The notes under the pieces: generated by a model
The model's input: the letters and a program-made list of their open reading frames with translations, nothing else
Told to the model about the DNA's origin: nothing
The model's database searches: none
Origin: a virus
Length of the DNA: 61,141 nt
Direction: 5' to 3' (one strand)
IMG/VR virus record: IMGVR_UViG_3300037963_003681
Span: 1-61,141 of that record
Position numbers and translations under genes: made by a program
Part shown: positions 1 to 61,141 of the stretch, in pieces
How the letters are laid out: each line of letters starts with the position of its first letter
Position numbering within the stretch: the first letter of the stretch is position 1

Positions 1-3000
1 TTCTCCTGCACCTGATATAACCACATTAGCAGCTACTGCACCAGGAACTCCTTTACCAACAGTTGTTACAGTTCGCGCTCCTTGAGCATAGTTAATTCCT
101 GCTCTAGCACCGGTGTCAACAACCATCACAGCACCAGAAGACTGTTCCGAAGTCAGACCCATCTGACCACCAATATATTGCCCTGCCACTTGGCCAGCAA
201 GACTTCCGCCAAAATTACGAACCCCGGCAGTGTCACCTGCTATATCCATTCCAGGTCTAGGTATACTTAAATTAGGACGACGAAAACCAAACCTTCCTTT
301 AGCTTTAGGCTTTGTTGGCTTTGTTGTTGATGGACCAACATCATCAGCTATATCGATTCTTTGCTTTGTTGTTACTCCTTGCTGTCTATTTTTAGCATCT
401 AATGCATCATTATCCATATAGCCAATCAATTGTCCGTTGTGCATAACCGGAGTTTGATCATCATAAATATCAATAAAATCAATAGTCGTACCACCAGCAG
501 CGTAAATTACTCCACCCCTACTATAAGATTTACTTGAACCAGCACTACTATTAATTGCTTTTAACAAACCCATATTTTGTTTAGTAGCCTTAGCGTTAAC
601 AACAAATTCACCAGGCGTTAACATTGCGGGTACAGTATCAGTTCCTCTTGGTTGATAATTTACATAGGTTCCATCGCTCGCATAAACAGGACCACCACTA
701 GCTAAAGGTCTAGCATTTGTAGTAGCTCCTGGTCTGCTAATACCTAACCCAGTACCTCTTAATTGTGCGGTATTGAAATTAAGCTTCACATCTTTTAAAG
801 CTTTCAGGAAATGATTACTAGTAGCTTGTAATACTTCTTTTTGTTTCTCTAAGATACCTGATTGTACCTGTTGACTAGCACCGATTAATTCTTTTTGTTG
901 TTGTTGTAGCATTCCTTTTAATGCTTGTATCTCTTGACTTTCACCAGGATCTTGCCTTAGATTTTCAATAATTGTTCTAAAGATAGGACTATTTTCTACA
1001 CCCATACCTTGAGCCTTAGCAAATCCTTCTAAAAGATCTGCTCTGATATTATTAATTTCTGCTCCTTCTAAACCACTCATCTGACTTAATTGATTAAATA
1101 ATCCTAATGCTGATTTTGTTTGACCAGCAAATGCCTGTTGTGCTGCAGCGTATGCTTCTTGTTGTGTAGAACCATTTTTAAGTGCTTCAAAATAAGCACG
1201 TTGAGCAGATTGAGATTGATTTATGGTGGTAATTTGACCACTAAGAGTACTATCTAGTAGTCTAAATGAATTACTTAATTCTGCTAATTCTTGAGGAGTA
1301 CTTCCTACTAGCTGCTCTCCAAACTGTGCTCCTGCGGATTGTATGGCTTGTTGCTCTTGAGCTATTCTTCCAATTTCAGCTATAATATCATTTATATTAC
1401 CTTCAATACTTTTAGGTAGGTTTGCAATAGCGGCTTCTGTAGCCTTGAGTGAACTTTCAGTCTCTCCTAATTTTTTAGTTAACGAAAGAAAAGCTTTAGA
1501 AGATCTTGCACTAGCATTGTCAGCATTATTGCCAAGTCTATTTAAAGAGGCATTTATATTCTTGACTTGTAATTTGAGATTATCTCTACGTCTACCAAGA
1601 TCAGTTGGATTGAGATTAGCTGTTTGTACACCTGCCTTTGTAGCATCTGTTTGTCTTCGGGCATCAATTCTATCACGTACACTGATTCTTTCGCCCAGTG
1701 CTTGTTTAAGTGCAATATTACTTTGTAAAATAGTATTTTGGTATGATGCTTGACTATCTCTTAATGACTGTTGTAGTTTACCATATTCATTAGCTCCATT
1801 AGCAGCAAACTGTAAAGCATCTTGTAAAAACTTTGCTGCTTTAGCTGCAGATTCTAATGCTTGATTACCAATATTAAATTCTGGAATTTGTTCCTCTAAT
1901 AATTTTTGAATATCAACGCCATCTCCACCCTTAGCAATTGCTTCCATCAAATTTTTACGAATTTGTTCTGTAAGATTAGTCTGACCAAACTGAGCTTCTA
2001 ACTGTTTAGTAACAGCGTCAACAGTATTCTCAGCAATCTTTTGTGGAGACTCTCCAGCTTGTTGACCTCTTGCAGCCTGACCAGCAATAATATCATTAAC
2101 ATCCAGACTAAATCTAGACATCTGTTCCATAAATGCACTATCTTGTCCAGCGAATTGTGAGCCTTGTCGAATAGCAGCATTCTGTTCTGCTCTACTAAAA
2201 TTACTAGGATTAGCTAACACATCAACAGATTTTAGAGTTGCTGTAAATCCTGTAGCTCCACTTACAATTTTTTGAATTGCTGTACTAGCTTGTGCTAAAT
2301 CATTAGAAGCGCCATCAACAGCACTATTTAAATTATTAAATGTTCTAGTGATACTAGCTGATTGAACTCTAAGAGCTGCTGATAATTTTTTAGATTCTCT
2401 TTCTTTTTCTATTTCAGCTGATGTAGCTTTATCTGTGGCTCTTTCCTCAGACACCATTTTTTGTTTAAGTTTATTAATTTGTTTAGTCTTCAAAGCTTCT
2501 GCTTTGTTACTACCATTAATCTTAGCTACTTGTTCTTGGAAAGCCGGACTAGCCTCAACAATTCCCTCGTATAGTGCATCTAAGCTACCTCCACCAGCAG
2601 CCAATGCAGCACTGGTTTCATCTAGTGTTTTACCCAAAGATAAATACTTATCAATTATAGCTCTAGCTGCTGATCCGCCAGCTTCATTATCAGCAATCGC
2701 CTGACCTGAAATATCAGCTTCTGTTCTTTGATCTCCACCGAAACGTCCACCACTAACAAAACTTAGAGCACTACTGATCATTCCAGGTTGAGCAGCTCGT
2801 TCATTAGCTGATGCTTTTTCTGTTTCTGCTTGTTGAATCTTGTTGAAGTTGGCTATAAGAGCTTGTTGTGCTGAAGCGTCTTTTGTGTTTTTACTAAATC
2901 TCTCCATTGCAGTTTCGCTTGCTTTAACTGCTTTATCTATTTTAACACCAGCCATTTCTGCTTCTTTTTGAGCAACGGCACTAGTGTATCCATCAACAGC

Positions 3001-6000
3001 CATAACCAAACCAGCTATAGCCCCAGCTGCTGCACCAATAGGACCAAGTTGAGAACCAATAGCTACGGCTGTACTAAAACCAGTAGCAGCACCAGCTATA
3101 CCGGCACCTGTTGTTCCACCAACAGCATTGCCTACTTGATCAGCTAACATAGGTCCAGCAAAAGCTAATGCTGTTCCAAACTTCTGCATCCCTTGCATGA
3201 ACTTACCTTCACCAATTTTGTCGATACGCGCCTTTGCGTTTTGAAACGCAGTAGCTATTGATCCCATAGCTTTACGAAATGTGGGCATACTTGTATCTAG
3301 GGTCATACTAAATTTTCGAGTAGATGCATTAAGTTGTTTTGTTGTATTAATACCTTGTTGTATTGCAGCAGCCATAGCCTTAGTGGTGCTACCTGTTTTA
3401 ATAAGAGTGCCTTTATATGCAGTTAATGCTTTTCCTGCAGCCTCAGGTCGGAACTGAGCTTTAAGTTTTTGAGCAGCAGCATCTGATTCTCTGGCAAGAA
3501 ACGCCATATCATCACCACTACGACTTAAGCCTCCAGCGGCAACTCTCTGTTGTACAACATCAGCGGAAGTTCTAGTGTCAGCAGCACCTTGATTTGCTCC
3601 AACTCCAGTTTCTCTTGCTTTTATTCTGTCTTGTCTACTAGGATCTCTTTGTGCTCCCCCCATACCTTTGACACCCTTTTGTCCGCCAGCAATAGCATCA
3701 ATTTCATCATCAATTTCAGTGACACCTTTATTGATTTGTCTTGATAAAGTCTTGAATGCGTTTCCTACCTCTTCTGCTGGCCAACCATCAGTCAATTTCG
3801 CCAATCTTTCAAAAGCCGCTATATTTTTCTTAGCAGCTTGCTGTAACATCGCTGCATCTTTACGATTCAATCCACCACCAGATATTACATCATCAACTAA
3901 TCCACCATTAGCAAATGTTTGCACACCATCAACAAACCCGCCCTTGTTATATCCTCGAATTCTTTGACCTTTATTCAAAGCATGTAATTTAGAAGGACCT
4001 AAGCGTGCTGCACTCTTTTTATTTATTACAAACTCACCGGGTGTTAATAAAGCAGGAACAGTGTCGGACGCAGCAATACTGCCTCCTCTAGCAGCTTTTT
4101 GAATTTTAACATCCTTATCTAATACTCCCTTTTTTAGAATCGCTGACTCAGGTAACAAAGTTCTTTTAGCATCTATGAAATTAGGAATTGCACCTTCTGT
4201 TACAAACTTTTTTAAGTTTTTATTTGCTGTACCCTTAAAATCAAAGATTTCTTTTCCACCTTTCGCTTCACCTAAAACACTAGAAGCAAAAGACTCTAAT
4301 CCATAGCCCTCTATAGCTCTTATTGCTGCTGGATCTCCCGCAAGTTTGGTTTTAGCCGGTTTCATTCCAGCCTTCTTTAAAGATTGTCCTATACCTTTAT
4401 CCATTTCTTTTAAACTTGCCTTCAACCAGCTTTCACCGAATGCTTCACCTGCTTCTGGACCAAGCAACATATTATTTACAGTACCCTTTACTGGATATTT
4501 TCTATTTGCACTCCTTGGCGCTTTTTTAATCATTTGCTTAGCAGTTCTATTACCACTATCAGCAATAGCTTGTAGTTCTACTCCGGTAGTTGCCTCTTTA
4601 GGGCCAACAGCACCTTTACCTGAGAATGCTGCCAACTGACCTACTGTGGCACTTAGCTTAAATGGAGCAGATTGTAATCTTTTGTTTTTTCTCGTTTTCT
4701 TCTCTTGCTCTACCTTGCCTGCTGCGGCGCTTTTGTTTTTTTGATTAAATCTGTTTTCATTCATAGCAGCAAGAGTACCTGCTCCTAATTTGTTAACACT
4801 ACTTTTGCGTATAACAAACTCTCCCGGAGTAAGCATAGCAGGAACAGTATCACGATTACCAACTCCTGGAACCACACCTCCTCTTGCGTAGCCTCGAACA
4901 TAGCCTCCAGAATTCAGAGTATTACCGCTACCACGCTTTATGCCTCCTAAAAATCCTCCACCAAATTGTGTTAATGCTTTAAAACCTTTAATAGCAAAAA
5001 TAGCAGTTAAAGCAGGAAGTGCGCTTTTAGCTGCATCAGCAACAGATATCAATGCACTACTAATATCTAATGCTGCTCTTGTCAGATCTCTAAATCCTGT
5101 AGAACCAGCAATACTTCTAATTAAAGCAGTAAATTGTTCCTGTACTTTTTGAATTTGATTAGCAAGACTTTGCTGTGCTACAGCCGAATCCCTAGCTAAT
5201 GATGAGCTACCTTGTTGTGCGACATTCAATGCTCTTTGTGCTGTACTGAACTGTTGAATAAGCGGAATTACTTTACCAATTTGACGGAATCCACCCAATT
5301 CTTCTACAATTCTACCGAATCTTAAATCTCTAGGATCTAATTGTCTCAACCCCTGACTTAACAATTGTATTGCTTTATAAGGACCAACAAATTTACCTTC
5401 TAAATCAGTTAATGTAATTCCAAAAGCTTTTAAAGAATCAATTGTATCAGTTCTTTGTATTCTAGTAAAAATAGTTCGTAAACCAGTAGCAATAGTTTCT
5501 GCACTTTCACGAGTCGTAGCACGAACACTTGTAAAGACAGCAATAAATTGATTAAGAGCGTCTGTACCTTCAGCAACGCCTTTACTTGCAGATGCAAACA
5601 CACCACCAGCACGAGAAATAGCTGTAATAATATCACCAGCTTCAACAGCAAACCGACCAGCAACAGCATTAATACTACCTAATGCACCCTCAAGCTGATT
5701 AGCTCCTATACCAAACTGTTTCATTAAAGCAATACTACCCTCTACAGTTCTATTCAAATCATCGAATGTTGGAGCCAAAGCACTACGAGCCAAAGCCTGT
5801 AGAGCTTTAGAAGTATCACTAGCACTAAGACCAGCCTGTGCTAAAGTTCTAGATATACCGATTAAGTCTTTAGAAGCAACACCTAGTCCAGTGGACAGTC
5901 TTGTAATATTTTGAGTTAAGAAATCTAAACTACCTACAGAGGTTTTACTAACCTGTGCTACTTTAATAAGTTCTTTTTCAAAATCTAAAAAATCTTTTGT

Positions 6001-6480
6001 TGCTGAAGTAACGGCATTAGAAACTTTATATATCACACCTGTAACAGTTGCAAAGGCAGCAAATCTACGTACAGCTAAAGCTGATTGTCTACCAAACTCT
6101 TCAAATTCAGAAGTTAAAACATTAGTAGCTTTCGCAGCTTGCTGGTTACTTTTAGCAATTTGAGATGCGCTTTGTGCAACCTGAGATATTTTTTGCGGGG
6201 TAGATTGTAAACTTGAGGATAGTTTTTGAGCAGAAGATGCTAAGTTTGATAATGATCTACTGGTAGAAGCTGCTAGGGTTTGGGTTTGTCTAAGTGTTTT
6301 ATTAAATGTAGTGAAAGATTTGTTAACTGTACTAATTTGTTTGGCTGTCTTTTGATTAATTTGTACATTAACATTGGTATTGATACTACCTAATTGTTTG
6401 CGTATGTTACCAACAACCTGTCTAATGTTAGACGGTCCTCTTAGATTAATTTCCGCTGTAAGGTTAAATCCTTTAGCCAT
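1..6480 (-). CDS. Phage tail tape measure protein (C-terminal part beyond the left edge)
   Basis: An open frame starts at ATG 6480 (AAGGG six bases upstream) and stays open to base 1, giving at least 2160 residues. Residues ~110-330 match the PhageMin_Tail/tape-measure core (runs such as AQAGLSASDTSKALQALA and GLRTIFTRIQ). A Gly/Ala-rich hydrophobic stretch (~1095-1170) is the usual membrane-interacting segment. Long Gln/Ala-rich helices with coiled-coil character follow. The motif DTVPAMLTPGEFVI, typical of tape measure proteins, occurs three times (~550, ~810, ~1950), each followed by Lys/Ala-rich residues and preceded by Gly-rich loops. Family role: sets tail length, sits inside the tail tube and takes part in DNA delivery. 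By about 0.15 nm per residue the tail would exceed ~320 nm (inference). It follows the chaperone-position genes, as expected, but a terminator lies between them. Confidence 0.95.
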   Translation of the reverse strand, partial: MAKGFNLTAEINLRGPSNIRQVVGNIRKQLGSINTNVNVQINQKTAKQISTVNKSFTTFNKTLRQTQTLAASTSRSLSNLASSAQKLSSSLQSTPQKISQVAQSASQIAKSNQQAAKATNVLTSEFEEFGRQSALAVRRFAAFATVTGVIYKVSNAVTSATKDFLDFEKELIKVAQVSKTSVGSLDFLTQNITRLSTGLGVASKDLIGISRTLAQAGLSASDTSKALQALARSALAPTFDDLNRTVEGSIALMKQFGIGANQLEGALGSINAVAGRFAVEAGDIITAISRAGGVFASASKGVAEGTDALNQFIAVFTSVRATTRESAETIATGLRTIFTRIQRTDTIDSLKAFGITLTDLEGKFVGPYKAIQLLSQGLRQLDPRDLRFGRIVEELGGFRQIGKVIPLIQQFSTAQRALNVAQQGSSSLARDSAVAQQSLANQIQKVQEQFTALIRSIAGSTGFRDLTRAALDISSALISVADAAKSALPALTAIFAIKGFKALTQFGGGFLGGIKRGSGNTLNSGGYVRGYARGGVVPGVGNRDTVPAMLTPGEFVIRKSSVNKLGAGTLAAMNENRFNQKNKSAAAGKVEQEKKTRKNKRLQSAPFKLSATVGQLAAFSGKGAVGPKEATTGVELQAIADSGNRTAKQMIKKAPRSANRKYPVKGTVNNMLLGPEAGEAFGESWLKASLKEMDKGIGQSLKKAGMKPAKTKLAGDPAAIRAIEGYGLESFASSVLGEAKGGKEIFDFKGTANKNLKKFVTEGAIPNFIDAKRTLLPESAILKKGVLDKDVKIQKAARGGSIAASDTVPALLTPGEFVINKKSAARLGPSKLHALNKGQRIRGYNKGGFVDGVQTFANGGLVDDVISGGGLNRKDAAMLQQAAKKNIAAFERLAKLTDGWPAEEVGNAFKTLSRQINKGVTEIDDEIDAIAGGQKGVKGMGGAQRDPSRQDRIKARETGVGANQGAADTRTSADVVQQRVAAGGLSRSGDDMAFLARESDAAAQKLKAQFRPEAAGKALTAYKGTLIKTGSTTKAMAAAIQQGINTTKQLNASTRKFSMTLDTSMPTFRKAMGSIATAFQNAKARIDKIGEGKFMQGMQKFGTALAFAGPMLADQVGNAVGGTTGAGIAGAATGFSTAVAIGSQLGPIGAAAGAIAGLVMAVDGYTSAVAQKEAEMAGVKIDKAVKASETAMERFSKNTKDASAQQALIANFNKIQQAETEKASANERAAQPGMISSALSFVSGGRFGGDQRTEADISGQAIADNEAGGSAARAIIDKYLSLGKTLDETSAALAAGGGSLDALYEGIVEASPAFQEQVAKINGSNKAEALKTKQINKLKQKMVSEERATDKATSAEIEKERESKKLSAALRVQSASITRTFNNLNSAVDGASNDLAQASTAIQKIVSGATGFTATLKSVDVLANPSNFSRAEQNAAIRQGSQFAGQDSAFMEQMSRFSLDVNDIIAGQAARGQQAGESPQKIAENTVDAVTKQLEAQFGQTNLTEQIRKNLMEAIAKGGDGVDIQKLLEEQIPEFNIGNQALESAAKAAKFLQDALQFAANGANEYGKLQQSLRDSQASYQNTILQSNIALKQALGERISVRDRIDARRQTDATKAGVQTANLNPTDLGRRRDNLKLQVKNINASLNRLGNNADNASARSSKAFLSLTKKLGETESSLKATEAAIANLPKSIEGNINDIIAEIGRIAQEQQAIQSAGAQFGEQLVGSTPQELAELSNSFRLLDSTLSGQITTINQSQSAQRAYFEALKNGSTQQEAYAAAQQAFAGQTKSALGLFNQLSQMSGLEGAEINNIRADLLEGFAKAQGMGVENSPIFRTIIENLRQDPGESQEIQALKGMLQQQQKELIGASQQVQSGILEKQKEVLQATSNHFLKALKDVKLNFNTAQLRGTGLGISRPGATTNARPLASGGPVYASDGTYVNYQPRGTDTVPAMLTPGEFVVNAKATKQNMGLLKAINSSAGSSKSYSRGGVIYAAGGTTIDFIDIYDDQTPVMHNGQLIGYMDNDALDAKNRQQGVTTKQRIDIADDVGPSTTKPTKPKAKGRFGFRRPNLSIPRPGMDIAGDTAGVRNFGGSLAGQVAGQYIGGQMGLTSEQSSGAVMVVDTGARAGINYAQGARTVTTVGKGVPGAVAANVVISGAGE

Positions 6481-6491
6481 AATTTACCCTT

Positions 6492-6532
6492 AAAAAAATA
6501 ACGCCACGCTAGTAGACAGCACGGCGCTATTT
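6492..6532 (-). terminator. Rho-independent terminator upstream of the tape measure gene
   Basis: Read leftward, AAATA-g-CGCC..GCT pairs with AGC..GGCG-t-TATTT and is followed directly by a run of seven T. It lies in the 82-base gap after the acidic 287-residue gene and before the tape measure start. This suggests partial termination that lowers tape measure transcripts relative to the tail tube. Confidence 0.75.
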
Positions 6533-6562
6533 AAAGAAATGAAAACCACCCCGAAAAGAAAA

Positions 6563-7426
6563 TTAATCTGATTCAGCTTTTTTTGCATCCTCGTCATCTG
6601 TTTTTGGTGCTTCATCTTCTTTTTTCTCTTCTTCAAGTATTACTGGATTGCCATCATCATCTAAAAATGGTTGACTATCAACAACATAATCCCCATCTTC
6701 ATCAACTCTATTACCGTCTTTATCAACAAAATTACCTTCTTTATCAATAAATCTACCACTTTCATCAACCAAGCGTCCGTCCGAATCAACAGTATGGCCT
6801 TCTTTGTTAATAAACCTTAAGTCTTCATTAACAAATTTATACTTTTTCAAGAACTTATTTTCTGGTAAGTTCTTTTCAAAGTTATTATCTAAACCATAAA
6901 TCATAGTTGCCAATTTGCTAGCACCAGCCAAAGCGACAGGATCATCATTCCTATCCATATAGTCTGCTAAGTCCTTAAAATAAGGCTTATCATTTTCTTT
7001 ATACACCACACAAGCACTAACTAAATAATTAAATCTAGCATTATCGGCTTGTCCTTCAGCACTATGGTTATCCAAACTAGTTCTCACACTAATCAAATCT
7101 CTAATCTCTAATCTAACATCCCGCATTTTTAGGGCAAGCTTTTTAGCGTCTGTTAAAGAAAAACCACCCTTTGCAAGTCTTTTCTCTCCATCATTGAGTT
7201 CTTGTTGCAAATTATCATATTTGGCTTGTTTCTCTTTATTCCACAATCCCTGATCCTCAAGAACATCATCCATTTTGGCTCTCACAACACTATTACTTTT
7301 GATAGCATCAGTAAACGCTGTGTTGTACGCCTTTTGTGCTTCTCTTTGATCCGCTAACGAAGGAGATCTGGCTGTAAAAGTCTTTTCTTCTCCGTCTATT
7401 TCCACCTTAAAATCCTCAGTTTTCAT
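6563..7426 (-). CDS. Acidic protein with heptad DxDG repeats, tail-chaperone position
   Basis: 287 residues, function not recognised by sequence. Residues 1-~200 are helical and charged. Residues ~205-262 form a 7-residue tandem repeat with pattern (V/I/L)-D-x-(D/E)-G-(R/N)-x, about eight copies (for example VDSDGRL, VDESGRF, IDKEGNF, VDKDGNR). The last ~25 residues are almost all Asp/Glu/Lys. DxDG spacing is reminiscent of calcium-binding loops, but this is only a resemblance. Placed between the tail tube and tape measure genes, where siphophages encode tail assembly chaperones, so a role in loading or shielding the tape measure is likely but inferred. Start ATG 7426; the upstream gene ends 13 bases earlier. 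Confidence 0.6.
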   Translation of the reverse strand: MKTEDFKVEIDGEEKTFTARSPSLADQREAQKAYNTAFTDAIKSNSVVRAKMDDVLEDQGLWNKEKQAKYDNLQQELNDGEKRLAKGGFSLTDAKKLALKMRDVRLEIRDLISVRTSLDNHSAEGQADNARFNYLVSACVVYKENDKPYFKDLADYMDRNDDPVALAGASKLATMIYGLDNNFEKNLPENKFLKKYKFVNEDLRFINKEGHTVDSDGRLVDESGRFIDKEGNFVDKDGNRVDEDGDYVVDSQPFLDDDGNPVILEEEKKEDEAPKTDDEDAKKAESD

Positions 7427-7439
7427 ATTAGTCCCTTTC

Positions 7440-7727
7440 TTAAGTATCTTTAGGTTTACCTAAATTATAGTAATATCTAGTGTTAAAATCGTTAGTTTTT
7501 GCAAAGTCCTCCTTAATATTCCTAATTTGATTGTTTCCCTGATTTAAAATTTGATTTCGGGTATAATCCCAAAGCTCTGCAAATTCTTCTTCTCTTTCAG
7601 TTAAAGGACCATCTTTGAAGTGACCCCATAAATGTCCGAAATTTTTTTCTACTTTGTCTAAAGCGCCTATCATAGTAGTTTTAATACGCTTCTCCATTTG
7701 ATATCTTAGCTTGTCTTTATTTGGCAT
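7440..7727 (-). CDS. Small charged protein at the tail-chaperone position
   Basis: 95 residues, no family recognised. It is predicted largely helical, rich in Lys, Asn and aromatic residues, with a central run LTEREEEFAELWDYTRNQIL. The start ATG at 7727 has AGGAATC upstream and lies inside the 3' end of the 350-residue gene (11-base overlap), so the two are probably translationally coupled. I looked for a classic slippery heptamer linking the two frames as in lambda G-T and did not see a convincing one. Role in tail assembly is inferred from position only. Confidence 0.6.
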   Translation of the reverse strand: MPNKDKLRYQMEKRIKTTMIGALDKVEKNFGHLWGHFKDGPLTEREEEFAELWDYTRNQILNQGNNQIRNIKEDFAKTNDFNTRYYYNLGKPKDT

Positions 7728-8769
7728 GATGATTCCTATTTAATTCTCTTAGTTTTTGTTGAATTTCTCCTCTAACATCCTCTAATTGACTATCTTGAAT
7801 TGTCCCATGCTGTTTTACAGCTTCATTTCTATGTCGAATTTTTTGTAATCCTATCTTAGAATTTAAATCCAAAATGTCTCTGGCTTGTTCTTTATCATCT
7901 CCAGCCATTAAGAAGACTTCACTGCTATTCCTAATTTTATCACTCATCATACTATCTACACCTTTTTCTTTCTTTTGCTTCTTAATTTCTTCTTGATTGT
8001 GTATCATCCAACCATCCAAAGCATCATCATCTGCAATAATTTCCGCATCGGGAGATTCTGGGTGTTCATAAATTCTATCATACATATTACTTATATTTAT
8101 TAAAGATTTTTGTTCCTCTGAATATTCTATAGCAGAGTATGGGAATAGGTTGTCTTTATTATTCGTATAATAATTTCTCCAATATTCACTTCTAGCAATT
8201 CTTTTAAAATCTATTATATCTAGAACATTTTTAGAAATAACATCAATAATATTACTAAATTTTACATAAGGAACTTTCTCTTGTGTAGAAAAAACAGGGG
8301 TTTGGGTGTTATTATAAAATAATGTATGTTTAATAATATATTCGTGTCTAGCTGCTTTGGCTAAGTTCTCTAATACTAAAAAATCGAAAGAGTGAACTTG
8401 CATATGTAATTTAGCTAACTGTTTTTTTAGGTTCTCAATTTGTTTTCTGTTTCTTTTACGTTTTTTAATATCTATATATTCTTTATATAAAGACACTTTA
8501 GCTTTATCTAATCTTTTTTCTGTGTCTTGTACGATTTGCTGATGATTTGGTAAAATAATTTTAGCATTAATAAGATACTGTAAAAGATCTTCTTCTAATA
8601 TAAAATCATTATACAAGTTAGACTCGTATATATCTTGATAGATCATATCCGCGTCTACTTGTAAATTTATAGAAGGACTACAAAGACAAAGCAGGTCGTT
8701 GCCATAAGACAGGACCTGCTTTTTGCTTAATATTCTATGAACTAATTGTTCTATATTTTTTGTTTCCAC
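7717..8769 (-). CDS. Putative tail assembly protein (tail-chaperone position)
   Basis: 350 residues, unrecognised at family level. Residues ~85-125 form a Lys/Arg-rich coiled coil. The region around residues 200-262 contains aromatic motifs (SEYWRNYYTNNKDNLFP) followed by an acidic segment IIADDDALDGWMIHNQEE. The C-terminal third is helical and charged. No signal peptide or membrane span. It is the first gene after the tail tube gene and overlaps the next gene by 11 bases, which is the place of the tail assembly chaperones. A structural or baseplate-hub role cannot be excluded. Confidence 0.6.
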   Translation of the reverse strand: METKNIEQLVHRILSKKQVLSYGNDLLCLCSPSINLQVDADMIYQDIYESNLYNDFILEEDLLQYLINAKIILPNHQQIVQDTEKRLDKAKVSLYKEYIDIKKRKRNRKQIENLKKQLAKLHMQVHSFDFLVLENLAKAARHEYIIKHTLFYNNTQTPVFSTQEKVPYVKFSNIIDVISKNVLDIIDFKRIARSEYWRNYYTNNKDNLFPYSAIEYSEEQKSLINISNMYDRIYEHPESPDAEIIADDDALDGWMIHNQEEIKKQKKEKGVDSMMSDKIRNSSEVFLMAGDDKEQARDILDLNSKIGLQKIRHRNEAVKQHGTIQDSQLEDVRGEIQQKLRELNRNHHAK

Positions 8770-8830
8770 TATTCAATATAATCCATCCTTTATTTCCTAT
8801 AATACCATCATCCATCTTCTAACGGTTAGC

Positions 8831-9943
8831 TTATGCTGCACCGAAATCAGTATCACTAACAACTGCGGTATACTCGTAACCAGCAGTATTAACACTACTA
8901 CCAGCTCCATCATCATTAGCAGGGAAGTGGGTGAAGTGACTATAGGTTAGGTAACTGTAAGTAGCAGTTGCGTTTCCACCACCGGTGTCTCCACCTTCGT
9001 AGCTTACGCTCTGTAGCTTACATTTCTTACCAAGGTCAAAACTACTACCGTCACAAAGCTGTACTTTAATCTGCTTATCGATCAAAGCCTTTGGATTAGC
9101 ACAAGCTTCTTCACTTTCAACAGCACCAACCATGTCACCAGTTGCTGCAATAGTTTCGATATCACAGGTAACTTCAACAGGGAAGTTGACAAAACGAGTA
9201 TAAGGTAATCTAGCACCTAAGGAGTAAATTTCTTCACGACCAAGGTCCATACTCATACTAACACTTTGAATTTTACTTTGACTTGGAATACCACCACTAG
9301 CAGTAACAACTGTGGAAGCATCAGCACCACCAGCAGTACCACTATTAGGGAATTTAGATCTACCTAAATCCAACATCTGTCTACGAACGATACCAGCACC
9401 ACTATTAGGATTATCAGCTGCAGGACGCATACCAGCACCAATATCTGTAGCACTAGGCTGCGATGAGGTTAAATTTAACCAACTCTTGTTATTACCCACA
9501 ATTGTAACATCTTCAGTAAAATTACCGTCTGAAGGGAAATTATACGTTACACTACTAAGGTATGCAGGTTGGATTTCACAAGCTGCAATAGCTGGACCAC
9601 TAGCGTCAGTAGCAGTATCATCATGAATTGTTAATCTGACACTACAACGATTTTCAGCAACTGCTGAGATGTCTCCAGTACCCATAGCCATACTATAAAT
9701 AGTAGGCATACCATCAAGTACCTTGTTAAGACTAACTTCAACATCAGGAATGTCTTCAAAATTTTCATAAAGATCCAATTGACCTAACTGATAGATAGGC
9801 TCTAGATTAAAATTTGTATTAATACCTACGCTCTGTAAGCCTTGAATCGTAGTAAAATCTGTGTTTGCTGGCGCATTGGAACCAGACGGTCCAGCAAGCT
9901 GAACTGACTGACAAGCGTAGAAAACTCTATTATTATTAGCCAT
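8831..9943 (-). CDS. Major tail tube protein with internally duplicated fold
   Basis: 370 residues, start ATG 9943 with GGAG eight bases upstream. Called tail tube from its place directly before the chaperone and tape measure genes and from its beta-rich, Gly/Ser/Thr-rich composition. Two halves resemble each other: QSV..IYQLGQ..Y..F..IPDVEV (residues ~34-72) and QSV..IYSLGA..Y..FVNFPVEV (~225-262), with a second matching pair of strands (CEIQ..LSSVTY and CKLQSVSY). Such a duplication is known from T5 pb6, where a trimer imitates a hexameric ring; here the analogy is inference. No sheath gene is present near it. It is separated from neighbours by 40-60-base gaps, fitting a separately regulated highly expressed gene. 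Confidence 0.8.
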   Translation of the reverse strand: MANNNRVFYACQSVQLAGPSGSNAPANTDFTTIQGLQSVGINTNFNLEPIYQLGQLDLYENFEDIPDVEVSLNKVLDGMPTIYSMAMGTGDISAVAENRCSVRLTIHDDTATDASGPAIAACEIQPAYLSSVTYNFPSDGNFTEDVTIVGNNKSWLNLTSSQPSATDIGAGMRPAADNPNSGAGIVRRQMLDLGRSKFPNSGTAGGADASTVVTASGGIPSQSKIQSVSMSMDLGREEIYSLGARLPYTRFVNFPVEVTCDIETIAATGDMVGAVESEEACANPKALIDKQIKVQLCDGSSFDLGKKCKLQSVSYEGGDTGGGNATATYSYLTYSHFTHFPANDDGAGSSVNTAGYEYTAVVSDTDFGAA

Positions 9944-9989
9944 AGTGGATCTCCGAAAGATGTTTTTGTGGGAATTTTAAATATTTACC

Positions 9990-10964
9990 TTATATGATGG
10001 TTTCAGACGTTATTCTAATTGTACACCAATGCAAATTTTTATTTAGACTTTCCATATCCAAAATAGCCAAATTTTTGATATAAGTCTTATTCCAAAAGTA
10101 TTTATCAACTAAATCGTAATACATTAATCCCGTAGGATTTTTAGCTCCTCTGTAATCTATAGGGCTAACGCCACTATTGACAACTTTTTGTATATCATAC
10201 AAGTCTATGTTCATTTCTTTTTGTAGTCTAATTATATCCGTAATTCTATTTTTATCTGCTGCATTTTCAGTAAAAACATGCAGTAAAATGTCCTGTCCAA
10301 CATTATGTGTAAGACTACCTATTTGCCAGGGTTCCGCATAACTTCGAGCAATAGGCTCTATGATAATGCAGGGCATCTGAACTCTATGATTTGCAGATAA
10401 ATTATACTCACCTTTATTTGTTTGATTAATTTGTGGACTAGGCTGATAAGTTAATTCTTGTAATTCTTTCCAGTATGGATTAGTACTACTTTTATAAACT
10501 TGACACCATCTGTAAGAATAATCAAGCTGTACCTTGCTACTTTTAGATATAGCCTTATCAAAAACTACCTGTCCCAGTGGGTAATTAATATAATAACCCG
10601 TATTAGCAACTCCTGTAGGGCCTGGAACATGGGTTCCATTGACACTTACTCCAGAGATACTATTAGGCGTATTATTGTCATTTACTCCATCAAAATAATA
10701 AAAACCACTCTCCCAAACCCAATCTTTTTTAGGAGATTGCCAAACTTGTCCTACTTTATATCCGGGAGTATCTGTGGTTTTAAGTTCGTGAAATGTACCA
10801 CCGTATAGACCACTAGAGGGTATATTGACATTAACAAACCCACCGATATTAAGAAAGCCCCAATCTAAGAAAGCTTTCATATTTTCTTCTAATTCGTTAA
10901 TTAGTGTGTTTTCTGTTAATCTGGCAACTTTATTAAAAACAGAATATTGCGGTAGGCTACTCAT
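9990..10964 (-). CDS. Neck or tail-completion protein (structural, putative)
   Basis: 324 residues, not assigned to a family with certainty. A predicted helix at residues ~15-40 precedes beta-rich sequence with many aromatic residues (WVWESGFYYFDGVND, LDYSYRWCQVY) and a C-terminal beta-strand region ending LHWCTIRITSETII. Position directly after the 218-residue neck protein (start overlaps its end by four bases) and before the tail tube points to tail terminator or completion. The stretch IGSLTHNVGQDILLHVFTENAADKNRITDII resembles the layout of tail terminator proteins (measured strand, then helix), but this is a judgement by eye. Confidence 0.6.
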   Translation of the reverse strand: MSSLPQYSVFNKVARLTENTLINELEENMKAFLDWGFLNIGGFVNVNIPSSGLYGGTFHELKTTDTPGYKVGQVWQSPKKDWVWESGFYYFDGVNDNNTPNSISGVSVNGTHVPGPTGVANTGYYINYPLGQVVFDKAISKSSKVQLDYSYRWCQVYKSSTNPYWKELQELTYQPSPQINQTNKGEYNLSANHRVQMPCIIIEPIARSYAEPWQIGSLTHNVGQDILLHVFTENAADKNRITDIIRLQKEMNIDLYDIQKVVNSGVSPIDYRGAKNPTGLMYYDLVDKYFWNKTYIKNLAILDMESLNKNLHWCTIRITSETII

Positions 10965-11617
10965 AGACTTCTCTCCAATTCAGACTGCATCATTGTTTCT
11001 ATTTTAGAATCTAACTGACTAATAGCTCTATACACCCAATTATTGTCAGCAACACCAACATACTTAGCTGGCATACGCCAATTTTTGGGCGATTTAATCA
11101 TAACAGCATTTCCTGTTCTAGATCTCTTACTTGGTCCTATTTTTATGGTATAATCTCTAACTAAAATATCTCCACCTCCTAATAATAACCAGTATAGCCA
11201 CGGTATCGCAGAACCCGTTTTTTTATCTATTATAGTAGCTTGATCCATACCTAATACATCAGAATAGTCTTGTTTAATCATACCTATAGATATACCACCA
11301 TTTAATGCAGAACCGGTTGGTACTACTCTTTTAACTGTAACTTCTACATTATTGACCCACGCATCAACTATGGCATTAACTCGCGCTGCAGGATTAGGAA
11401 TACCTAGCTCATCTTTTAACTGACCTCTTAAAAGAGATTGATATTCTCCTTCACTTTGAATAGCTTCTTTGACAATTGATTGTAGTTGTTTTTTTATTCT
11501 TTCTGATGCTTTAGTAAATCCACGATTGATTTCTACAGCTAAAGATTGTAGAATTTTTTGTTGTATATCTGTATTTGAATTTAAAAGCTTTAAGCTTATA
11601 TTCATGATTTTTGCCAC
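10961..11617 (-). CDS. HK97 gp10-like neck / head-tail joining protein (putative)
   Basis: 218 residues. An N-terminal helical region (~15-70, with amphipathic repeats) is followed by a compact domain with IPWLYWLLLGGGDILVRDY and a C-terminal WVYRAISQLDSKIETMM helix. The order helix bundle, beta sheet and C-terminal helix, together with Trp-rich core motifs, is what neck proteins of the HK97 gp10 type show. It overlaps the upstream zinc-motif gene by 16 bases and the downstream gene by four, so it belongs to one coupled neck cassette. Probable role: joining the filled head to the tail. Exact homology needs a profile search. Confidence 0.6.
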   Translation of the reverse strand: MAKIMNISLKLLNSNTDIQQKILQSLAVEINRGFTKASERIKKQLQSIVKEAIQSEGEYQSLLRGQLKDELGIPNPAARVNAIVDAWVNNVEVTVKRVVPTGSALNGGISIGMIKQDYSDVLGMDQATIIDKKTGSAIPWLYWLLLGGGDILVRDYTIKIGPSKRSRTGNAVMIKSPKNWRMPAKYVGVADNNWVYRAISQLDSKIETMMQSELERSL

Positions 11618-12120
11618 ATAGTAATAATATAATCATTAGAACCTAAACCTACTGGATTAGGCTCACCCGCTCTAGAATATCTGTAATTACCATAAGTTGA
11701 AATATTATTATCAATAATCATATTTTTACAATTTTTAAGTTTAGGTAGTAATGTAATAGAGCATATGCTTTGTACCATACCATCAGATATATTGATGGAA
11801 TCTGAACCCCAATTCATCCAATATTTACTATCAAAAATAATAGCTAGATTGACAATTTCATCTTTAGAACTATCAATAAAACCAAATCCATTACATACTG
11901 GACATATTGTTTCGTGAGCAAAATAAACATGGGGATTAGGCTTAGGTTTATTGGCTGATCTTTGTGTTATAGGATCAAACTCACAATTATAACATAAATC
12001 TCTTTTTATAGATTCAAATTCTAGAGTACATGGTACAGTTAGGGCGTTGGCTGCCAATAGCGTATCTATAGAATCTTTAAATAGTTTTTTAAATTCAGGA
12101 GTAATTACTTTATCAAACAT
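11602..12120 (-). CDS. Head closure/neck protein with four-cysteine zinc knuckle (putative)
   Basis: 172 residues. Two Cys pairs, CYNC (~43-46) and CPVC (~73-76), bracket a ~25-residue loop containing His-Val-Tyr-Phe-Ala-His. This is a credible zinc-binding site that would hold the loop together. The rest is beta-rich. It is the first gene of the neck cassette and overlaps the gp10-like gene. Small proteins with such a Cys4 knuckle are found among head closure and stopper proteins of environmental phages, but I cannot name the family with certainty. RBS region upstream is AGAGGT. Confidence 0.55.
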   Translation of the reverse strand: MFDKVITPEFKKLFKDSIDTLLAANALTVPCTLEFESIKRDLCYNCEFDPITQRSANKPKPNPHVYFAHETICPVCNGFGFIDSSKDEIVNLAIIFDSKYWMNWGSDSINISDGMVQSICSITLLPKLKNCKNMIIDNNISTYGNYRYSRAGEPNPVGLGSNDYIITMWQKS

Positions 12121-12140
12121 TTTATACCTCTATTTTATTA

Positions 12141-15100
12141 TTAATAACCGCCACCATAACCACCACCTCCACCACCTCCACCTCCATCAGCAGATTGGTA
12201 AATGGTAATAGTTTGAGTGTCGGTCACAGTAGATGATGCGGAAACGGAAGAAGCTTGTACTGTTACGATTACAGTCTGATCAGTGTCGGTATCTAAGTCT
12301 GTTGTTGTAAGTGTTGTAGTAGAACCGCTTGAACTTGATAATGCTGTGCCAGCTACAGAATTTATACTCCAAGCATAAACTACATCACTAGCAGTACCAA
12401 CATAACTAGCACTTAATGCAACATTCGATCCACCATTTACAGTAGTATTAGAGCTTATAGTAACTGATGTAAGTGTTGGTGTGCTAGAATCAGAGCTTTG
12501 TACAACAGTAATGGTCTTTGTTGTACTTACGCTAGTTCCAGCAGAAGCAGACGTTCCTGTTAAAGTTACGGTAACGGTTTGATCTGTATCTGTATCTAAA
12601 TCAGTAGTATTAAGAGTTGTAGATGATCCTGTAGCACTGGAAAGCGTTACACCTGTAGCAGAGCTAACGCTCCATGAATATGTGACATCTGTAGCGGTAC
12701 CTGCTTTAGAGGCCGTAAGGGTTAAACCAGAACCGCCTGTGACCGTAGATAAAGATAAAATATTTACATGAGTTAATGTAGGAGTTGGAGAGGTGCAAGA
12801 ATTATCGTATATTAAGTTATCTTGACCTCCCATATAGCCATGATAGTAACATTCATAAGAGGTAGTACTAAAGTCTCCACTAAAGATACCTGTCACACTA
12901 CCATAATAGAAAGTATAAGTATTACCATCTAAAGCCGCCTTGCTACCAACGGATGTAGTACCTGAGTATGCTATAGGTTTACTATTATTGTGGAAAGCTA
13001 TAGGATGATTAGATGGGACGTTGTTCAATACATAAGTTCCTGTATTAGCCTTAAATCTGTAAGAACTACTAGAATTACCATCAAAGACATATTTGTTACC
13101 ATCTCCTGTATTGGCTACAGTAACATCTATACTTCCATCTAAACATACGTCTGTTTTAGCAGGAGTAAGGGAATCGCAATCGTAGTTACCATGATAATGT
13201 TGCGACAATCCGTTAGGCATCCAATATACTACACTTAATACTGTGTGCTGGTGTGATGTTCCGTTGCCGTTTGGATCCCTATTAGAATCATATTCTGATG
13301 AATACAATGGATAATATCCATTAACGCAAACAGGCGATTCTGAATGATCGAGAAGGAATGATGTAGTTGCAGTCAATGTGTTGAAAGCACTATCAGATTT
13401 CACAGTTAAAGATATGTTGACATTCTCATCATTTCTTTGGGCTATGTTAGTAGTCCCTATAGGATAGAATGTGCCAGTATTTGTTCCTGATCCAGAAGCA
13501 TACGGGCTACCTATAATACTCCAAGTATATTCAAGATCAGTAGCTGTACCTACTGTGGTGCTACCCAATATCAAACCAGAGCCAGCTAGTAGCGAAGAAA
13601 CACCTGAGGTTATATTCAAACTAGTAAATGTAGTACCCTCTAATATATTGATTGTATATGCTTTTTCAAAGAATCTATTTGTTTGATCTGTAGTTCTCAA
13701 CCTAATATTGTGTGTAGGTTTAATGCCGTGACTAAGGATAGAATTAGTACGTAATTCGTTATTGACAATAGTAAAGTTGCTGTTGTCTGTATCATTTGTT
13801 CCTGTGACCAAACTGTATGTAAATGTGTCATTGTTGTTAGAGTCGGTTGTACTTAATGTACCAAGAATAGTTCCAACTGGAGCCTTTTCACTAATCGAAG
13901 TTGTGGATAGCGTAAGATCTGTTGGTGCAGTAGGATGAACAAATGGGACTCCATTAGGCATGTAGTATAATTGAGCGTTAATAGTATGTGTATGATACGT
14001 GCCATCTCCACCATTTAATAAACCGTAAGTACTAGCTGAATTAGCATCTAAGAAGACAGGGAAGTATCCATCAACAGTTAATGGTACTAACGATGGTGTT
14101 ATATCTTGACTGACCTTTTGTTGCTTAGAAAATGGACCCATGATATATGGATATTCAGGAACAACTAAACCACTACTAGTAAAAGTTAAATAGTACGCAT
14201 AGGTACCTTTCGGATATTCAGGTGTAACAGAATATCTACCATTGTATTGGTCTAATAAACCAGAGCCTTCAGCGTATTCGTAATCTTGAATAAATGCACC
14301 TGCAGTTAAATTATATGCAACATCATTAACAGAAATAGCATTTGTATACTTCCAATCTGCGGGTCTGTGTTCATCAGTAGGTTTGGTAATATATGAACTA
14401 GTCATTAAAGTACATGGCGATGAAGTATTTTCAGAATTTTCGTATCCAAAAGGACCATATATAGGATATCCATCAAAACTAAAACCTATAATTTTAGAAT
14501 GACCATTTGAATGTCTAAAGTAATCTCCATTAAAGTTACTACCGCTGTAATAAGGATTACTATTATAGACCTTGCTATCATCCCAACATCTTGTTAGAAA
14601 CTTACCATTATAGTACGCATATTTACTATCTTGATTTACATAACCTCCACAATCATCCATTTTGAAAAATGAACTGAAATGAGTCCTATTATATGTAAAG
14701 CCTGAAGGTGCAGCATAAACTCCTACTGCCTCCCCTGAAGCTCCGGGATTAGAAAATAATACTCCATTATTAAAGACGCCATTAAAACCTGTGTTAGCTG
14801 CTTCTGGAGATGATGTATTTGTAGCTCCTCTATATTGTAATTTAAAATTATATTCTTGATCTGCTATGGTATAATCATTAAAAAATGCACCTCTAGATGT
14901 AGAGCCATCATTAATTAAAGAAGAACCAGCTTTGGCTGGATAAGGATCTCCATCACTAGTAATAATTAAATTAGTTCCAGAAAAATATATGCTAGTTGTA
15001 CTATCATATGCTCCATCTATATTAGATATTTCTAGTCCGTCAGCAGTAAACCACACTTCATCAGGTAGAGCTATTCTTTTCCAGCTATTAAAATCAACGC

Positions 15101-16496
15101 ATAAATACACATAGTTTTCATCATAATAAACATCTCCAGCCCTGCCTCGTGTAGATGGACTATGTAAAGTTCCTGTAGTAAAAGGAGAAAATACTTTATC
15201 TAAACTAAATGTAAGAGATTTAAAACTATTGTTATATTCAAGTGTTATACCTCCAGTGCCAATAATATTTATTTTTTCATTATTACTTAGATTACAACTA
15301 ACTTGAGGTGTATCAGCATTAACAGGTGAATTACCAATGATCAGATTAACTGCTGATGGAGCAGGAAAATCTATAGAATCATTATCTACTTTCACATAAC
15401 CTAAATTATTCCACCTTGTGGTATTATCACCTATTTTTAATAATCTAGTATCTGTTTCATAGGCAGCTTCTCCTATAGCTAAAATAGGATTAATTCCTGT
15501 CCAATTAGCAGCAGTATCTCTTCTAATCCTAATACGTGTATAGTTAGCATGATTGAAGTCTAGAGGAGTAACAAATATTGGCTTTTCTGGAATGACTATA
15601 TTACTATCATCAGAAAATGGTCCAGTTCCCGCTCCATTGGTTGCTGCCACCCTAAAATAATATTGGTTATCATTTACCAAATTATTAACAATAGTGCTAG
15701 TACCAGTAATCGCTGTGCTAAATTGCGTCCATCCAGTATTAGCAGTATTGTCGTAGTATTCTACTGTGTACTTAGTAACGTCGTGTCCACCATTATCTAT
15801 TGGTGGTTGCCATGTTAATGTAGCGTAGGCATCTGCACCACTAGCTACAGGCAATAATGGCTTAGACGGAGGAACAGCATAATATGATATTACTGCTGAA
15901 TCAAAAGACATCGCCCTAAGTGTTTGTGTCCTTGTTGGTGCTTTAAATACTAAATAGAAATAATCGTTTGAACTATAGACTTCAGAAAAAACTAAACCAC
16001 TAACCGGCTCTGTTAAATCTAATTGTGTTCTAAAGTCTGGGTCACCTAAGAAATTTTTTGAAGTAGTACCTCCAAAATCATATACTGGAGTCTCAAAGAA
16101 TTGTGTTTCTATAAAATGTCCCTGACTAAAAGAAGGTACAAAATTAAAATTAGTACCAACTATGCCGCTAACATCTTGATTATAGCCAGAAATATTTTCA
16201 AATGAAATATTAAGATTAAAAGAACGTAGACTATCCTTAGGAATACCGGGTTGAAATTCTAGTACAGTCGCATAATCTCCAACTGTTTTTTGGGTAATAC
16301 CATGCTCAATTCCAGTGCCAGCATAATATCCAATCCAAGAAGGTAAAAAAGCACCTCCAGAAAGTGGACTACCTATGTCTGCGATTGGGGTTCCGTCACC
16401 AGCCTGCAATTCCGTAACATTGACTTCATAAATGTGAAAAGCATCAACACCATCTACAGGATAGTTTTGAAGAGTTTTAGATAGTATTATACTCAT
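12141..16496 (-). CDS. Large modular fibre: Fn3, Mtd-N-like, YHYH, cadherin-like and cupredoxin-like domains
   Basis: 1451 residues. In order: a unique N-terminal part (1-205); fibronectin III (~212-305, PSKPLLPV..YTVEYYDN..YYFRVAATNGAGTG); a domain like the N-terminus of major tropism determinants (~318-375, TRIRIRRDTAANW and LLKIGDNTTRW); a WKRIALP chip-like segment; a YHYH domain (~560-790, core FDGYPIYGPFGYEN); a His motif HTHTINAQLYYMPNG (~840); a cadherin-like repeat; a second His motif HQHTVLSVVYWMPNG (~1090); a cupredoxin-like segment (~1130-1240) with HPIAFH and CYYHGYMGG; two tandem Ig-like repeats each with TTDLDTDTDQTV; and a Gly/Tyr tail GGGGGGGGGGYGGGY. Probable receptor-binding or glycan-binding tail protein. 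Start overlaps the stop of the 878-residue gene (ATGA). Confidence 0.85.
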   Translation of the reverse strand: MSIILSKTLQNYPVDGVDAFHIYEVNVTELQAGDGTPIADIGSPLSGGAFLPSWIGYYAGTGIEHGITQKTVGDYATVLEFQPGIPKDSLRSFNLNISFENISGYNQDVSGIVGTNFNFVPSFSQGHFIETQFFETPVYDFGGTTSKNFLGDPDFRTQLDLTEPVSGLVFSEVYSSNDYFYLVFKAPTRTQTLRAMSFDSAVISYYAVPPSKPLLPVASGADAYATLTWQPPIDNGGHDVTKYTVEYYDNTANTGWTQFSTAITGTSTIVNNLVNDNQYYFRVAATNGAGTGPFSDDSNIVIPEKPIFVTPLDFNHANYTRIRIRRDTAANWTGINPILAIGEAAYETDTRLLKIGDNTTRWNNLGYVKVDNDSIDFPAPSAVNLIIGNSPVNADTPQVSCNLSNNEKINIIGTGGITLEYNNSFKSLTFSLDKVFSPFTTGTLHSPSTRGRAGDVYYDENYVYLCVDFNSWKRIALPDEVWFTADGLEISNIDGAYDSTTSIYFSGTNLIITSDGDPYPAKAGSSLINDGSTSRGAFFNDYTIADQEYNFKLQYRGATNTSSPEAANTGFNGVFNNGVLFSNPGASGEAVGVYAAPSGFTYNRTHFSSFFKMDDCGGYVNQDSKYAYYNGKFLTRCWDDSKVYNSNPYYSGSNFNGDYFRHSNGHSKIIGFSFDGYPIYGPFGYENSENTSSPCTLMTSSYITKPTDEHRPADWKYTNAISVNDVAYNLTAGAFIQDYEYAEGSGLLDQYNGRYSVTPEYPKGTYAYYLTFTSSGLVVPEYPYIMGPFSKQQKVSQDITPSLVPLTVDGYFPVFLDANSASTYGLLNGGDGTYHTHTINAQLYYMPNGVPFVHPTAPTDLTLSTTSISEKAPVGTILGTLSTTDSNNNDTFTYSLVTGTNDTDNSNFTIVNNELRTNSILSHGIKPTHNIRLRTTDQTNRFFEKAYTINILEGTTFTSLNITSGVSSLLAGSGLILGSTTVGTATDLEYTWSIIGSPYASGSGTNTGTFYPIGTTNIAQRNDENVNISLTVKSDSAFNTLTATTSFLLDHSESPVCVNGYYPLYSSEYDSNRDPNGNGTSHQHTVLSVVYWMPNGLSQHYHGNYDCDSLTPAKTDVCLDGSIDVTVANTGDGNKYVFDGNSSSSYRFKANTGTYVLNNVPSNHPIAFHNNSKPIAYSGTTSVGSKAALDGNTYTFYYGSVTGIFSGDFSTTSYECYYHGYMGGQDNLIYDNSCTSPTPTLTHVNILSLSTVTGGSGLTLTASKAGTATDVTYSWSVSSATGVTLSSATGSSTTLNTTDLDTDTDQTVTVTLTGTSASAGTSVSTTKTITVVQSSDSSTPTLTSVTISSNTTVNGGSNVALSASYVGTASDVVYAWSINSVAGTALSSSSGSTTTLTTTDLDTDTDQTVIVTVQASSVSASSTVTDTQTITIYQSADGGGGGGGGGYGGGY

Positions 16497-19129
16497 AGTT
16501 TTTTAACTCCCAACAAAAATCCGTTAACATCATTTATCAATCCTGTAGTCCACGGTTGATTATCAGGATCATTGTATTGATAAAATTGATGAATCCTACC
16601 ATATCTAGTTTTCGTTAATGTTTGCACATCTCCTAATTCTATATAGTTATCTACTTCAGCCTTCATTTCTACAGGAGGTGGGAAATTTTCGACATATCTT
16701 AAAGAATTTCTATTAAGTCTCCAACCATCAATATAACCATTGCCTTCAATTGCCAAAGGAACTCTTGTATTAGTATTTTGATAAGTACTCAGTCCGTAAT
16801 TAGCTTTTACAGCAGCATAAGCACCAAAATTTTTGGCTAACTGTAGTGAATCTTCCCAATAAAATAATTCATTATTACCTGTTCTACCACCAGCAGCGGT
16901 TGTAGTTTCACCCCAGCTTGTATATTGATAGATATTACTTAGATGATTATTGTCTTTATCACGTATAGTTAAGCCATAATTAGTACCAGATTGTCCATCA
17001 AGAAATGCAATCAGACCAGTAGATGTCCTGCTCAATGCTATATGATGCCAGCCTAAATCACCAATACCAGTAGTAGGAAAAGACAGATCTAAAATTCCTG
17101 TAAATGAGTTATTTCCAGGACCATCATCTGGTTGAGAACTTGAAGTTTTATAGGTAAGTGCGCCTGTACTAACAATGAGGTCCCACGAATGTTCAAGATA
17201 AACGGCAGCGTCTTGAAAATAAGTGAAACTGTCACTTCCGTGTCTATAACTTTTAGAAGCTATGGTGATTGTATCATTTAAACCTGAAAACTGAACCCAA
17301 GCTTCAAGAGTAAAATCCAAAGGATTAGGAGAACCAACATTGTCAGAATTACCATAAAATCCTCCGTTGCGAGCATTAAAATCAATATTCTTTGTCATAG
17401 AAATATCAAAATTACGTACAAATTCTCCACTATTAATTTTGAAACTACGAAAACCTATTCTAGCTTGTTCAGTAACAAACTCTCCACTTTTTTGGAATTC
17501 AAATTTATTGCGAGTCCTATCAAAAAACGGGTCAGTGTTCTCTTCAAAACTTAAAAACGCTACGATACCAGTACTTAAAACATCTGCATTTCCTGTATTC
17601 ATAACAGGTATATATCTTGTATCTAAAAATTCTTTCTTAGCTTGAGCATAAAATTTGATACCTCCAATAGCATCTTGAATAGTACCTAAAGCATTTGATG
17701 CGACTTTGTCAGGAGTTCCATAATTTCTTGTGTATCTCTCATATGGTACAGCTGTAATGGCTCCACTAACAGATGTAGAAATTTTACCAGTATCACCATC
17801 TAAATTTTTAAGAGCTAGTCTAGCACTTGAGGTATTGGTTGACCATTCATTAAGACCAGAATTAACATAATCATCCGATAAGTTACCATCGATACCAGGA
17901 ACAAACGGAACTACTTTAGCATTTTTACCTAGAAAAGTACTAGTAGTACCAACATTATCCGATAATATAACATCATCAATAAGTGTCATACTGCCTTTAC
18001 CATAATAAATATTATCTAAATTATTACCTATATAATAGGCACTTGCATATTGTGGTTGAATTGTTTTAACATCTTCCCAATCCAAACTTCCATTGTAAGT
18101 TCTATTAAAAAATCTAATATTATCATAATTAAATCCACTAATATAAATTTTGTCTTCCCAATTGTCTTTATCTGAGACAGTATCATCTGTTGGTATTTTA
18201 AGCAGATCTACGTCTTCTAATTTAATTTGTAAATATGGCACCGCTCCTGTTCCAACAACACCAAATTGTAAATGGCACCATCTACTAATAGGACACAAAA
18301 CATTTTCTCTATAATAATTAATACCATCAAACTGATAATCCCAATGTTCAGCATCTACAGTTAATATTCTACCGGGCATGTTTCCGCTATTATTAGTAGA
18401 TCTAGTTCCAAAAACAGATCTTACTCTATAATTATTTAAATCGTTCGTGATATTCATATCAAAATGACCACTAACACCTTGTGTTTGTTCAACTTCAATA
18501 GCCATCGTCATTTTTTGATTTTCTAAGGTTTCAAGATGATTACCTGTAACTTTCACAGCATGTAAAATTAATCCTGTAACATTTCCGCTACAGAAAGCCA
18601 CTATAGGATGTTTACTGTCAAATCGACCATCTTTATCACTAGAAGCATAATTTGTATCTTTAGTTTCAAGACCTAATATGCGAGTAGTCAAAAATGTGCT
18701 ATCACCAGAAGGTCTATTGAAACCACTGAGTTGAACATATGTAATAGGAGCCAAAGCATTAGTGTCAGAAATATCTAAATTACTTAATGCAAGAAAACCT
18801 GGAGGTGCTCCAAATCCAGGATAACCATTTCCACTATGATTATAGCTCGTACCTGATACTAAAGAGGATCTATATATACCAGTAGGTAAAATACCATTGT
18901 TAGGAGAATAAAAATTATAATAACCAGGACCAAAACCATTTGTACTACCATCGTCATCATACTCAAAATTAGCATCAGGATAATTAGTTGAATTATGATT
19001 ATAGCTATATCCACCAAAAGAATACTTAGCATATTCCAGGGGTTGCCCAGGCTGATAACTCCAGTGATTTGGGTCTAAATCTTTAGTAATAGTACAACGG
19101 TCAAATCCGTCGAAAAATAATATTGACAT
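16493..19129 (-). CDS. Fibre/adhesin with LamG (concanavalin-like) domain
   Basis: 878 residues, start ATG 19129 with AAGGAG upstream. N-terminus MSILFFDGFDRC resembles other environmental phage structural proteins that open with a FDGFD motif. Residues ~130-400 hold a jelly-roll-like beta domain that also has concanavalin character. A central segment GSMTLIDDVILSD..FLGKNAKV recurs in phage virion proteins. Residues ~590-720 are a clear laminin-G/pentraxin-like fold: LDFTLEAWVQFSG, then GWHHIALSRTSTGLIAFLDGQ. Likely binds host-surface carbohydrate. Part of the five-gene fibre cassette; it ends four bases into the next gene. Confidence 0.8.
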   Translation of the reverse strand: MSILFFDGFDRCTITKDLDPNHWSYQPGQPLEYAKYSFGGYSYNHNSTNYPDANFEYDDDGSTNGFGPGYYNFYSPNNGILPTGIYRSSLVSGTSYNHSGNGYPGFGAPPGFLALSNLDISDTNALAPITYVQLSGFNRPSGDSTFLTTRILGLETKDTNYASSDKDGRFDSKHPIVAFCSGNVTGLILHAVKVTGNHLETLENQKMTMAIEVEQTQGVSGHFDMNITNDLNNYRVRSVFGTRSTNNSGNMPGRILTVDAEHWDYQFDGINYYRENVLCPISRWCHLQFGVVGTGAVPYLQIKLEDVDLLKIPTDDTVSDKDNWEDKIYISGFNYDNIRFFNRTYNGSLDWEDVKTIQPQYASAYYIGNNLDNIYYGKGSMTLIDDVILSDNVGTTSTFLGKNAKVVPFVPGIDGNLSDDYVNSGLNEWSTNTSSARLALKNLDGDTGKISTSVSGAITAVPYERYTRNYGTPDKVASNALGTIQDAIGGIKFYAQAKKEFLDTRYIPVMNTGNADVLSTGIVAFLSFEENTDPFFDRTRNKFEFQKSGEFVTEQARIGFRSFKINSGEFVRNFDISMTKNIDFNARNGGFYGNSDNVGSPNPLDFTLEAWVQFSGLNDTITIASKSYRHGSDSFTYFQDAAVYLEHSWDLIVSTGALTYKTSSSQPDDGPGNNSFTGILDLSFPTTGIGDLGWHHIALSRTSTGLIAFLDGQSGTNYGLTIRDKDNNHLSNIYQYTSWGETTTAAGGRTGNNELFYWEDSLQLAKNFGAYAAVKANYGLSTYQNTNTRVPLAIEGNGYIDGWRLNRNSLRYVENFPPPVEMKAEVDNYIELGDVQTLTKTRYGRIHQFYQYNDPDNQPWTTGLINDVNGFLLGVKKL

Positions 19130-19161
19130 TATATCTCCTTAATACCTTTAATATACCCCTT

Positions 19162-20853
19162 TTATGGAATAAACTCATTTGAAACAGATGCTGATGTAGC
19201 ACCAACAGAATAGCCTCCACAACCAGCACAATCCGCAGGTTCTGCATATTTTTCTGGAGTAAAGTTTCGAGCATATCTAGCCCTATCTGTAATCATTACA
19301 TCATCTATTTTACCTTTAAATGCATTATAGACCACGCCTCTTTCAGTATTGAATGTGTCAGAACTATCATAGTCCTTACGTTGTTCTGCTCCAATAACCA
19401 TATATTGACCTGTTACCATAACGCCATATGCTGCTGTCTTTTTATCTTTTTCTTCTCCATTAACATATAATCTTATCCTGTTATTAAATTTAGATACTGC
19501 TATATGACTAAATTCAGTAGTCGATAAGGTCAAGTTTTCTGTTTCAAGTGTAGTGGTCTGAGTGGTGCCTCCACCCTCGAATTCATCATCCGTTCTCCAC
19601 CCTTTAAATTCAAATTTGATTTTTTGTCCCTGACGATAAAGATTCCAGTTTGCAATGTTTGTTTCTGCGTAATTCTCTTCATCATAATGATAAGGATTAG
19701 CTGCCGAAATTAAACTTTGTGTACCATCATTAGCGCTGTTTGGTTTTATCCACATCTCAACAGTGAAGTCTCCAAGCAAAGACCAATTATCTAAAGTAGT
19801 ATTAAAATTTCTATCTACTTGTAGATGAGAACGAGTACCCGGTGTTGGTAGAGAATGATATACTCCATCAAATGCTAGGCTACCAGCCCCAAACTTTGAC
19901 TCAGAACTAACAGTAACACCTTCTAAAAATACAATATCCTTTTCTCTACAACTATGGTCTTTAAGAGATGTATAGATATCGGTAGTAGAATTAGGCTGTA
20001 AGAAAAATCTTATATCGCAATACGAATGTAGATCAGGACCAATAGGACTTAAAATATTAGTGTAACTATATTCCCCAGTACCCACAGCATTTACTGCAGC
20101 GACTCTAAAAATATATGGATGTCCATTAATTAAAGGATCCACATTTACACTATTGATTAAACCAATACCGCTAGATTGTTCTGTTAATAAAAATGTATCA
20201 CCTATAATTCTATTTTCTTCTTCTTCTAGTACTCTTCTGTGATCATACCTTTTGTAATTGCAAGTAGTTTTATAATGTTCTGATATCAAAGAAACAGCAG
20301 GACCAGGTTCAAATATTATATTGTTAGTATTTTCAGCAGTAATTTGGTCTCCATTTTCAGTAAAAGCAAAAATTGCAGTAGTATAGTTTTGAGAGTCTGT
20401 CAATATAAGATTGTCTTCATCTTCGGTTAATGTACGACTTAAAAAACAATCTGTATATTCTAAAATATAGGTTGTAAGAGGTGATCTACGAGGATTGGGT
20501 GTATTCCAAGTAAAGTCTATTCTTGAGTCTTCAATAGTAGTAGATAAAAATCTAGTAATTTCAGGTACTTCTGGAGGTGGATCATATGTTAATACGTCTA
20601 CAGCTTCATAGGTTACTGTGCCTAATGTGCTTAATTCACCCAAAGAAACAATATCAGCAGCTAAGTAAGTTACAGAAGGAATAGCTTGAGGTTCTGTAAA
20701 AGTAGCAACATCAGGAGCCAAATATGTAACACCAGCATCTCTGGAAGCCTCAGTAAACGTAGCAATATCTGAACACAAAAAAGATATTATTGCTTCTCTT
20801 ATTTCTGCTTCATCATATTGTGATGATATGCCTTGAAATGGTGGTAAAATCAT
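19162..20853 (-). CDS. Fibre/adhesin with Fn3 and LamG domains
   Basis: 563 residues. The N-terminus has a threefold repeat of about 18 residues ending in A-D-(I/V)-A/V-T/S-F/L (TYLAPDVATFTEPQ, TYLAADIVSLGEL, TYEAVDVLTYDP). Then a fibronectin III module (~95-260, ITRFLSTTIEDSRIDFTWNTP ... GHPYIFRVAAVNAVGTGEYS) is interrupted by a ~70-residue insertion with two acidic TEDEDNLILTDS-like segments. A LamG domain follows (~340-540, DFTVEMWIKPNS ... FSHIAVSKFNNRIRLYVNG). A Cys pair CAGC lies near the C-terminus. Probable glycan-binding virion protein. Upstream AGGATG may be the ribosome site. It is the third gene after the giant 4438-residue fibre. Confidence 0.8.
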   Translation of the reverse strand: MILPPFQGISSQYDEAEIREAIISFLCSDIATFTEASRDAGVTYLAPDVATFTEPQAIPSVTYLAADIVSLGELSTLGTVTYEAVDVLTYDPPPEVPEITRFLSTTIEDSRIDFTWNTPNPRRSPLTTYILEYTDCFLSRTLTEDEDNLILTDSQNYTTAIFAFTENGDQITAENTNNIIFEPGPAVSLISEHYKTTCNYKRYDHRRVLEEEENRIIGDTFLLTEQSSGIGLINSVNVDPLINGHPYIFRVAAVNAVGTGEYSYTNILSPIGPDLHSYCDIRFFLQPNSTTDIYTSLKDHSCREKDIVFLEGVTVSSESKFGAGSLAFDGVYHSLPTPGTRSHLQVDRNFNTTLDNWSLLGDFTVEMWIKPNSANDGTQSLISAANPYHYDEENYAETNIANWNLYRQGQKIKFEFKGWRTDDEFEGGGTTQTTTLETENLTLSTTEFSHIAVSKFNNRIRLYVNGEEKDKKTAAYGVMVTGQYMVIGAEQRKDYDSSDTFNTERGVVYNAFKGKIDDVMITDRARYARNFTPEKYAEPADCAGCGGYSVGATSASVSNEFIP

Positions 20854-20864
20854 GTTGATACATC

Positions 20865-22016
20865 CTATGGTCCAGAGTTGTCTTTAGTTGTATCTCCAGA
20901 TAATATGGTGATCGTATCAGAAATCTTTACTAAAGTAGCTATTGAATGTTGTCCTACTAATTTAGTATGTTGATATCTATTTACAACAGCATTGACCCCA
21001 GTAAATCTTACCTGTCCAGAGCCTAATTGCACTAGCAAACAATTAAAACCATTTGTAATATCAGAATTTATGCTCAAATTTACAGGGCCAGTATCAAAAT
21101 CAAATGTTATAACTTTACCATTATCGCTTTGTACAATTTCATATGTAGAAGACGTTTGCGTATTTGTCGTAGCAGAAAATCTATTTATTTGACCATCGTT
21201 AAAAGTTTGAGTTCCATTAAAAGAATTATTACCATTTAAAACAGCAAAAGATCCTGAATTATGAACAGCTATGGAACCTAAACCCAAAGTAGTTCTTTGA
21301 GTCTCAGCGTCTGGATCATTTAAAAAGTTTTTACTTGTGTTTGAAAGTGTTATGAGTTCAAAATCATTATTGGCATTAGCATATAAAATTTTGCCTGTTT
21401 CTACAGTTAAATTAGATAAATCTTGCAGGATGGCATTGTAAGCCTGTACATCTTGCCCAATAGACAAACCAGTTACAGAAATCGTCAGACTATTAGAATC
21501 TGCATCTTGATAGTTTAAGTTGATATTAGAACCTTCTGTTAATAATACATCAACTCTATCATCTACAGACTCATTAAAGTTAATTAAGTCTGAAGCCACA
21601 TGATTGTGTCCCACCAAAGTATTTGTGATAGTTACTTGATTAGAAGAATTGTTTATAGATATATCTGTACCAACACCTTCAATAAATGTTAAAGAAGAAT
21701 TGCTATTATCAATAGTAAAAGAATCTATAGAATTAGATATTACTAAAGATGCCACGCCAGAACCAGTTTCACCTTGTGGGCCAACATTACCTTGTGGGCC
21801 AACAGGTCCTACTGGGCCTTGTGGACCTATTTCACCTTGTGGGCCGGGTAATCCTGATCCTGGCGGGCCTTGAACACCAACATTAGCAGTAATGTTACTT
21901 ACAGTAGCATCACTAGTTGTAACTAATAAATGAGTAGCACTAATTTCAGATGGATCTGTAACATCTGAAACAGTTATTTTTTGTTCGGATTGTGGGTTAA
22001 TATTTAAAGTTGCCAT
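20865..22016 (-). CDS. Collagen-like short tail fibre
   Basis: 383 residues. An N-terminal ~50-residue anchor is followed by ~13 Gly-X-Y triplets (~50-90, [18 protein letters not shown] and onward), a collagen-like stalk that would trimerise. Then come fibre motifs known from other phages: [12 protein letters not shown] and [21 protein letters not shown] (~190-250). A Ser/Thr/Asn-rich beta domain at ~265-375 is likely the receptor-binding tip. It stops with TAG, 11 bases before the next start. The same kind of short collagen stalk stands at the N-terminus of the upstream 4438-residue protein, so the two may share an attachment mode. Confidence 0.8.
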
Positions 22017-22018
22017 AA

Positions 22019-25000
22019 TTAATAAACATAAGTGTAGTTATCTGTACCTGTTTCATCTGAAACCTGAATTTTAACAGTGTTATGTACTGACCAATCAATA
22101 CCATAATCAGAGCTTAAAGTTAATTTAACATCTAACATATCAGTGGTATTATTATATTGATCCTCAATAATACTACCTGTGCCAACTGTGTGTCTTAGGA
22201 ATCCACAGTAATCAAAATCGCCACCAATACCAGCCGCAATTTGAATATCTGGACTATGATTGTATAATGGCCTCTTACCACCAGAAATACTAAAGGTCAA
22301 ATCATCTCCAACTTTATTGACTGTTCCTGTGACAATAGCTATAGGCTTATTAACGTGTAGTACATGATTTGTAAAGAACTTTTTAGGTGATAAACCAACA
22401 TGTGGATATGAGACAGTATCAAATACTGGGGTATCAATATTATCCATTGTTGCAATCTTGTAGATTAAATCTTCATTTTCTCTAGTATTAGATCTACCTG
22501 TAATCTGGAATGTGTATTTACCCTCAGTATTGTATACAGTATTGTATGGCATAATTTTAATATTGTCATCAATGTTTTCGTAAACTTTAACGTAATCATT
22601 CTTATTAAATCCTTCTAGCCATCCAGTACCAGCAGCAGTATTTCCTAGATAAACTAAGTTTCCATCACCAGATGCTACAGAAACATAACCGTTGTGTTCT
22701 AGTAAATTTAAATCTGTAGATGTAAATCTGTCCTTATCCACACCTATGCTATCTCCAACAGTATAAGTAAAGTTACCACTGACCAGTAATTCATTGTTGG
22801 TTAAATCTACATCTTGAATTATAGAACGGAAATCTACTGTAGATTTGCCATTAGAAATATTAGAACCACCCAAATTAGTAACAATAGACAGATAGTCACC
22901 ATCAATATTATTAGCTGCTACTGTAATTGTATCACTGTATTGTAACTCTGGATTACCAAATGCGGGATTGGTATAGAATTCAACTTTAATCATATCTCCA
23001 ACACTAGGATTGACACCAGAAATTTTTAAGGTAGTATCACTATAAGTATAATCTGATCTAAGGCCAGTAGTAGTAGGTTTGAGTAAGTCTTTCTGGATAA
23101 TACCTGATATCTTAGGCAAAAATGTTTCCATGCTATATAAACCAGAAACAACACCATTACCAGAGTGAGAGTAAGGAATAGCTTCCCCAATTCCAGCACT
23201 TGTTGGAACATATCCCCCAACAGCTATACCTATTAATGGAGTCATAACAACACCATTAGGATCACCATCTGTTAAGCTGTTAATCACAGATACGCTATCA
23301 AAGCCGACAATATTTAAAGGAGGAAAAGTATTTTGTGTAGGCACAGTAGTAAGATTATCACCCTTATGTATCCATACGTAATCATTAGATGATTCTGGGG
23401 TTGCTAATGGATCGTAGGTTGGAAAGACATCAGAATCTTTAGATATAGTTAATTTATATACAGTACCTGATTCTCTAGATAGAGTTCTAGTATCAAAACT
23501 ACTACCAGCACCAACTGTGCCATTTTGTATAGAAACACCGGACATCATATCGATAATGTCGTAGCCAAGACTTGCACTTCTACTATTGCCTTGTATTAAT
23601 CTTTGAGATTCTGTATCTCCATATGCAAGTCTAGTAGCTAAAGCAAATCTAATACCGTTGAATGAGAAGAAATAATCTTGAGCTGGTGGGGGGTCGACTA
23701 CCTCTGCATGTATTTCTGGCACAGCGATACCAGAAATATATAATACTCCTGTTTGGTGACAATCAGACCATGATACGCTAGATGTAATATCTACATCTGA
23801 ATTAACTCTATCTATTCTCAAATCGCTGAATGAATCAAATGCCTGTAATCCAGTAAGAGAAGCTTTAAATGAAGGAAGCATAGCACCTAATAAACCACGT
23901 TTGGTATTGCCTCCACCAGCTGGTTGGTCTTTACCTTGCGTAGCTACTCCTCCACCCAATATGCAATATTGTGTACTACTAACAATATTACCCTCAAAAA
24001 ACGTATCAAAATTTGAAAGATTTAAAGATTCACTTTGACCCTTGAGTATTTGAGCATTTCCAGTAATAGGTGCAACCTGACTTGGATTTTGTAGTGATTC
24101 TGATCCAGTAATATGGATTCCCGTATCATCACTAAACAGTTTGTAGCTTCCGTCATTACCATTGTTATGTGAATCAAATGCGATATATATTTCATCACCA
24201 CTAGAAATTTGTTGGTTGGTTTGTAGATTTTCTCCTGATTGAATAATATAAATTCTTAAATCATTTGTTACCGCAGTTCCAGAAAATAGTATTTCACTAA
24301 CACCACATTTATTATGAGGCAAAACACTTCTACATGTTAATGCTTCTACAATAGTTGGAGGTCTGCCAACATCTTGACTTCTGTCTTTAATTAAAGCTAA
24401 CCCAGATTTTGGTGACACAGCAATATTTTCATCTTTAAAGTAAACCGTCATCCCAATATCAGGATCATTTGGTACTGAAGCATCTGTAAATGTAATAGTT
24501 TGAGTTGCTGTTTTATCTCTAGCATCAGTTACAGTTAACGTTAGTTTTTCTGCATATGCTCCTCCACTGGCAAAAGTTGTTGGATAACCTTCAACCTTTA
24601 GATAGCCATGACCCATATTAGAGTAAGGAGCAACCGGTGTATTGGCATTTTCTGGAAAATACTGACTATAACTCAATCCTGGTGGCACAGAACCCGAAAC
24701 AGAATAGCTCTTAATACCTGTTACATTAGTGCATAATGCTTCGCCTCCCGGTTTAAAATCTAACTGTTTTGTATAGTAAGTATTGCAGAATGGGAGCATC
24801 TTATCCATACCTACATAGTTATCATTGATAGTTATTGTTGGCGGATTTCCGTCAAAAGATCCTTCAATATAGTTAAATGCAAATGGAACTTGGTCAGTGT
24901 TAGGTAAATACGGCGATTCTGGTAATAGGCTTGTATCAGTATCTATGGCTGTAATTGTAAAGTCTTTTCTACCTAATAAAACGCAACTAGGTAGACCAGA

Positions 25001-28000
25001 GAAGTGATAGCTCCAAGAACCACCTTGATCTCCAGGATTCCATGTAGGAGCTTTAACCAGGCACTGTAATTGTGTTTCTATAAGAGGATTATAACCAGTA
25101 CAGAACGTAGGCATATCTGTAAGAATAATAGTAGGAGGATAATTAGCATGTGCTAAACCTCCAATAGTTTTAAACTGTAACTCCCATGAATCGTCACCTT
25201 GATCGACATTAATTGCACCACCGGGAGTATATCCAAGTATGCCAGTTATTTTAAGTGGTATACCATCAAGTTCGTTGCTCTCGATTTCCATAGTGCTTAA
25301 TTTAGCAACAGCTATAATTTTATCTTTACCTATACCCTTGCAGTCTACAGTTATAGTATCGCCTGTCAAATTAAATCTAGCATCATATTTATCTGTCATC
25401 GCATCAGAAGTGTATGAGTTAGTCCAAATATTTAAATGCCTATCATATTTACGCACTGTTTTATCTGTTGGTAAAGTGATACTGTTTTCTTTTAGAGATG
25501 CTGGGAATGAAATTTGATTAGACTGATTTTCATTTAAATCAAAAATATCAGCCTTAGTAAAGAATTCATTGTCAGGAGTTGTATAAACATCAGCAGAAAT
25601 ATTTTTCATTCTAGTAAATGAATCATAAGATATAGAATAGTCATCATTTGTCGTGTTACTAGAATATTCATCATCTATGTAAATAGATATTGGATACAAT
25701 CCAGTTTCCGCTATAAATCTACCTAAAGCATCTTTATTAGCTACTGCTGCTACTTTCCATTTCTTAATACCTGTTTCGTAAGTATAGGTTAAGTTGTATT
25801 GTGGAATTTCAAAGTCATATGTTCCTAGATTTGGAGCGTTAAAGATTTTTGCATTTGGAATGTTTGATGCATCGTGTTCGCAAATACCACTAACAATATA
25901 GAATTCCATAGACCAAGGTTCATTGGTAGTGAATGGTATGGTAGTAGTTTGTGGTATACCTTCGAATACTACGTTCTTATAAAATATGGTATTAAAACCG
26001 ATATTACGACTATAGGTTTGATATGTATATCCTCCAAACTCATCATAAACAGCCTGTTTAATTGAAACGCTTACAGATTGATTAACAAATCTACCTGAAT
26101 CATCTCTATATACAGGTGAATCTCCTGTGGTTTGTGGAGTTGCGGTAATATCAAATCTTTTTGTGTTGGAATTGTAGCTAGCATTATCTAAGGATATATT
26201 ATATTCAGCATCAGTATTAAATGTAATATTTAAATTATTTGTTACTTCTGATGATGTCGGACCTAATAATGCAGGTATTGAGAACTTAACCTTATCTTGT
26301 TGATCTGTATTTAAATAATAGGTAGAAGAGAAGTTATTAAATTCAACATTATATGCTGGGCGGTCTGCTATATGATCTAAGACAGATAGCACTCCTGTAA
26401 CAACACCAAGAGTAGTGTAAGGTGTTGTAGTCAAATCTTTAACTGTTAATTGTAGATTGTAGATACCTGTATTTGCACCCCTAGTATCGCCAGAGAATAC
26501 AACAGATGTAGCATCTGCATAAGCTCTAGCGTAATTACTGGAATCGGGCATATTAGCTAACTCTAAAAACAATTCATTACTCGTAAGTTTTGTATTAACA
26601 TCTAATTTAGTAATATCAAAACCAACTTCCCACATATTACCACTGGCTACATATCCTGTGGGATAGAAGCTAGTAATATTTGGAATCTTGTATTTAGAAA
26701 TCGAGATAGTTTGGTCAGCATCACCAGTAAGATCTGATGTTCTAACAATAATATCTTTATTAGTATAATCTTCTTTTGGTGGATTCCATTTTAATCCTAT
26801 GTTCCAGCCACTACCGTGCCAACCAAAACTTGCTGGTTCATTAAATTCTAATTGGTAAATACCAATACCGGACAATGAAACTTTAGGAATAGAATGCCTT
26901 GGTTTGTCGAATAAACTCAAATCTCCATTTGTAGTGGTTACTTTAAACATCACTTGATTTACATTGTCAGGTATGCTCAAACTATTATTACTTATATCAG
27001 CAAAATCATCGCTATCATTAAATCTATACTGAATACCACTAATATTAATTGGGCTAGGTAATATAGAGTACAAAGTGCTTTCTGTTTCACTTGGTCCACC
27101 TAACTTAATAGTATGTCCTGTTGGAGAAGGCTGATCTCCTTGCAGGTGTATTGTATGCTTCCATCTTTTACTGTCATTATCAAAATAATTTAAAATTTTC
27201 TTCGATGTAGACGATAATCCGTCTATATTACCTTCAGATAAAGTAAATGCATTATCTACATTAGGATTAAGATGACTTTTAATGTTTTGGGTACTATCAA
27301 TAATATATACTAACCCAGATTTATTAATCATGTCAGCATCAAATGCAGGGCTTATCGTTAAAGCATTTGGAGATATGACATCTTTAATTGGATATGATTG
27401 TGTTAAGCTGGGTGCTTCATCATCAAAATCAAAGAACATAGTCTTACCAGCAGCAACATTAGTAAATGGTGCTGTACTAATGCCAGATACAGTTACGCAT
27501 AAAGTACCTGACATACAAGTATCTGTATCAAATACTACACTATAGGTTCCTGTCTGGGCAGCAGCTACGGATGCTCCTGTATTATCAAGAGGATAGTGAG
27601 AAGTTGTGCCTCCATAAGTGTGATAATAAAGATTGTTATAATCTAACACATTAAAGAAACCAGACGTAGACTTAGTAAATTCTACAATACCTTTGTTTGG
27701 TAGTGCTTGATCATGAGCAACACCTAAAGGTGTTTTGTGTCTAAATGAATTTTCATAAACTAGATCCCAAGCTACATCACCAGGTCTAGGAGGAATAGTT
27801 CTGTCTCCTTCTATAACTATACCACTTACTATGTTTGATTCACTAGTTGCATTAAATTTACTAAGATGTTTAGACACACCACTATCGGCTATATTAACAC
27901 TATTAAATTTATCTATAATAAATTCATCCTCTTCAAGTAAGAATGACTTAATAGTATTAAATTGAGACATTTTGATGATATTACCATTAAAGAAAACTTG

Positions 28001-31000
28001 TTTATTTTTCTGATCTGAACCACAATATGTATTGTTGGTTTTAATATATGGTAACACATGATAATCTTGAGCTAATAACGATCTGTAATTAGGATCTAGT
28101 GCAGGAATGTATTGAGGTAATTTGGTATCGCAATCAACACAATCATTAGCATCAAGTGTTGGTACAGGAGTGTATACTAGTTCAGCTTCAGCAGGATTAA
28201 TATAAGGAAAATAATCTACTGTGGTATTTAGTGTTTGAGCATTTTCTAAAATATATGGTTTAATTGTTACACTATCTAATGTCTTAGCTGTTAGTAGTAG
28301 ATCGTTTTTGAAATGACTTTTCTTGCTTTTGCCAACAAAAACTTTGATCTTATCAAACCTATTAACATTAAGTGTTAGATCTAACTCACCCGTTAATCCG
28401 ACATCTAAAGAACCAGTTTTAAATACTTCTGTCTGAGCTATAGGTGTAGCACGATTTATAAGTGCTCTATATCTCTCTGTCTGCTGTTCAAAAGTAGTAT
28501 GATATACAATTAATCCTGTGTTTTGTATACCGGATATATGGTATGTCCCTTCTAATTTAATCCTGTTACTATTTTGACCAAGGTATATAAATTCTAAATA
28601 TCCAGAATTATTTGTAGTAGTTTGAATATGATGATAATAAGGATCACTAGAATGGCCAACACCACTAATTCCTGTAGCTACATTTAGGTTTGGATCACTA
28701 GAGTCTGTGCAATAATACTCTGAATATCCGATATCGTTAATTGTAGCTTGTCTAACAATTCTAGATCCTTCATACAAAGCATCAGATCCAGTAGCGAATA
28801 TAGAAGCGTGACCTATATGATTAGAGTCAAGTTTAGCCGCGATATTAGCAGAGATCACGTTGTGGTTTTTAGGTATGACACCACTAAAAATAAAGCCATC
28901 AACTAATGAATCAATCTCATATCCATACTTATCGCTATTGCTATGATTAAGCATGAGTCCCGTTTGTAATCTGTTTATTAAACTATTATCAATAGTACAA
29001 GTGCCAGCGGCATCTTTACCCTTACTCATAATACCTGTAAATATAATATCTTCTGATGAAAGTGTGGTTTCCAATGTCGCTGAAGTTTCTAACAACATAT
29101 TATCTTTATCTGGCTCTAAGTCTCTTAGTCCAGTTTTACGACCAATCATAGTATCATCAATTAAAACATTTATAGGATCTGAAGAGTACGCAAAACCTGT
29201 TGGAAAACTGACTTTAACATTATCGAATGGCTGTATAACTCCAGACTTTATTACAAAAGAAAATAATTTACTACTATGATCGTACTCAAAATTAATTTTA
29301 TCGTATATATGATTAAGATATGTTTTATTATATCTGATATCATAAATATTTTGGTGATTATTAAATAAAGAGCCGCTAAATGTTATACCATTGGTTAAAT
29401 AAGAACCCTTAATAGATTTTTCATAGTAATCAGGACGACTTGTTTCTTTCAATAGATAATTCTTATAGTCTTGAACCATCACACGATTACCTGTAACAGA
29501 CACTACGTCAAATGTATAGTCTTTAGGTCTACGATTAGCAGTAGAATCAATCACTGATGTATTGGTGTGATGCCATTTTTTACGAACGTCAACAAATTCT
29601 ACAGGTACTCTATTAATAATTGTAAACGCTTCTTCTTTATAGCCATGTCCCTTATCAACATTACCAGTGAAAGTACCTCGTCTGTTAATAGATCCATTAG
29701 CTTGAATACCACTATTTGGCATAAAGTAATTGTTTTCAATTTGAATAGTGTCTTCATCTACAATTTTAATACCTGTATATTGTGCTGCTACTGGTAAATC
29801 TAACGAGCCGATAGATGATGCAAAATTATAAGCATATACATTATTTTGTTTTCTACTATCTAAATTAATATCTTTATTAAAATTCAATGTAACAACACCG
29901 GTACCAGCCTGAGTATATACATCCACTAAACCTGTAACATAATGACCAGTACTAGCGTAGTCCGATTCAAATCCTTTAAATCCAGATACATAAGAAACTA
30001 TATTACATCCAGTTACTTGTGGATAAGCATGCTGTTTTAATCCGCTAATTGGATAATTATTATCTTCTGCTGCGTTTTCTTGATACACAATCTTTCTAGA
30101 CGCAGTACTACCTGCATATGGTTCACTGAACTTTACAAAATGTTTATTGCTACTAAAAGCAAATTGTATAAGCTTTCCCCAATTATAATAGTAATTAAAT
30201 ACATTATCTGATTGATCCACAGCAGCTTCATAAATAAGTTTAATATCACCCTGAACAGAGCCCGGTAGCACTAAACACGCATCACCAGATCTAGCAGCTA
30301 TAGCGTAGTCATGCACTATGGGATCATTATTTTCCGCAATAAAATTATCAAACTTATCAACCATTAAATTACCATTGTCTTTTACAACTCTATAACTATC
30401 AAATAGTTCATAAGCACTATTCGCTATTTCTATTCTTGTTCCGTGATCTTTTGGATCGCTTGAAATAATTCTATTACTGTTTTCTGCATTAATCATATGA
30501 TTGTCTTCAGTAAGAAAACGACAGAAATCTCCAGAACCAATACCATACAAGGCTAATACTGGATTTTCTACAGCGTCACGGAAAGCAAAAGTATCAGTAT
30601 CATATTTAATATTTGACCGTTTTAGATCACCAGTAGGAGGAGGATTAAAATTTTGTAGATTGGTTGTATTATCTACAGTGGTAGGGTCACCTGTTCTGTC
30701 TGTATAAGATACTGTAGCATTTTCAATTAAATCTCTGTCACTACAATTAGGATATCCTGATGCCCAAATAATATTAGTATTAAATGCATCTGCTATTTGG
30801 AATCTTTGCAAACCTGTTTCTGGTGGTGTGCTAAATTGACCGCTGGCTTCTGAAGTAATACCACTAACCGCACCTAGTACACTAGATTCCGTAGACATAA
30901 ACAATGGTTCAAAACCATGATGAGTAACAATGTGATGACCGTCTTGTTCAGTTAGTAGTTCTTCTGCAAAATCAGTACTTAATTCAGTTTTGAGAGTAGT

Positions 31001-34000
31001 TCTAACTTCGTCTATTGTTACAGAATAGTCGTTATATCCATTAACGGTAAACTGTCTTGGTAATGATACACTACCGGAAGCCTTAATAGTTTGTCCAGCA
31101 AAAAATGTATTATCATTATCTCTATAACTATCTACAAAATAAATACGTCCATCACTTAATCCTGGGGTACCAGACATACTAAAAGGAGCATATCTATTTG
31201 TAACAGTATAATCTGTACCATAGCCTATAATGTCAACTAAAGAAGGAAGACTTAAATAACTAGACGAACCTGTAATAGAAGATGTAGCAAAATCTTGTAC
31301 AATATTGAAACACTCTACAAAATCAGCACCATTTACTAAATTACCTGAAAAAGAATTGGAAGCAGTTTCAAACTCAAGATAAGGATTATAAGAGCCAACA
31401 CAATCAAGTGTACTGATTAAAGAACCAGATGGAAGATTTTCATCTATACTAGTACTAGATAAAACAATGTCCGTAATGTCATCATTATTGCCATCAAAGT
31501 ATTCAAAAACTTGATATTCATTGTCGGTAACTGTTAAAAAGAAATCAGCGTGAATCTTGCTATGGTTATTTTCTGCGTAAACTCTAATGTTATATGTGCC
31601 TATTTTACAACCACCGGGAGAACCACTAAATGTTCGTGTAGCGGGAGTAAAGGTTATCCATGCTGGCAAGGGATGTCCATTCTGTAATGAAGCAGAAAAA
31701 GTCAGAGACCCTTCATCGTCTTCTTCGTTGAATATATTCGCAGGAAACGTATAGTCAAGAGTTTCTGTAATATCAACAGTGTGATTTGGAATATTTATGT
31801 GACTATAAGGAGACTTTTTATCATTAACAGTGATAGTGAAATTTTTCTCAAAAGTTTTACCCGCTATATAATTTGATGCTTTAAGTCTAATATTATAAAT
31901 ATTTTTAACTTCATAGTCTAATGGGTTTATAGCTACTAAATGGAATCTATCGTTATCATTTAATATTTCAAATGAGCTGTTGTCATCATCTAAATATCCA
32001 TCAGTTAATTCGTATTTTACAGGTTGGTACGATATATCTAAAGGAGTATCTACCCCAGTAGTATATATAGTTAATTGATCATTTCCTGGATGATTTTTAA
32101 ATCTCGTATAAAAGCATCTGTGTTTATTAAATATAGTTTTATCTGATTCAAAATTACCATCTATTACTTGTTTATGTGATAAAAATACTGAACCAGAATT
32201 TGATACTAATGGCAAAGTATGTACAAACCTACCAGAAGGATAGCTGCCTCTTTTGGGAATGTTTATACCAGAAATTAGAATTGTAGTATTATCACCTCTA
32301 TATCCAGTATAATTATGATGAATTTCAAAAGTACTATAAAATTGTTCACCGTCTTGAGTAGTATCAGCAAAAATTTTGTGAGCATTAGTAAATATGCCAC
32401 TAGAATAATTTGCTCCATTTACCCCATCTAATACAGAGATGCTACGATCATCAACAACTATGTCAGCATAATCAACAAGCTCTCCTGATCGATAATTAAT
32501 GATACCTGTATAATAAGGTCTTTCTGCATAAAAAGTATCTTTACCTATCACAGAGTAAACATTATAACCTTTGTCTGCTACAGGTTGTCCTGTTACATTA
32601 GTAAATCTTAAATCTATTTTGGAACCTACTGTTAAACCGTGATTGTCAGATACAATTTCAATACCTCTGTTGGTCGTATGCATTCTAAAATTACCAGAAT
32701 ATACTGGCGTATCAATATCTAAAACTAAATCGCCTCTGTTAGTTTTATAATATGATCCTGTAACTTGTTTTAATTCTTTGGTATATATGTAATAATCTTC
32801 TCGATTTTGTACAGACAATGCGTTGCTTTGTATAGGAGGATGTGTTACTTTAACATCTTGTTGCTGTCTATCTCCATTAGTATGACTAAATGTATGGTAA
32901 TGATTTTTAATTTGAGAATTATTGAACAGTTCTCTTTTCTTGGCTTGTTGTGGATGAGTTGTTAGATTGACTATTTGTGTAAAATTATTTGAATCTCTAT
33001 AAGTAGCATTTTTAAATATACCACTCATGAACTCATACTGAGCCACACCGGTGCCAAAAGCTTTGGTAATTAATAATTCTAAATTATATGCAAAGGTTTT
33101 ATTATTTGGTATAGTTATACTTGGAGTTAAAGTTCTCCATGTATTACCAGCTTCAACACCCTGAAGATGCATTGTAATTTGACTATGTTGAGCATGTTCT
33201 AACCTAGCTAATGATGTTGGATCATTGTGATTAAAAGCACCAAATGATAATTGGTTAGGAACATAAGCATAGCCATGATCTCCTATGGCTACTGAATTGT
33301 TTGTATTAACTTTTGAATTACTATTAAGGGCTATGGAATTATTACCAGTTACCGCATTATTTGTTCCTACTACTAAATTATTATTACCATCAATTATATT
33401 TGATTGTCCTATAGAAACAGATGATGTAGCAGAAGAAACTGTTCCTGATCCAACCACCAAACTTTGATTGTCATCTAGTATGATATCTCCAGCAGGATTT
33501 TGATATACAACAGAGCTATCTATTCTACCAGCTGGATCGTTTACTCCATCATTAAATTTTGGTAGATATGTATTGGTACCTTGAATATGATCAAATGTAA
33601 CATTATTATATGAAAATGCACCAGTAATATTAGCGGCATTTCTATAGTAAGAACCGTGTTGGCTATCTAGTAAATCAGTATTTAAATTAGTAACTAATCT
33701 AGTATTGCTACTTACATCAAATGGTGGATCTGTATTAGCATTAGGATCATCTACACGAATTTGTTTTCTAAAAGTAATATTAGACGTAAAAACCTTTTGG
33801 CCTTCTATTTCTTCATCACCCTTTAATTTAACATAAAGACCATCAGCTATATTTCTTAATAATATGGTTGAACTATCACCATCTAAGTTAGATACTACAT
33901 ATACAGAATTAGCATCACCACCATTAAGATCGTCTTCATCTCCATTTCCTGTATCCGCACCTGAAGCAAATACATTTGTGACAAGTTTTAGCTCATCATT

Positions 34001-35335
34001 AGCAGGATAGTATGCTAAAATACCAGTTTTATTTGAGTAAAGACCACCATAGATAAAACTCACACCTCTTGGTTGATCAGGTAGTATATTAGAATTATTG
34101 GTGGCTAATACAGGTAGATTGTCATAAATACTAGTTTCACCATTTAGATAAACATCTCCAGCTAACGTAGTAGTACCGTCTATGGTTTTTGTGCCAGTAT
34201 CAGGCACAGGAGTGTAACCTAGAGAAGATATAATATCAGCTTGATCAGCGTATAATACTGATGACACTAAGCCATTAGAATCAACACCTATTTTTGTATA
34301 AGTACCTGGAGCTACGGCAGACGGTAACACATTTGTATTGAGTATACCCGTTAAATTAATGGCATCTCTAAAATAATCTTGGTGATGACCGTCCAATAAG
34401 TCTGCGTCTAAATTAGATCCAGGCCCATCATTTCCTGGATGAAGTGGTATATATCCTAAAATGTCTATGACATCATTGTAAGTAAGGGTTGTGCCACTAA
34501 CTACTCTGCCTTTATCGTCTGTAACAATTTTAGAATAAGTTCCAGGAGTACCTGTTGTACTCAGTTTGATAAGATCATCTTCTACAATAATATCGGCTGA
34601 AGAAGGTATATTGATCGCAACAGTACCGTTGGGTACTTCTAAGCCTCCTCCTCCAACCAAACCAGATCCTGCTACAATATTAACAGATATGCCACTGAGT
34701 AAAAAATTGCCTGTGTTAATAGGAAAAGATTTAATTTTAGTACCATCAAAATACACAAGTCGATTTTGAGTATAAAAATTGTTGTTCGTACCACCTTTAC
34801 TAATTGGTACTTGACCTTGAATAGTACCTAGATCTAATTCACTAGTTCTTGCTATTGTTCCGTCTACTACTATTTCATTACTGGAACCAATAGTTAAGCC
34901 TTCACCTAGTAAGGTATCTAATGTGACAGTATTATTTGAATCTATCTTTCGTAAACCTGAACCAGCCAAAACACCTGTTACACTATTGCTGGTTCCTGCT
35001 GTATCTAAAATATCTTGAACACTATACGAAGACGATGATAATTTATCTCCATCAAAAAAGATAATATTACCACTAGAATATGTGGTATTGTTTGTCCCTC
35101 CACTACTTAAAGGTAATACATCAAAAGTTGGAGCATCCTGACCAGCTGGGCCTTGAGCACCTGTCTCACCTTTATCCCCTTGAGGTCCTTGTTCTATACT
35201 TACAACTTTAATCGTATTGCTACGATCATCAGAGATAAGTACACGCGTAGTCTGTATAGATTGAGTCTCGTCTACTCTAGATACTAGTAAGTATTGATTT
35301 TTATTAAAGTCTTCGTTAACAGTTATTTGCGTCAT
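22019..35335 (-). CDS. Giant 4438-residue modular fibre/adhesin
   Basis: A single open frame of 13.3 kb. Features by approximate residue: short collagen-like stalk (48-68, GPQGDKGETGAQGPAGQ); two phage-fibre GGTN repeats (~80 and ~178, ISKGGTNN..YTQNRLVYFDG); two LLDGHHQDYFRDA / LLDSQHGSYYRNA repeats (~305, ~550); a YadA-head-like run (~620-700, NNLVVGTNNAVTGNNSIAL and NSVAIGD); a beta domain with IPNNKTFAYNLELLI; cadherin/dystroglycan-like repeats (~1090-1330, with PLPAWITFTPATRTFSG); then >2500 residues of repeated Ig/cadherin-like beta modules, including another PPGL..LKVEGYPTT unit near 3640. No protease, lyase or membrane span was recognised. It probably forms a very long trimeric fibre or tail-tip adhesin. 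Start ATG shares one base with the stop of the upstream 142-residue gene. Confidence 0.85.
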   Translation of the reverse strand: MTQITVNEDFNKNQYLLVSRVDETQSIQTTRVLISDDRSNTIKVVSIEQGPQGDKGETGAQGPAGQDAPTFDVLPLSSGGTNNTTYSSGNIIFFDGDKLSSSSYSVQDILDTAGTSNSVTGVLAGSGLRKIDSNNTVTLDTLLGEGLTIGSSNEIVVDGTIARTSELDLGTIQGQVPISKGGTNNNFYTQNRLVYFDGTKIKSFPINTGNFLLSGISVNIVAGSGLVGGGGLEVPNGTVAINIPSSADIIVEDDLIKLSTTGTPGTYSKIVTDDKGRVVSGTTLTYNDVIDILGYIPLHPGNDGPGSNLDADLLDGHHQDYFRDAINLTGILNTNVLPSAVAPGTYTKIGVDSNGLVSSVLYADQADIISSLGYTPVPDTGTKTIDGTTTLAGDVYLNGETSIYDNLPVLATNNSNILPDQPRGVSFIYGGLYSNKTGILAYYPANDELKLVTNVFASGADTGNGDEDDLNGGDANSVYVVSNLDGDSSTILLRNIADGLYVKLKGDEEIEGQKVFTSNITFRKQIRVDDPNANTDPPFDVSSNTRLVTNLNTDLLDSQHGSYYRNAANITGAFSYNNVTFDHIQGTNTYLPKFNDGVNDPAGRIDSSVVYQNPAGDIILDDNQSLVVGSGTVSSATSSVSIGQSNIIDGNNNLVVGTNNAVTGNNSIALNSNSKVNTNNSVAIGDHGYAYVPNQLSFGAFNHNDPTSLARLEHAQHSQITMHLQGVEAGNTWRTLTPSITIPNNKTFAYNLELLITKAFGTGVAQYEFMSGIFKNATYRDSNNFTQIVNLTTHPQQAKKRELFNNSQIKNHYHTFSHTNGDRQQQDVKVTHPPIQSNALSVQNREDYYIYTKELKQVTGSYYKTNRGDLVLDIDTPVYSGNFRMHTTNRGIEIVSDNHGLTVGSKIDLRFTNVTGQPVADKGYNVYSVIGKDTFYAERPYYTGIINYRSGELVDYADIVVDDRSISVLDGVNGANYSSGIFTNAHKIFADTTQDGEQFYSTFEIHHNYTGYRGDNTTILISGINIPKRGSYPSGRFVHTLPLVSNSGSVFLSHKQVIDGNFESDKTIFNKHRCFYTRFKNHPGNDQLTIYTTGVDTPLDISYQPVKYELTDGYLDDDNSSFEILNDNDRFHLVAINPLDYEVKNIYNIRLKASNYIAGKTFEKNFTITVNDKKSPYSHINIPNHTVDITETLDYTFPANIFNEEDDEGSLTFSASLQNGHPLPAWITFTPATRTFSGSPGGCKIGTYNIRVYAENNHSKIHADFFLTVTDNEYQVFEYFDGNNDDITDIVLSSTSIDENLPSGSLISTLDCVGSYNPYLEFETASNSFSGNLVNGADFVECFNIVQDFATSSITGSSSYLSLPSLVDIIGYGTDYTVTNRYAPFSMSGTPGLSDGRIYFVDSYRDNDNTFFAGQTIKASGSVSLPRQFTVNGYNDYSVTIDEVRTTLKTELSTDFAEELLTEQDGHHIVTHHGFEPLFMSTESSVLGAVSGITSEASGQFSTPPETGLQRFQIADAFNTNIIWASGYPNCSDRDLIENATVSYTDRTGDPTTVDNTTNLQNFNPPPTGDLKRSNIKYDTDTFAFRDAVENPVLALYGIGSGDFCRFLTEDNHMINAENSNRIISSDPKDHGTRIEIANSAYELFDSYRVVKDNGNLMVDKFDNFIAENNDPIVHDYAIAARSGDACLVLPGSVQGDIKLIYEAAVDQSDNVFNYYYNWGKLIQFAFSSNKHFVKFSEPYAGSTASRKIVYQENAAEDNNYPISGLKQHAYPQVTGCNIVSYVSGFKGFESDYASTGHYVTGLVDVYTQAGTGVVTLNFNKDINLDSRKQNNVYAYNFASSIGSLDLPVAAQYTGIKIVDEDTIQIENNYFMPNSGIQANGSINRRGTFTGNVDKGHGYKEEAFTIINRVPVEFVDVRKKWHHTNTSVIDSTANRRPKDYTFDVVSVTGNRVMVQDYKNYLLKETSRPDYYEKSIKGSYLTNGITFSGSLFNNHQNIYDIRYNKTYLNHIYDKINFEYDHSSKLFSFVIKSGVIQPFDNVKVSFPTGFAYSSDPINVLIDDTMIGRKTGLRDLEPDKDNMLLETSATLETTLSSEDIIFTGIMSKGKDAAGTCTIDNSLINRLQTGLMLNHSNSDKYGYEIDSLVDGFIFSGVIPKNHNVISANIAAKLDSNHIGHASIFATGSDALYEGSRIVRQATINDIGYSEYYCTDSSDPNLNVATGISGVGHSSDPYYHHIQTTTNNSGYLEFIYLGQNSNRIKLEGTYHISGIQNTGLIVYHTTFEQQTERYRALINRATPIAQTEVFKTGSLDVGLTGELDLTLNVNRFDKIKVFVGKSKKSHFKNDLLLTAKTLDSVTIKPYILENAQTLNTTVDYFPYINPAEAELVYTPVPTLDANDCVDCDTKLPQYIPALDPNYRSLLAQDYHVLPYIKTNNTYCGSDQKNKQVFFNGNIIKMSQFNTIKSFLLEEDEFIIDKFNSVNIADSGVSKHLSKFNATSESNIVSGIVIEGDRTIPPRPGDVAWDLVYENSFRHKTPLGVAHDQALPNKGIVEFTKSTSGFFNVLDYNNLYYHTYGGTTSHYPLDNTGASVAAAQTGTYSVVFDTDTCMSGTLCVTVSGISTAPFTNVAAGKTMFFDFDDEAPSLTQSYPIKDVISPNALTISPAFDADMINKSGLVYIIDSTQNIKSHLNPNVDNAFTLSEGNIDGLSSTSKKILNYFDNDSKRWKHTIHLQGDQPSPTGHTIKLGGPSETESTLYSILPSPINISGIQYRFNDSDDFADISNNSLSIPDNVNQVMFKVTTTNGDLSLFDKPRHSIPKVSLSGIGIYQLEFNEPASFGWHGSGWNIGLKWNPPKEDYTNKDIIVRTSDLTGDADQTISISKYKIPNITSFYPTGYVASGNMWEVGFDITKLDVNTKLTSNELFLELANMPDSSNYARAYADATSVVFSGDTRGANTGIYNLQLTVKDLTTTPYTTLGVVTGVLSVLDHIADRPAYNVEFNNFSSTYYLNTDQQDKVKFSIPALLGPTSSEVTNNLNITFNTDAEYNISLDNASYNSNTKRFDITATPQTTGDSPVYRDDSGRFVNQSVSVSIKQAVYDEFGGYTYQTYSRNIGFNTIFYKNVVFEGIPQTTTIPFTTNEPWSMEFYIVSGICEHDASNIPNAKIFNAPNLGTYDFEIPQYNLTYTYETGIKKWKVAAVANKDALGRFIAETGLYPISIYIDDEYSSNTTNDDYSISYDSFTRMKNISADVYTTPDNEFFTKADIFDLNENQSNQISFPASLKENSITLPTDKTVRKYDRHLNIWTNSYTSDAMTDKYDARFNLTGDTITVDCKGIGKDKIIAVAKLSTMEIESNELDGIPLKITGILGYTPGGAINVDQGDDSWELQFKTIGGLAHANYPPTIILTDMPTFCTGYNPLIETQLQCLVKAPTWNPGDQGGSWSYHFSGLPSCVLLGRKDFTITAIDTDTSLLPESPYLPNTDQVPFAFNYIEGSFDGNPPTITINDNYVGMDKMLPFCNTYYTKQLDFKPGGEALCTNVTGIKSYSVSGSVPPGLSYSQYFPENANTPVAPYSNMGHGYLKVEGYPTTFASGGAYAEKLTLTVTDARDKTATQTITFTDASVPNDPDIGMTVYFKDENIAVSPKSGLALIKDRSQDVGRPPTIVEALTCRSVLPHNKCGVSEILFSGTAVTNDLRIYIIQSGENLQTNQQISSGDEIYIAFDSHNNGNDGSYKLFSDDTGIHITGSESLQNPSQVAPITGNAQILKGQSESLNLSNFDTFFEGNIVSSTQYCILGGGVATQGKDQPAGGGNTKRGLLGAMLPSFKASLTGLQAFDSFSDLRIDRVNSDVDITSSVSWSDCHQTGVLYISGIAVPEIHAEVVDPPPAQDYFFSFNGIRFALATRLAYGDTESQRLIQGNSRSASLGYDIIDMMSGVSIQNGTVGAGSSFDTRTLSRESGTVYKLTISKDSDVFPTYDPLATPESSNDYVWIHKGDNLTTVPTQNTFPPLNIVGFDSVSVINSLTDGDPNGVVMTPLIGIAVGGYVPTSAGIGEAIPYSHSGNGVVSGLYSMETFLPKISGIIQKDLLKPTTTGLRSDYTYSDTTLKISGVNPSVGDMIKVEFYTNPAFGNPELQYSDTITVAANNIDGDYLSIVTNLGGSNISNGKSTVDFRSIIQDVDLTNNELLVSGNFTYTVGDSIGVDKDRFTSTDLNLLEHNGYVSVASGDGNLVYLGNTAAGTGWLEGFNKNDYVKVYENIDDNIKIMPYNTVYNTEGKYTFQITGRSNTRENEDLIYKIATMDNIDTPVFDTVSYPHVGLSPKKFFTNHVLHVNKPIAIVTGTVNKVGDDLTFSISGGKRPLYNHSPDIQIAAGIGGDFDYCGFLRHTVGTGSIIEDQYNNTTDMLDVKLTLSSDYGIDWSVHNTVKIQVSDETGTDNYTYVY

Positions 35336-35763
35336 TAACAGGTTCCACAGTCATCTTGAGAATCAAAATTACAATTAAAAGCATCAGTATCAGAAACGTT
35401 ACGCTCTATAGTCGAAATCGTTCCTTGTAAAATTCTAAAAACTTTTTTACCTCCACCACTATATAGGTCGTTAGGTTCTTGTAATTCTAAATCATAAGAT
35501 GCACTTGTGAAAGTATATGCAGCTGTTACAGAAGCGGGAATTTTTAAACTAATTTTACCAACTAATGGATCTATAACAAATTCATAATCTGCACCCGTAT
35601 GATTACTATTAAAGGTGTTGATTACATCATTGTTATCCTTCCATCTTAGTCTAGCACACCAATTGGTTAAATTTATTGGATTATTATTATCATCTTTATA
35701 TTCAAAAGAAATTACGAAAGCTGTACCTTTTTCTATAGTAAAGCTATAATCTGCTGCTGCCAT
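35335..35763 (-). CDS. BppU-N-like fibre adaptor, copy 2
   Basis: 142 residues, beta-rich. It is clearly paralogous to the 134-residue protein at 44025-44429: both begin with a (F/Y)-x-(F/I)-x-(I)-(E)-x-G-(T/S) strand, share NLTNWCARLRWK / DLTGWCARLTWK, then GKI-(S/N)-L, then YDLELQ near the same position, and end with a run to a Cys-rich or Cys-ending tail (here CNFDSQDDCGTC). The pattern resembles the N-terminal domain of baseplate upper proteins that anchor fibres. Both copies are placed directly upstream of a fibre module and have a one-base TAATG overlap with the next gene. Role as adaptor for the giant fibre is inferred. Confidence 0.7.
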   Translation of the reverse strand: MAAADYSFTIEKGTAFVISFEYKDDNNNPINLTNWCARLRWKDNNDVINTFNSNHTGADYEFVIDPLVGKISLKIPASVTAAYTFTSASYDLELQEPNDLYSGGGKKVFRILQGTISTIERNVSDTDAFNCNFDSQDDCGTC

Positions 35764-35783
35764 AATTATTCCTCATGTTGATA

Positions 35784-36305
35784 TTATGAATAAAAATATC
35801 TTGACCTATCTGAACCGTCTTGCAAATATCTAGGGTCAAATTCATTACCAACAAAAGGTCCAAGAATAGCATGAATAGCTTGAACATTACCTATCTGGTG
35901 ATCTTCTTTAAGCTTTTCATAAAGCGCACACGGGCCTTGGTTTAAAATCACCTCATAGCCTCTCATACCTCCACCTACAACCAGCTGAGCAGGCCCTAGT
36001 GAAGCTCTAATGCCATCGGAAGCTGCTCTTGTTCTAAGAGAGCTTTGATCTAGCATACATGAAGCTTTGAGAGCAGTTAAACCAATAAAGTCAAGATCTT
36101 TTTCTTGAGCTAAAACAGGATCAGGACTAATATCGGGATTGACAATATTAATCGAGTAATTAACTTTTAAATCTACCTCTTTGATAACATATTGAGCTGC
36201 TACAACAATTAATTGCTGAACCCTCTCATCGCTATAGGTAGGAGTATCAGAAAGGTCATTAATCCATGACCTTACAATAAGAGGCATTTCTACATTCCAT
36301 GACAT
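35784..36305 (-). CDS. Head-tail connector (adaptor) protein, putative
   Basis: 173 residues. Mostly helical N-terminal half: MPLIVRSWINDL..YSDERVQQLIVVAAQYVIKEV is typical of gp6/gp15-like head completion adaptors, which start with a helix, a loop with Thr-Tyr-Ser-Asp and a second helix. Next comes LDFIGLTALKASCMLDQSSLRTRAA, another helix pair. The C-terminal half has a Gly-rich loop and a beta tail. Adaptors plug the portal exit and recruit neck proteins. Here the gene stands isolated between two fibre cassettes, 23 kb away from the other neck genes. No strong ribosome site is visible upstream. Confidence 0.55.
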   Translation of the reverse strand: MSWNVEMPLIVRSWINDLSDTPTYSDERVQQLIVVAAQYVIKEVDLKVNYSINIVNPDISPDPVLAQEKDLDFIGLTALKASCMLDQSSLRTRAASDGIRASLGPAQLVVGGGMRGYEVILNQGPCALYEKLKEDHQIGNVQAIHAILGPFVGNEFDPRYLQDGSDRSRYFYS

Positions 36306-36326
36306 AATTTAGGCCCATTTAAAGTA

Positions 36327-36340
36327 ATATTTGCAAATAT
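36327..36340. repeat. 14-bp perfect palindrome
   Basis: ATATTTGCAAATAT lies in the 68-base gap upstream of the connector gene. It could be an operator or part of a weak hairpin; AT-rich palindromes of this size can also arise by chance. Confidence 0.3.
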
Positions 36341-36373
36341 AGAATTCTATTCGTTTTATACACCTAAGCCTAA

Positions 36374-36682
36374 TTAAGATGATATAATATCATTCTGCTG
36401 GCCTAATTTGTTTACATATGCTATTAAAGAACCCATAGCTGCTGCTAAGTCAGTATCTGTAGCTGATTCTTCTAACATATTCTCCACTCTAATCCATTGA
36501 CCACCATTTGGTTCTAATTCTGCCACTCCATCAAACATGCCATATTTATGTAATTTGACTTCTCCAACGACTTCTCCGTTAGGATCTGGACCTTTAATAA
36601 CAATTTCTTCTACCCATACTCTGTCATATACTTTTTCAGGTATGGTGGTTGGTGACGCTGCTGATAAAATTGGTAAAGACAT
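36374..36682 (-). CDS. Small virion-associated protein in fibre cassette 1
   Basis: 102 residues, not recognised. Predicted beta-rich core (VYDRVWVEEIVIKGPDPNGEVVGEVKLHKYG) followed by a C-terminal helix (~75-97). A strong ribosome site GGAGAAAAC precedes the ATG at 36682. It lies 11 bases after the stop of the 2339-residue fibre. A small fibre-tip, fibre chaperone or capsid-associated role is possible. Nothing in the sequence decides it. Confidence 0.55.
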   Translation of the reverse strand: MSLPILSAASPTTIPEKVYDRVWVEEIVIKGPDPNGEVVGEVKLHKYGMFDGVAELEPNGGQWIRVENMLEESATDTDLAAAMGSLIAYVNKLGQQNDIISS

Positions 36683-36692
36683 CGTTTTCTCC

Positions 36693-39600
36693 TTAAGGTA
36701 TAATTTCTGGACTCATATTAGAGAGAATATTGGCTTCTCTATAGGCTGATGTTTCATTTAATCCTCCTACTTCTAGTAAATCAACTTTAGCTACCCAATT
36801 TACATTTGTAGAAGCTGCACCTTTGCATTGAACTAATAGATAGTCTGTTTGACCTGATTGGGCTCCAGCAAAGGCTAATTGTACATCCCAAGCGCTATTA
36901 GATTCTGCAATGACTGTTTTACTAGCGGACCCAACTAAAGCTGTACCAAAAGCATCATTAACTATACAAGCCTTAATTTGATATGCAGCATGCTGTCTTC
37001 CACCTGCAGTAGCTCCCGTATTTGTTCTACGTCCTACAATATTAACATCGGCCATAAATGTTTTATTAGAAGGTAGTTTAACACCGCTATACATTCCGTT
37101 ATTCATTTCTAAGCTAGTAAACGTAGCATTAGTAGTTCTACCAGTTAATAAGTTAATACTGTTTTGAGCATTACCAGGGAAATCTCCCCAAGCGGCTTCT
37201 GTGGAATGTACGATTGTACCACTTTGATGATGTAGTCCACTAACACCAACAATTAATCCTGTAGTAGCGGTAATACCTTGTGTATTAATGGATGAAGATA
37301 AGTCTATATTGACTTCTGTATCAGGAGTTTCTGTAATAGCAAAATTAGAAGCAAAATCTAAAGTAACAATGTCCGCACCACCAACTTGACTACCATTAGC
37401 TTTAACGGTTGTCATACTACCGCCACCTCCACCTCCTCCAGCATTAGCATCTACATATGCTTTAACTGATTGTTGAGTTGGAACTTTAGTAGCAGAATTT
37501 GAAGACATGTTATCTTCATCTATAACAAAATCCATACTTGATGTTGAAGTATCGGTATTCATAACCGCACCAGCAGCGTTTACATTTGTTGCGTCGGTGA
37601 CATCAGCAGACGCTTCTATACCGTCAAGCTTGGTTTTGTCTCCGTTAGCAAAGGCTCCTTCTGATGGCTTAACTTGCAAGGTGGAAATAGTAACGCCTTT
37701 AACACCTGCAAGGTCGGTTAATTCACTATCCATCAAGGCTCCGGCTGCTGTTACGTTAGCAGTATCTGTTACATCTGCGCTGGCTTCAATACCATCCAGT
37801 TTACTGTGATCTGCTGTTGTAAAGTTTTCATCTGTCTGAGATGCGACAACAAAATCAATAGTACCATCAGCGTCTTGGTAAGTAACAGTGATACCTGTCT
37901 CAGTATTACCAGAAAGCATTGCTCCAACAATATCTTGTATTTCTTCATCTGTTTGATCTGCTGTAGCATTGGCTTCAATACCATCAAGTTTAGTTTTGTC
38001 GCCATCAGCAAAAGCACCCTCTGAAGGCTTAGACTGTAAAGTAGAAATAGTAACACCTTTAACGCCTGCAAGGTCAGTTAATTCACTGTCCATCAAAGCT
38101 CCTGCGGCTGTTACATTAGCAGTATCTGTGACATCTGCACTACTCTCGACTGAATCCAATTTAGTCTCTTGAGCATCTGTCATAAATCTCTTATCAGATG
38201 CGTCTGTCATATTGGTAGTAACAAAATTAGGCGAAGCACCGGCTACTACTGATTGGTCTAATGCTTTAACGTCAGCAATGCTTGCTAACTCACTATCCAT
38301 CAGAGCACCAGCAGAAGTTACATTAGCTGTGTCTGTGACATCTGCGCTAGCTTCAATACCATCCAGTTTACTGTGGTCTGCTGTGGTAAAATTCTCATCT
38401 GTTTGAGACGCAACAACAAAATCGATAGTGCCATCAGCATCTTGATAAGTTACTGTAATACCTGTTTCGGTATTACTTGAGAGCATAGCCCCAACGATAT
38501 CTTGTATTTCTTCGTCTGTTTGATCAGCAGTTGCACCAGTTTCAATACCATCTAATTTAGTCTTATCTCCATTGGCAAATGCTCCCTCTGATGGAGGTTG
38601 TTGAGCACTGTCGGCCTTGGTTCCTTGAGCAGCAGTCGCGTAATCTGAAGAATCAAATGCTTTAACTTGTGATAAGTTTGTAACTTCAGAATCCATAAGA
38701 GCACCAGCACTAGTCACATTGGCTGTATCTGTAACGTCCGCATTCGCCTCTATACCGTCTAGTTTGCTATGATCTGCCGTGGTAAAGTTTTCATCGGTTT
38801 GACTAGCTACTACAAAGTCTATGGTCCCATCAGCATCTTGATATGTAACAGTAATCCCTGTCTCTGTATTTCCTGTAAGCATACCACCAACAAAGTCTTC
38901 TACCTGTTCTTCGGTAAGCTGTGTGTCTGTAGTAGAATATGTGTTTGTATCAACGCTACCATCGGCTTTTAAGAATTGACTAGATGTACCACCATCTTTA
39001 ACAAAACTATCAGCCTCAACTTTTCCACTAAAATGACCAGAACCAGTAACATCTATGTCGCCAGTGCCAGTTATATCTTTAGAGTTAAGATCTAAATTAC
39101 CACCGAGTTGTGGCGTGGTGTCTTCAACTACATTCCCTATGCCGCCGCCACCTCCAGCACTAGCTGTGGCTGTAGTTAAAGCAGTAACGTGACCGTTGCT
39201 ATCAAGTGTAATATCTTGAATAAAAGTATTTCCACTATTATCAGAAGAACTAGCAGCGCTAATGTTTGGATGTGCAGTTAAATAACCAGCACTGTCAATA
39301 TAGGCTTTTACTGACTGCTGAGTAGGAACCTTAGTGTCTGAATCAGATGACATATTGTCTTCATCCACTACAAAACTCATGCTCGCAGTAGAAGTGTCAG
39401 TATTCATTACTGCACCAGCTGCGTCAACATTAGTTGCATCGGTCACATCCGCACTAGCTTCAATAGCATCTAGCTTTGTCTTGTCCCCATCAGCGAATGC
39501 TCCTTCAGATGGCTTCACTTGCAATGTAGATATCGTGACTCCTTTAACACCAGCTAAGTCTGTTAACTCGCTGTCCATTAATGCACCAGCACTAGTTACA

Positions 39601-42600
39601 TTAGCTGTATCAGTTACGTCTGCTCCTGCTTCTATACCGTCCAATTTACTGTGGTCTGCAGTTGTAAAGTTCTCGTCTGTTTGACTAGCTACAACAAAGT
39701 CTAATGTACCATCACTATCATCATATGTGACTGTGATACCTGTTTCAGTATTACCTGTAACCATGCCTCCGACAAAATCTTCTACTTGTTCCTCTGTAAG
39801 TTGCGTATCTGTAGTAGAATACGTATTTGTATCAACACTTCCGTCAGCTTTCAAAAATTGACTAGATGTACCATGCTGTGTTTTAAAGCCAGATGCCGTA
39901 ATAACTCCACTGACATCTAACCTAGTTTGAGGAGAATCTGTCCCAACACCAATACTATCTGCACTGGCATCTATATAGAAAACATTATTTTCATTATCTC
40001 CATTATATTGTAAATCTACATTTGCTTTATTAACATTAAATCTAAAACCTAGTGAGGTATCTCTTAATTCTAATTTAGTACTACTGTTATTACCTCCAGC
40101 AGTTAGAGTCAAGGTTTTACTGTCTTTAGCACTGACGAACGTAGCGCCATCAGTATTCGCACATATCATAAAGTCGTTACTGCCATCCATACTACTATGT
40201 CGAAGTCCCATTGCATTAGTAATCCCATTAGCATCACTACAAGAACCAATGTGTAGTCCACCATCAACATCGCCACTACTTTTAATCTGAATACCACAAT
40301 GATTAGGCATAGTTTCCTGTAGTATAATATGACCTGTAGTACTTATGTCTCCAGAACCTATAATGTCTTTACCATTAACATCTAGATTACCACCAAGTTG
40401 TGGAGTTGTATCTTCTACAATGTTAGAAATACCACCTCCTCCACCACCGCCTTCAAATACTGAACCACTTTGAAAAATAGTTCCAGAGATTTCTATATCT
40501 CCAACAACATGTAATTTTCTAGCAGGAGATGTAGTTCCAAGACCAAGGTTTCCAGTAGGGACAACGATATTTGCATCAACATGTCGTGTGTTGATTGTTA
40601 TGTCTGTAGCTGTAGTAGAACCACCTTCTATTTTAATTCCATTAAGATTTGTTATCTGTATATTGTTTCTGGTGTCTTGAGTTCCACCACCAACTATTCT
40701 TATGTCAGAATTAGGACTAAATAAACGTTTGACACTACTACTGGCAGATACTCCAAAATAATTGGCCGCAGTTTCAAAAGCGGTTTTGAATTCTCCACTG
40801 TTCTGTATATCACCGATTATATCGATATCACCAGCCCCAGTTATATTATTAGAATTTAAATCTAAATTTCCACCTAGCTGTGGAGTCGTGTCTTCTACGA
40901 CATTAGAAATACCTCCACCTCCACCTCCACCTTGAAATACTGAACCGCTTTGGAAGATAGTACCAGAGATTTCTACATCACCGACGACATGTAATTTACG
41001 AACTGGGTCAGTTGTTGCAATACCGACATTGCCATCACCTGAAGTAATGACCATGCGAGTAGTATTATCTGTTGTAAGATACAGATCATGAGCTGATTCA
41101 GTACCTATTAAGCCAGCTAGATCACTACTAGAAGATTGTAGTTTAGTCACTACAGGTAGATCTCTAGATAAAAATCTTGCAAATGATCCTTGAGCTTGTA
41201 CATGTCCCACAACGTCTAACGTATAATCTGGAGAAGATGTGCCAAGGCCAATCCTGTCCGTACTAGCATCAGCGTAAAATAAATTCTGATCAGAGTTCCC
41301 CTCAATCCTAAAGTCTACATTCTCTCCATCCTCGTTAAAGACACTTACAGCAGGGGATAAATTTAACCTTTCTTTACTAACGCCAACGCTGTCAAAAGCA
41401 TTAAATGTTATAGAACTACTCTTTTGCCTATTAGTAACTACAAAACTATTACTAACCACTTGTATTGCAGTGCCGCTAAGGGCACCATGACCCGTAGTAT
41501 CATTAGTTAATTTAAGCTCTGGATAATTAGTAGCAGCAATGTGTATAGATGTATCACCGCCAGCCGGTGCTGGATTTACTGTCCCAACACCAACTTTACC
41601 ACCCATCGCTTGCAGTGCTATATCTTTTCCCCAACTACTACCAGGTTCAACGGCTTGTATATAGAAAACGTCATCTGTAGCATCTGCGCCAATCAATCCT
41701 CCGATAGTAGCTCCACTATTTTGAATTTTTATATGAGCTGTATTTTCACTATTATATCTTGCAGTATTATGCTGTATTCTAACTTTATTATTACCGGGAT
41801 TATCGGTTCCAATTCCAATACTATCAGTACTGGCATCAGCATAAATTAAGTTATTAGAAGTACCATGTACAGCAAAATCAAGATTCTCATTATTTAGATT
41901 AAATGCAACTTTTGTACTGTCGAATTTCATTTTTTCATTATGCTGTCCAACACCAAACATAAAGTTATTAACTAGTAATTGATATGTTTGATTATTATTA
42001 CCACCCCTAATAATAACAGAAGATCCGTCTTTTGCGCTCATAAATGTATGATCGCCCTTACTTAATAGCATGTACTCTTGAGAACCATCTAGTTTAGTAT
42101 GAGTTAGTCCCGTATATAAATCGTCATCATAAGAAGAACCATAAGAATTGTAAACAATTTCACCCAAGTGTAATCCTTGACCAGAAGAATTTACAATAGC
42201 TAAACCTAATCCAGTAGGAGTGTGTGTGAATCTACCGATACCAACAACATCTAATGTGTGAGCTGGTGTGCCTGTTCCTATACCAACATTACCATTAGGA
42301 TCTACTGTAACTCTTTCGCTTCCAGCCGTAGAGATTCTAACATCATTATCTTGAAATCGAATGTAAGTATCTGTATCAGTTCTATGATAGATATACTCAC
42401 CAAGCCCAATATCACCAGCAACGTCTAGTTCCCAAGAAGGCTCACCTACTCCATTAATACCTAACTTATTTGTAGATGCATCAAACTTTATTCCAGGGTT
42501 TCCTTGATTAGAACCATTACCCTTAACAACAAAATCAATATTATTAGCTCCGTCGTTAATAGTAACTTCGTGCGGAGCAGAGCCTCTTTTCTCCGCAGTA

Positions 42601-43712
42601 ACAAACGCCAGACCGCCTGGCTTCAAAACTATCGTATTATCAAGGAAATTAATGAGCGTATCTGTATCATCATTATGATAAATGTGTTGATCAACACCAA
42701 TTTTACTAAAAATTCCAGTACCAGTTATATCTATGTTGCCAACACCTGTAATGTTTTGAGAATTAATATCTAAATTACCGCCAAGCTGAGGAGTAGTATC
42801 ATCTACAATATCTCCTCCACCTCTAAACTCACCAGCATCTACCTTTTTAAGTTGTGAATCTGTAGCATCCCAAATTAATAAATAATCTGAATCTGCACTA
42901 GTTACTTCCACTCTACTGTTAATTAAATCAGGATTTACATTAAATTCTGTACTTTCTAATGATAGTCCTGTTCCTGCTGTATATTCTGTATTAGTATCTG
43001 TAACAGTTTCTGTAGCTGCAGTTATACCTATTACGTGACCATTACTATCTAATAAAATATCTTGGATATAAGTTCTACCACTATTATCAGAAGAAGAAGC
43101 AGCTGATGCTATAGTAGGATGAGAAGTTAAGTAATTTTGCAGATCTACTATCTGGGATTCAGTTATTCGTAAAGCACCTGTATGTTGAACTACTGAACTT
43201 TCGGTGATGTTAGTATCTGGTACATTAGCCCATGTAACTGCTGAAGATAAATCGTTTGTTTCGGTAAATGATGTTAAATAATTTTGTAAATCTACTATTT
43301 GAGATTCTGTAAGTCTTAATGCTCCACTATGTTGAATAACAGAGCTTTCCGTAATATTAGCATCTGGTACATTAACCCAAGTGACAGATGAAGATAGATC
43401 ATTAGTTTCTGTAACAGCACCGGATTCTGTAGCTGTAGTAATACCTATAACATGTCCATTATTATCAAGCAAAATATCTTGTATATATGTACGACCACTA
43501 TTATTTGATGAACTAGCTGCTGATATATTAGGGTGAGATTGTAAATAATCTAGTCCACTACCTATAGGATTTAAGCCACTCCATGCTGTAGTTCCATCTC
43601 CTATTTTTAATATATTATTAGTAGTATCAAACCCTGGTTCACCTTGTGATAATACAGGATTACTACTCCAATCCGTCCCTCTTCTTAATTTAATTGTATT
43701 ATTAACTGGCAT
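36693..43712 (-). CDS. 2339-residue tail fibre with Mtd-N domain and long repeat stalk
   Basis: N-terminus (1-52) TIKLRRGTDWSSNPVLSQGE..LKIGDGTTAWSGL is a textbook Mtd-N-like fibre attachment domain. Then come repeats: TYIQDILLDNNGHVIGITTA (four copies over the protein), ITESSV-Q-H-G-ALR-TESQIVDLQNYL (two copies), and VVEDTTPQLGGNLD (five copies, several followed by ITG-GDIDI). SPARKLHVVGDVEISGT and glycine runs lie in the middle. Between ~1300 and ~2080 there is a long array built from FTTADHSKLDGIEA-ADVTDTANVT-AGALMDSEL and NTETGITVTYQDADGTIDF units. The C-terminus (~2100-2339) is a beta domain with LPSNKTFMADVNI, similar to IPNNKTFAYNLELL in the 4438-residue fibre. It probably forms a rod-like trimeric fibre with a C-terminal tip. 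Confidence 0.9.
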   Translation of the reverse strand: MPVNNTIKLRRGTDWSSNPVLSQGEPGFDTTNNILKIGDGTTAWSGLNPIGSGLDYLQSHPNISAASSSNNSGRTYIQDILLDNNGHVIGITTATESGAVTETNDLSSSVTWVNVPDANITESSVIQHSGALRLTESQIVDLQNYLTSFTETNDLSSAVTWANVPDTNITESSVVQHTGALRITESQIVDLQNYLTSHPTIASAASSSDNSGRTYIQDILLDSNGHVIGITAATETVTDTNTEYTAGTGLSLESTEFNVNPDLINSRVEVTSADSDYLLIWDATDSQLKKVDAGEFRGGGDIVDDTTPQLGGNLDINSQNITGVGNIDITGTGIFSKIGVDQHIYHNDDTDTLINFLDNTIVLKPGGLAFVTAEKRGSAPHEVTINDGANNIDFVVKGNGSNQGNPGIKFDASTNKLGINGVGEPSWELDVAGDIGLGEYIYHRTDTDTYIRFQDNDVRISTAGSERVTVDPNGNVGIGTGTPAHTLDVVGIGRFTHTPTGLGLAIVNSSGQGLHLGEIVYNSYGSSYDDDLYTGLTHTKLDGSQEYMLLSKGDHTFMSAKDGSSVIIRGGNNNQTYQLLVNNFMFGVGQHNEKMKFDSTKVAFNLNNENLDFAVHGTSNNLIYADASTDSIGIGTDNPGNNKVRIQHNTARYNSENTAHIKIQNSGATIGGLIGADATDDVFYIQAVEPGSSWGKDIALQAMGGKVGVGTVNPAPAGGDTSIHIAATNYPELKLTNDTTGHGALSGTAIQVVSNSFVVTNRQKSSSITFNAFDSVGVSKERLNLSPAVSVFNEDGENVDFRIEGNSDQNLFYADASTDRIGLGTSSPDYTLDVVGHVQAQGSFARFLSRDLPVVTKLQSSSSDLAGLIGTESAHDLYLTTDNTTRMVITSGDGNVGIATTDPVRKLHVVGDVEISGTIFQSGSVFQGGGGGGGISNVVEDTTPQLGGNLDLNSNNITGAGDIDIIGDIQNSGEFKTAFETAANYFGVSASSSVKRLFSPNSDIRIVGGGTQDTRNNIQITNLNGIKIEGGSTTATDITINTRHVDANIVVPTGNLGLGTTSPARKLHVVGDIEISGTIFQSGSVFEGGGGGGGISNIVEDTTPQLGGNLDVNGKDIIGSGDISTTGHIILQETMPNHCGIQIKSSGDVDGGLHIGSCSDANGITNAMGLRHSSMDGSNDFMICANTDGATFVSAKDSKTLTLTAGGNNSSTKLELRDTSLGFRFNVNKANVDLQYNGDNENNVFYIDASADSIGVGTDSPQTRLDVSGVITASGFKTQHGTSSQFLKADGSVDTNTYSTTDTQLTEEQVEDFVGGMVTGNTETGITVTYDDSDGTLDFVVASQTDENFTTADHSKLDGIEAGADVTDTANVTSAGALMDSELTDLAGVKGVTISTLQVKPSEGAFADGDKTKLDAIEASADVTDATNVDAAGAVMNTDTSTASMSFVVDEDNMSSDSDTKVPTQQSVKAYIDSAGYLTAHPNISAASSSDNSGNTFIQDITLDSNGHVTALTTATASAGGGGGIGNVVEDTTPQLGGNLDLNSKDITGTGDIDVTGSGHFSGKVEADSFVKDGGTSSQFLKADGSVDTNTYSTTDTQLTEEQVEDFVGGMLTGNTETGITVTYQDADGTIDFVVASQTDENFTTADHSKLDGIEANADVTDTANVTSAGALMDSEVTNLSQVKAFDSSDYATAAQGTKADSAQQPPSEGAFANGDKTKLDGIETGATADQTDEEIQDIVGAMLSSNTETGITVTYQDADGTIDFVVASQTDENFTTADHSKLDGIEASADVTDTANVTSAGALMDSELASIADVKALDQSVVAGASPNFVTTNMTDASDKRFMTDAQETKLDSVESSADVTDTANVTAAGALMDSELTDLAGVKGVTISTLQSKPSEGAFADGDKTKLDGIEANATADQTDEEIQDIVGAMLSGNTETGITVTYQDADGTIDFVVASQTDENFTTADHSKLDGIEASADVTDTANVTAAGALMDSELTDLAGVKGVTISTLQVKPSEGAFANGDKTKLDGIEASADVTDATNVNAAGAVMNTDTSTSSMDFVIDEDNMSSNSATKVPTQQSVKAYVDANAGGGGGGGSMTTVKANGSQVGGADIVTLDFASNFAITETPDTEVNIDLSSSINTQGITATTGLIVGVSGLHHQSGTIVHSTEAAWGDFPGNAQNSINLLTGRTTNATFTSLEMNNGMYSGVKLPSNKTFMADVNIVGRRTNTGATAGGRQHAAYQIKACIVNDAFGTALVGSASKTVIAESNSAWDVQLAFAGAQSGQTDYLLVQCKGAASTNVNWVAKVDLLEVGGLNETSAYREANILSNMSPEIIP

Positions 43713-43734
43713 GATATTATCCTATATTATATAA

Positions 43735-44025
43735 CTACGGAGAACCACCATCAATTATAGTATGGTAAAGATATAACGGACTACTCATTCCACTACCAGC
43801 AATACTAGCCATTCCACTGAGTGTAATAGGCATATTATTAGCTATATAAGTACTCAATCCAACTACATCAGTAGCATAACTAATAGTAGAAGAAAATCCT
43901 GTTTGGATTTCAATAGTGTTTACAACTGTACTAGTTACTTCTAGATTTTCAGTATTATCTTCTGTAGAAGTTTCAATCTCTAATGTAGTAGTTACATCTG
44001 AAATTTCTAAAGTAAAATCGCTCAT
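43735..44025 (-). CDS. Small fibre-cassette protein
   Basis: 96 residues, no recognised family. Low-complexity Thr/Ser/Glu-rich beta-type sequence in the first half (LEISDVTTTLEIETSTEDN), then a hydrophobic-polar region YIANNMPITLSGMASIAGSGM. The start codon shares a base with the stop of the BppU-like gene upstream. The N-terminal part resembles in style the first 45 residues before the collagen stalk in the 383- and 4438-residue fibres, so it may be an independent fibre-base component. Function unknown. Confidence 0.55.
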   Translation of the reverse strand: MSDFTLEISDVTTTLEIETSTEDNTENLEVTSTVVNTIEIQTGFSSTISYATDVVGLSTYIANNMPITLSGMASIAGSGMSSPLYLYHTIIDGGSP

Positions 44026-44429
44026 TAGGTATTACACTCCAAGGCTGTACTAGATTTACTATAACGTTTCTGTATAGTTACAGTACCATACAGTAGTCTA
44101 GTAACAAATTTACCACCTTGGCTGTAATGATCTTCATCGGACTGTAACTCTAGGTCATATTTAGCTGTATTAAAATCAAATCCATTAGTAGTACCAGCAG
44201 GAAATAATAAATTAATTTTACCTGAAGATCCTTCGATATTAAAATCATAAGAAGTTTTATTAGCATTATCACTATCAAAAGTTTGTGTGACATTTGCACT
44301 GGTTTTCCAAGTAAGCCTAGCACACCAACCTGTTAAATCAATGACAGTACCAGCACTGTCCTTATAAATTAAAGACATTTTGAACGATGAGCCTTGCTCA
44401 ATGTCAAAATTGTATAGACTTGCTCCCAT
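44025..44429 (-). CDS. BppU-N-like fibre adaptor, copy 1
   Basis: 134 residues, paralogue of the 142-residue protein at 35335-35763 (shared LT-WCARL-WK, GKI-L, YDLELQ and an aligned G(T)-(V/I)-(T/S)-x-I-x-(K/R) strand). The N-terminus LYNFDIEQGSSFKMSLIYKD resembles the N-terminal beta domain of baseplate upper proteins. First gene after the major capsid terminator and first gene of fibre cassette 1. The stop overlaps the next start by one base, exactly as in copy 2. Probable anchor between virion and fibre; whether on tail or head cannot be told from sequence. Confidence 0.7.
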   Translation of the reverse strand: MGASLYNFDIEQGSSFKMSLIYKDSAGTVIDLTGWCARLTWKTSANVTQTFDSDNANKTSYDFNIEGSSGKINLLFPAGTTNGFDFNTAKYDLELQSDEDHYSQGGKFVTRLLYGTVTIQKRYSKSSTALECNT

Positions 44430-44480
44430 AATAATTTACCTTGTATAGAGTAGTATATTAGTTAGATACACCCGAGACAT

Positions 44481-44508
44481 AAAAAAAGCCACCCATTTGG
44501 TGGGCGGC
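44481..44508 (-). terminator. Rho-independent terminator after the major capsid gene
   Basis: Read leftward: GCCGCCCA pairs with TGGGTGGC (one mismatch) around a five-base loop, followed by seven T. It begins 28 bases after the capsid stop codon and separates the head genes from fibre cassette 1. Confidence 0.85.
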
Positions 44509-44535
44509 TTTTCCTATTACATCTATAAAGATAGA

Positions 44536-45549
44536 TTATAGAGAACCAAGAAGTACTCGTCTGTTATCAAGAACAGCAAAGCCTTGCTCAGCCCAACCGT
44601 AGAAACCAGCTCTCTTCTGACGATGAAGGGTATCGTCTTCGTAGATCTGTACTCCTTCACGGACAGGCATGATAAAGCTGTCTCTCTTGCGAAGATCAAG
44701 ACCAACAACAATTTCAGTGTTGTGACCAGATGGCATTCCAGCACCGAGAGTGGTAGCATAGAAGTTCTGGTATTCTTGGCTTGCACCAAGTTCGTCTAGA
44801 TCATGCAAGTTGACACCGAAGATTCTATTTACGCTACCATCAGCAGCGGTATAGATCTCACGACGAGTAACTTCATCAACCTGATCAACACCCCAGTTAC
44901 GAATGTCTTCCATAGCTTCTGGAGAGACATACAAATCGGTAAGAGCACCTCTGTTGTTGCTAGCAGAGTTACCACCACCGTTACGACGCATGACAGTTTT
45001 AAGAAGAGAAACAAGTCTCTTGCTAAACTGACCAGCTGTTGCGTCACTATCATAAACAACGATATTACGGTCAACACCAGCTGCGAGAATGGTGTGCCAT
45101 CCATCGTCATTCATCTTCTTGACAAAAGAAGCTTCGAGAACTTCCATTGCACGACCGACTACGTCCCAACGAGCGTCACGAGCATACTTTAAGAGATAGT
45201 CGATGCTTGCACCGATATCAAAAGTAGGAACCATGACGTAATCGCCTTCGACGTGACGTTCTGGAATATAGCCATGATTAGGAACAGTATAGGCAACAAA
45301 GTCCTTTTCTGTACCTGGGGCTAAGAAATCAAGTGGGAATTCTGGAGTAGCACTCTGTGCCAACTGAATTGGCTCAAAGATACCATCGAGAATGTTTCCA
45401 CTAAGAACACCTTGACGGAGTGGCTGCTCAAGGGCTTTTGCAAATTCTGCATTAGCTGCAAGAGAAGTCTCTCTGTGCTGCGAACCAGATTTGACCAAAA
45501 GATCAGTCAATTCTGGAGTAGGTTGAAATGCTTTAGTTTCTGCTGACAT
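44536..45549 (-). CDS. Major capsid protein, HK97 fold (putative)
   Basis: 337 residues. I place the start at ATG 45549 (MSAETKAFQP) because AAGGAGA lies eight bases upstream. The longer frame from 45579 would overlap the decoration gene and lacks a ribosome site. The order decoration, capsid, strong terminator and the clean codon use fit the most expressed virion gene. Sequence features fit an HK97-type shell protein: helical N-arm (~10-45), E-loop-like beta region (LAPGTEKDFVAYTVPNHGYIPERHVEGDYVMVP), long spine helix (~115-150), P-domain DLYVSPEAMEDIRNWG and a C-terminal strand set ending RAGFYGWAEQGFAVLDNRRV. No N-terminal delta domain is seen, consistent with a separate scaffold. Confidence 0.85.
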   Translation of the reverse strand: MSAETKAFQPTPELTDLLVKSGSQHRETSLAANAEFAKALEQPLRQGVLSGNILDGIFEPIQLAQSATPEFPLDFLAPGTEKDFVAYTVPNHGYIPERHVEGDYVMVPTFDIGASIDYLLKYARDARWDVVGRAMEVLEASFVKKMNDDGWHTILAAGVDRNIVVYDSDATAGQFSKRLVSLLKTVMRRNGGGNSASNNRGALTDLYVSPEAMEDIRNWGVDQVDEVTRREIYTAADGSVNRIFGVNLHDLDELGASQEYQNFYATTLGAGMPSGHNTEIVVGLDLRKRDSFIMPVREGVQIYEDDTLHRQKRAGFYGWAEQGFAVLDNRRVLLGSL

Positions 45550-45571
45550 GTTAGTTTTCTCCTTTTTAAAG

Positions 45572-46024
45572 TTAGGCAATGTTAATAGCGACCTTGGCGA
45601 ACCCGTCTGAATCTTTGCTACTCAAAAATGTACCGACTCTGGCTCCGCCGCCAGAAGTCGAAATATTACCATTGTTATGAACAAACGCACCTGAACCTGC
45701 AGATGGAACTGCACCAGTATCAAGATTGCTTGTGGTAATCTGTCCAACTTGGAGCAAAGTAACTTTGCCACCCTTCTGAACTTCATCTTTATGATAATTG
45801 ATATGCTGTCTTGTAAGATCAAGATCAACAATATCGTTAAGAAGAATACCAACAGGATTAGCACTTGCTAAAGCCGATGTATATTCAACAACTGCACTGG
45901 AATCATCCATAGAAACACCTGATCCAGCTGTCTTAACAGAAGCTACACCACCACGAGTGGCAGTCGCGTCTGAGAAGAAAGATACATCAGTCTGAGTTTC
46001 GATACGATCTGGTTTAAGAGCCAT
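45572..46024 (-). CDS. Head decoration/stabilisation protein
   Basis: 150 residues with Gly/Ser/Ala-rich beta structure. Segments such as NPVGILLNDIVDLDLTRQHINYHKDEVQKGGKVTLLQ and GARVGTFLSSKDSDGFAKVAINIA match the general pattern of capsid decoration proteins (a ring of Gly-bounded strands that bind the capsid threefold axes). It lies between the protease-scaffold and capsid genes, which is its usual place. Upstream AGGGAGA serves as ribosome site. Family assignment is by context and pattern. Confidence 0.7.
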   Translation of the reverse strand: MALKPDRIETQTDVSFFSDATATRGGVASVKTAGSGVSMDDSSAVVEYTSALASANPVGILLNDIVDLDLTRQHINYHKDEVQKGGKVTLLQVGQITTSNLDTGAVPSAGSGAFVHNNGNISTSGGGARVGTFLSSKDSDGFAKVAINIA

Positions 46025-46037
46025 GTTTTATCTCCCT

Positions 46038-46841
46038 TTATTTTGAGGTGTTACCGAGTCTAGCACTTACAAATTCTACAAGTTCTGCGCGAACACTAGC
46101 TTCTGCTGATTCTGTTTCTGATGCGTCACTTCCAACGCTCAGATCAACGGTTTCGTCAGCTTCAACTTCTTCTAAAGCTGATTCAGCTTCTTCAAGTTCG
46201 TCTGATTCTGAAGCCTTTTCTTTCTCTTCTTTCTTCTTTTCTAAAGCTTCTTTAAGAGCTGGTGGCATCTTTGCCTCAGCATCTTCTTCAGCCTGTGCAG
46301 GCTTCATAGTAGCCAGAAGTGAAGTCATAGATTCAAATGCTTCGTCATCAAGACTTTCAAATTTCTCAACAGCAGCGGAAGCAGCGTCGTCATCGAGACC
46401 CGCTTCAACCAAATTGGCTTTTCTCTTCATAAGCATATCTTTTCTGGCCTGTTCTTCTTCCTTCATCTTGTAACCAGCGATAACTTCGTTGGCTTCTTCA
46501 AGAGAGGTTTGAGCGGCCTTAAGAGCTTCTTCGAGTTCTGCTTTGCTTGCTAATATTTCTTCAAGCTCAGCTTTTGATTTGTCTTCTTTGTTTTTCATCT
46601 CAGCCATTAATTCTTTCTTGGATTTAACTTCTTCTTCCATCTTCATGGCAAGAGTTTCTAACTCCTCAGACTTGGCTTCGAGCATTTCTTCTTTTTCTTT
46701 CATAGCTGCCTCTAGGGTTTGGTTGGTTTTCTCTAGTTCAGAAGCTAACGTTTTTGCTTCCTCTGTTTGGTCACAACTAGCTGCAACAGTGTCTAACTTA
46801 TCACTAATTTCTGCAACTTGTTTTTCGATATTTTCACTCAT
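46038..46841 (-). CDS. Internal in-frame start: free scaffolding protein
   Basis: Within the protease-scaffold gene, ATG at 46841 (MSENIEKQVAEISDKL) has GGAG nine bases upstream (46851-46854), exactly at the junction between the protease and coiled-coil parts. Translation here would give a 267-residue scaffold lacking the protease. Lambda C/Nu3 uses the same arrangement. The junction position plus ribosome site make it likely; expression is inferred. Confidence 0.7.
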   Translation of the reverse strand: MSENIEKQVAEISDKLDTVAASCDQTEEAKTLASELEKTNQTLEAAMKEKEEMLEAKSEELETLAMKMEEEVKSKKELMAEMKNKEDKSKAELEEILASKAELEEALKAAQTSLEEANEVIAGYKMKEEEQARKDMLMKRKANLVEAGLDDDAASAAVEKFESLDDEAFESMTSLLATMKPAQAEEDAEAKMPPALKEALEKKKEEKEKASESDELEEAESALEEVEADETVDLSVGSDASETESAEASVRAELVEFVSARLGNTSK

Positions 46842-47666
46842 AATGATATTCTCCGTGTCTTCGCTAGTTATGGGCTTATTATGTACTACACCTGAATTTG
46901 ATAAATTGTCATTTTTTTTATCCAATAAATCCTCAATTAATTGTCTTTGAAATATTATACTATCCGGATTAGCTGGTTTGTCAACAAAACCTTTACCACT
47001 AAATGTAATATTTCTTAAAACTCTACCAATTTTATAATCTTCTTGTTCACCTCGTCCTCCGTAAGCTCTAAGATATTTTGATAAGTAGGCTGTCTCTTCG
47101 TTACGAGCTAAAACTTTATATTCACCTGTAATTTTATTTGTTAAGCCGTAATCAAAACCTTTGAAATAACACTCCATACTAACGTATTTTGTGCCATTTT
47201 CAATCTCAGCAATCAATCTTTCTGCTCTTTCTTTGAGTTCTGGTGTGCTATAGGCTCTGTAAATAACAGATCCTGTAACAATATGAAATTTTTCTGGTAG
47301 ATCATCCAAGCTGGTTTCATCAGCAATAGTTTTACCTTCTAAATCAATTGGCCAATTTGATGTGATATGACCAATAATTGTATTTTCATCATGTTCTAAA
47401 TTAGTAGGCTTATCTTCTGGGGTCGCTCTTGCTGCCCAAACTTCTGCCTTATCAAATACATCGTCATTTCTGTTCCATGACGAACTTACTAAAATAGACT
47501 GTACATAATATAAATCCGCGTCACTAATGGATGCAGCTACTTTAGTTTTTAATTGTTTATTTTGTGTAATATCACATGGTTCTACAATTGAAGCATATGT
47601 AATGCTATTAGAGGCAGATATTTTACCTGCTAAACCATCATCGCTTTCTTGAGGATATATGATCAT
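46038..47666 (-). CDS. Prohead maturation protease fused to scaffold
   Basis: 542 residues. Residues 1-~245 are a head maturation protease. His92 in KPTNLEHDENTIIGHI and Ser163 in YVSMECYFKGFDY are the likely catalytic pair of the phage T4 gp21/U35-like families, and the domain ends with the usual FSGKGFVDKPANP motif. Residues ~275-510 are an Ala/Glu/Lys-rich coiled coil without globular motifs, as in scaffolding proteins, and ~510-542 end in a basic-hydrophobic helix (LVEFVSARLGN), a typical capsid-binding tail. Starts inside the portal stop (ATGA overlap). The protease would cleave the scaffold and itself after prohead assembly. Confidence 0.88.
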   Translation of the reverse strand: MIIYPQESDDGLAGKISASNSITYASIVEPCDITQNKQLKTKVAASISDADLYYVQSILVSSSWNRNDDVFDKAEVWAARATPEDKPTNLEHDENTIIGHITSNWPIDLEGKTIADETSLDDLPEKFHIVTGSVIYRAYSTPELKERAERLIAEIENGTKYVSMECYFKGFDYGLTNKITGEYKVLARNEETAYLSKYLRAYGGRGEQEDYKIGRVLRNITFSGKGFVDKPANPDSIIFQRQLIEDLLDKKNDNLSNSGVVHNKPITSEDTENIIMSENIEKQVAEISDKLDTVAASCDQTEEAKTLASELEKTNQTLEAAMKEKEEMLEAKSEELETLAMKMEEEVKSKKELMAEMKNKEDKSKAELEEILASKAELEEALKAAQTSLEEANEVIAGYKMKEEEQARKDMLMKRKANLVEAGLDDDAASAAVEKFESLDDEAFESMTSLLATMKPAQAEEDAEAKMPPALKEALEKKKEEKEKASESDELEEAESALEEVEADETVDLSVGSDASETESAEASVRAELVEFVSARLGNTSK

Positions 47667-49843
47667 TTAGTTATACCTTTATCGTTCAAAGTGCAATAAA
47701 AACTAGATTTAGCCTGCTTTTGATCATCAACAGACAAATCTCTATTTAATTGTGAAGCCAACTGTCTTAACCATACACTATAAGCGGTCAACTGTGTATA
47801 ATTTAAGTCGTTTAATTTTTCTGTAATAGTTTCGGAATTTATTATGCAGAATGGTTTGATATTGAAAAGAATACTACTCTTGACGTTTTCGAGTTCTTTA
47901 AGTTGATCATTAGATAAACTTCTGAGATTATTTTTTCCAAAGAAATCAAGTAATATTGGATTGATAATTTCGCTTATCTTTCCCTGAGCTTCGGTAGCCC
48001 ATAGCTGCAATGATGCTCCTGTCTGGGGCGAGAACGTTCGTTCTTTTCGTTTCTCTGTATCTTTTGATAATTTGGGTCGTCCTTGCTGCGGTTCTCCAGG
48101 CAAAGATTCTGGCGAATCTTTTGCCAACTTTGTTGGTTTTGGCTTTTGCCGCATTTCGAGTGAACTTTTCTCTCCTTCTTTCTTAGGATCAAGTTCCAAT
48201 CCAACTTCGCTCGGGGAAGCAACTCCGCTTTGTAAAGCGATTTTCTTAAGAGCGTTTTCGGGTTCGGGATCATGATATGGACTAGCTTTACCAACCATTC
48301 TATCCTTCTTTCTGTCTCTATCTTCTCTGTTTAGTCTAGTCTTCTCCATTTCTGGATCAAAACCGAATCTTGTCTGCAATAGCTCATCAGAAACAATATT
48401 TCTATCTGCTAATTGAATTAATAAAGCTTTTTCAGATTCTTCGTTTGATAAATCCATTCGATCAAATTCTACCTTAGCAGGTGCTCTGAAGCCCATAGCT
48501 TTCTGTACTAATCCTATCTCTCTTTCCCAAAATTCTGTCAACATATCTCTACCATATTGTAATCTTTGTGTCAAAGTTTTGAGACTGATAAAGTTATTAG
48601 TAGTACCAGCAGCCCCGTAGGTTCCAGTAAGAGTAGGAGGAATTCCTAAGCCAGCATATACTGAATTTAAGTGTGGCGTATATTTTGCCTCTCCTAAAAA
48701 TTGATGTACATTAGTTCTTGACTCTAGTAATTCGATATCTGGACCCCAAACCAAATCCATTGTACCTCCACCAACATTATTACCAAGTATATTAGCGAGC
48801 TTTGCTGCTGCTGCTTTTGTTGGAGCAATTTTGTGCTCTAGGCTACCTAGCTTGAATATTCTAATATTAGAAATAGCACCATCTAATGCTGCCATATCTG
48901 CTAACTTCAATTTTTCAATTACAGTAATATCATCCATAATAGAATAGATCATAGGGAAAGCCCATCTTTGCCAATCATCCTTCTTATAATGATAAACCAT
49001 GGTTTTTTGTGGATCTAATGGATATGCTTTTCTAGTAGCCGCTGCTTCTAAAATAGCGTCAGGTAATTGAGCTATTACATCTTTTTCTGCTTGATTTTTG
49101 GGAGCGTTAATTAATTTACGTAAAGTAGCAGGTATGGTTAATTCATATCTTTTATCACTTACAAACGAAGCTAAAGAACCCGCACATACTTCTACATAAA
49201 CAGGATCTATAAAAGTATATCTCCAAGGAATCTCTCTTTTTTCTACTTGCACACTCTCTAGATCGGTAATAATTAAATCTGGAGAAGCAACACTTTTGTA
49301 TAACTTATCTGCAACTTTTAAACTTAGTTTACCTGTTTGTCTATTGATTACAACATTACCACTCTTGTAAAGATTATTTAGAAATCTTTCACTTCTTTCT
49401 TTACCTTTACATTTTTTAAACCACCTTCTGTAGAATCTCTCAATACGTTTATTTTTATGAACTAATCTAATACCCTGTGCGCCAAAATCCCCCATTAAAT
49501 CAACCACGTTTTTAACGAGGCCAACTCTTTGATAAATATCCTCTGCCCTTTTCATTACTCCTTTAATTTTACGTGGAACTGCTTCGTCTGGTCTGAAGAA
49601 ATCATAGTCAGTTCGGGTTAATCCTGGTTTACCCGATGTATTAGTAGATAGGTTAGAATAATCTAATCCGTGTCTACGCATAGCTGTAGTATGATCTATA
49701 CCAACGTACTCTTCCATAGATTCTGAAGATTTGGTTAAAGCTTCTTTTTTAGAAGCTAAATCATCTCCCCATGCTACGTAAGCCTCTTCTCCTACTAAAG
49801 ATTGGTCCTGTATGGCGTCACTTTTAGGGTATTTTTTTGTCAT
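47663..49843 (-). CDS. Portal protein
   Basis: 726 residues. Order and composition fit phage portals: N-terminal helical arm with RHGLDYSNL and YDFFRPDE; clip/stem-like region QRVGLVKNVVDLMGDFGAQGIRL; wing beta structure with QTGKLSLKVAD and WRYTFIDPVYVEV; crown motifs VYAGLGIPPTLTGTYGAAGTTNNFISLKTLTQRLQYGR, a very typical portal signature (residues ~400-440); then helices and a disordered basic Lys/Pro/Glu-rich linker (~510-600), followed by a C-terminal ~130-residue helical extension. Role: DNA channel and packaging initiator. It sits directly after the large terminase with a 56-base gap. Confidence 0.93.
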   Translation of the reverse strand: MTKKYPKSDAIQDQSLVGEEAYVAWGDDLASKKEALTKSSESMEEYVGIDHTTAMRRHGLDYSNLSTNTSGKPGLTRTDYDFFRPDEAVPRKIKGVMKRAEDIYQRVGLVKNVVDLMGDFGAQGIRLVHKNKRIERFYRRWFKKCKGKERSERFLNNLYKSGNVVINRQTGKLSLKVADKLYKSVASPDLIITDLESVQVEKREIPWRYTFIDPVYVEVCAGSLASFVSDKRYELTIPATLRKLINAPKNQAEKDVIAQLPDAILEAAATRKAYPLDPQKTMVYHYKKDDWQRWAFPMIYSIMDDITVIEKLKLADMAALDGAISNIRIFKLGSLEHKIAPTKAAAAKLANILGNNVGGGTMDLVWGPDIELLESRTNVHQFLGEAKYTPHLNSVYAGLGIPPTLTGTYGAAGTTNNFISLKTLTQRLQYGRDMLTEFWEREIGLVQKAMGFRAPAKVEFDRMDLSNEESEKALLIQLADRNIVSDELLQTRFGFDPEMEKTRLNREDRDRKKDRMVGKASPYHDPEPENALKKIALQSGVASPSEVGLELDPKKEGEKSSLEMRQKPKPTKLAKDSPESLPGEPQQGRPKLSKDTEKRKERTFSPQTGASLQLWATEAQGKISEIINPILLDFFGKNNLRSLSNDQLKELENVKSSILFNIKPFCIINSETITEKLNDLNYTQLTAYSVWLRQLASQLNRDLSVDDQKQAKSSFYCTLNDKGITK

Positions 49844-49899
49844 AGTTTACCGTTTCAATTGTAATAGTATTGCAATTCCATTAACTTATTATACACTTT

Positions 49900-51933
49900 T
49901 TATTTATAGATACCAGTATAAAAATCATCATTCGCTCCTCCTGTGAACCAATCTGGGCCTTTGTACATATCTCCCTCTTGATTCACTATCTCTGTGCGAT
50001 TTCCTCCAATAACATCGTAATCCGGTCTAGCGAGTTGTTGTCTAGTTTGTCTAGCTAACATATTAGCTATTACCAAGGAGCTATATCTGTCTTTTCTTAA
50101 TCGACCCTTTTTACCTGTTTGCAACTTGACCTCAGGTGTATCCCATTTGTCTCTTGCTCCTGATCCTGTACTAGTCTGTGTCATAACAATAGTAGTTAGT
50201 TCGTTCTTAAGATCTTCTATTTCTAAAATACATTCACTCAAACTATCATATAGTGGACTTAAATCTGTCTTCAATATATCTTTACCTTCTTCATCTAATG
50301 CTAAACCTAAAGTTAGCTGATCGAATCTTGGAAATAACAAAACTCTATCTTCAAAATCTTTTCTTAGTCCGTGATTAGCCTGTGCTGTCCAATCTGCCTT
50401 TGCAAATTGAACCATATCTAAAATATGTAATCCCTGCTGTGAATCTGTATCTTTGCTTTTATCATAGTTAATTACTGGCCATATCAATTGTTCATTAGGT
50501 TCCAAATTCTTTGGGTCATGTAAAGCCTCTTCAATAGCGATACCACCACCCTGAGCATCCATACCAATTACCTTTGGAGGAAATGTCCTCATAAGATTTC
50601 TAATCTTCCTTGCACAAAAACCATAAAAATCATGTTCATTAGTAAGACCTGATTTCTGTCTCTCTTTAAAATTGCTTCTATTGGTAGTCCAACAATATAC
50701 AATTCTAGAATGATCAGGATGCAATTCCAAAATAACTATACTGAAATTGTCTTTTTCCGATGCTGGATCAATACCATATACATATTGATTATGAATATTA
50801 CCTTGAGTAGTAGCATCAAACAATATAGTTTTATCTCCAATAATAATAGGATCACTTTCATTAGCCACACATGCTTCCAACATGCTCCTCTTAAAAAATC
50901 CATCGCTGTCTTTTGTAAAACATGCAGCATATTCCATATTATAAATACCAGTATGAATTGTAGCTTTAGCTCTAGCTACCTGCTTATCATCCATAAAACC
51001 TTTAGGAATTAACTCGTAAGGTATTCTAATAATGCTATAATCCTGCCAATTAAAATTATCTGGAACCTCACCCTTGAAAAGATCCTCTAACTTCTGCTTA
51101 TCACCTTTGCTTTCAATAATAGATTTGTATCTTCTCCAGTACTGAGCAAAATGTTTAAAACTATAATCAGCAGTTCCTGATATAATAGCTTGATTTCCCA
51201 TCTTAGTATCTAATGCTTCTAACTGTTCATTCCATATCCCAGCTTCTGTCATAGCTTTTTTCTTCGCTGCTTCTTTTACATTTTCAATAGGACTAGCAGA
51301 GACAGCAGCAAAACCTGCAACAACTGTTTCATATATGTCTGGTGATATTGATGCGAATTCGTCAGCGATAATAATATGTGCTCTGAGTCCTCTAATCTTG
51401 GAGCCATCTCCCATTGGAACTGCAATTGTCCAACTGTCACCAAGTCGTATCGTACACCTATCTACATCTCTTCTCGGCCCATCTTCATTCCCAGAAAAAA
51501 TGCTTCTAAGGATCGGACTGTTCCTCCACATAGTTTCCATATATTCAAATATAATTTTACTCTGTCTAAATGCAGCACCTACAATTACAATCTTAGTGCC
51601 AGGATAGAAGGTACATCTTAAGACGGCATACAAAGCCAAAAGAAACGATTTACCCCAACCACGAGAAGCTATATACATAGGGAATGGTCTGTTCCAAAAT
51701 TCCTGTAGTATAACACATTGCATAGGATGCAACTCTATGTTAAATAATAATTTACAAGTTGCCCCTACATACTTTGGGTCACGTAGTAATTTCATAAGGT
51801 GTAGATCTGGGTTTTCGATCTCGGTCTCGGTCCTATGAATCATTGGATTCGTAGGTACTTGGATTTTTGACAGATCCCCCAGACCTAGCCATGCATCATC
51901 AAATATCTGTTTTGGGTTGTCCGTGGTACTCAT
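49900..51933 (-). CDS. terL: Terminase large subunit
   Basis: 677 residues. ATPase: Walker A SRGWGKSF (~90-97), Walker B HIIIADEF (~186-193), with a coupling segment ISGTADYSF (~250). Nuclease: VYGIDPASEKDNFSIVIL (first acidic strand), VIGMDAQGGG (second), and the C-terminal acidic segment ~560-600. Motor and headful/cos-cutting nuclease of DNA packaging, acting on the portal. Start ATG 51933 lies 35 bases inside the ERCC4 nuclease gene, so translation is probably coupled. Length is usual. Confidence 0.95.
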   Translation of the reverse strand: MSTTDNPKQIFDDAWLGLGDLSKIQVPTNPMIHRTETEIENPDLHLMKLLRDPKYVGATCKLLFNIELHPMQCVILQEFWNRPFPMYIASRGWGKSFLLALYAVLRCTFYPGTKIVIVGAAFRQSKIIFEYMETMWRNSPILRSIFSGNEDGPRRDVDRCTIRLGDSWTIAVPMGDGSKIRGLRAHIIIADEFASISPDIYETVVAGFAAVSASPIENVKEAAKKKAMTEAGIWNEQLEALDTKMGNQAIISGTADYSFKHFAQYWRRYKSIIESKGDKQKLEDLFKGEVPDNFNWQDYSIIRIPYELIPKGFMDDKQVARAKATIHTGIYNMEYAACFTKDSDGFFKRSMLEACVANESDPIIIGDKTILFDATTQGNIHNQYVYGIDPASEKDNFSIVILELHPDHSRIVYCWTTNRSNFKERQKSGLTNEHDFYGFCARKIRNLMRTFPPKVIGMDAQGGGIAIEEALHDPKNLEPNEQLIWPVINYDKSKDTDSQQGLHILDMVQFAKADWTAQANHGLRKDFEDRVLLFPRFDQLTLGLALDEEGKDILKTDLSPLYDSLSECILEIEDLKNELTTIVMTQTSTGSGARDKWDTPEVKLQTGKKGRLRKDRYSSLVIANMLARQTRQQLARPDYDVIGGNRTEIVNQEGDMYKGPDWFTGGANDDFYTGIYK
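49901..49908 (-). promoter_or_regulatory. T4-late-type sequence upstream of portal (weak)
   Basis: On the minus strand this reads TATAAATA, the consensus of T4 late promoters, placed about 60 bases before the portal ATG in a non-coding gap. It is of interest because a gp55-like sigma candidate is encoded at 54425-55102. In AT-rich DNA an 8-mer like this is expected several times by chance, so the support is weak. Confidence 0.25.
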
Positions 51934-52378
51934 AAATTTTTCTCATGATTGCTAATGCTTCTTTTTCTGCATTTGCAGCATTGCCACAAAAAACAATTTT
52001 AACATTATGTAGTATTTGTAATTCATTAATATGTTTAAGAATAAACTTAGGACTAATCCTTAATTTACTCCACATCCTTTTAGGTACTGTAGATCCCACA
52101 GGATACTTTAGTACATCTTCTAGATCGAATTCAAATAATAAAAAAGGATACTTAAATTGAGACAATCTTTCTACAACGTCCTTGAATCTTTTTTCCGTAA
52201 TATTATTTGCAAACTCACTTACATTTCCTTTCCTTTCGATACAAAATAAATCTTCGAGTCCTCTCAAAGAATAGTCTCCTGTATCTAATTTAGCTACGGT
52301 CTGTTCCATTTTATCAAATGTCCACGGATGTTGTTCTCTAGTATCTACTATAATATGAAAGTTACTGAAGTCTATCAT
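51899..52378 (-). CDS. ERCC4-type nuclease
   Basis: 159 residues. VDTREQHPW (Asp12, Glu15), LDTGDYSL (Asp35) and CIERK (Glu48, Lys50) form the metal-dependent nuclease motifs of the ERCC4/XPF fold (GDxnERKx3D-type, here FCIERKGNVSEFANN). The rest, including RRLSQFKYPFLLFEFD-like core strands (LSQFKYPFLLFEFDLEDVL), matches the domain to near its usual end. No helix-hairpin-helix domain is present, so it would act as a compact nuclease on branched or recombining DNA. It stands between HNH and large terminase, overlapping both, which suggests a role in preparing packaging substrates. Confidence 0.85.
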   Translation of the reverse strand: MIDFSNFHIIVDTREQHPWTFDKMEQTVAKLDTGDYSLRGLEDLFCIERKGNVSEFANNITEKRFKDVVERLSQFKYPFLLFEFDLEDVLKYPVGSTVPKRMWSKLRISPKFILKHINELQILHNVKIVFCGNAANAEKEALAIMRKIYEYHGQPKTDI

Positions 52379-52631
52379 TGGCTAATATCTTTAAAAAAGT
52401 GGATGCGTATAATTCTTCCTGACCTTTAATTAAATTGTGGTGATATCTGCAAAGCGTAATTCCGTTAGCCACCTCAAATCTCAACCCAGGATAATGTGCC
52501 CAGGTTTTAATATGATGAGCATTCAACTTTTTCTTAATTTTACAATTTGGCCATCTGCAACAATAGTGATCTCTTCTATATACAGCTTGTCGCCATTTTT
52601 TATATTGAGGATCACCATAGTTTCTAAACAT
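52362..52631 (-). CDS. HNH endonuclease (packaging-associated)
   Basis: 89 residues. HNH signature: His39-His40 in LNAHHIKTW, Asn56 in EVANGITLC, His64/His65 in RYHHNLI; Cys25, Cys30 and Cys61 could bind zinc. Small HNH nucleases next to terminase are known to cooperate with the large subunit in cos-type phages such as HK97. Here an ERCC4 nuclease gene separates them. Start overlaps the stop of gmd by eight bases. It is also possible that it is a free-standing homing endonuclease, though the lack of extra DNA-binding modules speaks against it. Confidence 0.88.
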   Translation of the reverse strand: MFRNYGDPQYKKWRQAVYRRDHYCCRWPNCKIKKKLNAHHIKTWAHYPGLRFEVANGITLCRYHHNLIKGQEELYASTFLKILANDRLQ

Positions 52632-53595
52632 CGTTTTTCACCATGTCCTGTACTAAATCAATAAAACTCATTTGAGGTTCCCATCCTAGTTTTTCCTTAG
52701 CTAGACTAGGATCCCCACACAAATACTCTACCTCTGCTGGACGAAATAAATCCGGGTCAATTTCTACATGATCTTTTACACTTAAATTTGCTCCTTTAAA
52801 TGCCATTTCTAAAAATTCTTTTACGCTATGTGTTTCTCCGGTAGCAATTACAAAGTCTTGTGGTTGTTCCTGCTGAAGCATCATCCACATAGCCCGCACA
52901 TAATCCTTAGCATGACCCCAATCTCGATGAGCATCCAAGTTCCCCAGCTTCAATTTATCTGTTCTTTCTTTTCTGATTAATTCCCCAATATACTTAGTGA
53001 TTTTTCTAGTTACAAAATTCTCGCCTCTTCTAGCGCTTTCATGATTAAACAATATCCCACAACAAGCGAAAAGGCTATAAGCAGATCTATAAATCTCCAC
53101 CATATTATGAGAAGCCAGCTTTGCAACCCCGTAAGGACTTTGCGGTAGCATTTCTGTTTTTTCATTTTGATATTTTCTACCGTTTTTCTCGCTTGAGTAA
53201 TTTCGCCCAAACATCTCGCTTGTGCTTGCTTGATATAGCTTGGTATGAGGAGAGTGATGACGTATAGCCTCCAATATATTGGTTACACCTATAGTATTTA
53301 TTTCAAACGTGGTTGAAGGTTGCTTGAAACTAGTTCCAACATGAGATTGTGCAGCAAGATTGTAAAACTCATCTGGTTGGTATTTATTAACTGTTTGAGT
53401 AACTCCACTAGGATCAGTAAGATCAAATTCAGTTAGTTTATATCGGGGATTTGAGAGTAGGTGATTAATACGATTTAGATTATTTGTACTGGATCTTCTA
53501 TGACATCCTATTACGTTATATTCTTTCTCTAATAATAGTTCTGATAGATATGAGCCATCTTGTCCGGTTATTCCTGTTATAATGGCAGTTTTCAT
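52624..53595 (-). CDS. gmd: GDP-mannose 4,6-dehydratase
   Basis: 323 residues, a full-length short-chain dehydrogenase/reductase of the Gmd family. NADP-binding GITGQDGSY (~8-16); HRRSS (~32-36); LAAQSHVGTSF; catalytic Ser/Thr with STSEMFG (~125-131) and Tyr-Lys YGVAK (~154-158); ENFVTRKI and GNLDAHRDWGHAKDYV, a typical substrate-binding motif. Converts GDP-D-mannose to GDP-4-keto-6-deoxy-D-mannose in the cytoplasm, a precursor of GDP-fucose, GDP-rhamnose and related sugars. No downstream partner (Fcl, Rmd) is in the window, so the product depends on host enzymes. The gene stops with TAG. Confidence 0.93.
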   Translation of the reverse strand: MKTAIITGITGQDGSYLSELLLEKEYNVIGCHRRSSTNNLNRINHLLSNPRYKLTEFDLTDPSGVTQTVNKYQPDEFYNLAAQSHVGTSFKQPSTTFEINTIGVTNILEAIRHHSPHTKLYQASTSEMFGRNYSSEKNGRKYQNEKTEMLPQSPYGVAKLASHNMVEIYRSAYSLFACCGILFNHESARRGENFVTRKITKYIGELIRKERTDKLKLGNLDAHRDWGHAKDYVRAMWMMLQQEQPQDFVIATGETHSVKEFLEMAFKGANLSVKDHVEIDPDLFRPAEVEYLCGDPSLAKEKLGWEPQMSFIDLVQDMVKNDV

Positions 53596-53598
53596 ATA

Positions 53599-54435
53599 TT
53601 ATTCCTTATCCTTTTCTACTATGGTTTCTGGAGTTAATAATGGGCTGTCTACAGTATCATCAGCATAATTATGGTATTCTGCTAGTAGTTTTTTATTTTT
53701 ATCTACAGCCATAGCCATAATTTCCATTTCTCGTCCTTCCTTTTCTCTAATCTCTTCGTCTTCTAACATACGAATCAATCCGATCCAACTGCTTTTACCA
53801 TCCTCGATACGTTTAATACGTTGTTCTCTGGTGGCTTTTAAATCTTTACTTATCTTCTGTTGTTCATTTAATAGTTTAGTATATTCGTTTGTATAGTTAG
53901 CTATGCTATTACGAGCAAATGAGAGTTGGGTTTCCAGATTGGCAAGTTTAGCAGCATCACGGGCATCTTCTGGTAATTTATATTCATTATCTACTTCTTC
54001 TTGTAATTTTTCAGTGTCAGATATGTGGCGTTTTCTTTCTTTCATAGATCTGTTGATAAGAATGTCTATGGTTATAAATTGTTTGATTTGTAGTTCTTCT
54101 GCAGGTAGTACGTCTTCTCTAAATTGTTTTACTAGACCTATCCATGTGTCTTCAAAGTATTGTAGTTCTCCTGTGGATTTGTCGAACTGTTTTGTAATTT
54201 CTATCCAAAAGGTCTTTGCATGTAGTTTTTGTCGTAATGTTGTATCATTCTCTTGTTCATCTTTAGATTTAAGTCCAATTTTAGATTCACTGATATATCG
54301 TTCTACTGGTTTAATTGTTCTATTTAAATTGTCTGCAATTTGTTGTACAGGTAGAATGGCTACATGATCTCTGATATATTGTTCTTCTTCTAAACTTAGT
54401 TGTCCACGTTTTCTTGGCGGGGTTTTAGATTTCAT
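53599..54435 (-). CDS. HTH plus coiled-coil protein, possible terminase small subunit
   Basis: 278 residues. The N-terminus (~8-48) shows a helix-turn-helix: LSLEEEQYIRDHVAILPVQQIADNLNRTIKPVERYI. The remainder (~60-260) is long charged coiled coil (EEVDNEYKLPEDARDAAKLANLETQLSFARNS...). DNA-binding head plus coiled coil is the layout of small terminase subunits, and no other small subunit is visible in the window. However, four genes separate it from the large subunit in transcription order. A transcription factor or DNA-organising protein is the alternative. It overlaps the sigma-like gene by 11 bases and ends four bases before gmd. Confidence 0.55.
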   Translation of the reverse strand: MKSKTPPRKRGQLSLEEEQYIRDHVAILPVQQIADNLNRTIKPVERYISESKIGLKSKDEQENDTTLRQKLHAKTFWIEITKQFDKSTGELQYFEDTWIGLVKQFREDVLPAEELQIKQFITIDILINRSMKERKRHISDTEKLQEEVDNEYKLPEDARDAAKLANLETQLSFARNSIANYTNEYTKLLNEQQKISKDLKATREQRIKRIEDGKSSWIGLIRMLEDEEIREKEGREMEIMAMAVDKNKKLLAEYHNYADDTVDSPLLTPETIVEKDKE

Positions 54436-55102
54436 AATTATGTTCTTTGAGGATTTCTTTAATACATTCTAATAACTTGTTAAGGTCGGTTTTATATACC
54501 TTATCACCATATCGTAATTTTAAATATGCTGGTCTATGTTGTGCTGGTATGTTCTCATCTAGTATTTTAAGGATTTGTTCGTTGGATACAATTTCTAATA
54601 TAGATTGTTCTGAGGATAGTCTGGATATCGAAACATTTTGAGATTGTAGATCTTCTATACCTACTGGTTTCATAATGTTCTTTTTATTGGTATTACGGTT
54701 ATTCCATGTATTATATTCTTGGCAGTTAGTTTTGTCAGTATACTCTTCACATTGGTTTGTAGAAGTTTTGCAGTGGGGATCATAGAATATACAAGATAGA
54801 CAAGGTTTGTCGGGACGTTGATAATTATCACGTTTATAGTTAAATAGTCTGTTTCTTACGTGGGTCCAAAGAAAGTTTTCTAGTGGACGTTTATTATCAT
54901 ATTTATTTAATCCTTCAAGAGCAAAAATTGCTGCTTGTTGTTTCATGTCCTCGTAGCTATGGTATCCGAATTTAAATTTATGTCCAAGTCTTTTACTAAT
55001 GTTATCTAATACTAATAAAAATTCTTGTTCGTCCACACCATTAGGTAGAGTCGATTTCTTTTTCTTCGTTGTTTTCTTCTTCGTCGCTTTTTTCTTGGTC
55101 AT
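54425..55102 (-). CDS. Sigma-70-like factor (gp55-like) with cysteine cluster
   Basis: 225 residues. A Lys-rich leader (1-17) precedes HKFKFGYHSYEDMKQQAAIFALEGLNKYDNKRPLENFLWTHVRNRLFNYKRDNYQR (~42-97), which matches sigma region 2 (helices that bind core polymerase and melt the -10 element). It is followed by a Cys-rich stretch PCLSC..CKTSTNQCEEY..NCQEY (~99-128) not found in standard sigma factors, with enough ligands to hold a metal. The C-terminal ~60 residues are helical (NIPAQHRPAYLKLRYGD) and may be a degenerate region 4. Likely directs RNA polymerase to middle or late phage promoters. Start ATG 55102 is poorly supported by a ribosome site and probably depends on coupling with the overlapping 57-residue frame. 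Confidence 0.75.
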   Translation of the reverse strand: MTKKKATKKKTTKKKKSTLPNGVDEQEFLLVLDNISKRLGHKFKFGYHSYEDMKQQAAIFALEGLNKYDNKRPLENFLWTHVRNRLFNYKRDNYQRPDKPCLSCIFYDPHCKTSTNQCEEYTDKTNCQEYNTWNNRNTNKKNIMKPVGIEDLQSQNVSISRLSSEQSILEIVSNEQILKILDENIPAQHRPAYLKLRYGDKVYKTDLNKLLECIKEILKEHNYEI

Positions 55103-55214
55103 GTAATAAGCTTGCTATGCTTTTCCCGTCTGGTTTGTTTAGATCTTCTGTGACATCCAGTGCTCCAGAAGCTTTAGTTTCCAAAACAGAATTTACATTC
55201 GTAACTTTATTCAT
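55041..55214 (-). CDS. 57-residue acidic-tailed ORF overlapping the sigma-like gene
   Basis: ATG at 55214 with AAGGAA seven bases before it; product MNKVTNVNSVLETKASGALD ... with an acidic end EKSDEEENNEEKEIDST. It overlaps the Lys-rich start of the sigma-like gene by 62 bases in another frame. It is the first frame after the leftward promoter at 55251-55278. No family recognised. The good ribosome site and position support a real gene that also couples translation to the sigma-like gene. Confidence 0.55.
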   Translation of the reverse strand: MNKVTNVNSVLETKASGALDVTEDLNKPDGKSIASLLHDQEKSDEEENNEEKEIDST

Positions 55215-55250
55215 AATAAATTCCTTGCCTCGATTTAAAATTGTACTACT

Positions 55251-55278
55251 ATAATACTATAAATACACGATTTGTCAA
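55251..55278 (-). promoter_or_regulatory. Leftward sigma-70-type promoter for the structural block
   Basis: On the minus strand TTGACA (55278-55273), a 16-base spacer, and TATTAT (55256-55251) stand about 40 bases before the 57-residue ORF. It is the best leftward promoter in the divergent gap. It lies between the leftward block and the rightward 81-residue HTH gene, whose leader includes the -35 element. Confidence 0.7.
55258..55265 (+). promoter_or_regulatory. TATAAATA element upstream of the HTH gene
   Basis: Rightward TATAAATA lies 30 bases before the 81-residue gene. It can serve as a T4-late-like sequence or as part of an ordinary -10 box (TATAAT at 55250-55255 overlaps nearby). No convincing -35 accompanies it on this strand. 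It overlaps the leftward promoter spacer, so use of one direction may hinder the other. Confidence 0.35.
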
Positions 55279-55294
55279 CTTTAAGGCATAAATT

Positions 55295-55540
55295 ATGAAA
55301 AAGTACAAGAAATGGAGCAGTGAAGAGTTGTGTTATATCTCTGAAAACTGCAACAAAATGAAGGATAAGGAATTGGCAACTTTGTTAACTGAGAAATGTA
55401 ATGTTGAAATAACGGTAGATATGATCAGGAGACAAAGACGCAAATTACAGATACGAAAGAAACAGGGACGTCATAAAAACCAGCAAAAAGAGACTAGTAG
55501 TGTGGAGACAGGGAATGTAGGGTCTACTACTATAGTTTAG
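55295..55540 (+). CDS. Small HTH/SANT-like DNA-binding protein
   Basis: 81 residues, basic. The first ~50 residues (KKYKKWSSEELCYISENCNKMKDKELATLLTEKC..ITVDMIRRQRRKLQI) follow the pattern of phage Myb/SANT-like helix-turn-helix domains, with the recognition helix around MIRRQRRKLQI and a disordered Lys/Gln/Thr tail. Its N-terminal pattern resembles the HTH of the 278-residue coiled-coil protein. It is the first rightward gene next to the divergent promoter, a standard place for a regulator of the switch. AAGG upstream serves as ribosome site. Confidence 0.7.
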   Translation: MKKYKKWSSEELCYISENCNKMKDKELATLLTEKCNVEITVDMIRRQRRKLQIRKKQGRHKNQQKETSSVETGNVGSTTIV

Positions 55541-55848
55541 GTAATACATATAAAATTATCACTTCTTACTTTTTTTGCATCCCCCCGCGTTTTTGAGACA
55601 CGATCTCAATACCTATGTAAAATGAAAAAACCCCCATATTGAGGGGAAAGCTATAAAAACATATTCTAAAATGTGATTTTACATATATTTTCTAATATTG
55701 AGACAATTATTGTACAATCTACTGTACATGCTTATACCGTGTAGCATTTTGCATTGCATTTTGCAATTATTGTAGCATTTTGCATATCGTGTTTCATAAT
55801 GAGAATACGAATAACCCTATAAAACAAGTATAAAAATTTTTTTTAGTT
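55541..55848 (+). promoter_or_regulatory. Gene-free control region rich in short repeats
   Basis: 308 bases without a credible gene, strongly AT-rich. Contents: TTGAGACA at 55593-55600 facing TCTCAATA at 55604-55611 (inverted repeat TTGAGA-N5-TCTCAA); TATTGAGG and ATTGAGACA again at 55637 and 55697; a possible small hairpin CCCC-N7-GGGG near 55631-55646; TGTACA twice (55711-55716, 55723-55728), 12 bases apart; three GCATTTTGCA boxes. The clustering suggests operators or a replication origin. No function can be proven from sequence. Confidence 0.55.
55740..55785. repeat. Triple GCATTTTGCA box
   Basis: GCATTTTGCA occurs at 55744-55753, 55756-55765 and 55775-55784. The outer two are part of a 15-base direct repeat TGTAGCATTTTGCAT (55740-55754 and 55771-55785). 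Short iterated direct repeats like these are typical of protein-binding iterons or operators. Confidence 0.75.
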
Positions 55849-55877
55849 TTGGCACGCCGATTGCATATTTATATAAA
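55849..55877 (+). promoter_or_regulatory. Rightward promoter P1
   Basis: TTGGCA (55849-55854), 17 bases, TATAAA (55872-55877). CCGATT lies two bases after the -35. It is the first of the rightward promoters sharing a CGAT box. Confidence 0.55.
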
Positions 55878-55903
55878 CATGAAAAGCAATAAAAAATTAT
55901 CAC

Positions 55904-55932
55904 TTGACAGATTCAAGAAAATAGTTTCTAAT
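55904..55932 (+). promoter_or_regulatory. Rightward promoter P2
   Basis: TTGACA (55904-55909), 17 bases, TCTAAT (55927-55932), followed by CCGATATAAG and a leader with ATAACAC (55946-55952). It drives the 68-residue gene at 55972 and lies inside the upstream extension of that frame, which supports the later start. Confidence 0.7.
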
Positions 55933-55971
55933 GCCGATATAAGAAATAACACTACTTTGAAAGGAAATGAA

Positions 55972-56178
55972 ATGAAAATTCAATTAGCACAATCTACAAT
56001 CCTCAATACCGATCTTCGCGTTATCGACATTCACAGCCGCCAAGTTGTGGTTCGTTGGTCGACTCAAAAGGTTATCGGGTTCGCCGATAATGGCGGTTTT
56101 TCACAAGACCCGCTACGTGTCCGGTATTTTCAAAATCTACTTGATATGTATAATATCGACGGAGTTTGGCACGCTTGA
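55972..56178 (+). CDS. Small early protein (68 residues)
   Basis: Start taken at ATG 55972 (MKIQLAQSTILNTDLRV) because AAAGGAAA lies just upstream and promoter P2 is located in the longer version of the frame. Mixed alpha/beta sequence with a motif RQVVVRWSTQKVIGFADNGGFSQDP and a C-terminal FQNLLDMYNIDGVWHA helix. No family recognised. First gene after the control region in the rightward arm, probably expressed early. Confidence 0.65.
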   Translation: MKIQLAQSTILNTDLRVIDIHSRQVVVRWSTQKVIGFADNGGFSQDPLRVRYFQNLLDMYNIDGVWHA

Positions 56179-56203
56179 CGTAGACCGGCCGATAGTGTAG
56201 ACT
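56175..56203 (+). promoter_or_regulatory. Rightward promoter P3
   Basis: TTGACG (56175-56180), 17 bases, TAGACT (56198-56203), with CCGATA inside the spacer (56189-56194). The -35 overlaps the stop of the preceding gene. It drives the HNH gene. Confidence 0.7.
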
Positions 56204-56212
56204 TTTGACATT

Positions 56213-56233
56213 CACCACCACCACCACCACCAC
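56213..56233 (+). repeat. Seven tandem CAC triplets in the HNH leader
   Basis: Seven perfect CAC repeats directly after the predicted transcription start and 10 bases before the ATG. Such a microsatellite can change length by slippage and so alter leader structure or spacing. Confidence 0.8.
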
Positions 56234-56243
56234 GAGAAAAATT

Positions 56244-56684
56244 ATGAGACGCAAACAACCGATTCCCGCCGCCCTACGATTGCAAGTGATCGACCGTGAC
56301 AATGGCCGCTGCCGTGCTTGTGGTATCGGCGACCGTGACGCCCTACAAGCCGATCATATCAAGCCAGAATCGAAGGGTGGTAAAACTACTCTCGACAATC
56401 TGCAAGCCTTGTGCGGTGTCTGCAATAATCGCAAACAAAATACCGTGGTCGAGTTGGACATCCGCCCCGCTGTCGAGGGGTTCGGTGATTATGCTGAGGT
56501 AATGCAAGCCCGAACGGAATTCCTCGAAACACTTGCAAACGTCCGACAATCTGAAGTCCGACGATTAGAGGGTCTGGTCAAGGCATGGCGGGAAGCCAAT
56601 GTCCGGGGTTGCATCATCCGCAATCGCCTAGAAAAGATGGTCGACAAACGCAAGGTCGAAAAAATCCTACGATCCACCCGATAG
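56244..56684 (+). CDS. HNH endonuclease
   Basis: 146 residues from ATG 56244 (MRRKQPIPAALRLQV); the frame is open further upstream only through a TTG next to the -10 box. CRACG (zinc Cys pair), LQADHIKPESKGG (catalytic His), TTLDNLQALCGVCNNRK (Asn and second Cys pair) form a complete HNH domain at ~18-65. The C-terminal ~75 residues are helical and basic. The gene is far richer in G and C than the structural block, with CGx arginine codons, suggesting recent acquisition. It may be a free-standing mobile nuclease or a host-DNA degrading enzyme. Confidence 0.9.
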   Translation: MRRKQPIPAALRLQVIDRDNGRCRACGIGDRDALQADHIKPESKGGKTTLDNLQALCGVCNNRKQNTVVELDIRPAVEGFGDYAEVMQARTEFLETLANVRQSEVRRLEGLVKAWREANVRGCIIRNRLEKMVDKRKVEKILRSTR

Positions 56685-56689
56685 AGGGG

Positions 56690-56719
56690 TTGACAAAATT
56701 AAAGTTTTTAGTTTATAAT
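56690..56719 (+). promoter_or_regulatory. Rightward promoter P4
   Basis: TTGACA (56690-56695), 18 bases, TATAAT (56714-56719), then CCGATATAAC and ATAACAC (56733-56739). It is a near-perfect consensus promoter for the unit 56754-57895. Confidence 0.85.
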
Positions 56720-56753
56720 GCCGATATAACAAATAACACGAAAGGAATTAAAA

Positions 56754-56918
56754 ATGAAAGTATTTGATAAAAAACAAGTTGAGGAATTATTTCAAGTCGT
56801 CACAATGTACATCACAGATTGCTGTGGTGAATATGTTTCAGATGATAGTTCAGACATCTGCCCAGCATGTGGCGAACATACCGAAATCATCACAGAAGAA
56901 TATGAGGTGACTAAATGA
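56754..56918 (+). CDS. 54-residue zinc-ribbon-like microprotein
   Basis: ATG 56754 with GAAAGGAA upstream. Two cysteine pairs, DCCGEY (~22-25) and CPACGE (~36-41), can bind one zinc ion, as in small zinc ribbons that contact nucleic acid or polymerase. The tail is acidic. Its stop overlaps the next start (ATGA). Family unknown. Confidence 0.7.
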   Translation: MKVFDKKQVEELFQVVTMYITDCCGEYVSDDSSDICPACGEHTEIITEEYEVTK

Positions 56919-57097
56919 CAGATCGAGAATATTACAACTGCGTGTTTCCTGTAAGTCGGCCTAACGTATGGGTCGTGTATGATGCACAAAATGGAAACAA
57001 GATTGGCGAAGTTGGTGCTATGTCAGAAAACGAGGCTAGACAGAAGGTAGCCCAGCATGTTATGATACCGTTCACCCTGTCACATATTGAGGAGTAG
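56915..57097 (+). CDS. 60-residue early protein
   Basis: MTDREYYNCVFPVSRPNVWVVYDAQ... with a beta hairpin core and C-terminal helix SENEARQKVAQHVMIPFTL. The shape (strand, strand, GEVGAMSENEARQKVAQ) resembles small phage proteins of unknown function. Coupled by ATGA overlap to the zinc-ribbon gene upstream; AGGTG before the start is a fair ribosome site. Confidence 0.65.
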   Translation: MTDREYYNCVFPVSRPNVWVVYDAQNGNKIGEVGAMSENEARQKVAQHVMIPFTLSHIEE

Positions 57098-57101
57098 TAA
57101 A

Positions 57102-57455
57102 TTGAAAACTTGCAAAGTAAATCCACTGAAACTAAATGAGACACGATTCCTAGCAGACGTTCACAATAAGGAGGGTCGATATGTTAAACGCTACTTTTTT
57201 AGCAACGGACTTGGCGCTAGTGTCGTCTGTCATGATGGTAGCTATGGTGGTCATTCAGGCTTTTTTGAGTTGGCGGTTATGAAGTATAAGCTCGGGACAG
57301 ACCCGGAACTAACAAGCAAGCTCATTTACGACACACAAATAAATAAAGATCTTGGCTGCGTAGATGTTCTTGCATGGCTTGACTTTCATGACGTAGCTGC
57401 TAAACTTATACAGATTCGTAACTATAACACTGGGGAGTACGCTATCAATGAATGA
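57102..57455 (+). CDS. Hypothetical protein with TTG start
   Basis: 117 residues. The start is taken as TTG 57102 because GAGGAG lies seven bases upstream and no in-frame ATG is available near. Product begins (M)KTCKVNPLKLNETRF, followed by a beta-rich half (GRYVKRYFFSNGLGASVVCHDGSYGG) and a helical half (VDVLAWLDFHDVAAKLI). Not recognised. Its end overlaps the next gene by eight bases. Confidence 0.6.
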   Translation: MKTCKVNPLKLNETRFLADVHNKEGRYVKRYFFSNGLGASVVCHDGSYGGHSGFFELAVMKYKLGTDPELTSKLIYDTQINKDLGCVDVLAWLDFHDVAAKLIQIRNYNTGEYAINE

Positions 57456-57609
57456 ACTTATAGAACAAAACCTTTACGATATACTTGACAAGTATGATAC
57501 AGCGAAGGTAAAACTATACTACCTTGCTTGTGCGGAAACAGGCGATGAGTACGGAATGAAAGTAGCAAACCACATTTTATATTGCAGGGGAGAAGAGACT
57601 TATGTATAA
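57448..57609 (+). CDS. 53-residue helical protein
   Basis: ATG 57448 preceded by a GGGGAG-type site a few bases upstream. MNELIEQNLYDILDKYDTAK... is all-helical with the second helix LYYLACAETGDEYGMKVANHIL. Overlaps the genes on both sides, which supports translation coupling. Function unknown. Confidence 0.55.
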   Translation: MNELIEQNLYDILDKYDTAKVKLYYLACAETGDEYGMKVANHILYCRGEETYV

Positions 57610-57895
57610 CACAGAAAAGCTAATGAGAAAATATCCTATGCTATCGGCTGCTTGGGATGAATGCACACAAATATGGGAAGGTATTGAGCAGAATGGAACG
57701 GTTCACAAATTCAATCGTAGAGTTTTACTATCTAATGGTATGGAAAGTAAATCAGGCCGTAAGGTGGATGATAGGTATCTTAGCAGTAATGATAAGATGA
57801 TTAATCCTGTAGGTAAGCCGGGGAGTGATGAAAGATTAGAGGCATTACGTTTACATTACGAGACAACCAACGAAGAATCACCATTTGGGACGTAA
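57602..57895 (+). CDS. 97-residue hypothetical protein, end of unit 2
   Basis: Start ATG 57602 with GGGGAGAAGAG upstream. Helical N-terminal part (MYNTEKLMRKYPMLSAAWDECTQIWEG), then a Lys/Arg/Asn-rich loop and C-terminal helix. No family. Last gene of the unit that begins at promoter P4. Its stop codon lies in the first copy of the GTAA..ACTTACG hairpin. Confidence 0.6.
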   Translation: MYNTEKLMRKYPMLSAAWDECTQIWEGIEQNGTVHKFNRRVLLSNGMESKSGRKVDDRYLSSNDKMINPVGKPGSDERLEALRLHYETTNEESPFGT

Positions 57896-57924
57896 ACCCT
57901 TACCAGTAAACGACTTACGGCAAC
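57891..57924 (+). repeat. GTAA..ACTTACGGCAAC hairpin element, copy i
   Basis: CGTAA (57891-57895) can pair with TTACG (57915-57919). The 3' part ACTTACGGCAAC (57913-57924) is identical to copy ii at 59197-59208. The element overlaps the gene's stop codon. Confidence 0.65.
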
Positions 57925-57940
57925 CGAGCCCGCAGCGAAG

Positions 57941-57962
57941 GGTGGTGTACATATGTACCACC
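57941..57962. repeat. 22-bp imperfect inverted repeat centred on TACATATGTA
   Basis: GGTGGTG-TACATATGTA-CCACC: outer arms GGTG and CACC pair with a two-base bulge around the perfect palindrome TACATATGTA. Possible operator or cruciform in an intergenic stretch without a gene. Confidence 0.6.
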
Positions 57963-57975
57963 TAACCCACAGGGC

Positions 57976-58021
57976 TGGATAATATGGATACAGCCAGCGA
58001 GAAAAGCCGGAAATTTTTCTG
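57976..58021 (+). repeat. Conserved intergenic element, copy 1
   Basis: Contains the 17-mer ATATGGATACAGCCAGC (57982-57998), followed by GAGAAAAGCCGGAAATTTTTC. The same 17-mer and a similar AAAAGC..AAATTTTC tail occur at 60193-60240. GGCTG and CAGCC inside copy 1 can form a hairpin with a 13-base loop. It lies upstream of P5. Confidence 0.8.
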
Positions 58022-58043
58022 TTTTTTATTCAAGATATCCACC

Positions 58044-58068
58044 TGGACAAACCGATATCATATATATA
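58044..58068 (+). promoter_or_regulatory. Rightward promoter P5 (weak)
   Basis: TGGACA (58044-58049) followed by CCGATA (58052-58057) and a TATATATA run (58061-58068). Spacing to the -10 is not optimal. It would serve the 52-residue gene at 58093. Confidence 0.4.
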
Positions 58069-58092
58069 GGAAACAATACCACACGGAGAAAA

Positions 58093-58251
58093 ATGATGTT
58101 GACAATCGCCACACTATTGAGTATGTTTGTAGGATTCGAGGGATATGATAATGGCAAAGTTTACTTTGGAGTTTATACCCCTCAATGTGAGTATGGTTAT
58201 GTGATCACGCCGGAGGAAATTTACTTGGACACAATTTTTGAAAAAAACTAA
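58093..58251 (+). CDS. 52-residue small protein, possibly exported or membrane-associated
   Basis: ATG 58093 with CGGAGAAAA directly upstream; a second ATG follows. The first 15 residues MMLTIATLLSMFVGF are hydrophobic and could be a short membrane or signal segment without a positive N-terminus. The rest (EGYDNGKVYFGVYTPQCEYGYVITPEEIYLD) is beta-like and acidic. Function unknown. Confidence 0.55.
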   Translation: MMLTIATLLSMFVGFEGYDNGKVYFGVYTPQCEYGYVITPEEIYLDTIFEKN

Positions 58252-58260
58252 ATTTTTCAC

Positions 58261-58288
58261 TTGACAACGCCGATAATGTATGTATACT
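58261..58288 (+). promoter_or_regulatory. Rightward promoter P6
   Basis: TTGACA (58261-58266), 16 bases containing CCGATA (58270-58275), TATACT (58283-58288); leader has ATAACAC (58295-58301). Because it covers base 58280, the upstream in-frame ATG there is unlikely to be the start of the next gene. Confidence 0.8.
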
Positions 58289-58321
58289 TGGAATATAACA
58301 CTTAACCTTGGAGACTTGATT

Positions 58322-58540
58322 ATGACACCGCAAGAAAACATTTATCGTTCAGATGAAGACGTTGTTGATGGGCTTGACATTCGTGACATGATGGAGGATG
58401 ATCAGTACGAACATGCCTTCTATGATGATGTTGATGACGGACAGCCTGATCTTGAGCAGGAATGTGACGACCTGTACGGATACGGGCCGGAATGGGATTG
58501 CTACCACGATTGTATTGACTATCCAGAGGATTGGGGGTAA
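58322..58540 (+). CDS. Strongly acidic 72-residue protein
   Basis: Start ATG 58322 (MTPQENIYRSDEDVVDGLD) with GGAG at 58310-58313. About one third of residues are Asp or Glu; also Tyr/Cys/His-rich near the end (YGYGPEWDCYHDCIDYPEDWG). Such DNA-mimic-like composition is common among phage inhibitors of DNA-binding host enzymes, but this is inference from composition. First gene of the unit from P6. Confidence 0.65.
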   Translation: MTPQENIYRSDEDVVDGLDIRDMMEDDQYEHAFYDDVDDGQPDLEQECDDLYGYGPEWDCYHDCIDYPEDWG

Positions 58541-58543
58541 AAT

Positions 58544-58726
58544 ATGGACATGCCATACTATTTTGACGAATTTGCGACTGAAGATATACAGATGTGGGTG
58601 CGTGAGGCAGGCAAGGAAATTCCACGGGCAAAGTTGAGAGGAGACTTGGACGATGTAAAAAATTGGGAAAATATTGTTCGATCAGGTTCTAAGGAATTAC
58701 TACGACGATGGAGGGACGGAGAATGA
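58544..58726 (+). CDS. 60-residue protein with amphipathic helices
   Basis: MDMPYYFDEFATEDIQMWVREAGKEIPRAKLRGDLDDVKNWENIVRSG-type sequence: acidic aromatic start followed by basic amphipathic helices to the end (SKELLRRWRDGE). Three bases after the previous stop. GGGGG before the start is the probable ribosome site. No family recognised. Ends within the next start (ATGA). Confidence 0.6.
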   Translation: MDMPYYFDEFATEDIQMWVREAGKEIPRAKLRGDLDDVKNWENIVRSGSKELLRRWRDGE

Positions 58727-58950
58727 ATAACGCTATGGATCCAAATTTCAGATATTACGACTGTTCAAATATTGTCAATGAAATTACTGGCGAAGAGGAA
58801 AACAATTTGTCGATAATGGTAGCAGTGCCTAAGATTGATCTTAGTACAGCAGAGAATAGACAGGAAAATCTAGCGGCCATTTCAGGTATTGTAGAGGAGC
58901 AATACGGTGGCGGTGTCGAAAGTTTTACTTGTGAGGAGTATACAGGATGA
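58723..58950 (+). CDS. 75-residue early protein
   Basis: Start taken at ATG 58723 (MNNAMDPNFRYYDCSN) with GGAGGG upstream and an ATGA overlap with the previous stop; an in-frame ATG five codons earlier lacks this. Beta-type core NNLSIMVAVPKIDLS and helix AENRQENLAAISGIVEEQYG. Function unknown. Coupled to the membrane protein gene downstream by ATGA. Confidence 0.6.
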   Translation: MNNAMDPNFRYYDCSNIVNEITGEEENNLSIMVAVPKIDLSTAENRQENLAAISGIVEEQYGGGVESFTCEEYTG

Positions 58951-59138
58951 GTTTTTTAGAATTAGATTTTGCTAGTGTTGTAATCGGTTACGCTATTGGT
59001 GTCGCTCTAATGTGGAGCATACACACACTTTTATTTGAGGAGGAACTTGATGAATCGACGACAAAGAGACACGATGAAGCTGTTAGGAATAGCCCTTATT
59101 CTTGGAATTATCCTTACGATAGCTCTACATCTAACTGA
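58947..59138 (+). CDS. Single-span membrane protein (63 residues)
   Basis: MSFLELDFASVVIGYAIGVALMWSIHTLLFEEELDES...: one transmembrane helix (~10-30) with an acidic-polar C-terminal tail. A second membrane microprotein is nested in another frame over its 3' half (59050-59169). The short N-terminus and single span fit holin-like, spanin-like or host-membrane-effector roles; none can be chosen from sequence. Confidence 0.7.
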   Translation: MSFLELDFASVVIGYAIGVALMWSIHTLLFEEELDESTTKRHDEAVRNSPYSWNYPYDSSTSN

Positions 59139-59169
59139 AGGGGCGGCGGCTCCACCTAACTTTTTATAA
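59050..59169 (+). CDS. 39-residue membrane microprotein overlapping the previous gene
   Basis: ATG 59050 preceded by GAGGAGGAAC, the strongest ribosome site in this arm. MNRRQRDTMK carries positive charges, then LLGIALILGIILTIALHL is a perfect transmembrane helix, followed by TEGAAAPPNFL. N-in topology is predicted by the positive-inside rule. It overlaps the 63-residue membrane protein gene by 89 bases in another frame. No lipobox Cys, so it is not a classic Rz1 spanin. Confidence 0.75.
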   Translation: MNRRQRDTMKLLGIALILGIILTIALHLTEGAAAPPNFL

Positions 59170-59171
59170 AT

Positions 59172-59240
59172 CCGCGTAACTCGTTGCTGTATAAGGACTT
59201 ACGGCAACGGGGCGGGCTCAAAATTTTTTTTATTTTTTCT
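59172..59240 (+). terminator. Terminator with GTAA..ACTTACGGCAAC element, copy ii
   Basis: CCGC (59172-59175) pairs with GCGG (59212-59215) and CGTTGC (59182-59187) with GCAACG (59204-59209), followed within six bases by an A-run and an uninterrupted T-rich tract (about 59223-59238). In addition GTAA (59176-59179) could pair with TTAC (59199-59202) inside the loop, forming a pseudoknot. It ends the unit 58322-59169. Confidence 0.75.
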
Positions 59241-59241
59241 A

Positions 59242-59270
59242 TTGACAGCTAAAGTTTTGCATGGTAAAAT
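59242..59270 (+). promoter_or_regulatory. Rightward promoter P7
   Basis: TTGACA (59242-59247), 17 bases, TAAAAT (59265-59270), then TCGATATAACAC (ATAACAC 59277-59283) and AGGAGG (59286-59291). It drives the 103-residue gene. Confidence 0.85.
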
Positions 59271-59298
59271 GTCGATATAACACTTAGGAGGAAACAAT

Positions 59299-59610
59299 AT
59301 GACACACGCAGAAGCAACCGCATTAGTTTTGGGAAAGAATAACAGAATGCAACGCAAGGTAGCCAACAATACCACCGCAAGAATCAAGCCGGATGGTAGC
59401 GTAGCTTTCATGCTGTACAGTACAGACGTTGTGACTATTCACGATGACGATAGCGTAACGCTAAGGCATGGTGGACACAAAACAGACACAACAAAAAACA
59501 GAATCAATCGTTTCAGTCCTTTTTATGTACGCCAAAAAAATTGGGAATGGTATGTAAATGGGATTGCAGCTTTTGAGGATGGAATGACGATTAAGAATTA
59601 TAAGTCTTGA
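59299..59610 (+). CDS. Conserved phage hypothetical protein
   Basis: 103 residues, start ATG 59299 with a full AGGAGG site. NNTTARIKPDGSVAFMLYSTDVVTIHDDDSVTLRHGGHKTDTTKNRINRFSPFYV is a pattern seen in many phages: beta strands with DVVTI and a TTK-x-RINR motif. Function is unknown. The sequence suggests a small beta-barrel core with a terminal extension WEWYVNGIAAFEDGMTIKNYKS. It forms a one-gene unit between P7 and P8. Confidence 0.75.
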   Translation: MTHAEATALVLGKNNRMQRKVANNTTARIKPDGSVAFMLYSTDVVTIHDDDSVTLRHGGHKTDTTKNRINRFSPFYVRQKNWEWYVNGIAAFEDGMTIKNYKS

Positions 59611-59635
59611 CACGGTGTCAAGTCTATGGTAGAAT
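59606..59635 (+). promoter_or_regulatory. Rightward promoter P8 with perfect inverted repeat over the -35
   Basis: TTGACA (59607-59612), 17 bases, TAGAAT (59630-59635). The -35 lies inside CTTGACAC-G-GTGTCAAG (59606-59622), a perfect 8-bp inverted repeat with a one-base spacer, ideal for a dimeric repressor. It also overlaps the stop codon of the preceding gene. The only strong rightward promoter here without a CGATA box. Confidence 0.8.
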
Positions 59636-59671
59636 GTTAGTATGGTTTTTTCACACTTTGGAGTTTTTATT

Positions 59672-60055
59672 ATGGATAACGTGTTTATTTCTCTGAGCAT
59701 TATTGTTGTATCGGCTACAGCGTTGGTAATGTTCGGTATCTATTCTGTTTACGGTGGTCGTGCTGCTAGTCTATGCGAAGCAAAGCCGGGGCAGGTTTAC
59801 AATTTCGAGTACATGCAGCCATTGAATGGTGAAAGCAAGCGTGTACTGGCAAGAGTCATCGAGAAGCCGCACAGGTTTTCCGATGCTAACCTTCGCAGTA
59901 TGAATGCTAGGTCTTCTTATCGTAAGAATGATCCGACATTCAAACGAACTAATCACATCGTGACATGTGAAACGCACGATGGTGAAATTCGACAGTTCTA
60001 CTGTGAACGTGTCAAGAATTGCCGCAAGCCGCTGTTTGGTACGCTTGTGGCGTAA
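59672..60055 (+). CDS. Membrane-anchored conserved phage protein
   Basis: 127 residues from ATG 59672 (MDNVFISLSIIVVSA); GGAG at 59659-59662 favours this start over the ATG at 59642, which is at the predicted transcription start. A transmembrane helix (~4-26) is followed by a soluble domain with YNFEYMQPLNGESKRVLARVIE and RSMNARSSYRKNDPTFKRTNHIV, then a C-terminal HDGEIRQFYCERVKNCRKP motif. The soluble part looks like a small beta domain common in phage hypotheticals. Function unknown; placement suggests an early membrane-associated role. Confidence 0.65.
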   Translation: MDNVFISLSIIVVSATALVMFGIYSVYGGRAASLCEAKPGQVYNFEYMQPLNGESKRVLARVIEKPHRFSDANLRSMNARSSYRKNDPTFKRTNHIVTCETHDGEIRQFYCERVKNCRKPLFGTLVA

Positions 60056-60083
60056 CGCTCTCTTCGTGGTGTGTGTGAACCGG

Positions 60084-60112
60084 CCTAAGTTGTTGCCTAG
60101 CAATGACTTAGG
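60084..60112 (+). repeat. Hairpin element, copy iv: CCTAAGT..ACTTAGG
   Basis: CCTAAGT-TG-TTGC-CTA-GCAA-TG-ACTTAGG: stem of seven plus four base pairs with a symmetric internal loop and a three-base loop. It is related to the other ACTTACG elements and stands 28 bases after the stop of the membrane gene. Confidence 0.75.
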
Positions 60113-60135
60113 TTCGGTCATGCCCGCACGATTTC

Positions 60136-60164
60136 CGTAAGTGCTTGCCAGCTATAGACTTACG
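60136..60164 (+). repeat. Hairpin element, copy iii: CGTAAGT..ACTTACG
   Basis: CGTAAGT (60136-60142) and ACTTACG (60158-60164) are perfect reverse complements around a 15-base loop containing TTGCC. Same family as copies i, ii and iv. Confidence 0.7.
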
Positions 60165-60192
60165 ACGATTTGTCCTACCCAAACCAACCCGT

Positions 60193-60240
60193 TGGATTAT
60201 ATGGATACAGCCAGCCAAAAAAGCGCAAAATTTTCTCAAG
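60193..60240 (+). repeat. Conserved intergenic element, copy 2
   Basis: Carries the exact 17-mer ATATGGATACAGCCAGC (60199-60215) and a similar AAAAGCGCAAAATTTTC tail as copy 1 at 57976-58021. It lies between the hairpins and promoter P9, the same order as copy 1 before P5. Confidence 0.8.
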
Positions 60241-60247
60241 ATTATTG

Positions 60248-60275
60248 TTGACACAGGACGATAATAGGGTATACT
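60248..60275 (+). promoter_or_regulatory. Rightward promoter P9
   Basis: TTGACA (60248-60253), 16 bases with ACGATA (60258-60263), TATACT (60270-60275), then GGAGG before the ATG at 60302. It drives the Gp88-like gene. Confidence 0.8.
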
Positions 60276-60301
60276 AAGGTGAAACACTAACGGAGGCAGT
60301 T

Positions 60302-61075
60302 ATGAAATTCTCAGCAGCAAATACTAAGCTCAAAAAATTATACAAACTCGCAACAACAATTCTCAAGCGGTGGTTGGGTCAGAAAATTGGACGGTCTACT
60401 CCCAAAGTTTATTCTTTCGATATTTTATCGGGGGTAGACTGTCCTTTTGCTTTCAACTGCAAGTCTCAGGCCGAAGAACAGGCAGACGGTAGTCGCAGAA
60501 TCAAGGACGGGCCAGATACAAAATTCCGTTGTTTTTCTGCTAGTCAAGAAGTATTGTTCACTAATACATATCTCAGCCGCAAGCGTAATCACGACGCTAT
60601 TCACGCACTAGCAACGTCCGACGATATGGCAGACGCATTGTGTGCAGCATTACCCAAGGATGCCAGAGTCGTTCGTATTCATGTGTCTGGCGATATGTTC
60701 AGTCACAAGTATTTCATGGCATGGATCAAAGTCGCAGAGCGTAATCAAGATGTTTTATTCTATGCTTACACTAAGTCTCTGACGTATTGGGTTCGTAGTC
60801 GTGACCTTGTGCCGACTAATCTTGTTCTGACTGCATCATACGGTGGTCGTGACGATCATCTGATTGCAGAGCATGGTCTGCGATCTGCTAAGGTTGTTTT
60901 CAGCAGACAAGAAGCCGCCGATCTTGGTCTGGAAATCGACAACGACGATAGTCATGCTTGCGATCCGACAAAAGCAAATCAGGATTTTGCTCTGCTGATT
61001 CACGGCGTTCAACCCAAGGGCAGCAAAGCAGCGGAAGCCTTGAAGATTCTCAAAAAAGAGGAGGTAGCAGCATGA
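60302..61075 (+). CDS. Gp88-like phage protein
   Basis: 257 residues. Matches the layout of the phage Gene product 88 family as I know it: a Cys-containing entry segment (DILSGVDCPFAFNCKSQAE, then FRCFSAS), a helix, the strand-loop VVRIHVSGDMFSHKYFMAWIKVAE and VLFYAYTKSL, then LVLTASYGGRDD. Family function is unknown. The Cys set and the repeated beta-alpha strands suggest a partial radical-SAM-like or TIM-type fold, but no CxxxCxxC signature is present. The basic N-terminus LKKLYKLATTILKRWLG is unusual. GGAGG precedes the ATG. The stop overlaps the next gene (ATGA). Confidence 0.75.
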   Translation: MKFSAANTKLKKLYKLATTILKRWLGQKIGRSTPKVYSFDILSGVDCPFAFNCKSQAEEQADGSRRIKDGPDTKFRCFSASQEVLFTNTYLSRKRNHDAIHALATSDDMADALCAALPKDARVVRIHVSGDMFSHKYFMAWIKVAERNQDVLFYAYTKSLTYWVRSRDLVPTNLVLTASYGGRDDHLIAEHGLRSAKVVFSRQEAADLGLEIDNDDSHACDPTKANQDFALLIHGVQPKGSKAAEALKILKKEEVAA

Positions 61076-61141
61076 AAGCCTACGTAGCATCTGGTAATTT
61101 TAGGAAAGTAATAAATTCGGATCTTGGCAAAAAAGATATAA
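61072..61141 (+). CDS. Partial gene at the right edge
   Basis: ATG 61072 overlaps the stop of the Gp88-like gene and has GAGGAGGT upstream. The 23 visible residues begin MKAYVASGNFRKVINSDLGK. Too short for assignment; it is probably cotranscribed with the Gp88-like gene. Confidence 0.75.
   Translation, partial: MKAYVASGNFRKVINSDLGKKDI

Follow-up and report, generated by a model that had tools for sequence, protein, structure and literature searches.

A predicted cupredoxin-fold module with a candidate type 1-like copper site in a modular virion protein of an uncultured phage

A histidine followed by a Cys-x2-His-x2-Met loop in a 1451-residue phage protein raises the question of whether a virion protein may carry the copper site of a cupredoxin. 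The protein is encoded in the virus record IMGVR_UViG_3300037963_003681, from an uncultured phage, and the whole stretch of 61,141 bases that was analyzed is referred to here as the window. The coding sequence occupies positions 12141..16496 on the minus strand, as do all features of this protein given below, and its product is a modular virion protein (a probable tail fibre or adhesin). Pfam matches were found to a fibronectin type III (fn3) domain at residues 222-299 (positions 15600..15833; PF00041, E 5.9e-11), an Mtd_N domain at residues 322-357 (15426..15533; PF18454, E 8.3e-11), a YHYH domain at residues 552-773 (14178..14843; PF14240, E 2e-26) and, weakly, to cadherin, while NCBIfam gave no match anywhere in the protein. 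For the YHYH domain, a function as a zinc-dependent hydrolase has been predicted (PMC7824862). PHROGs matches were to tail and virion families, all of them outside the cupredoxin-like domain, and tail matches were also obtained for the neighbouring genes, which are of tail-fibre, LamG and collagen-like types; portal and terminase genes are present in the same window. Two Ig-like repeats, recognized by reading the sequence and having no library match, probably span residues 1237-1432 (12201..12788) after the cupredoxin-like domain; together with a Gly-rich tail they form approximately 200 residues C-terminal to the domain, which is not at the protein end. The label of a fibre that had been given to this protein is in line with its context (Mtd_N, fn3 and YHYH domains, collagen-like and LamG neighbours), and the protein is probably a tail fibre.

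Several other features of the window were recorded. The 1451-residue protein contains two His-rich modules with the pattern GDGT-x-HxH...Y(Y/W)MPNG, at positions 13176-13328 (residues 1057-1107) and 13938-14012 (residues 829-853), whose HxH is similar to the motif that binds iron in T4-type fibres. The former is framed by Cys1057 and Cys1107 and lies directly before the cupredoxin-like domain. An open reading frame of 4438 residues at 22019-35335 gave one Ig-like match and weak tail-fibre matches only and is mostly uncharacterised. PHROG 1084 is represented by two genes, at 35335-35763 and 44025-44429, which flank a gene for a 2339-residue fibre; that at 35335-35763 is related to L-shaped tail fibre assembly. 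A nucleotide-sugar epimerase gene (PHROG 540, E 1.6e-77) lies at 52624-53595 near the terminase gene.

The cupredoxin-like domain was assigned to residues 1113-1236 (positions 12789..13160). An earlier note, made from the sequence alone, had pointed to HPIAFH followed approximately 55 residues later by CYYHGYMGG, in the ligand order of type 1 copper proteins. Both motifs are where that note had placed them, at residues 1164-1169 (12990-13007) and 1216-1224 (12825-12851), respectively; the distance from the first His to the Cys is 52 residues. The candidate ligands are His1164 (13005..13007), Cys1216 (12849..12851), His1219 (12840..12842) and Met1222 (12831..12833), an order that fits the type 1 pattern His...Cys-x(2-4)-His-x(2-4)-Met, and the Cys-x2-His-x2-Met spacing is that of the amicyanin-type loop. 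Cys1118 (13143..13145), near the domain start, and Cys1234 (12795..12797), at the domain end, are probable disulfide partners. In the numbering of the domain, H1164, C1216, H1219, M1222, C1118 and C1234 are H58, C110, H113, M116, C12 and C128, respectively. H1169, the second His of HPIAFH, was rejected as a ligand for lack of conservation (the position varies among H, L, Q and Y); therefore, only the first His is a candidate.

Relatives were collected from IMG/VR, where a single-sequence query gave 54 loci and an alignment query gave 193 confirmed stretches, of which 80 were kept. The resulting alignment, A1, contains 43 sequences, the others being 36-86% identical to the window copy. Residues H58, P59, C110, G114, Y115, M116, G117, G118 and C128 are invariant in A1, and C12 and H113 are nearly so. 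The type 1 ligand set proposed earlier is retained in this alignment, with H1164, C1216, H1219 and M1222 found in 43, 43, 42 and 43 of the 43 sequences, respectively; the Cys equivalent to Cys1118 is absent from copies derived from metagenome-assembled genomes (MAGs). Since C-x(2-5)-H-x(2-5)-M occurs only once in all stop-to-stop frames of at least 120 residues on both strands of the window, and since the ligands are conserved in the 43-sequence alignment, the motif is not a chance occurrence.

No Pfam, NCBIfam or PHROGs model covers the window domain (1107-1236). The curated cut-offs of PF00127 (Copper-bind) and PF13473 (Cupredoxin_1) were reached neither by the window domain nor by any of the 43 relatives; because of this it was not filed in either family, and it stands outside PF00127. 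No cupredoxin was retrieved from PDB sequences when the window domain was searched with phmmer and hmmsearch, and tblastn of the domain against isolate phages gave nothing significant. With the relative L040 as query, tblastn gave only weak partial matches to Escherichia phage nucleotide kinases (best E 3e-3), which were taken as chance.

The module is found together with YHYH in the closest relative and N-terminal to a PHROG 38031 region in another, a region type that recurs in other phages, Cellulophaga phages among them, in structural proteins of far smaller size. Because its protein contexts differ in this way, the module looks mobile. It is also encoded on five MAG contigs. In two of these, L056 and L059, both labelled Euryarchaeota, the module protein has an archaeal pilin N-terminal domain and Ig-like repeats, and the L056 protein has a PF00127 domain at 967-1046 besides the module. 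In two MAG proteins (L059:4247-4918 and L060:1-7404), a second loop-bearing segment was seen within the module span (HPFRV...CAVHSAM and HPFYI...CTAHSNM, respectively), as if one cupredoxin had been inserted into another. Separately, a 2453-residue protein of a virus contig (L038:2388-9746) was seen to combine two cupredoxin-like modules with a cyclophilin-type peptidyl-prolyl isomerase (PF00160, E 3.7e-29).

The cupredoxin fold, which the earlier note had put forward for checking by structure prediction and Foldseek, was borne out by both. AlphaFold2 run on alignment A1 gave a model with a mean pLDDT of 94.2 and a pTM of 0.85; it has ten strands and no helix over approximately 120 residues, which agrees with the beta-rich unit of approximately 110 residues described before. 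In the model, strand 108-110 terminates at C110, and the loop preceding strand 122-124 contains H113 and M116, so that the last three ligands occupy the positions usual for type 1 sites, with the Cys closing the penultimate strand and the His and Met in the loop that leads to the final one. The best 50 Foldseek matches in the PDB were cupredoxin-fold proteins without exception. They include multicopper oxidases, reductases of nitrite and nitrous oxide, amicyanin, pseudoazurin (in one case carrying an engineered amicyanin loop), SufI and factor VIII, a protein with A domains of the cupredoxin fold. The individual scores were modest (E 1.6e-3 to 5.7e-2; query TM 0.31-0.46), and the agreement of the matches on one fold appears more telling than these scores. 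By strand count, pLDDT and PDB matches, the model fits the Greek-key beta-sandwich of cupredoxins (about 100-130 residues), and the reading of residues 1113-1236 as a cupredoxin fold is well supported by the modelling. Among predicted viral structures, the best matches were R4TIA3 (TM 0.83), an Aureococcus anophagefferens virus protein, the cyanophage S-TIM5 protein H6WFV3 and a mimivirid YHYH protein.

The S-TIM5 relative was first found by this predicted-structure match only and was then confirmed with the A1 profile (E 1.3e-6). Its module lies in AEZ65678.1, annotated as "virion structural protein and packaging", and reads NHPIRF...YYYCVNHSLMGG. A search of 50,697 phage records for the cyanophage family to which it belongs gave matches in 261, mostly records of Synechococcus and Prochlorococcus phages with some of Pelagibacter and Methylophilales phages; in 123 of these 261, a single site covers 80% or more of the query. 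The family was also matched in 267 IMG/VR stretches. The genes holding the module are annotated as tail fibre, baseplate wedge, gp9 connector, structural or hypothetical protein. The module is unnamed in Pfam, and its type is absent from Pfam, PHROGs and NCBIfam. The model of the cyanophage module (pLDDT 95.1) mainly matched multicopper oxidases, rusticyanin, AcoP, nitrite reductase and amicyanin, with a query TM of up to 0.59 for rusticyanin; a few semaphorin, antibody and aspartic-peptidase matches were found lower in the list. By sequence, the family profile gave no cupredoxin match among PDB sequences. Two sub-threshold matches were seen, one of the S-RIM14 gp9 module to amicyanin (E 0.26) with the ligands aligned, the other of an S-BM3 protein to PF00127 (E 0.058) over one of its modules.

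Profile-profile comparison with hhalign gave a match of A1 to the cyanophage family with a probability of 95.3% (E 2.3e-8, score 52.0, 102 columns), compared to a maximum of 20.2 for 60 column-shuffled controls and 13.8 for the reversed profile. The cyanophage family in turn matched a set of 31 cupredoxins, taken from PF00127 matches, mostly archaeal and chosen for a Cys-His-Met loop, with a probability of 87.9% (E 3.2e-6, score 37.5; shuffled maximum 17.3, reversed 15.5). The four ligand positions superpose in both links. In contrast, A1 compared directly to the 31 cupredoxins scored at background (16.4). Seven other parts of the 1451-residue protein scored 8-18 against all three profiles, and chance or composition as the source of the matches was rejected, since shuffles, reversals and the other beta-domains of the protein were at background. 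As both links hold and the direct match is at background, profile comparison ties the window domain to true cupredoxins through one intermediate and not directly. The earlier proposal of a cupredoxin-like copper site is partly supported: fold, ligand conservation, joint ligand loss (see below) and the profile chain speak for it, whereas the bound copper and the roles suggested for it, stabilisation of the tip or binding of copper-related host surface parts, are putative.

These findings indicate that residues 1113-1236 are a cupredoxin-fold bead with an intact type 1-like ligand set that would serve as a metal-pinned spacer or adhesive unit of a modular virion protein, a reading to which we assign a probability of roughly 0.6. 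Fold, ligand set, conservation and modular spread in virion proteins are supported by computation; metal binding at the candidate site H1164/C1216/H1219/M1222 is likely, and a type 1-like copper or other soft-metal site is the best reading. Cupredoxins are electron carriers. Electron transfer is unlikely here because no redox partner was seen with the domain, and a stabilising or adhesive role is more likely. The apo-domain would fold in the host cytoplasm, and one copper ion, Cu(I) or Cu(II), would be taken up after lysis or at the cell envelope. The metal and the probable Cys1118-Cys1234 disulfide would then pin the loops at one end of the beta-sandwich, giving a rigid, protease-resistant spacer or adhesive surface to a protein exposed to seawater and host proteases.

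Another metal, such as zinc, could occupy a structural site in the cupredoxin-like fold, so that a blue copper centre never forms. A set of one Cys, two His and one Met would also suit other soft metals, phages assemble in a cytoplasm that offers little free copper, and the neighbouring YHYH domain is itself predicted to bind zinc (PMC7824862). However, a Met as the fourth ligand and a Cys-x2-His-x2-Met loop of the amicyanin type are typical of copper sites and the fold matches are copper proteins, and we regard this explanation as unlikely, if the strongest of the alternatives.

Divergent copies bear on whether the conserved residues still hold a metal at all. Of 94 distinct domain copies, two that are cut before the loop and one misaligned across two modules were set aside, and six of the remaining copies deviate from the full His-Cys-His-Met set. 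All four ligands are lost in four copies, which form two apparently orthologous pairs (L040 and L043); L062 keeps the first His alone, and one L043 copy has lost the second His as its sole missing ligand. In the cyanophage family, Cys, His and Met are gone together in S-E7, S-RIM2 and S-BM1, where the first His is kept; ACG-2014d has the same YHYH neighbour and keeps all four ligands. Strictly all-or-none loss was rejected, given the first His kept in L062 and the S-RIM2-type copies and the single loss in L043. The joint losses represent about four independent events, too few for a statistic, and suggest that these residues serve one shared ligand. Since ligand-free copies persist in the same proteins (L040, L043), the fold seems to be tolerated without the site, and such ligand-less modules also persist in S-RIM2, S-E7 and S-BM1. 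This would suit a bead that no longer holds metal and whose conserved residues are kept for packing, like the adjoining fn3 and Ig beads. Packing alone, however, is insufficient to account for a Cys, a His and a Met that occur together in nearly all copies and are lost together in the exceptions, and this explanation is accordingly less probable still.

Fibre copper might instead act as bait for, or contact with, copper-handling parts of the host surface. Such a role would be the copper version of the iron "Trojan horse": in T4 and marine phages, the iron bound at HxH sites of the fibres has been suggested to make contact with siderophore receptors (PMC11705849), and the modules are located in fibre and baseplate proteins. 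By contrast, no link to a host, a receptor or copper uptake was found, and the module occurs in proteins of very different position, including the baseplate wedge and gp9-type connectors, where receptor contact is not required. On this analogy we place very little weight.

YHYH and a cupredoxin-like module share one polypeptide in the window protein, ACG-2014d gp74, S-RIM2-type phages and S-BM3. An obligate link between the two was rejected, as YHYH was found in one of ten related virus contigs with the module, the closest relative alone. A copper-dependent redox or hydrolytic enzyme formed by both, which would act at the host surface and use the cupredoxin as its relay, is the least credible explanation despite the shared polypeptides, because of that single co-occurrence and because YHYH persists in S-RIM2, S-E7 and S-BM1 beside modules without ligands. 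In ACG-2014d gp74 (L247:8761-12225) and three further loci (L260, L261 and L262), the module is apparently inserted inside the YHYH domain; in L247 the YHYH profile matches two stretches, of which one follows the module, and this suggests insertion. The S-BM3 protein (L248:1246-9192, 2648 residues) was seen to combine a pair of cupredoxin-like modules with a subtilase domain and a region resembling YHYH.

In abundant marine viruses, a predicted cupredoxin fold with its copper ligands appears to serve as an interchangeable building block of virion proteins. A related module is present in cultured phages (S-TIM5, P-SSM2, Syn1 and others), which makes copper binding by particles directly testable, and the question parallels that of iron in phage tails. 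A wider proposal, tentative and less likely than not, is that in many marine tailed phages a family of cupredoxin-like modules in fibre and baseplate proteins would load the tail with copper, that its occupancy would tune particle stability or adsorption, and that the particles would form an unrecognised reservoir of strongly bound copper in the sea.

In the open-access papers searched, no description of cupredoxin modules in phage virions was found. A close viral counterpart is the cyanophage module (S-TIM5 AEZ65678.1, P-SSM2, Syn1, gp9-type connectors), a profile homologue that by annotation is also located in virion structural proteins. It is approximately 28% identical to the window domain over the aligned part and lacks the terminal Cys pair, and its loops read HPLRF...YYYCxNHSxMGG compared to HPIAF...YECYYHGYMGG. 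Its best single-domain fold matches, rusticyanin and AcoP, are periplasmic electron-chain proteins of Acidithiobacillus and have no sequence match. With amicyanin, pseudoazurin and plastocyanin (PF00127), the window domain shares the predicted fold and the ligand order His...Cys-x2-His-x2-Met with amicyanin spacing, a spacing also found in several archaeal members of PF00127; in contrast to those three, it is longer, has a probable terminal disulfide and gives no direct profile match. The PF00127 cupredoxins are small soluble electron carriers, whereas the window domain is built into a giant virion protein. Cyanophages such as S-TIM5 also encode plastocyanin (PetE), a cupredoxin that likewise has type 1 ligands and belongs to a marine phage, but its gene is a free-standing metabolic one and the protein is not a virion module. 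The HxH iron sites of T4 gp37-type fibres (PMC11705849) provide the precedent for a metal site in a phage fibre as proposed here, and HxH motifs occur elsewhere in the 1451-residue protein, at residues 835, 1082 and 1100. The T4 gp37-type sites hold octahedral iron between HxH motifs of the fibre trimer, whereas the candidate site of the window protein contains a Cys and would lie inside one domain.
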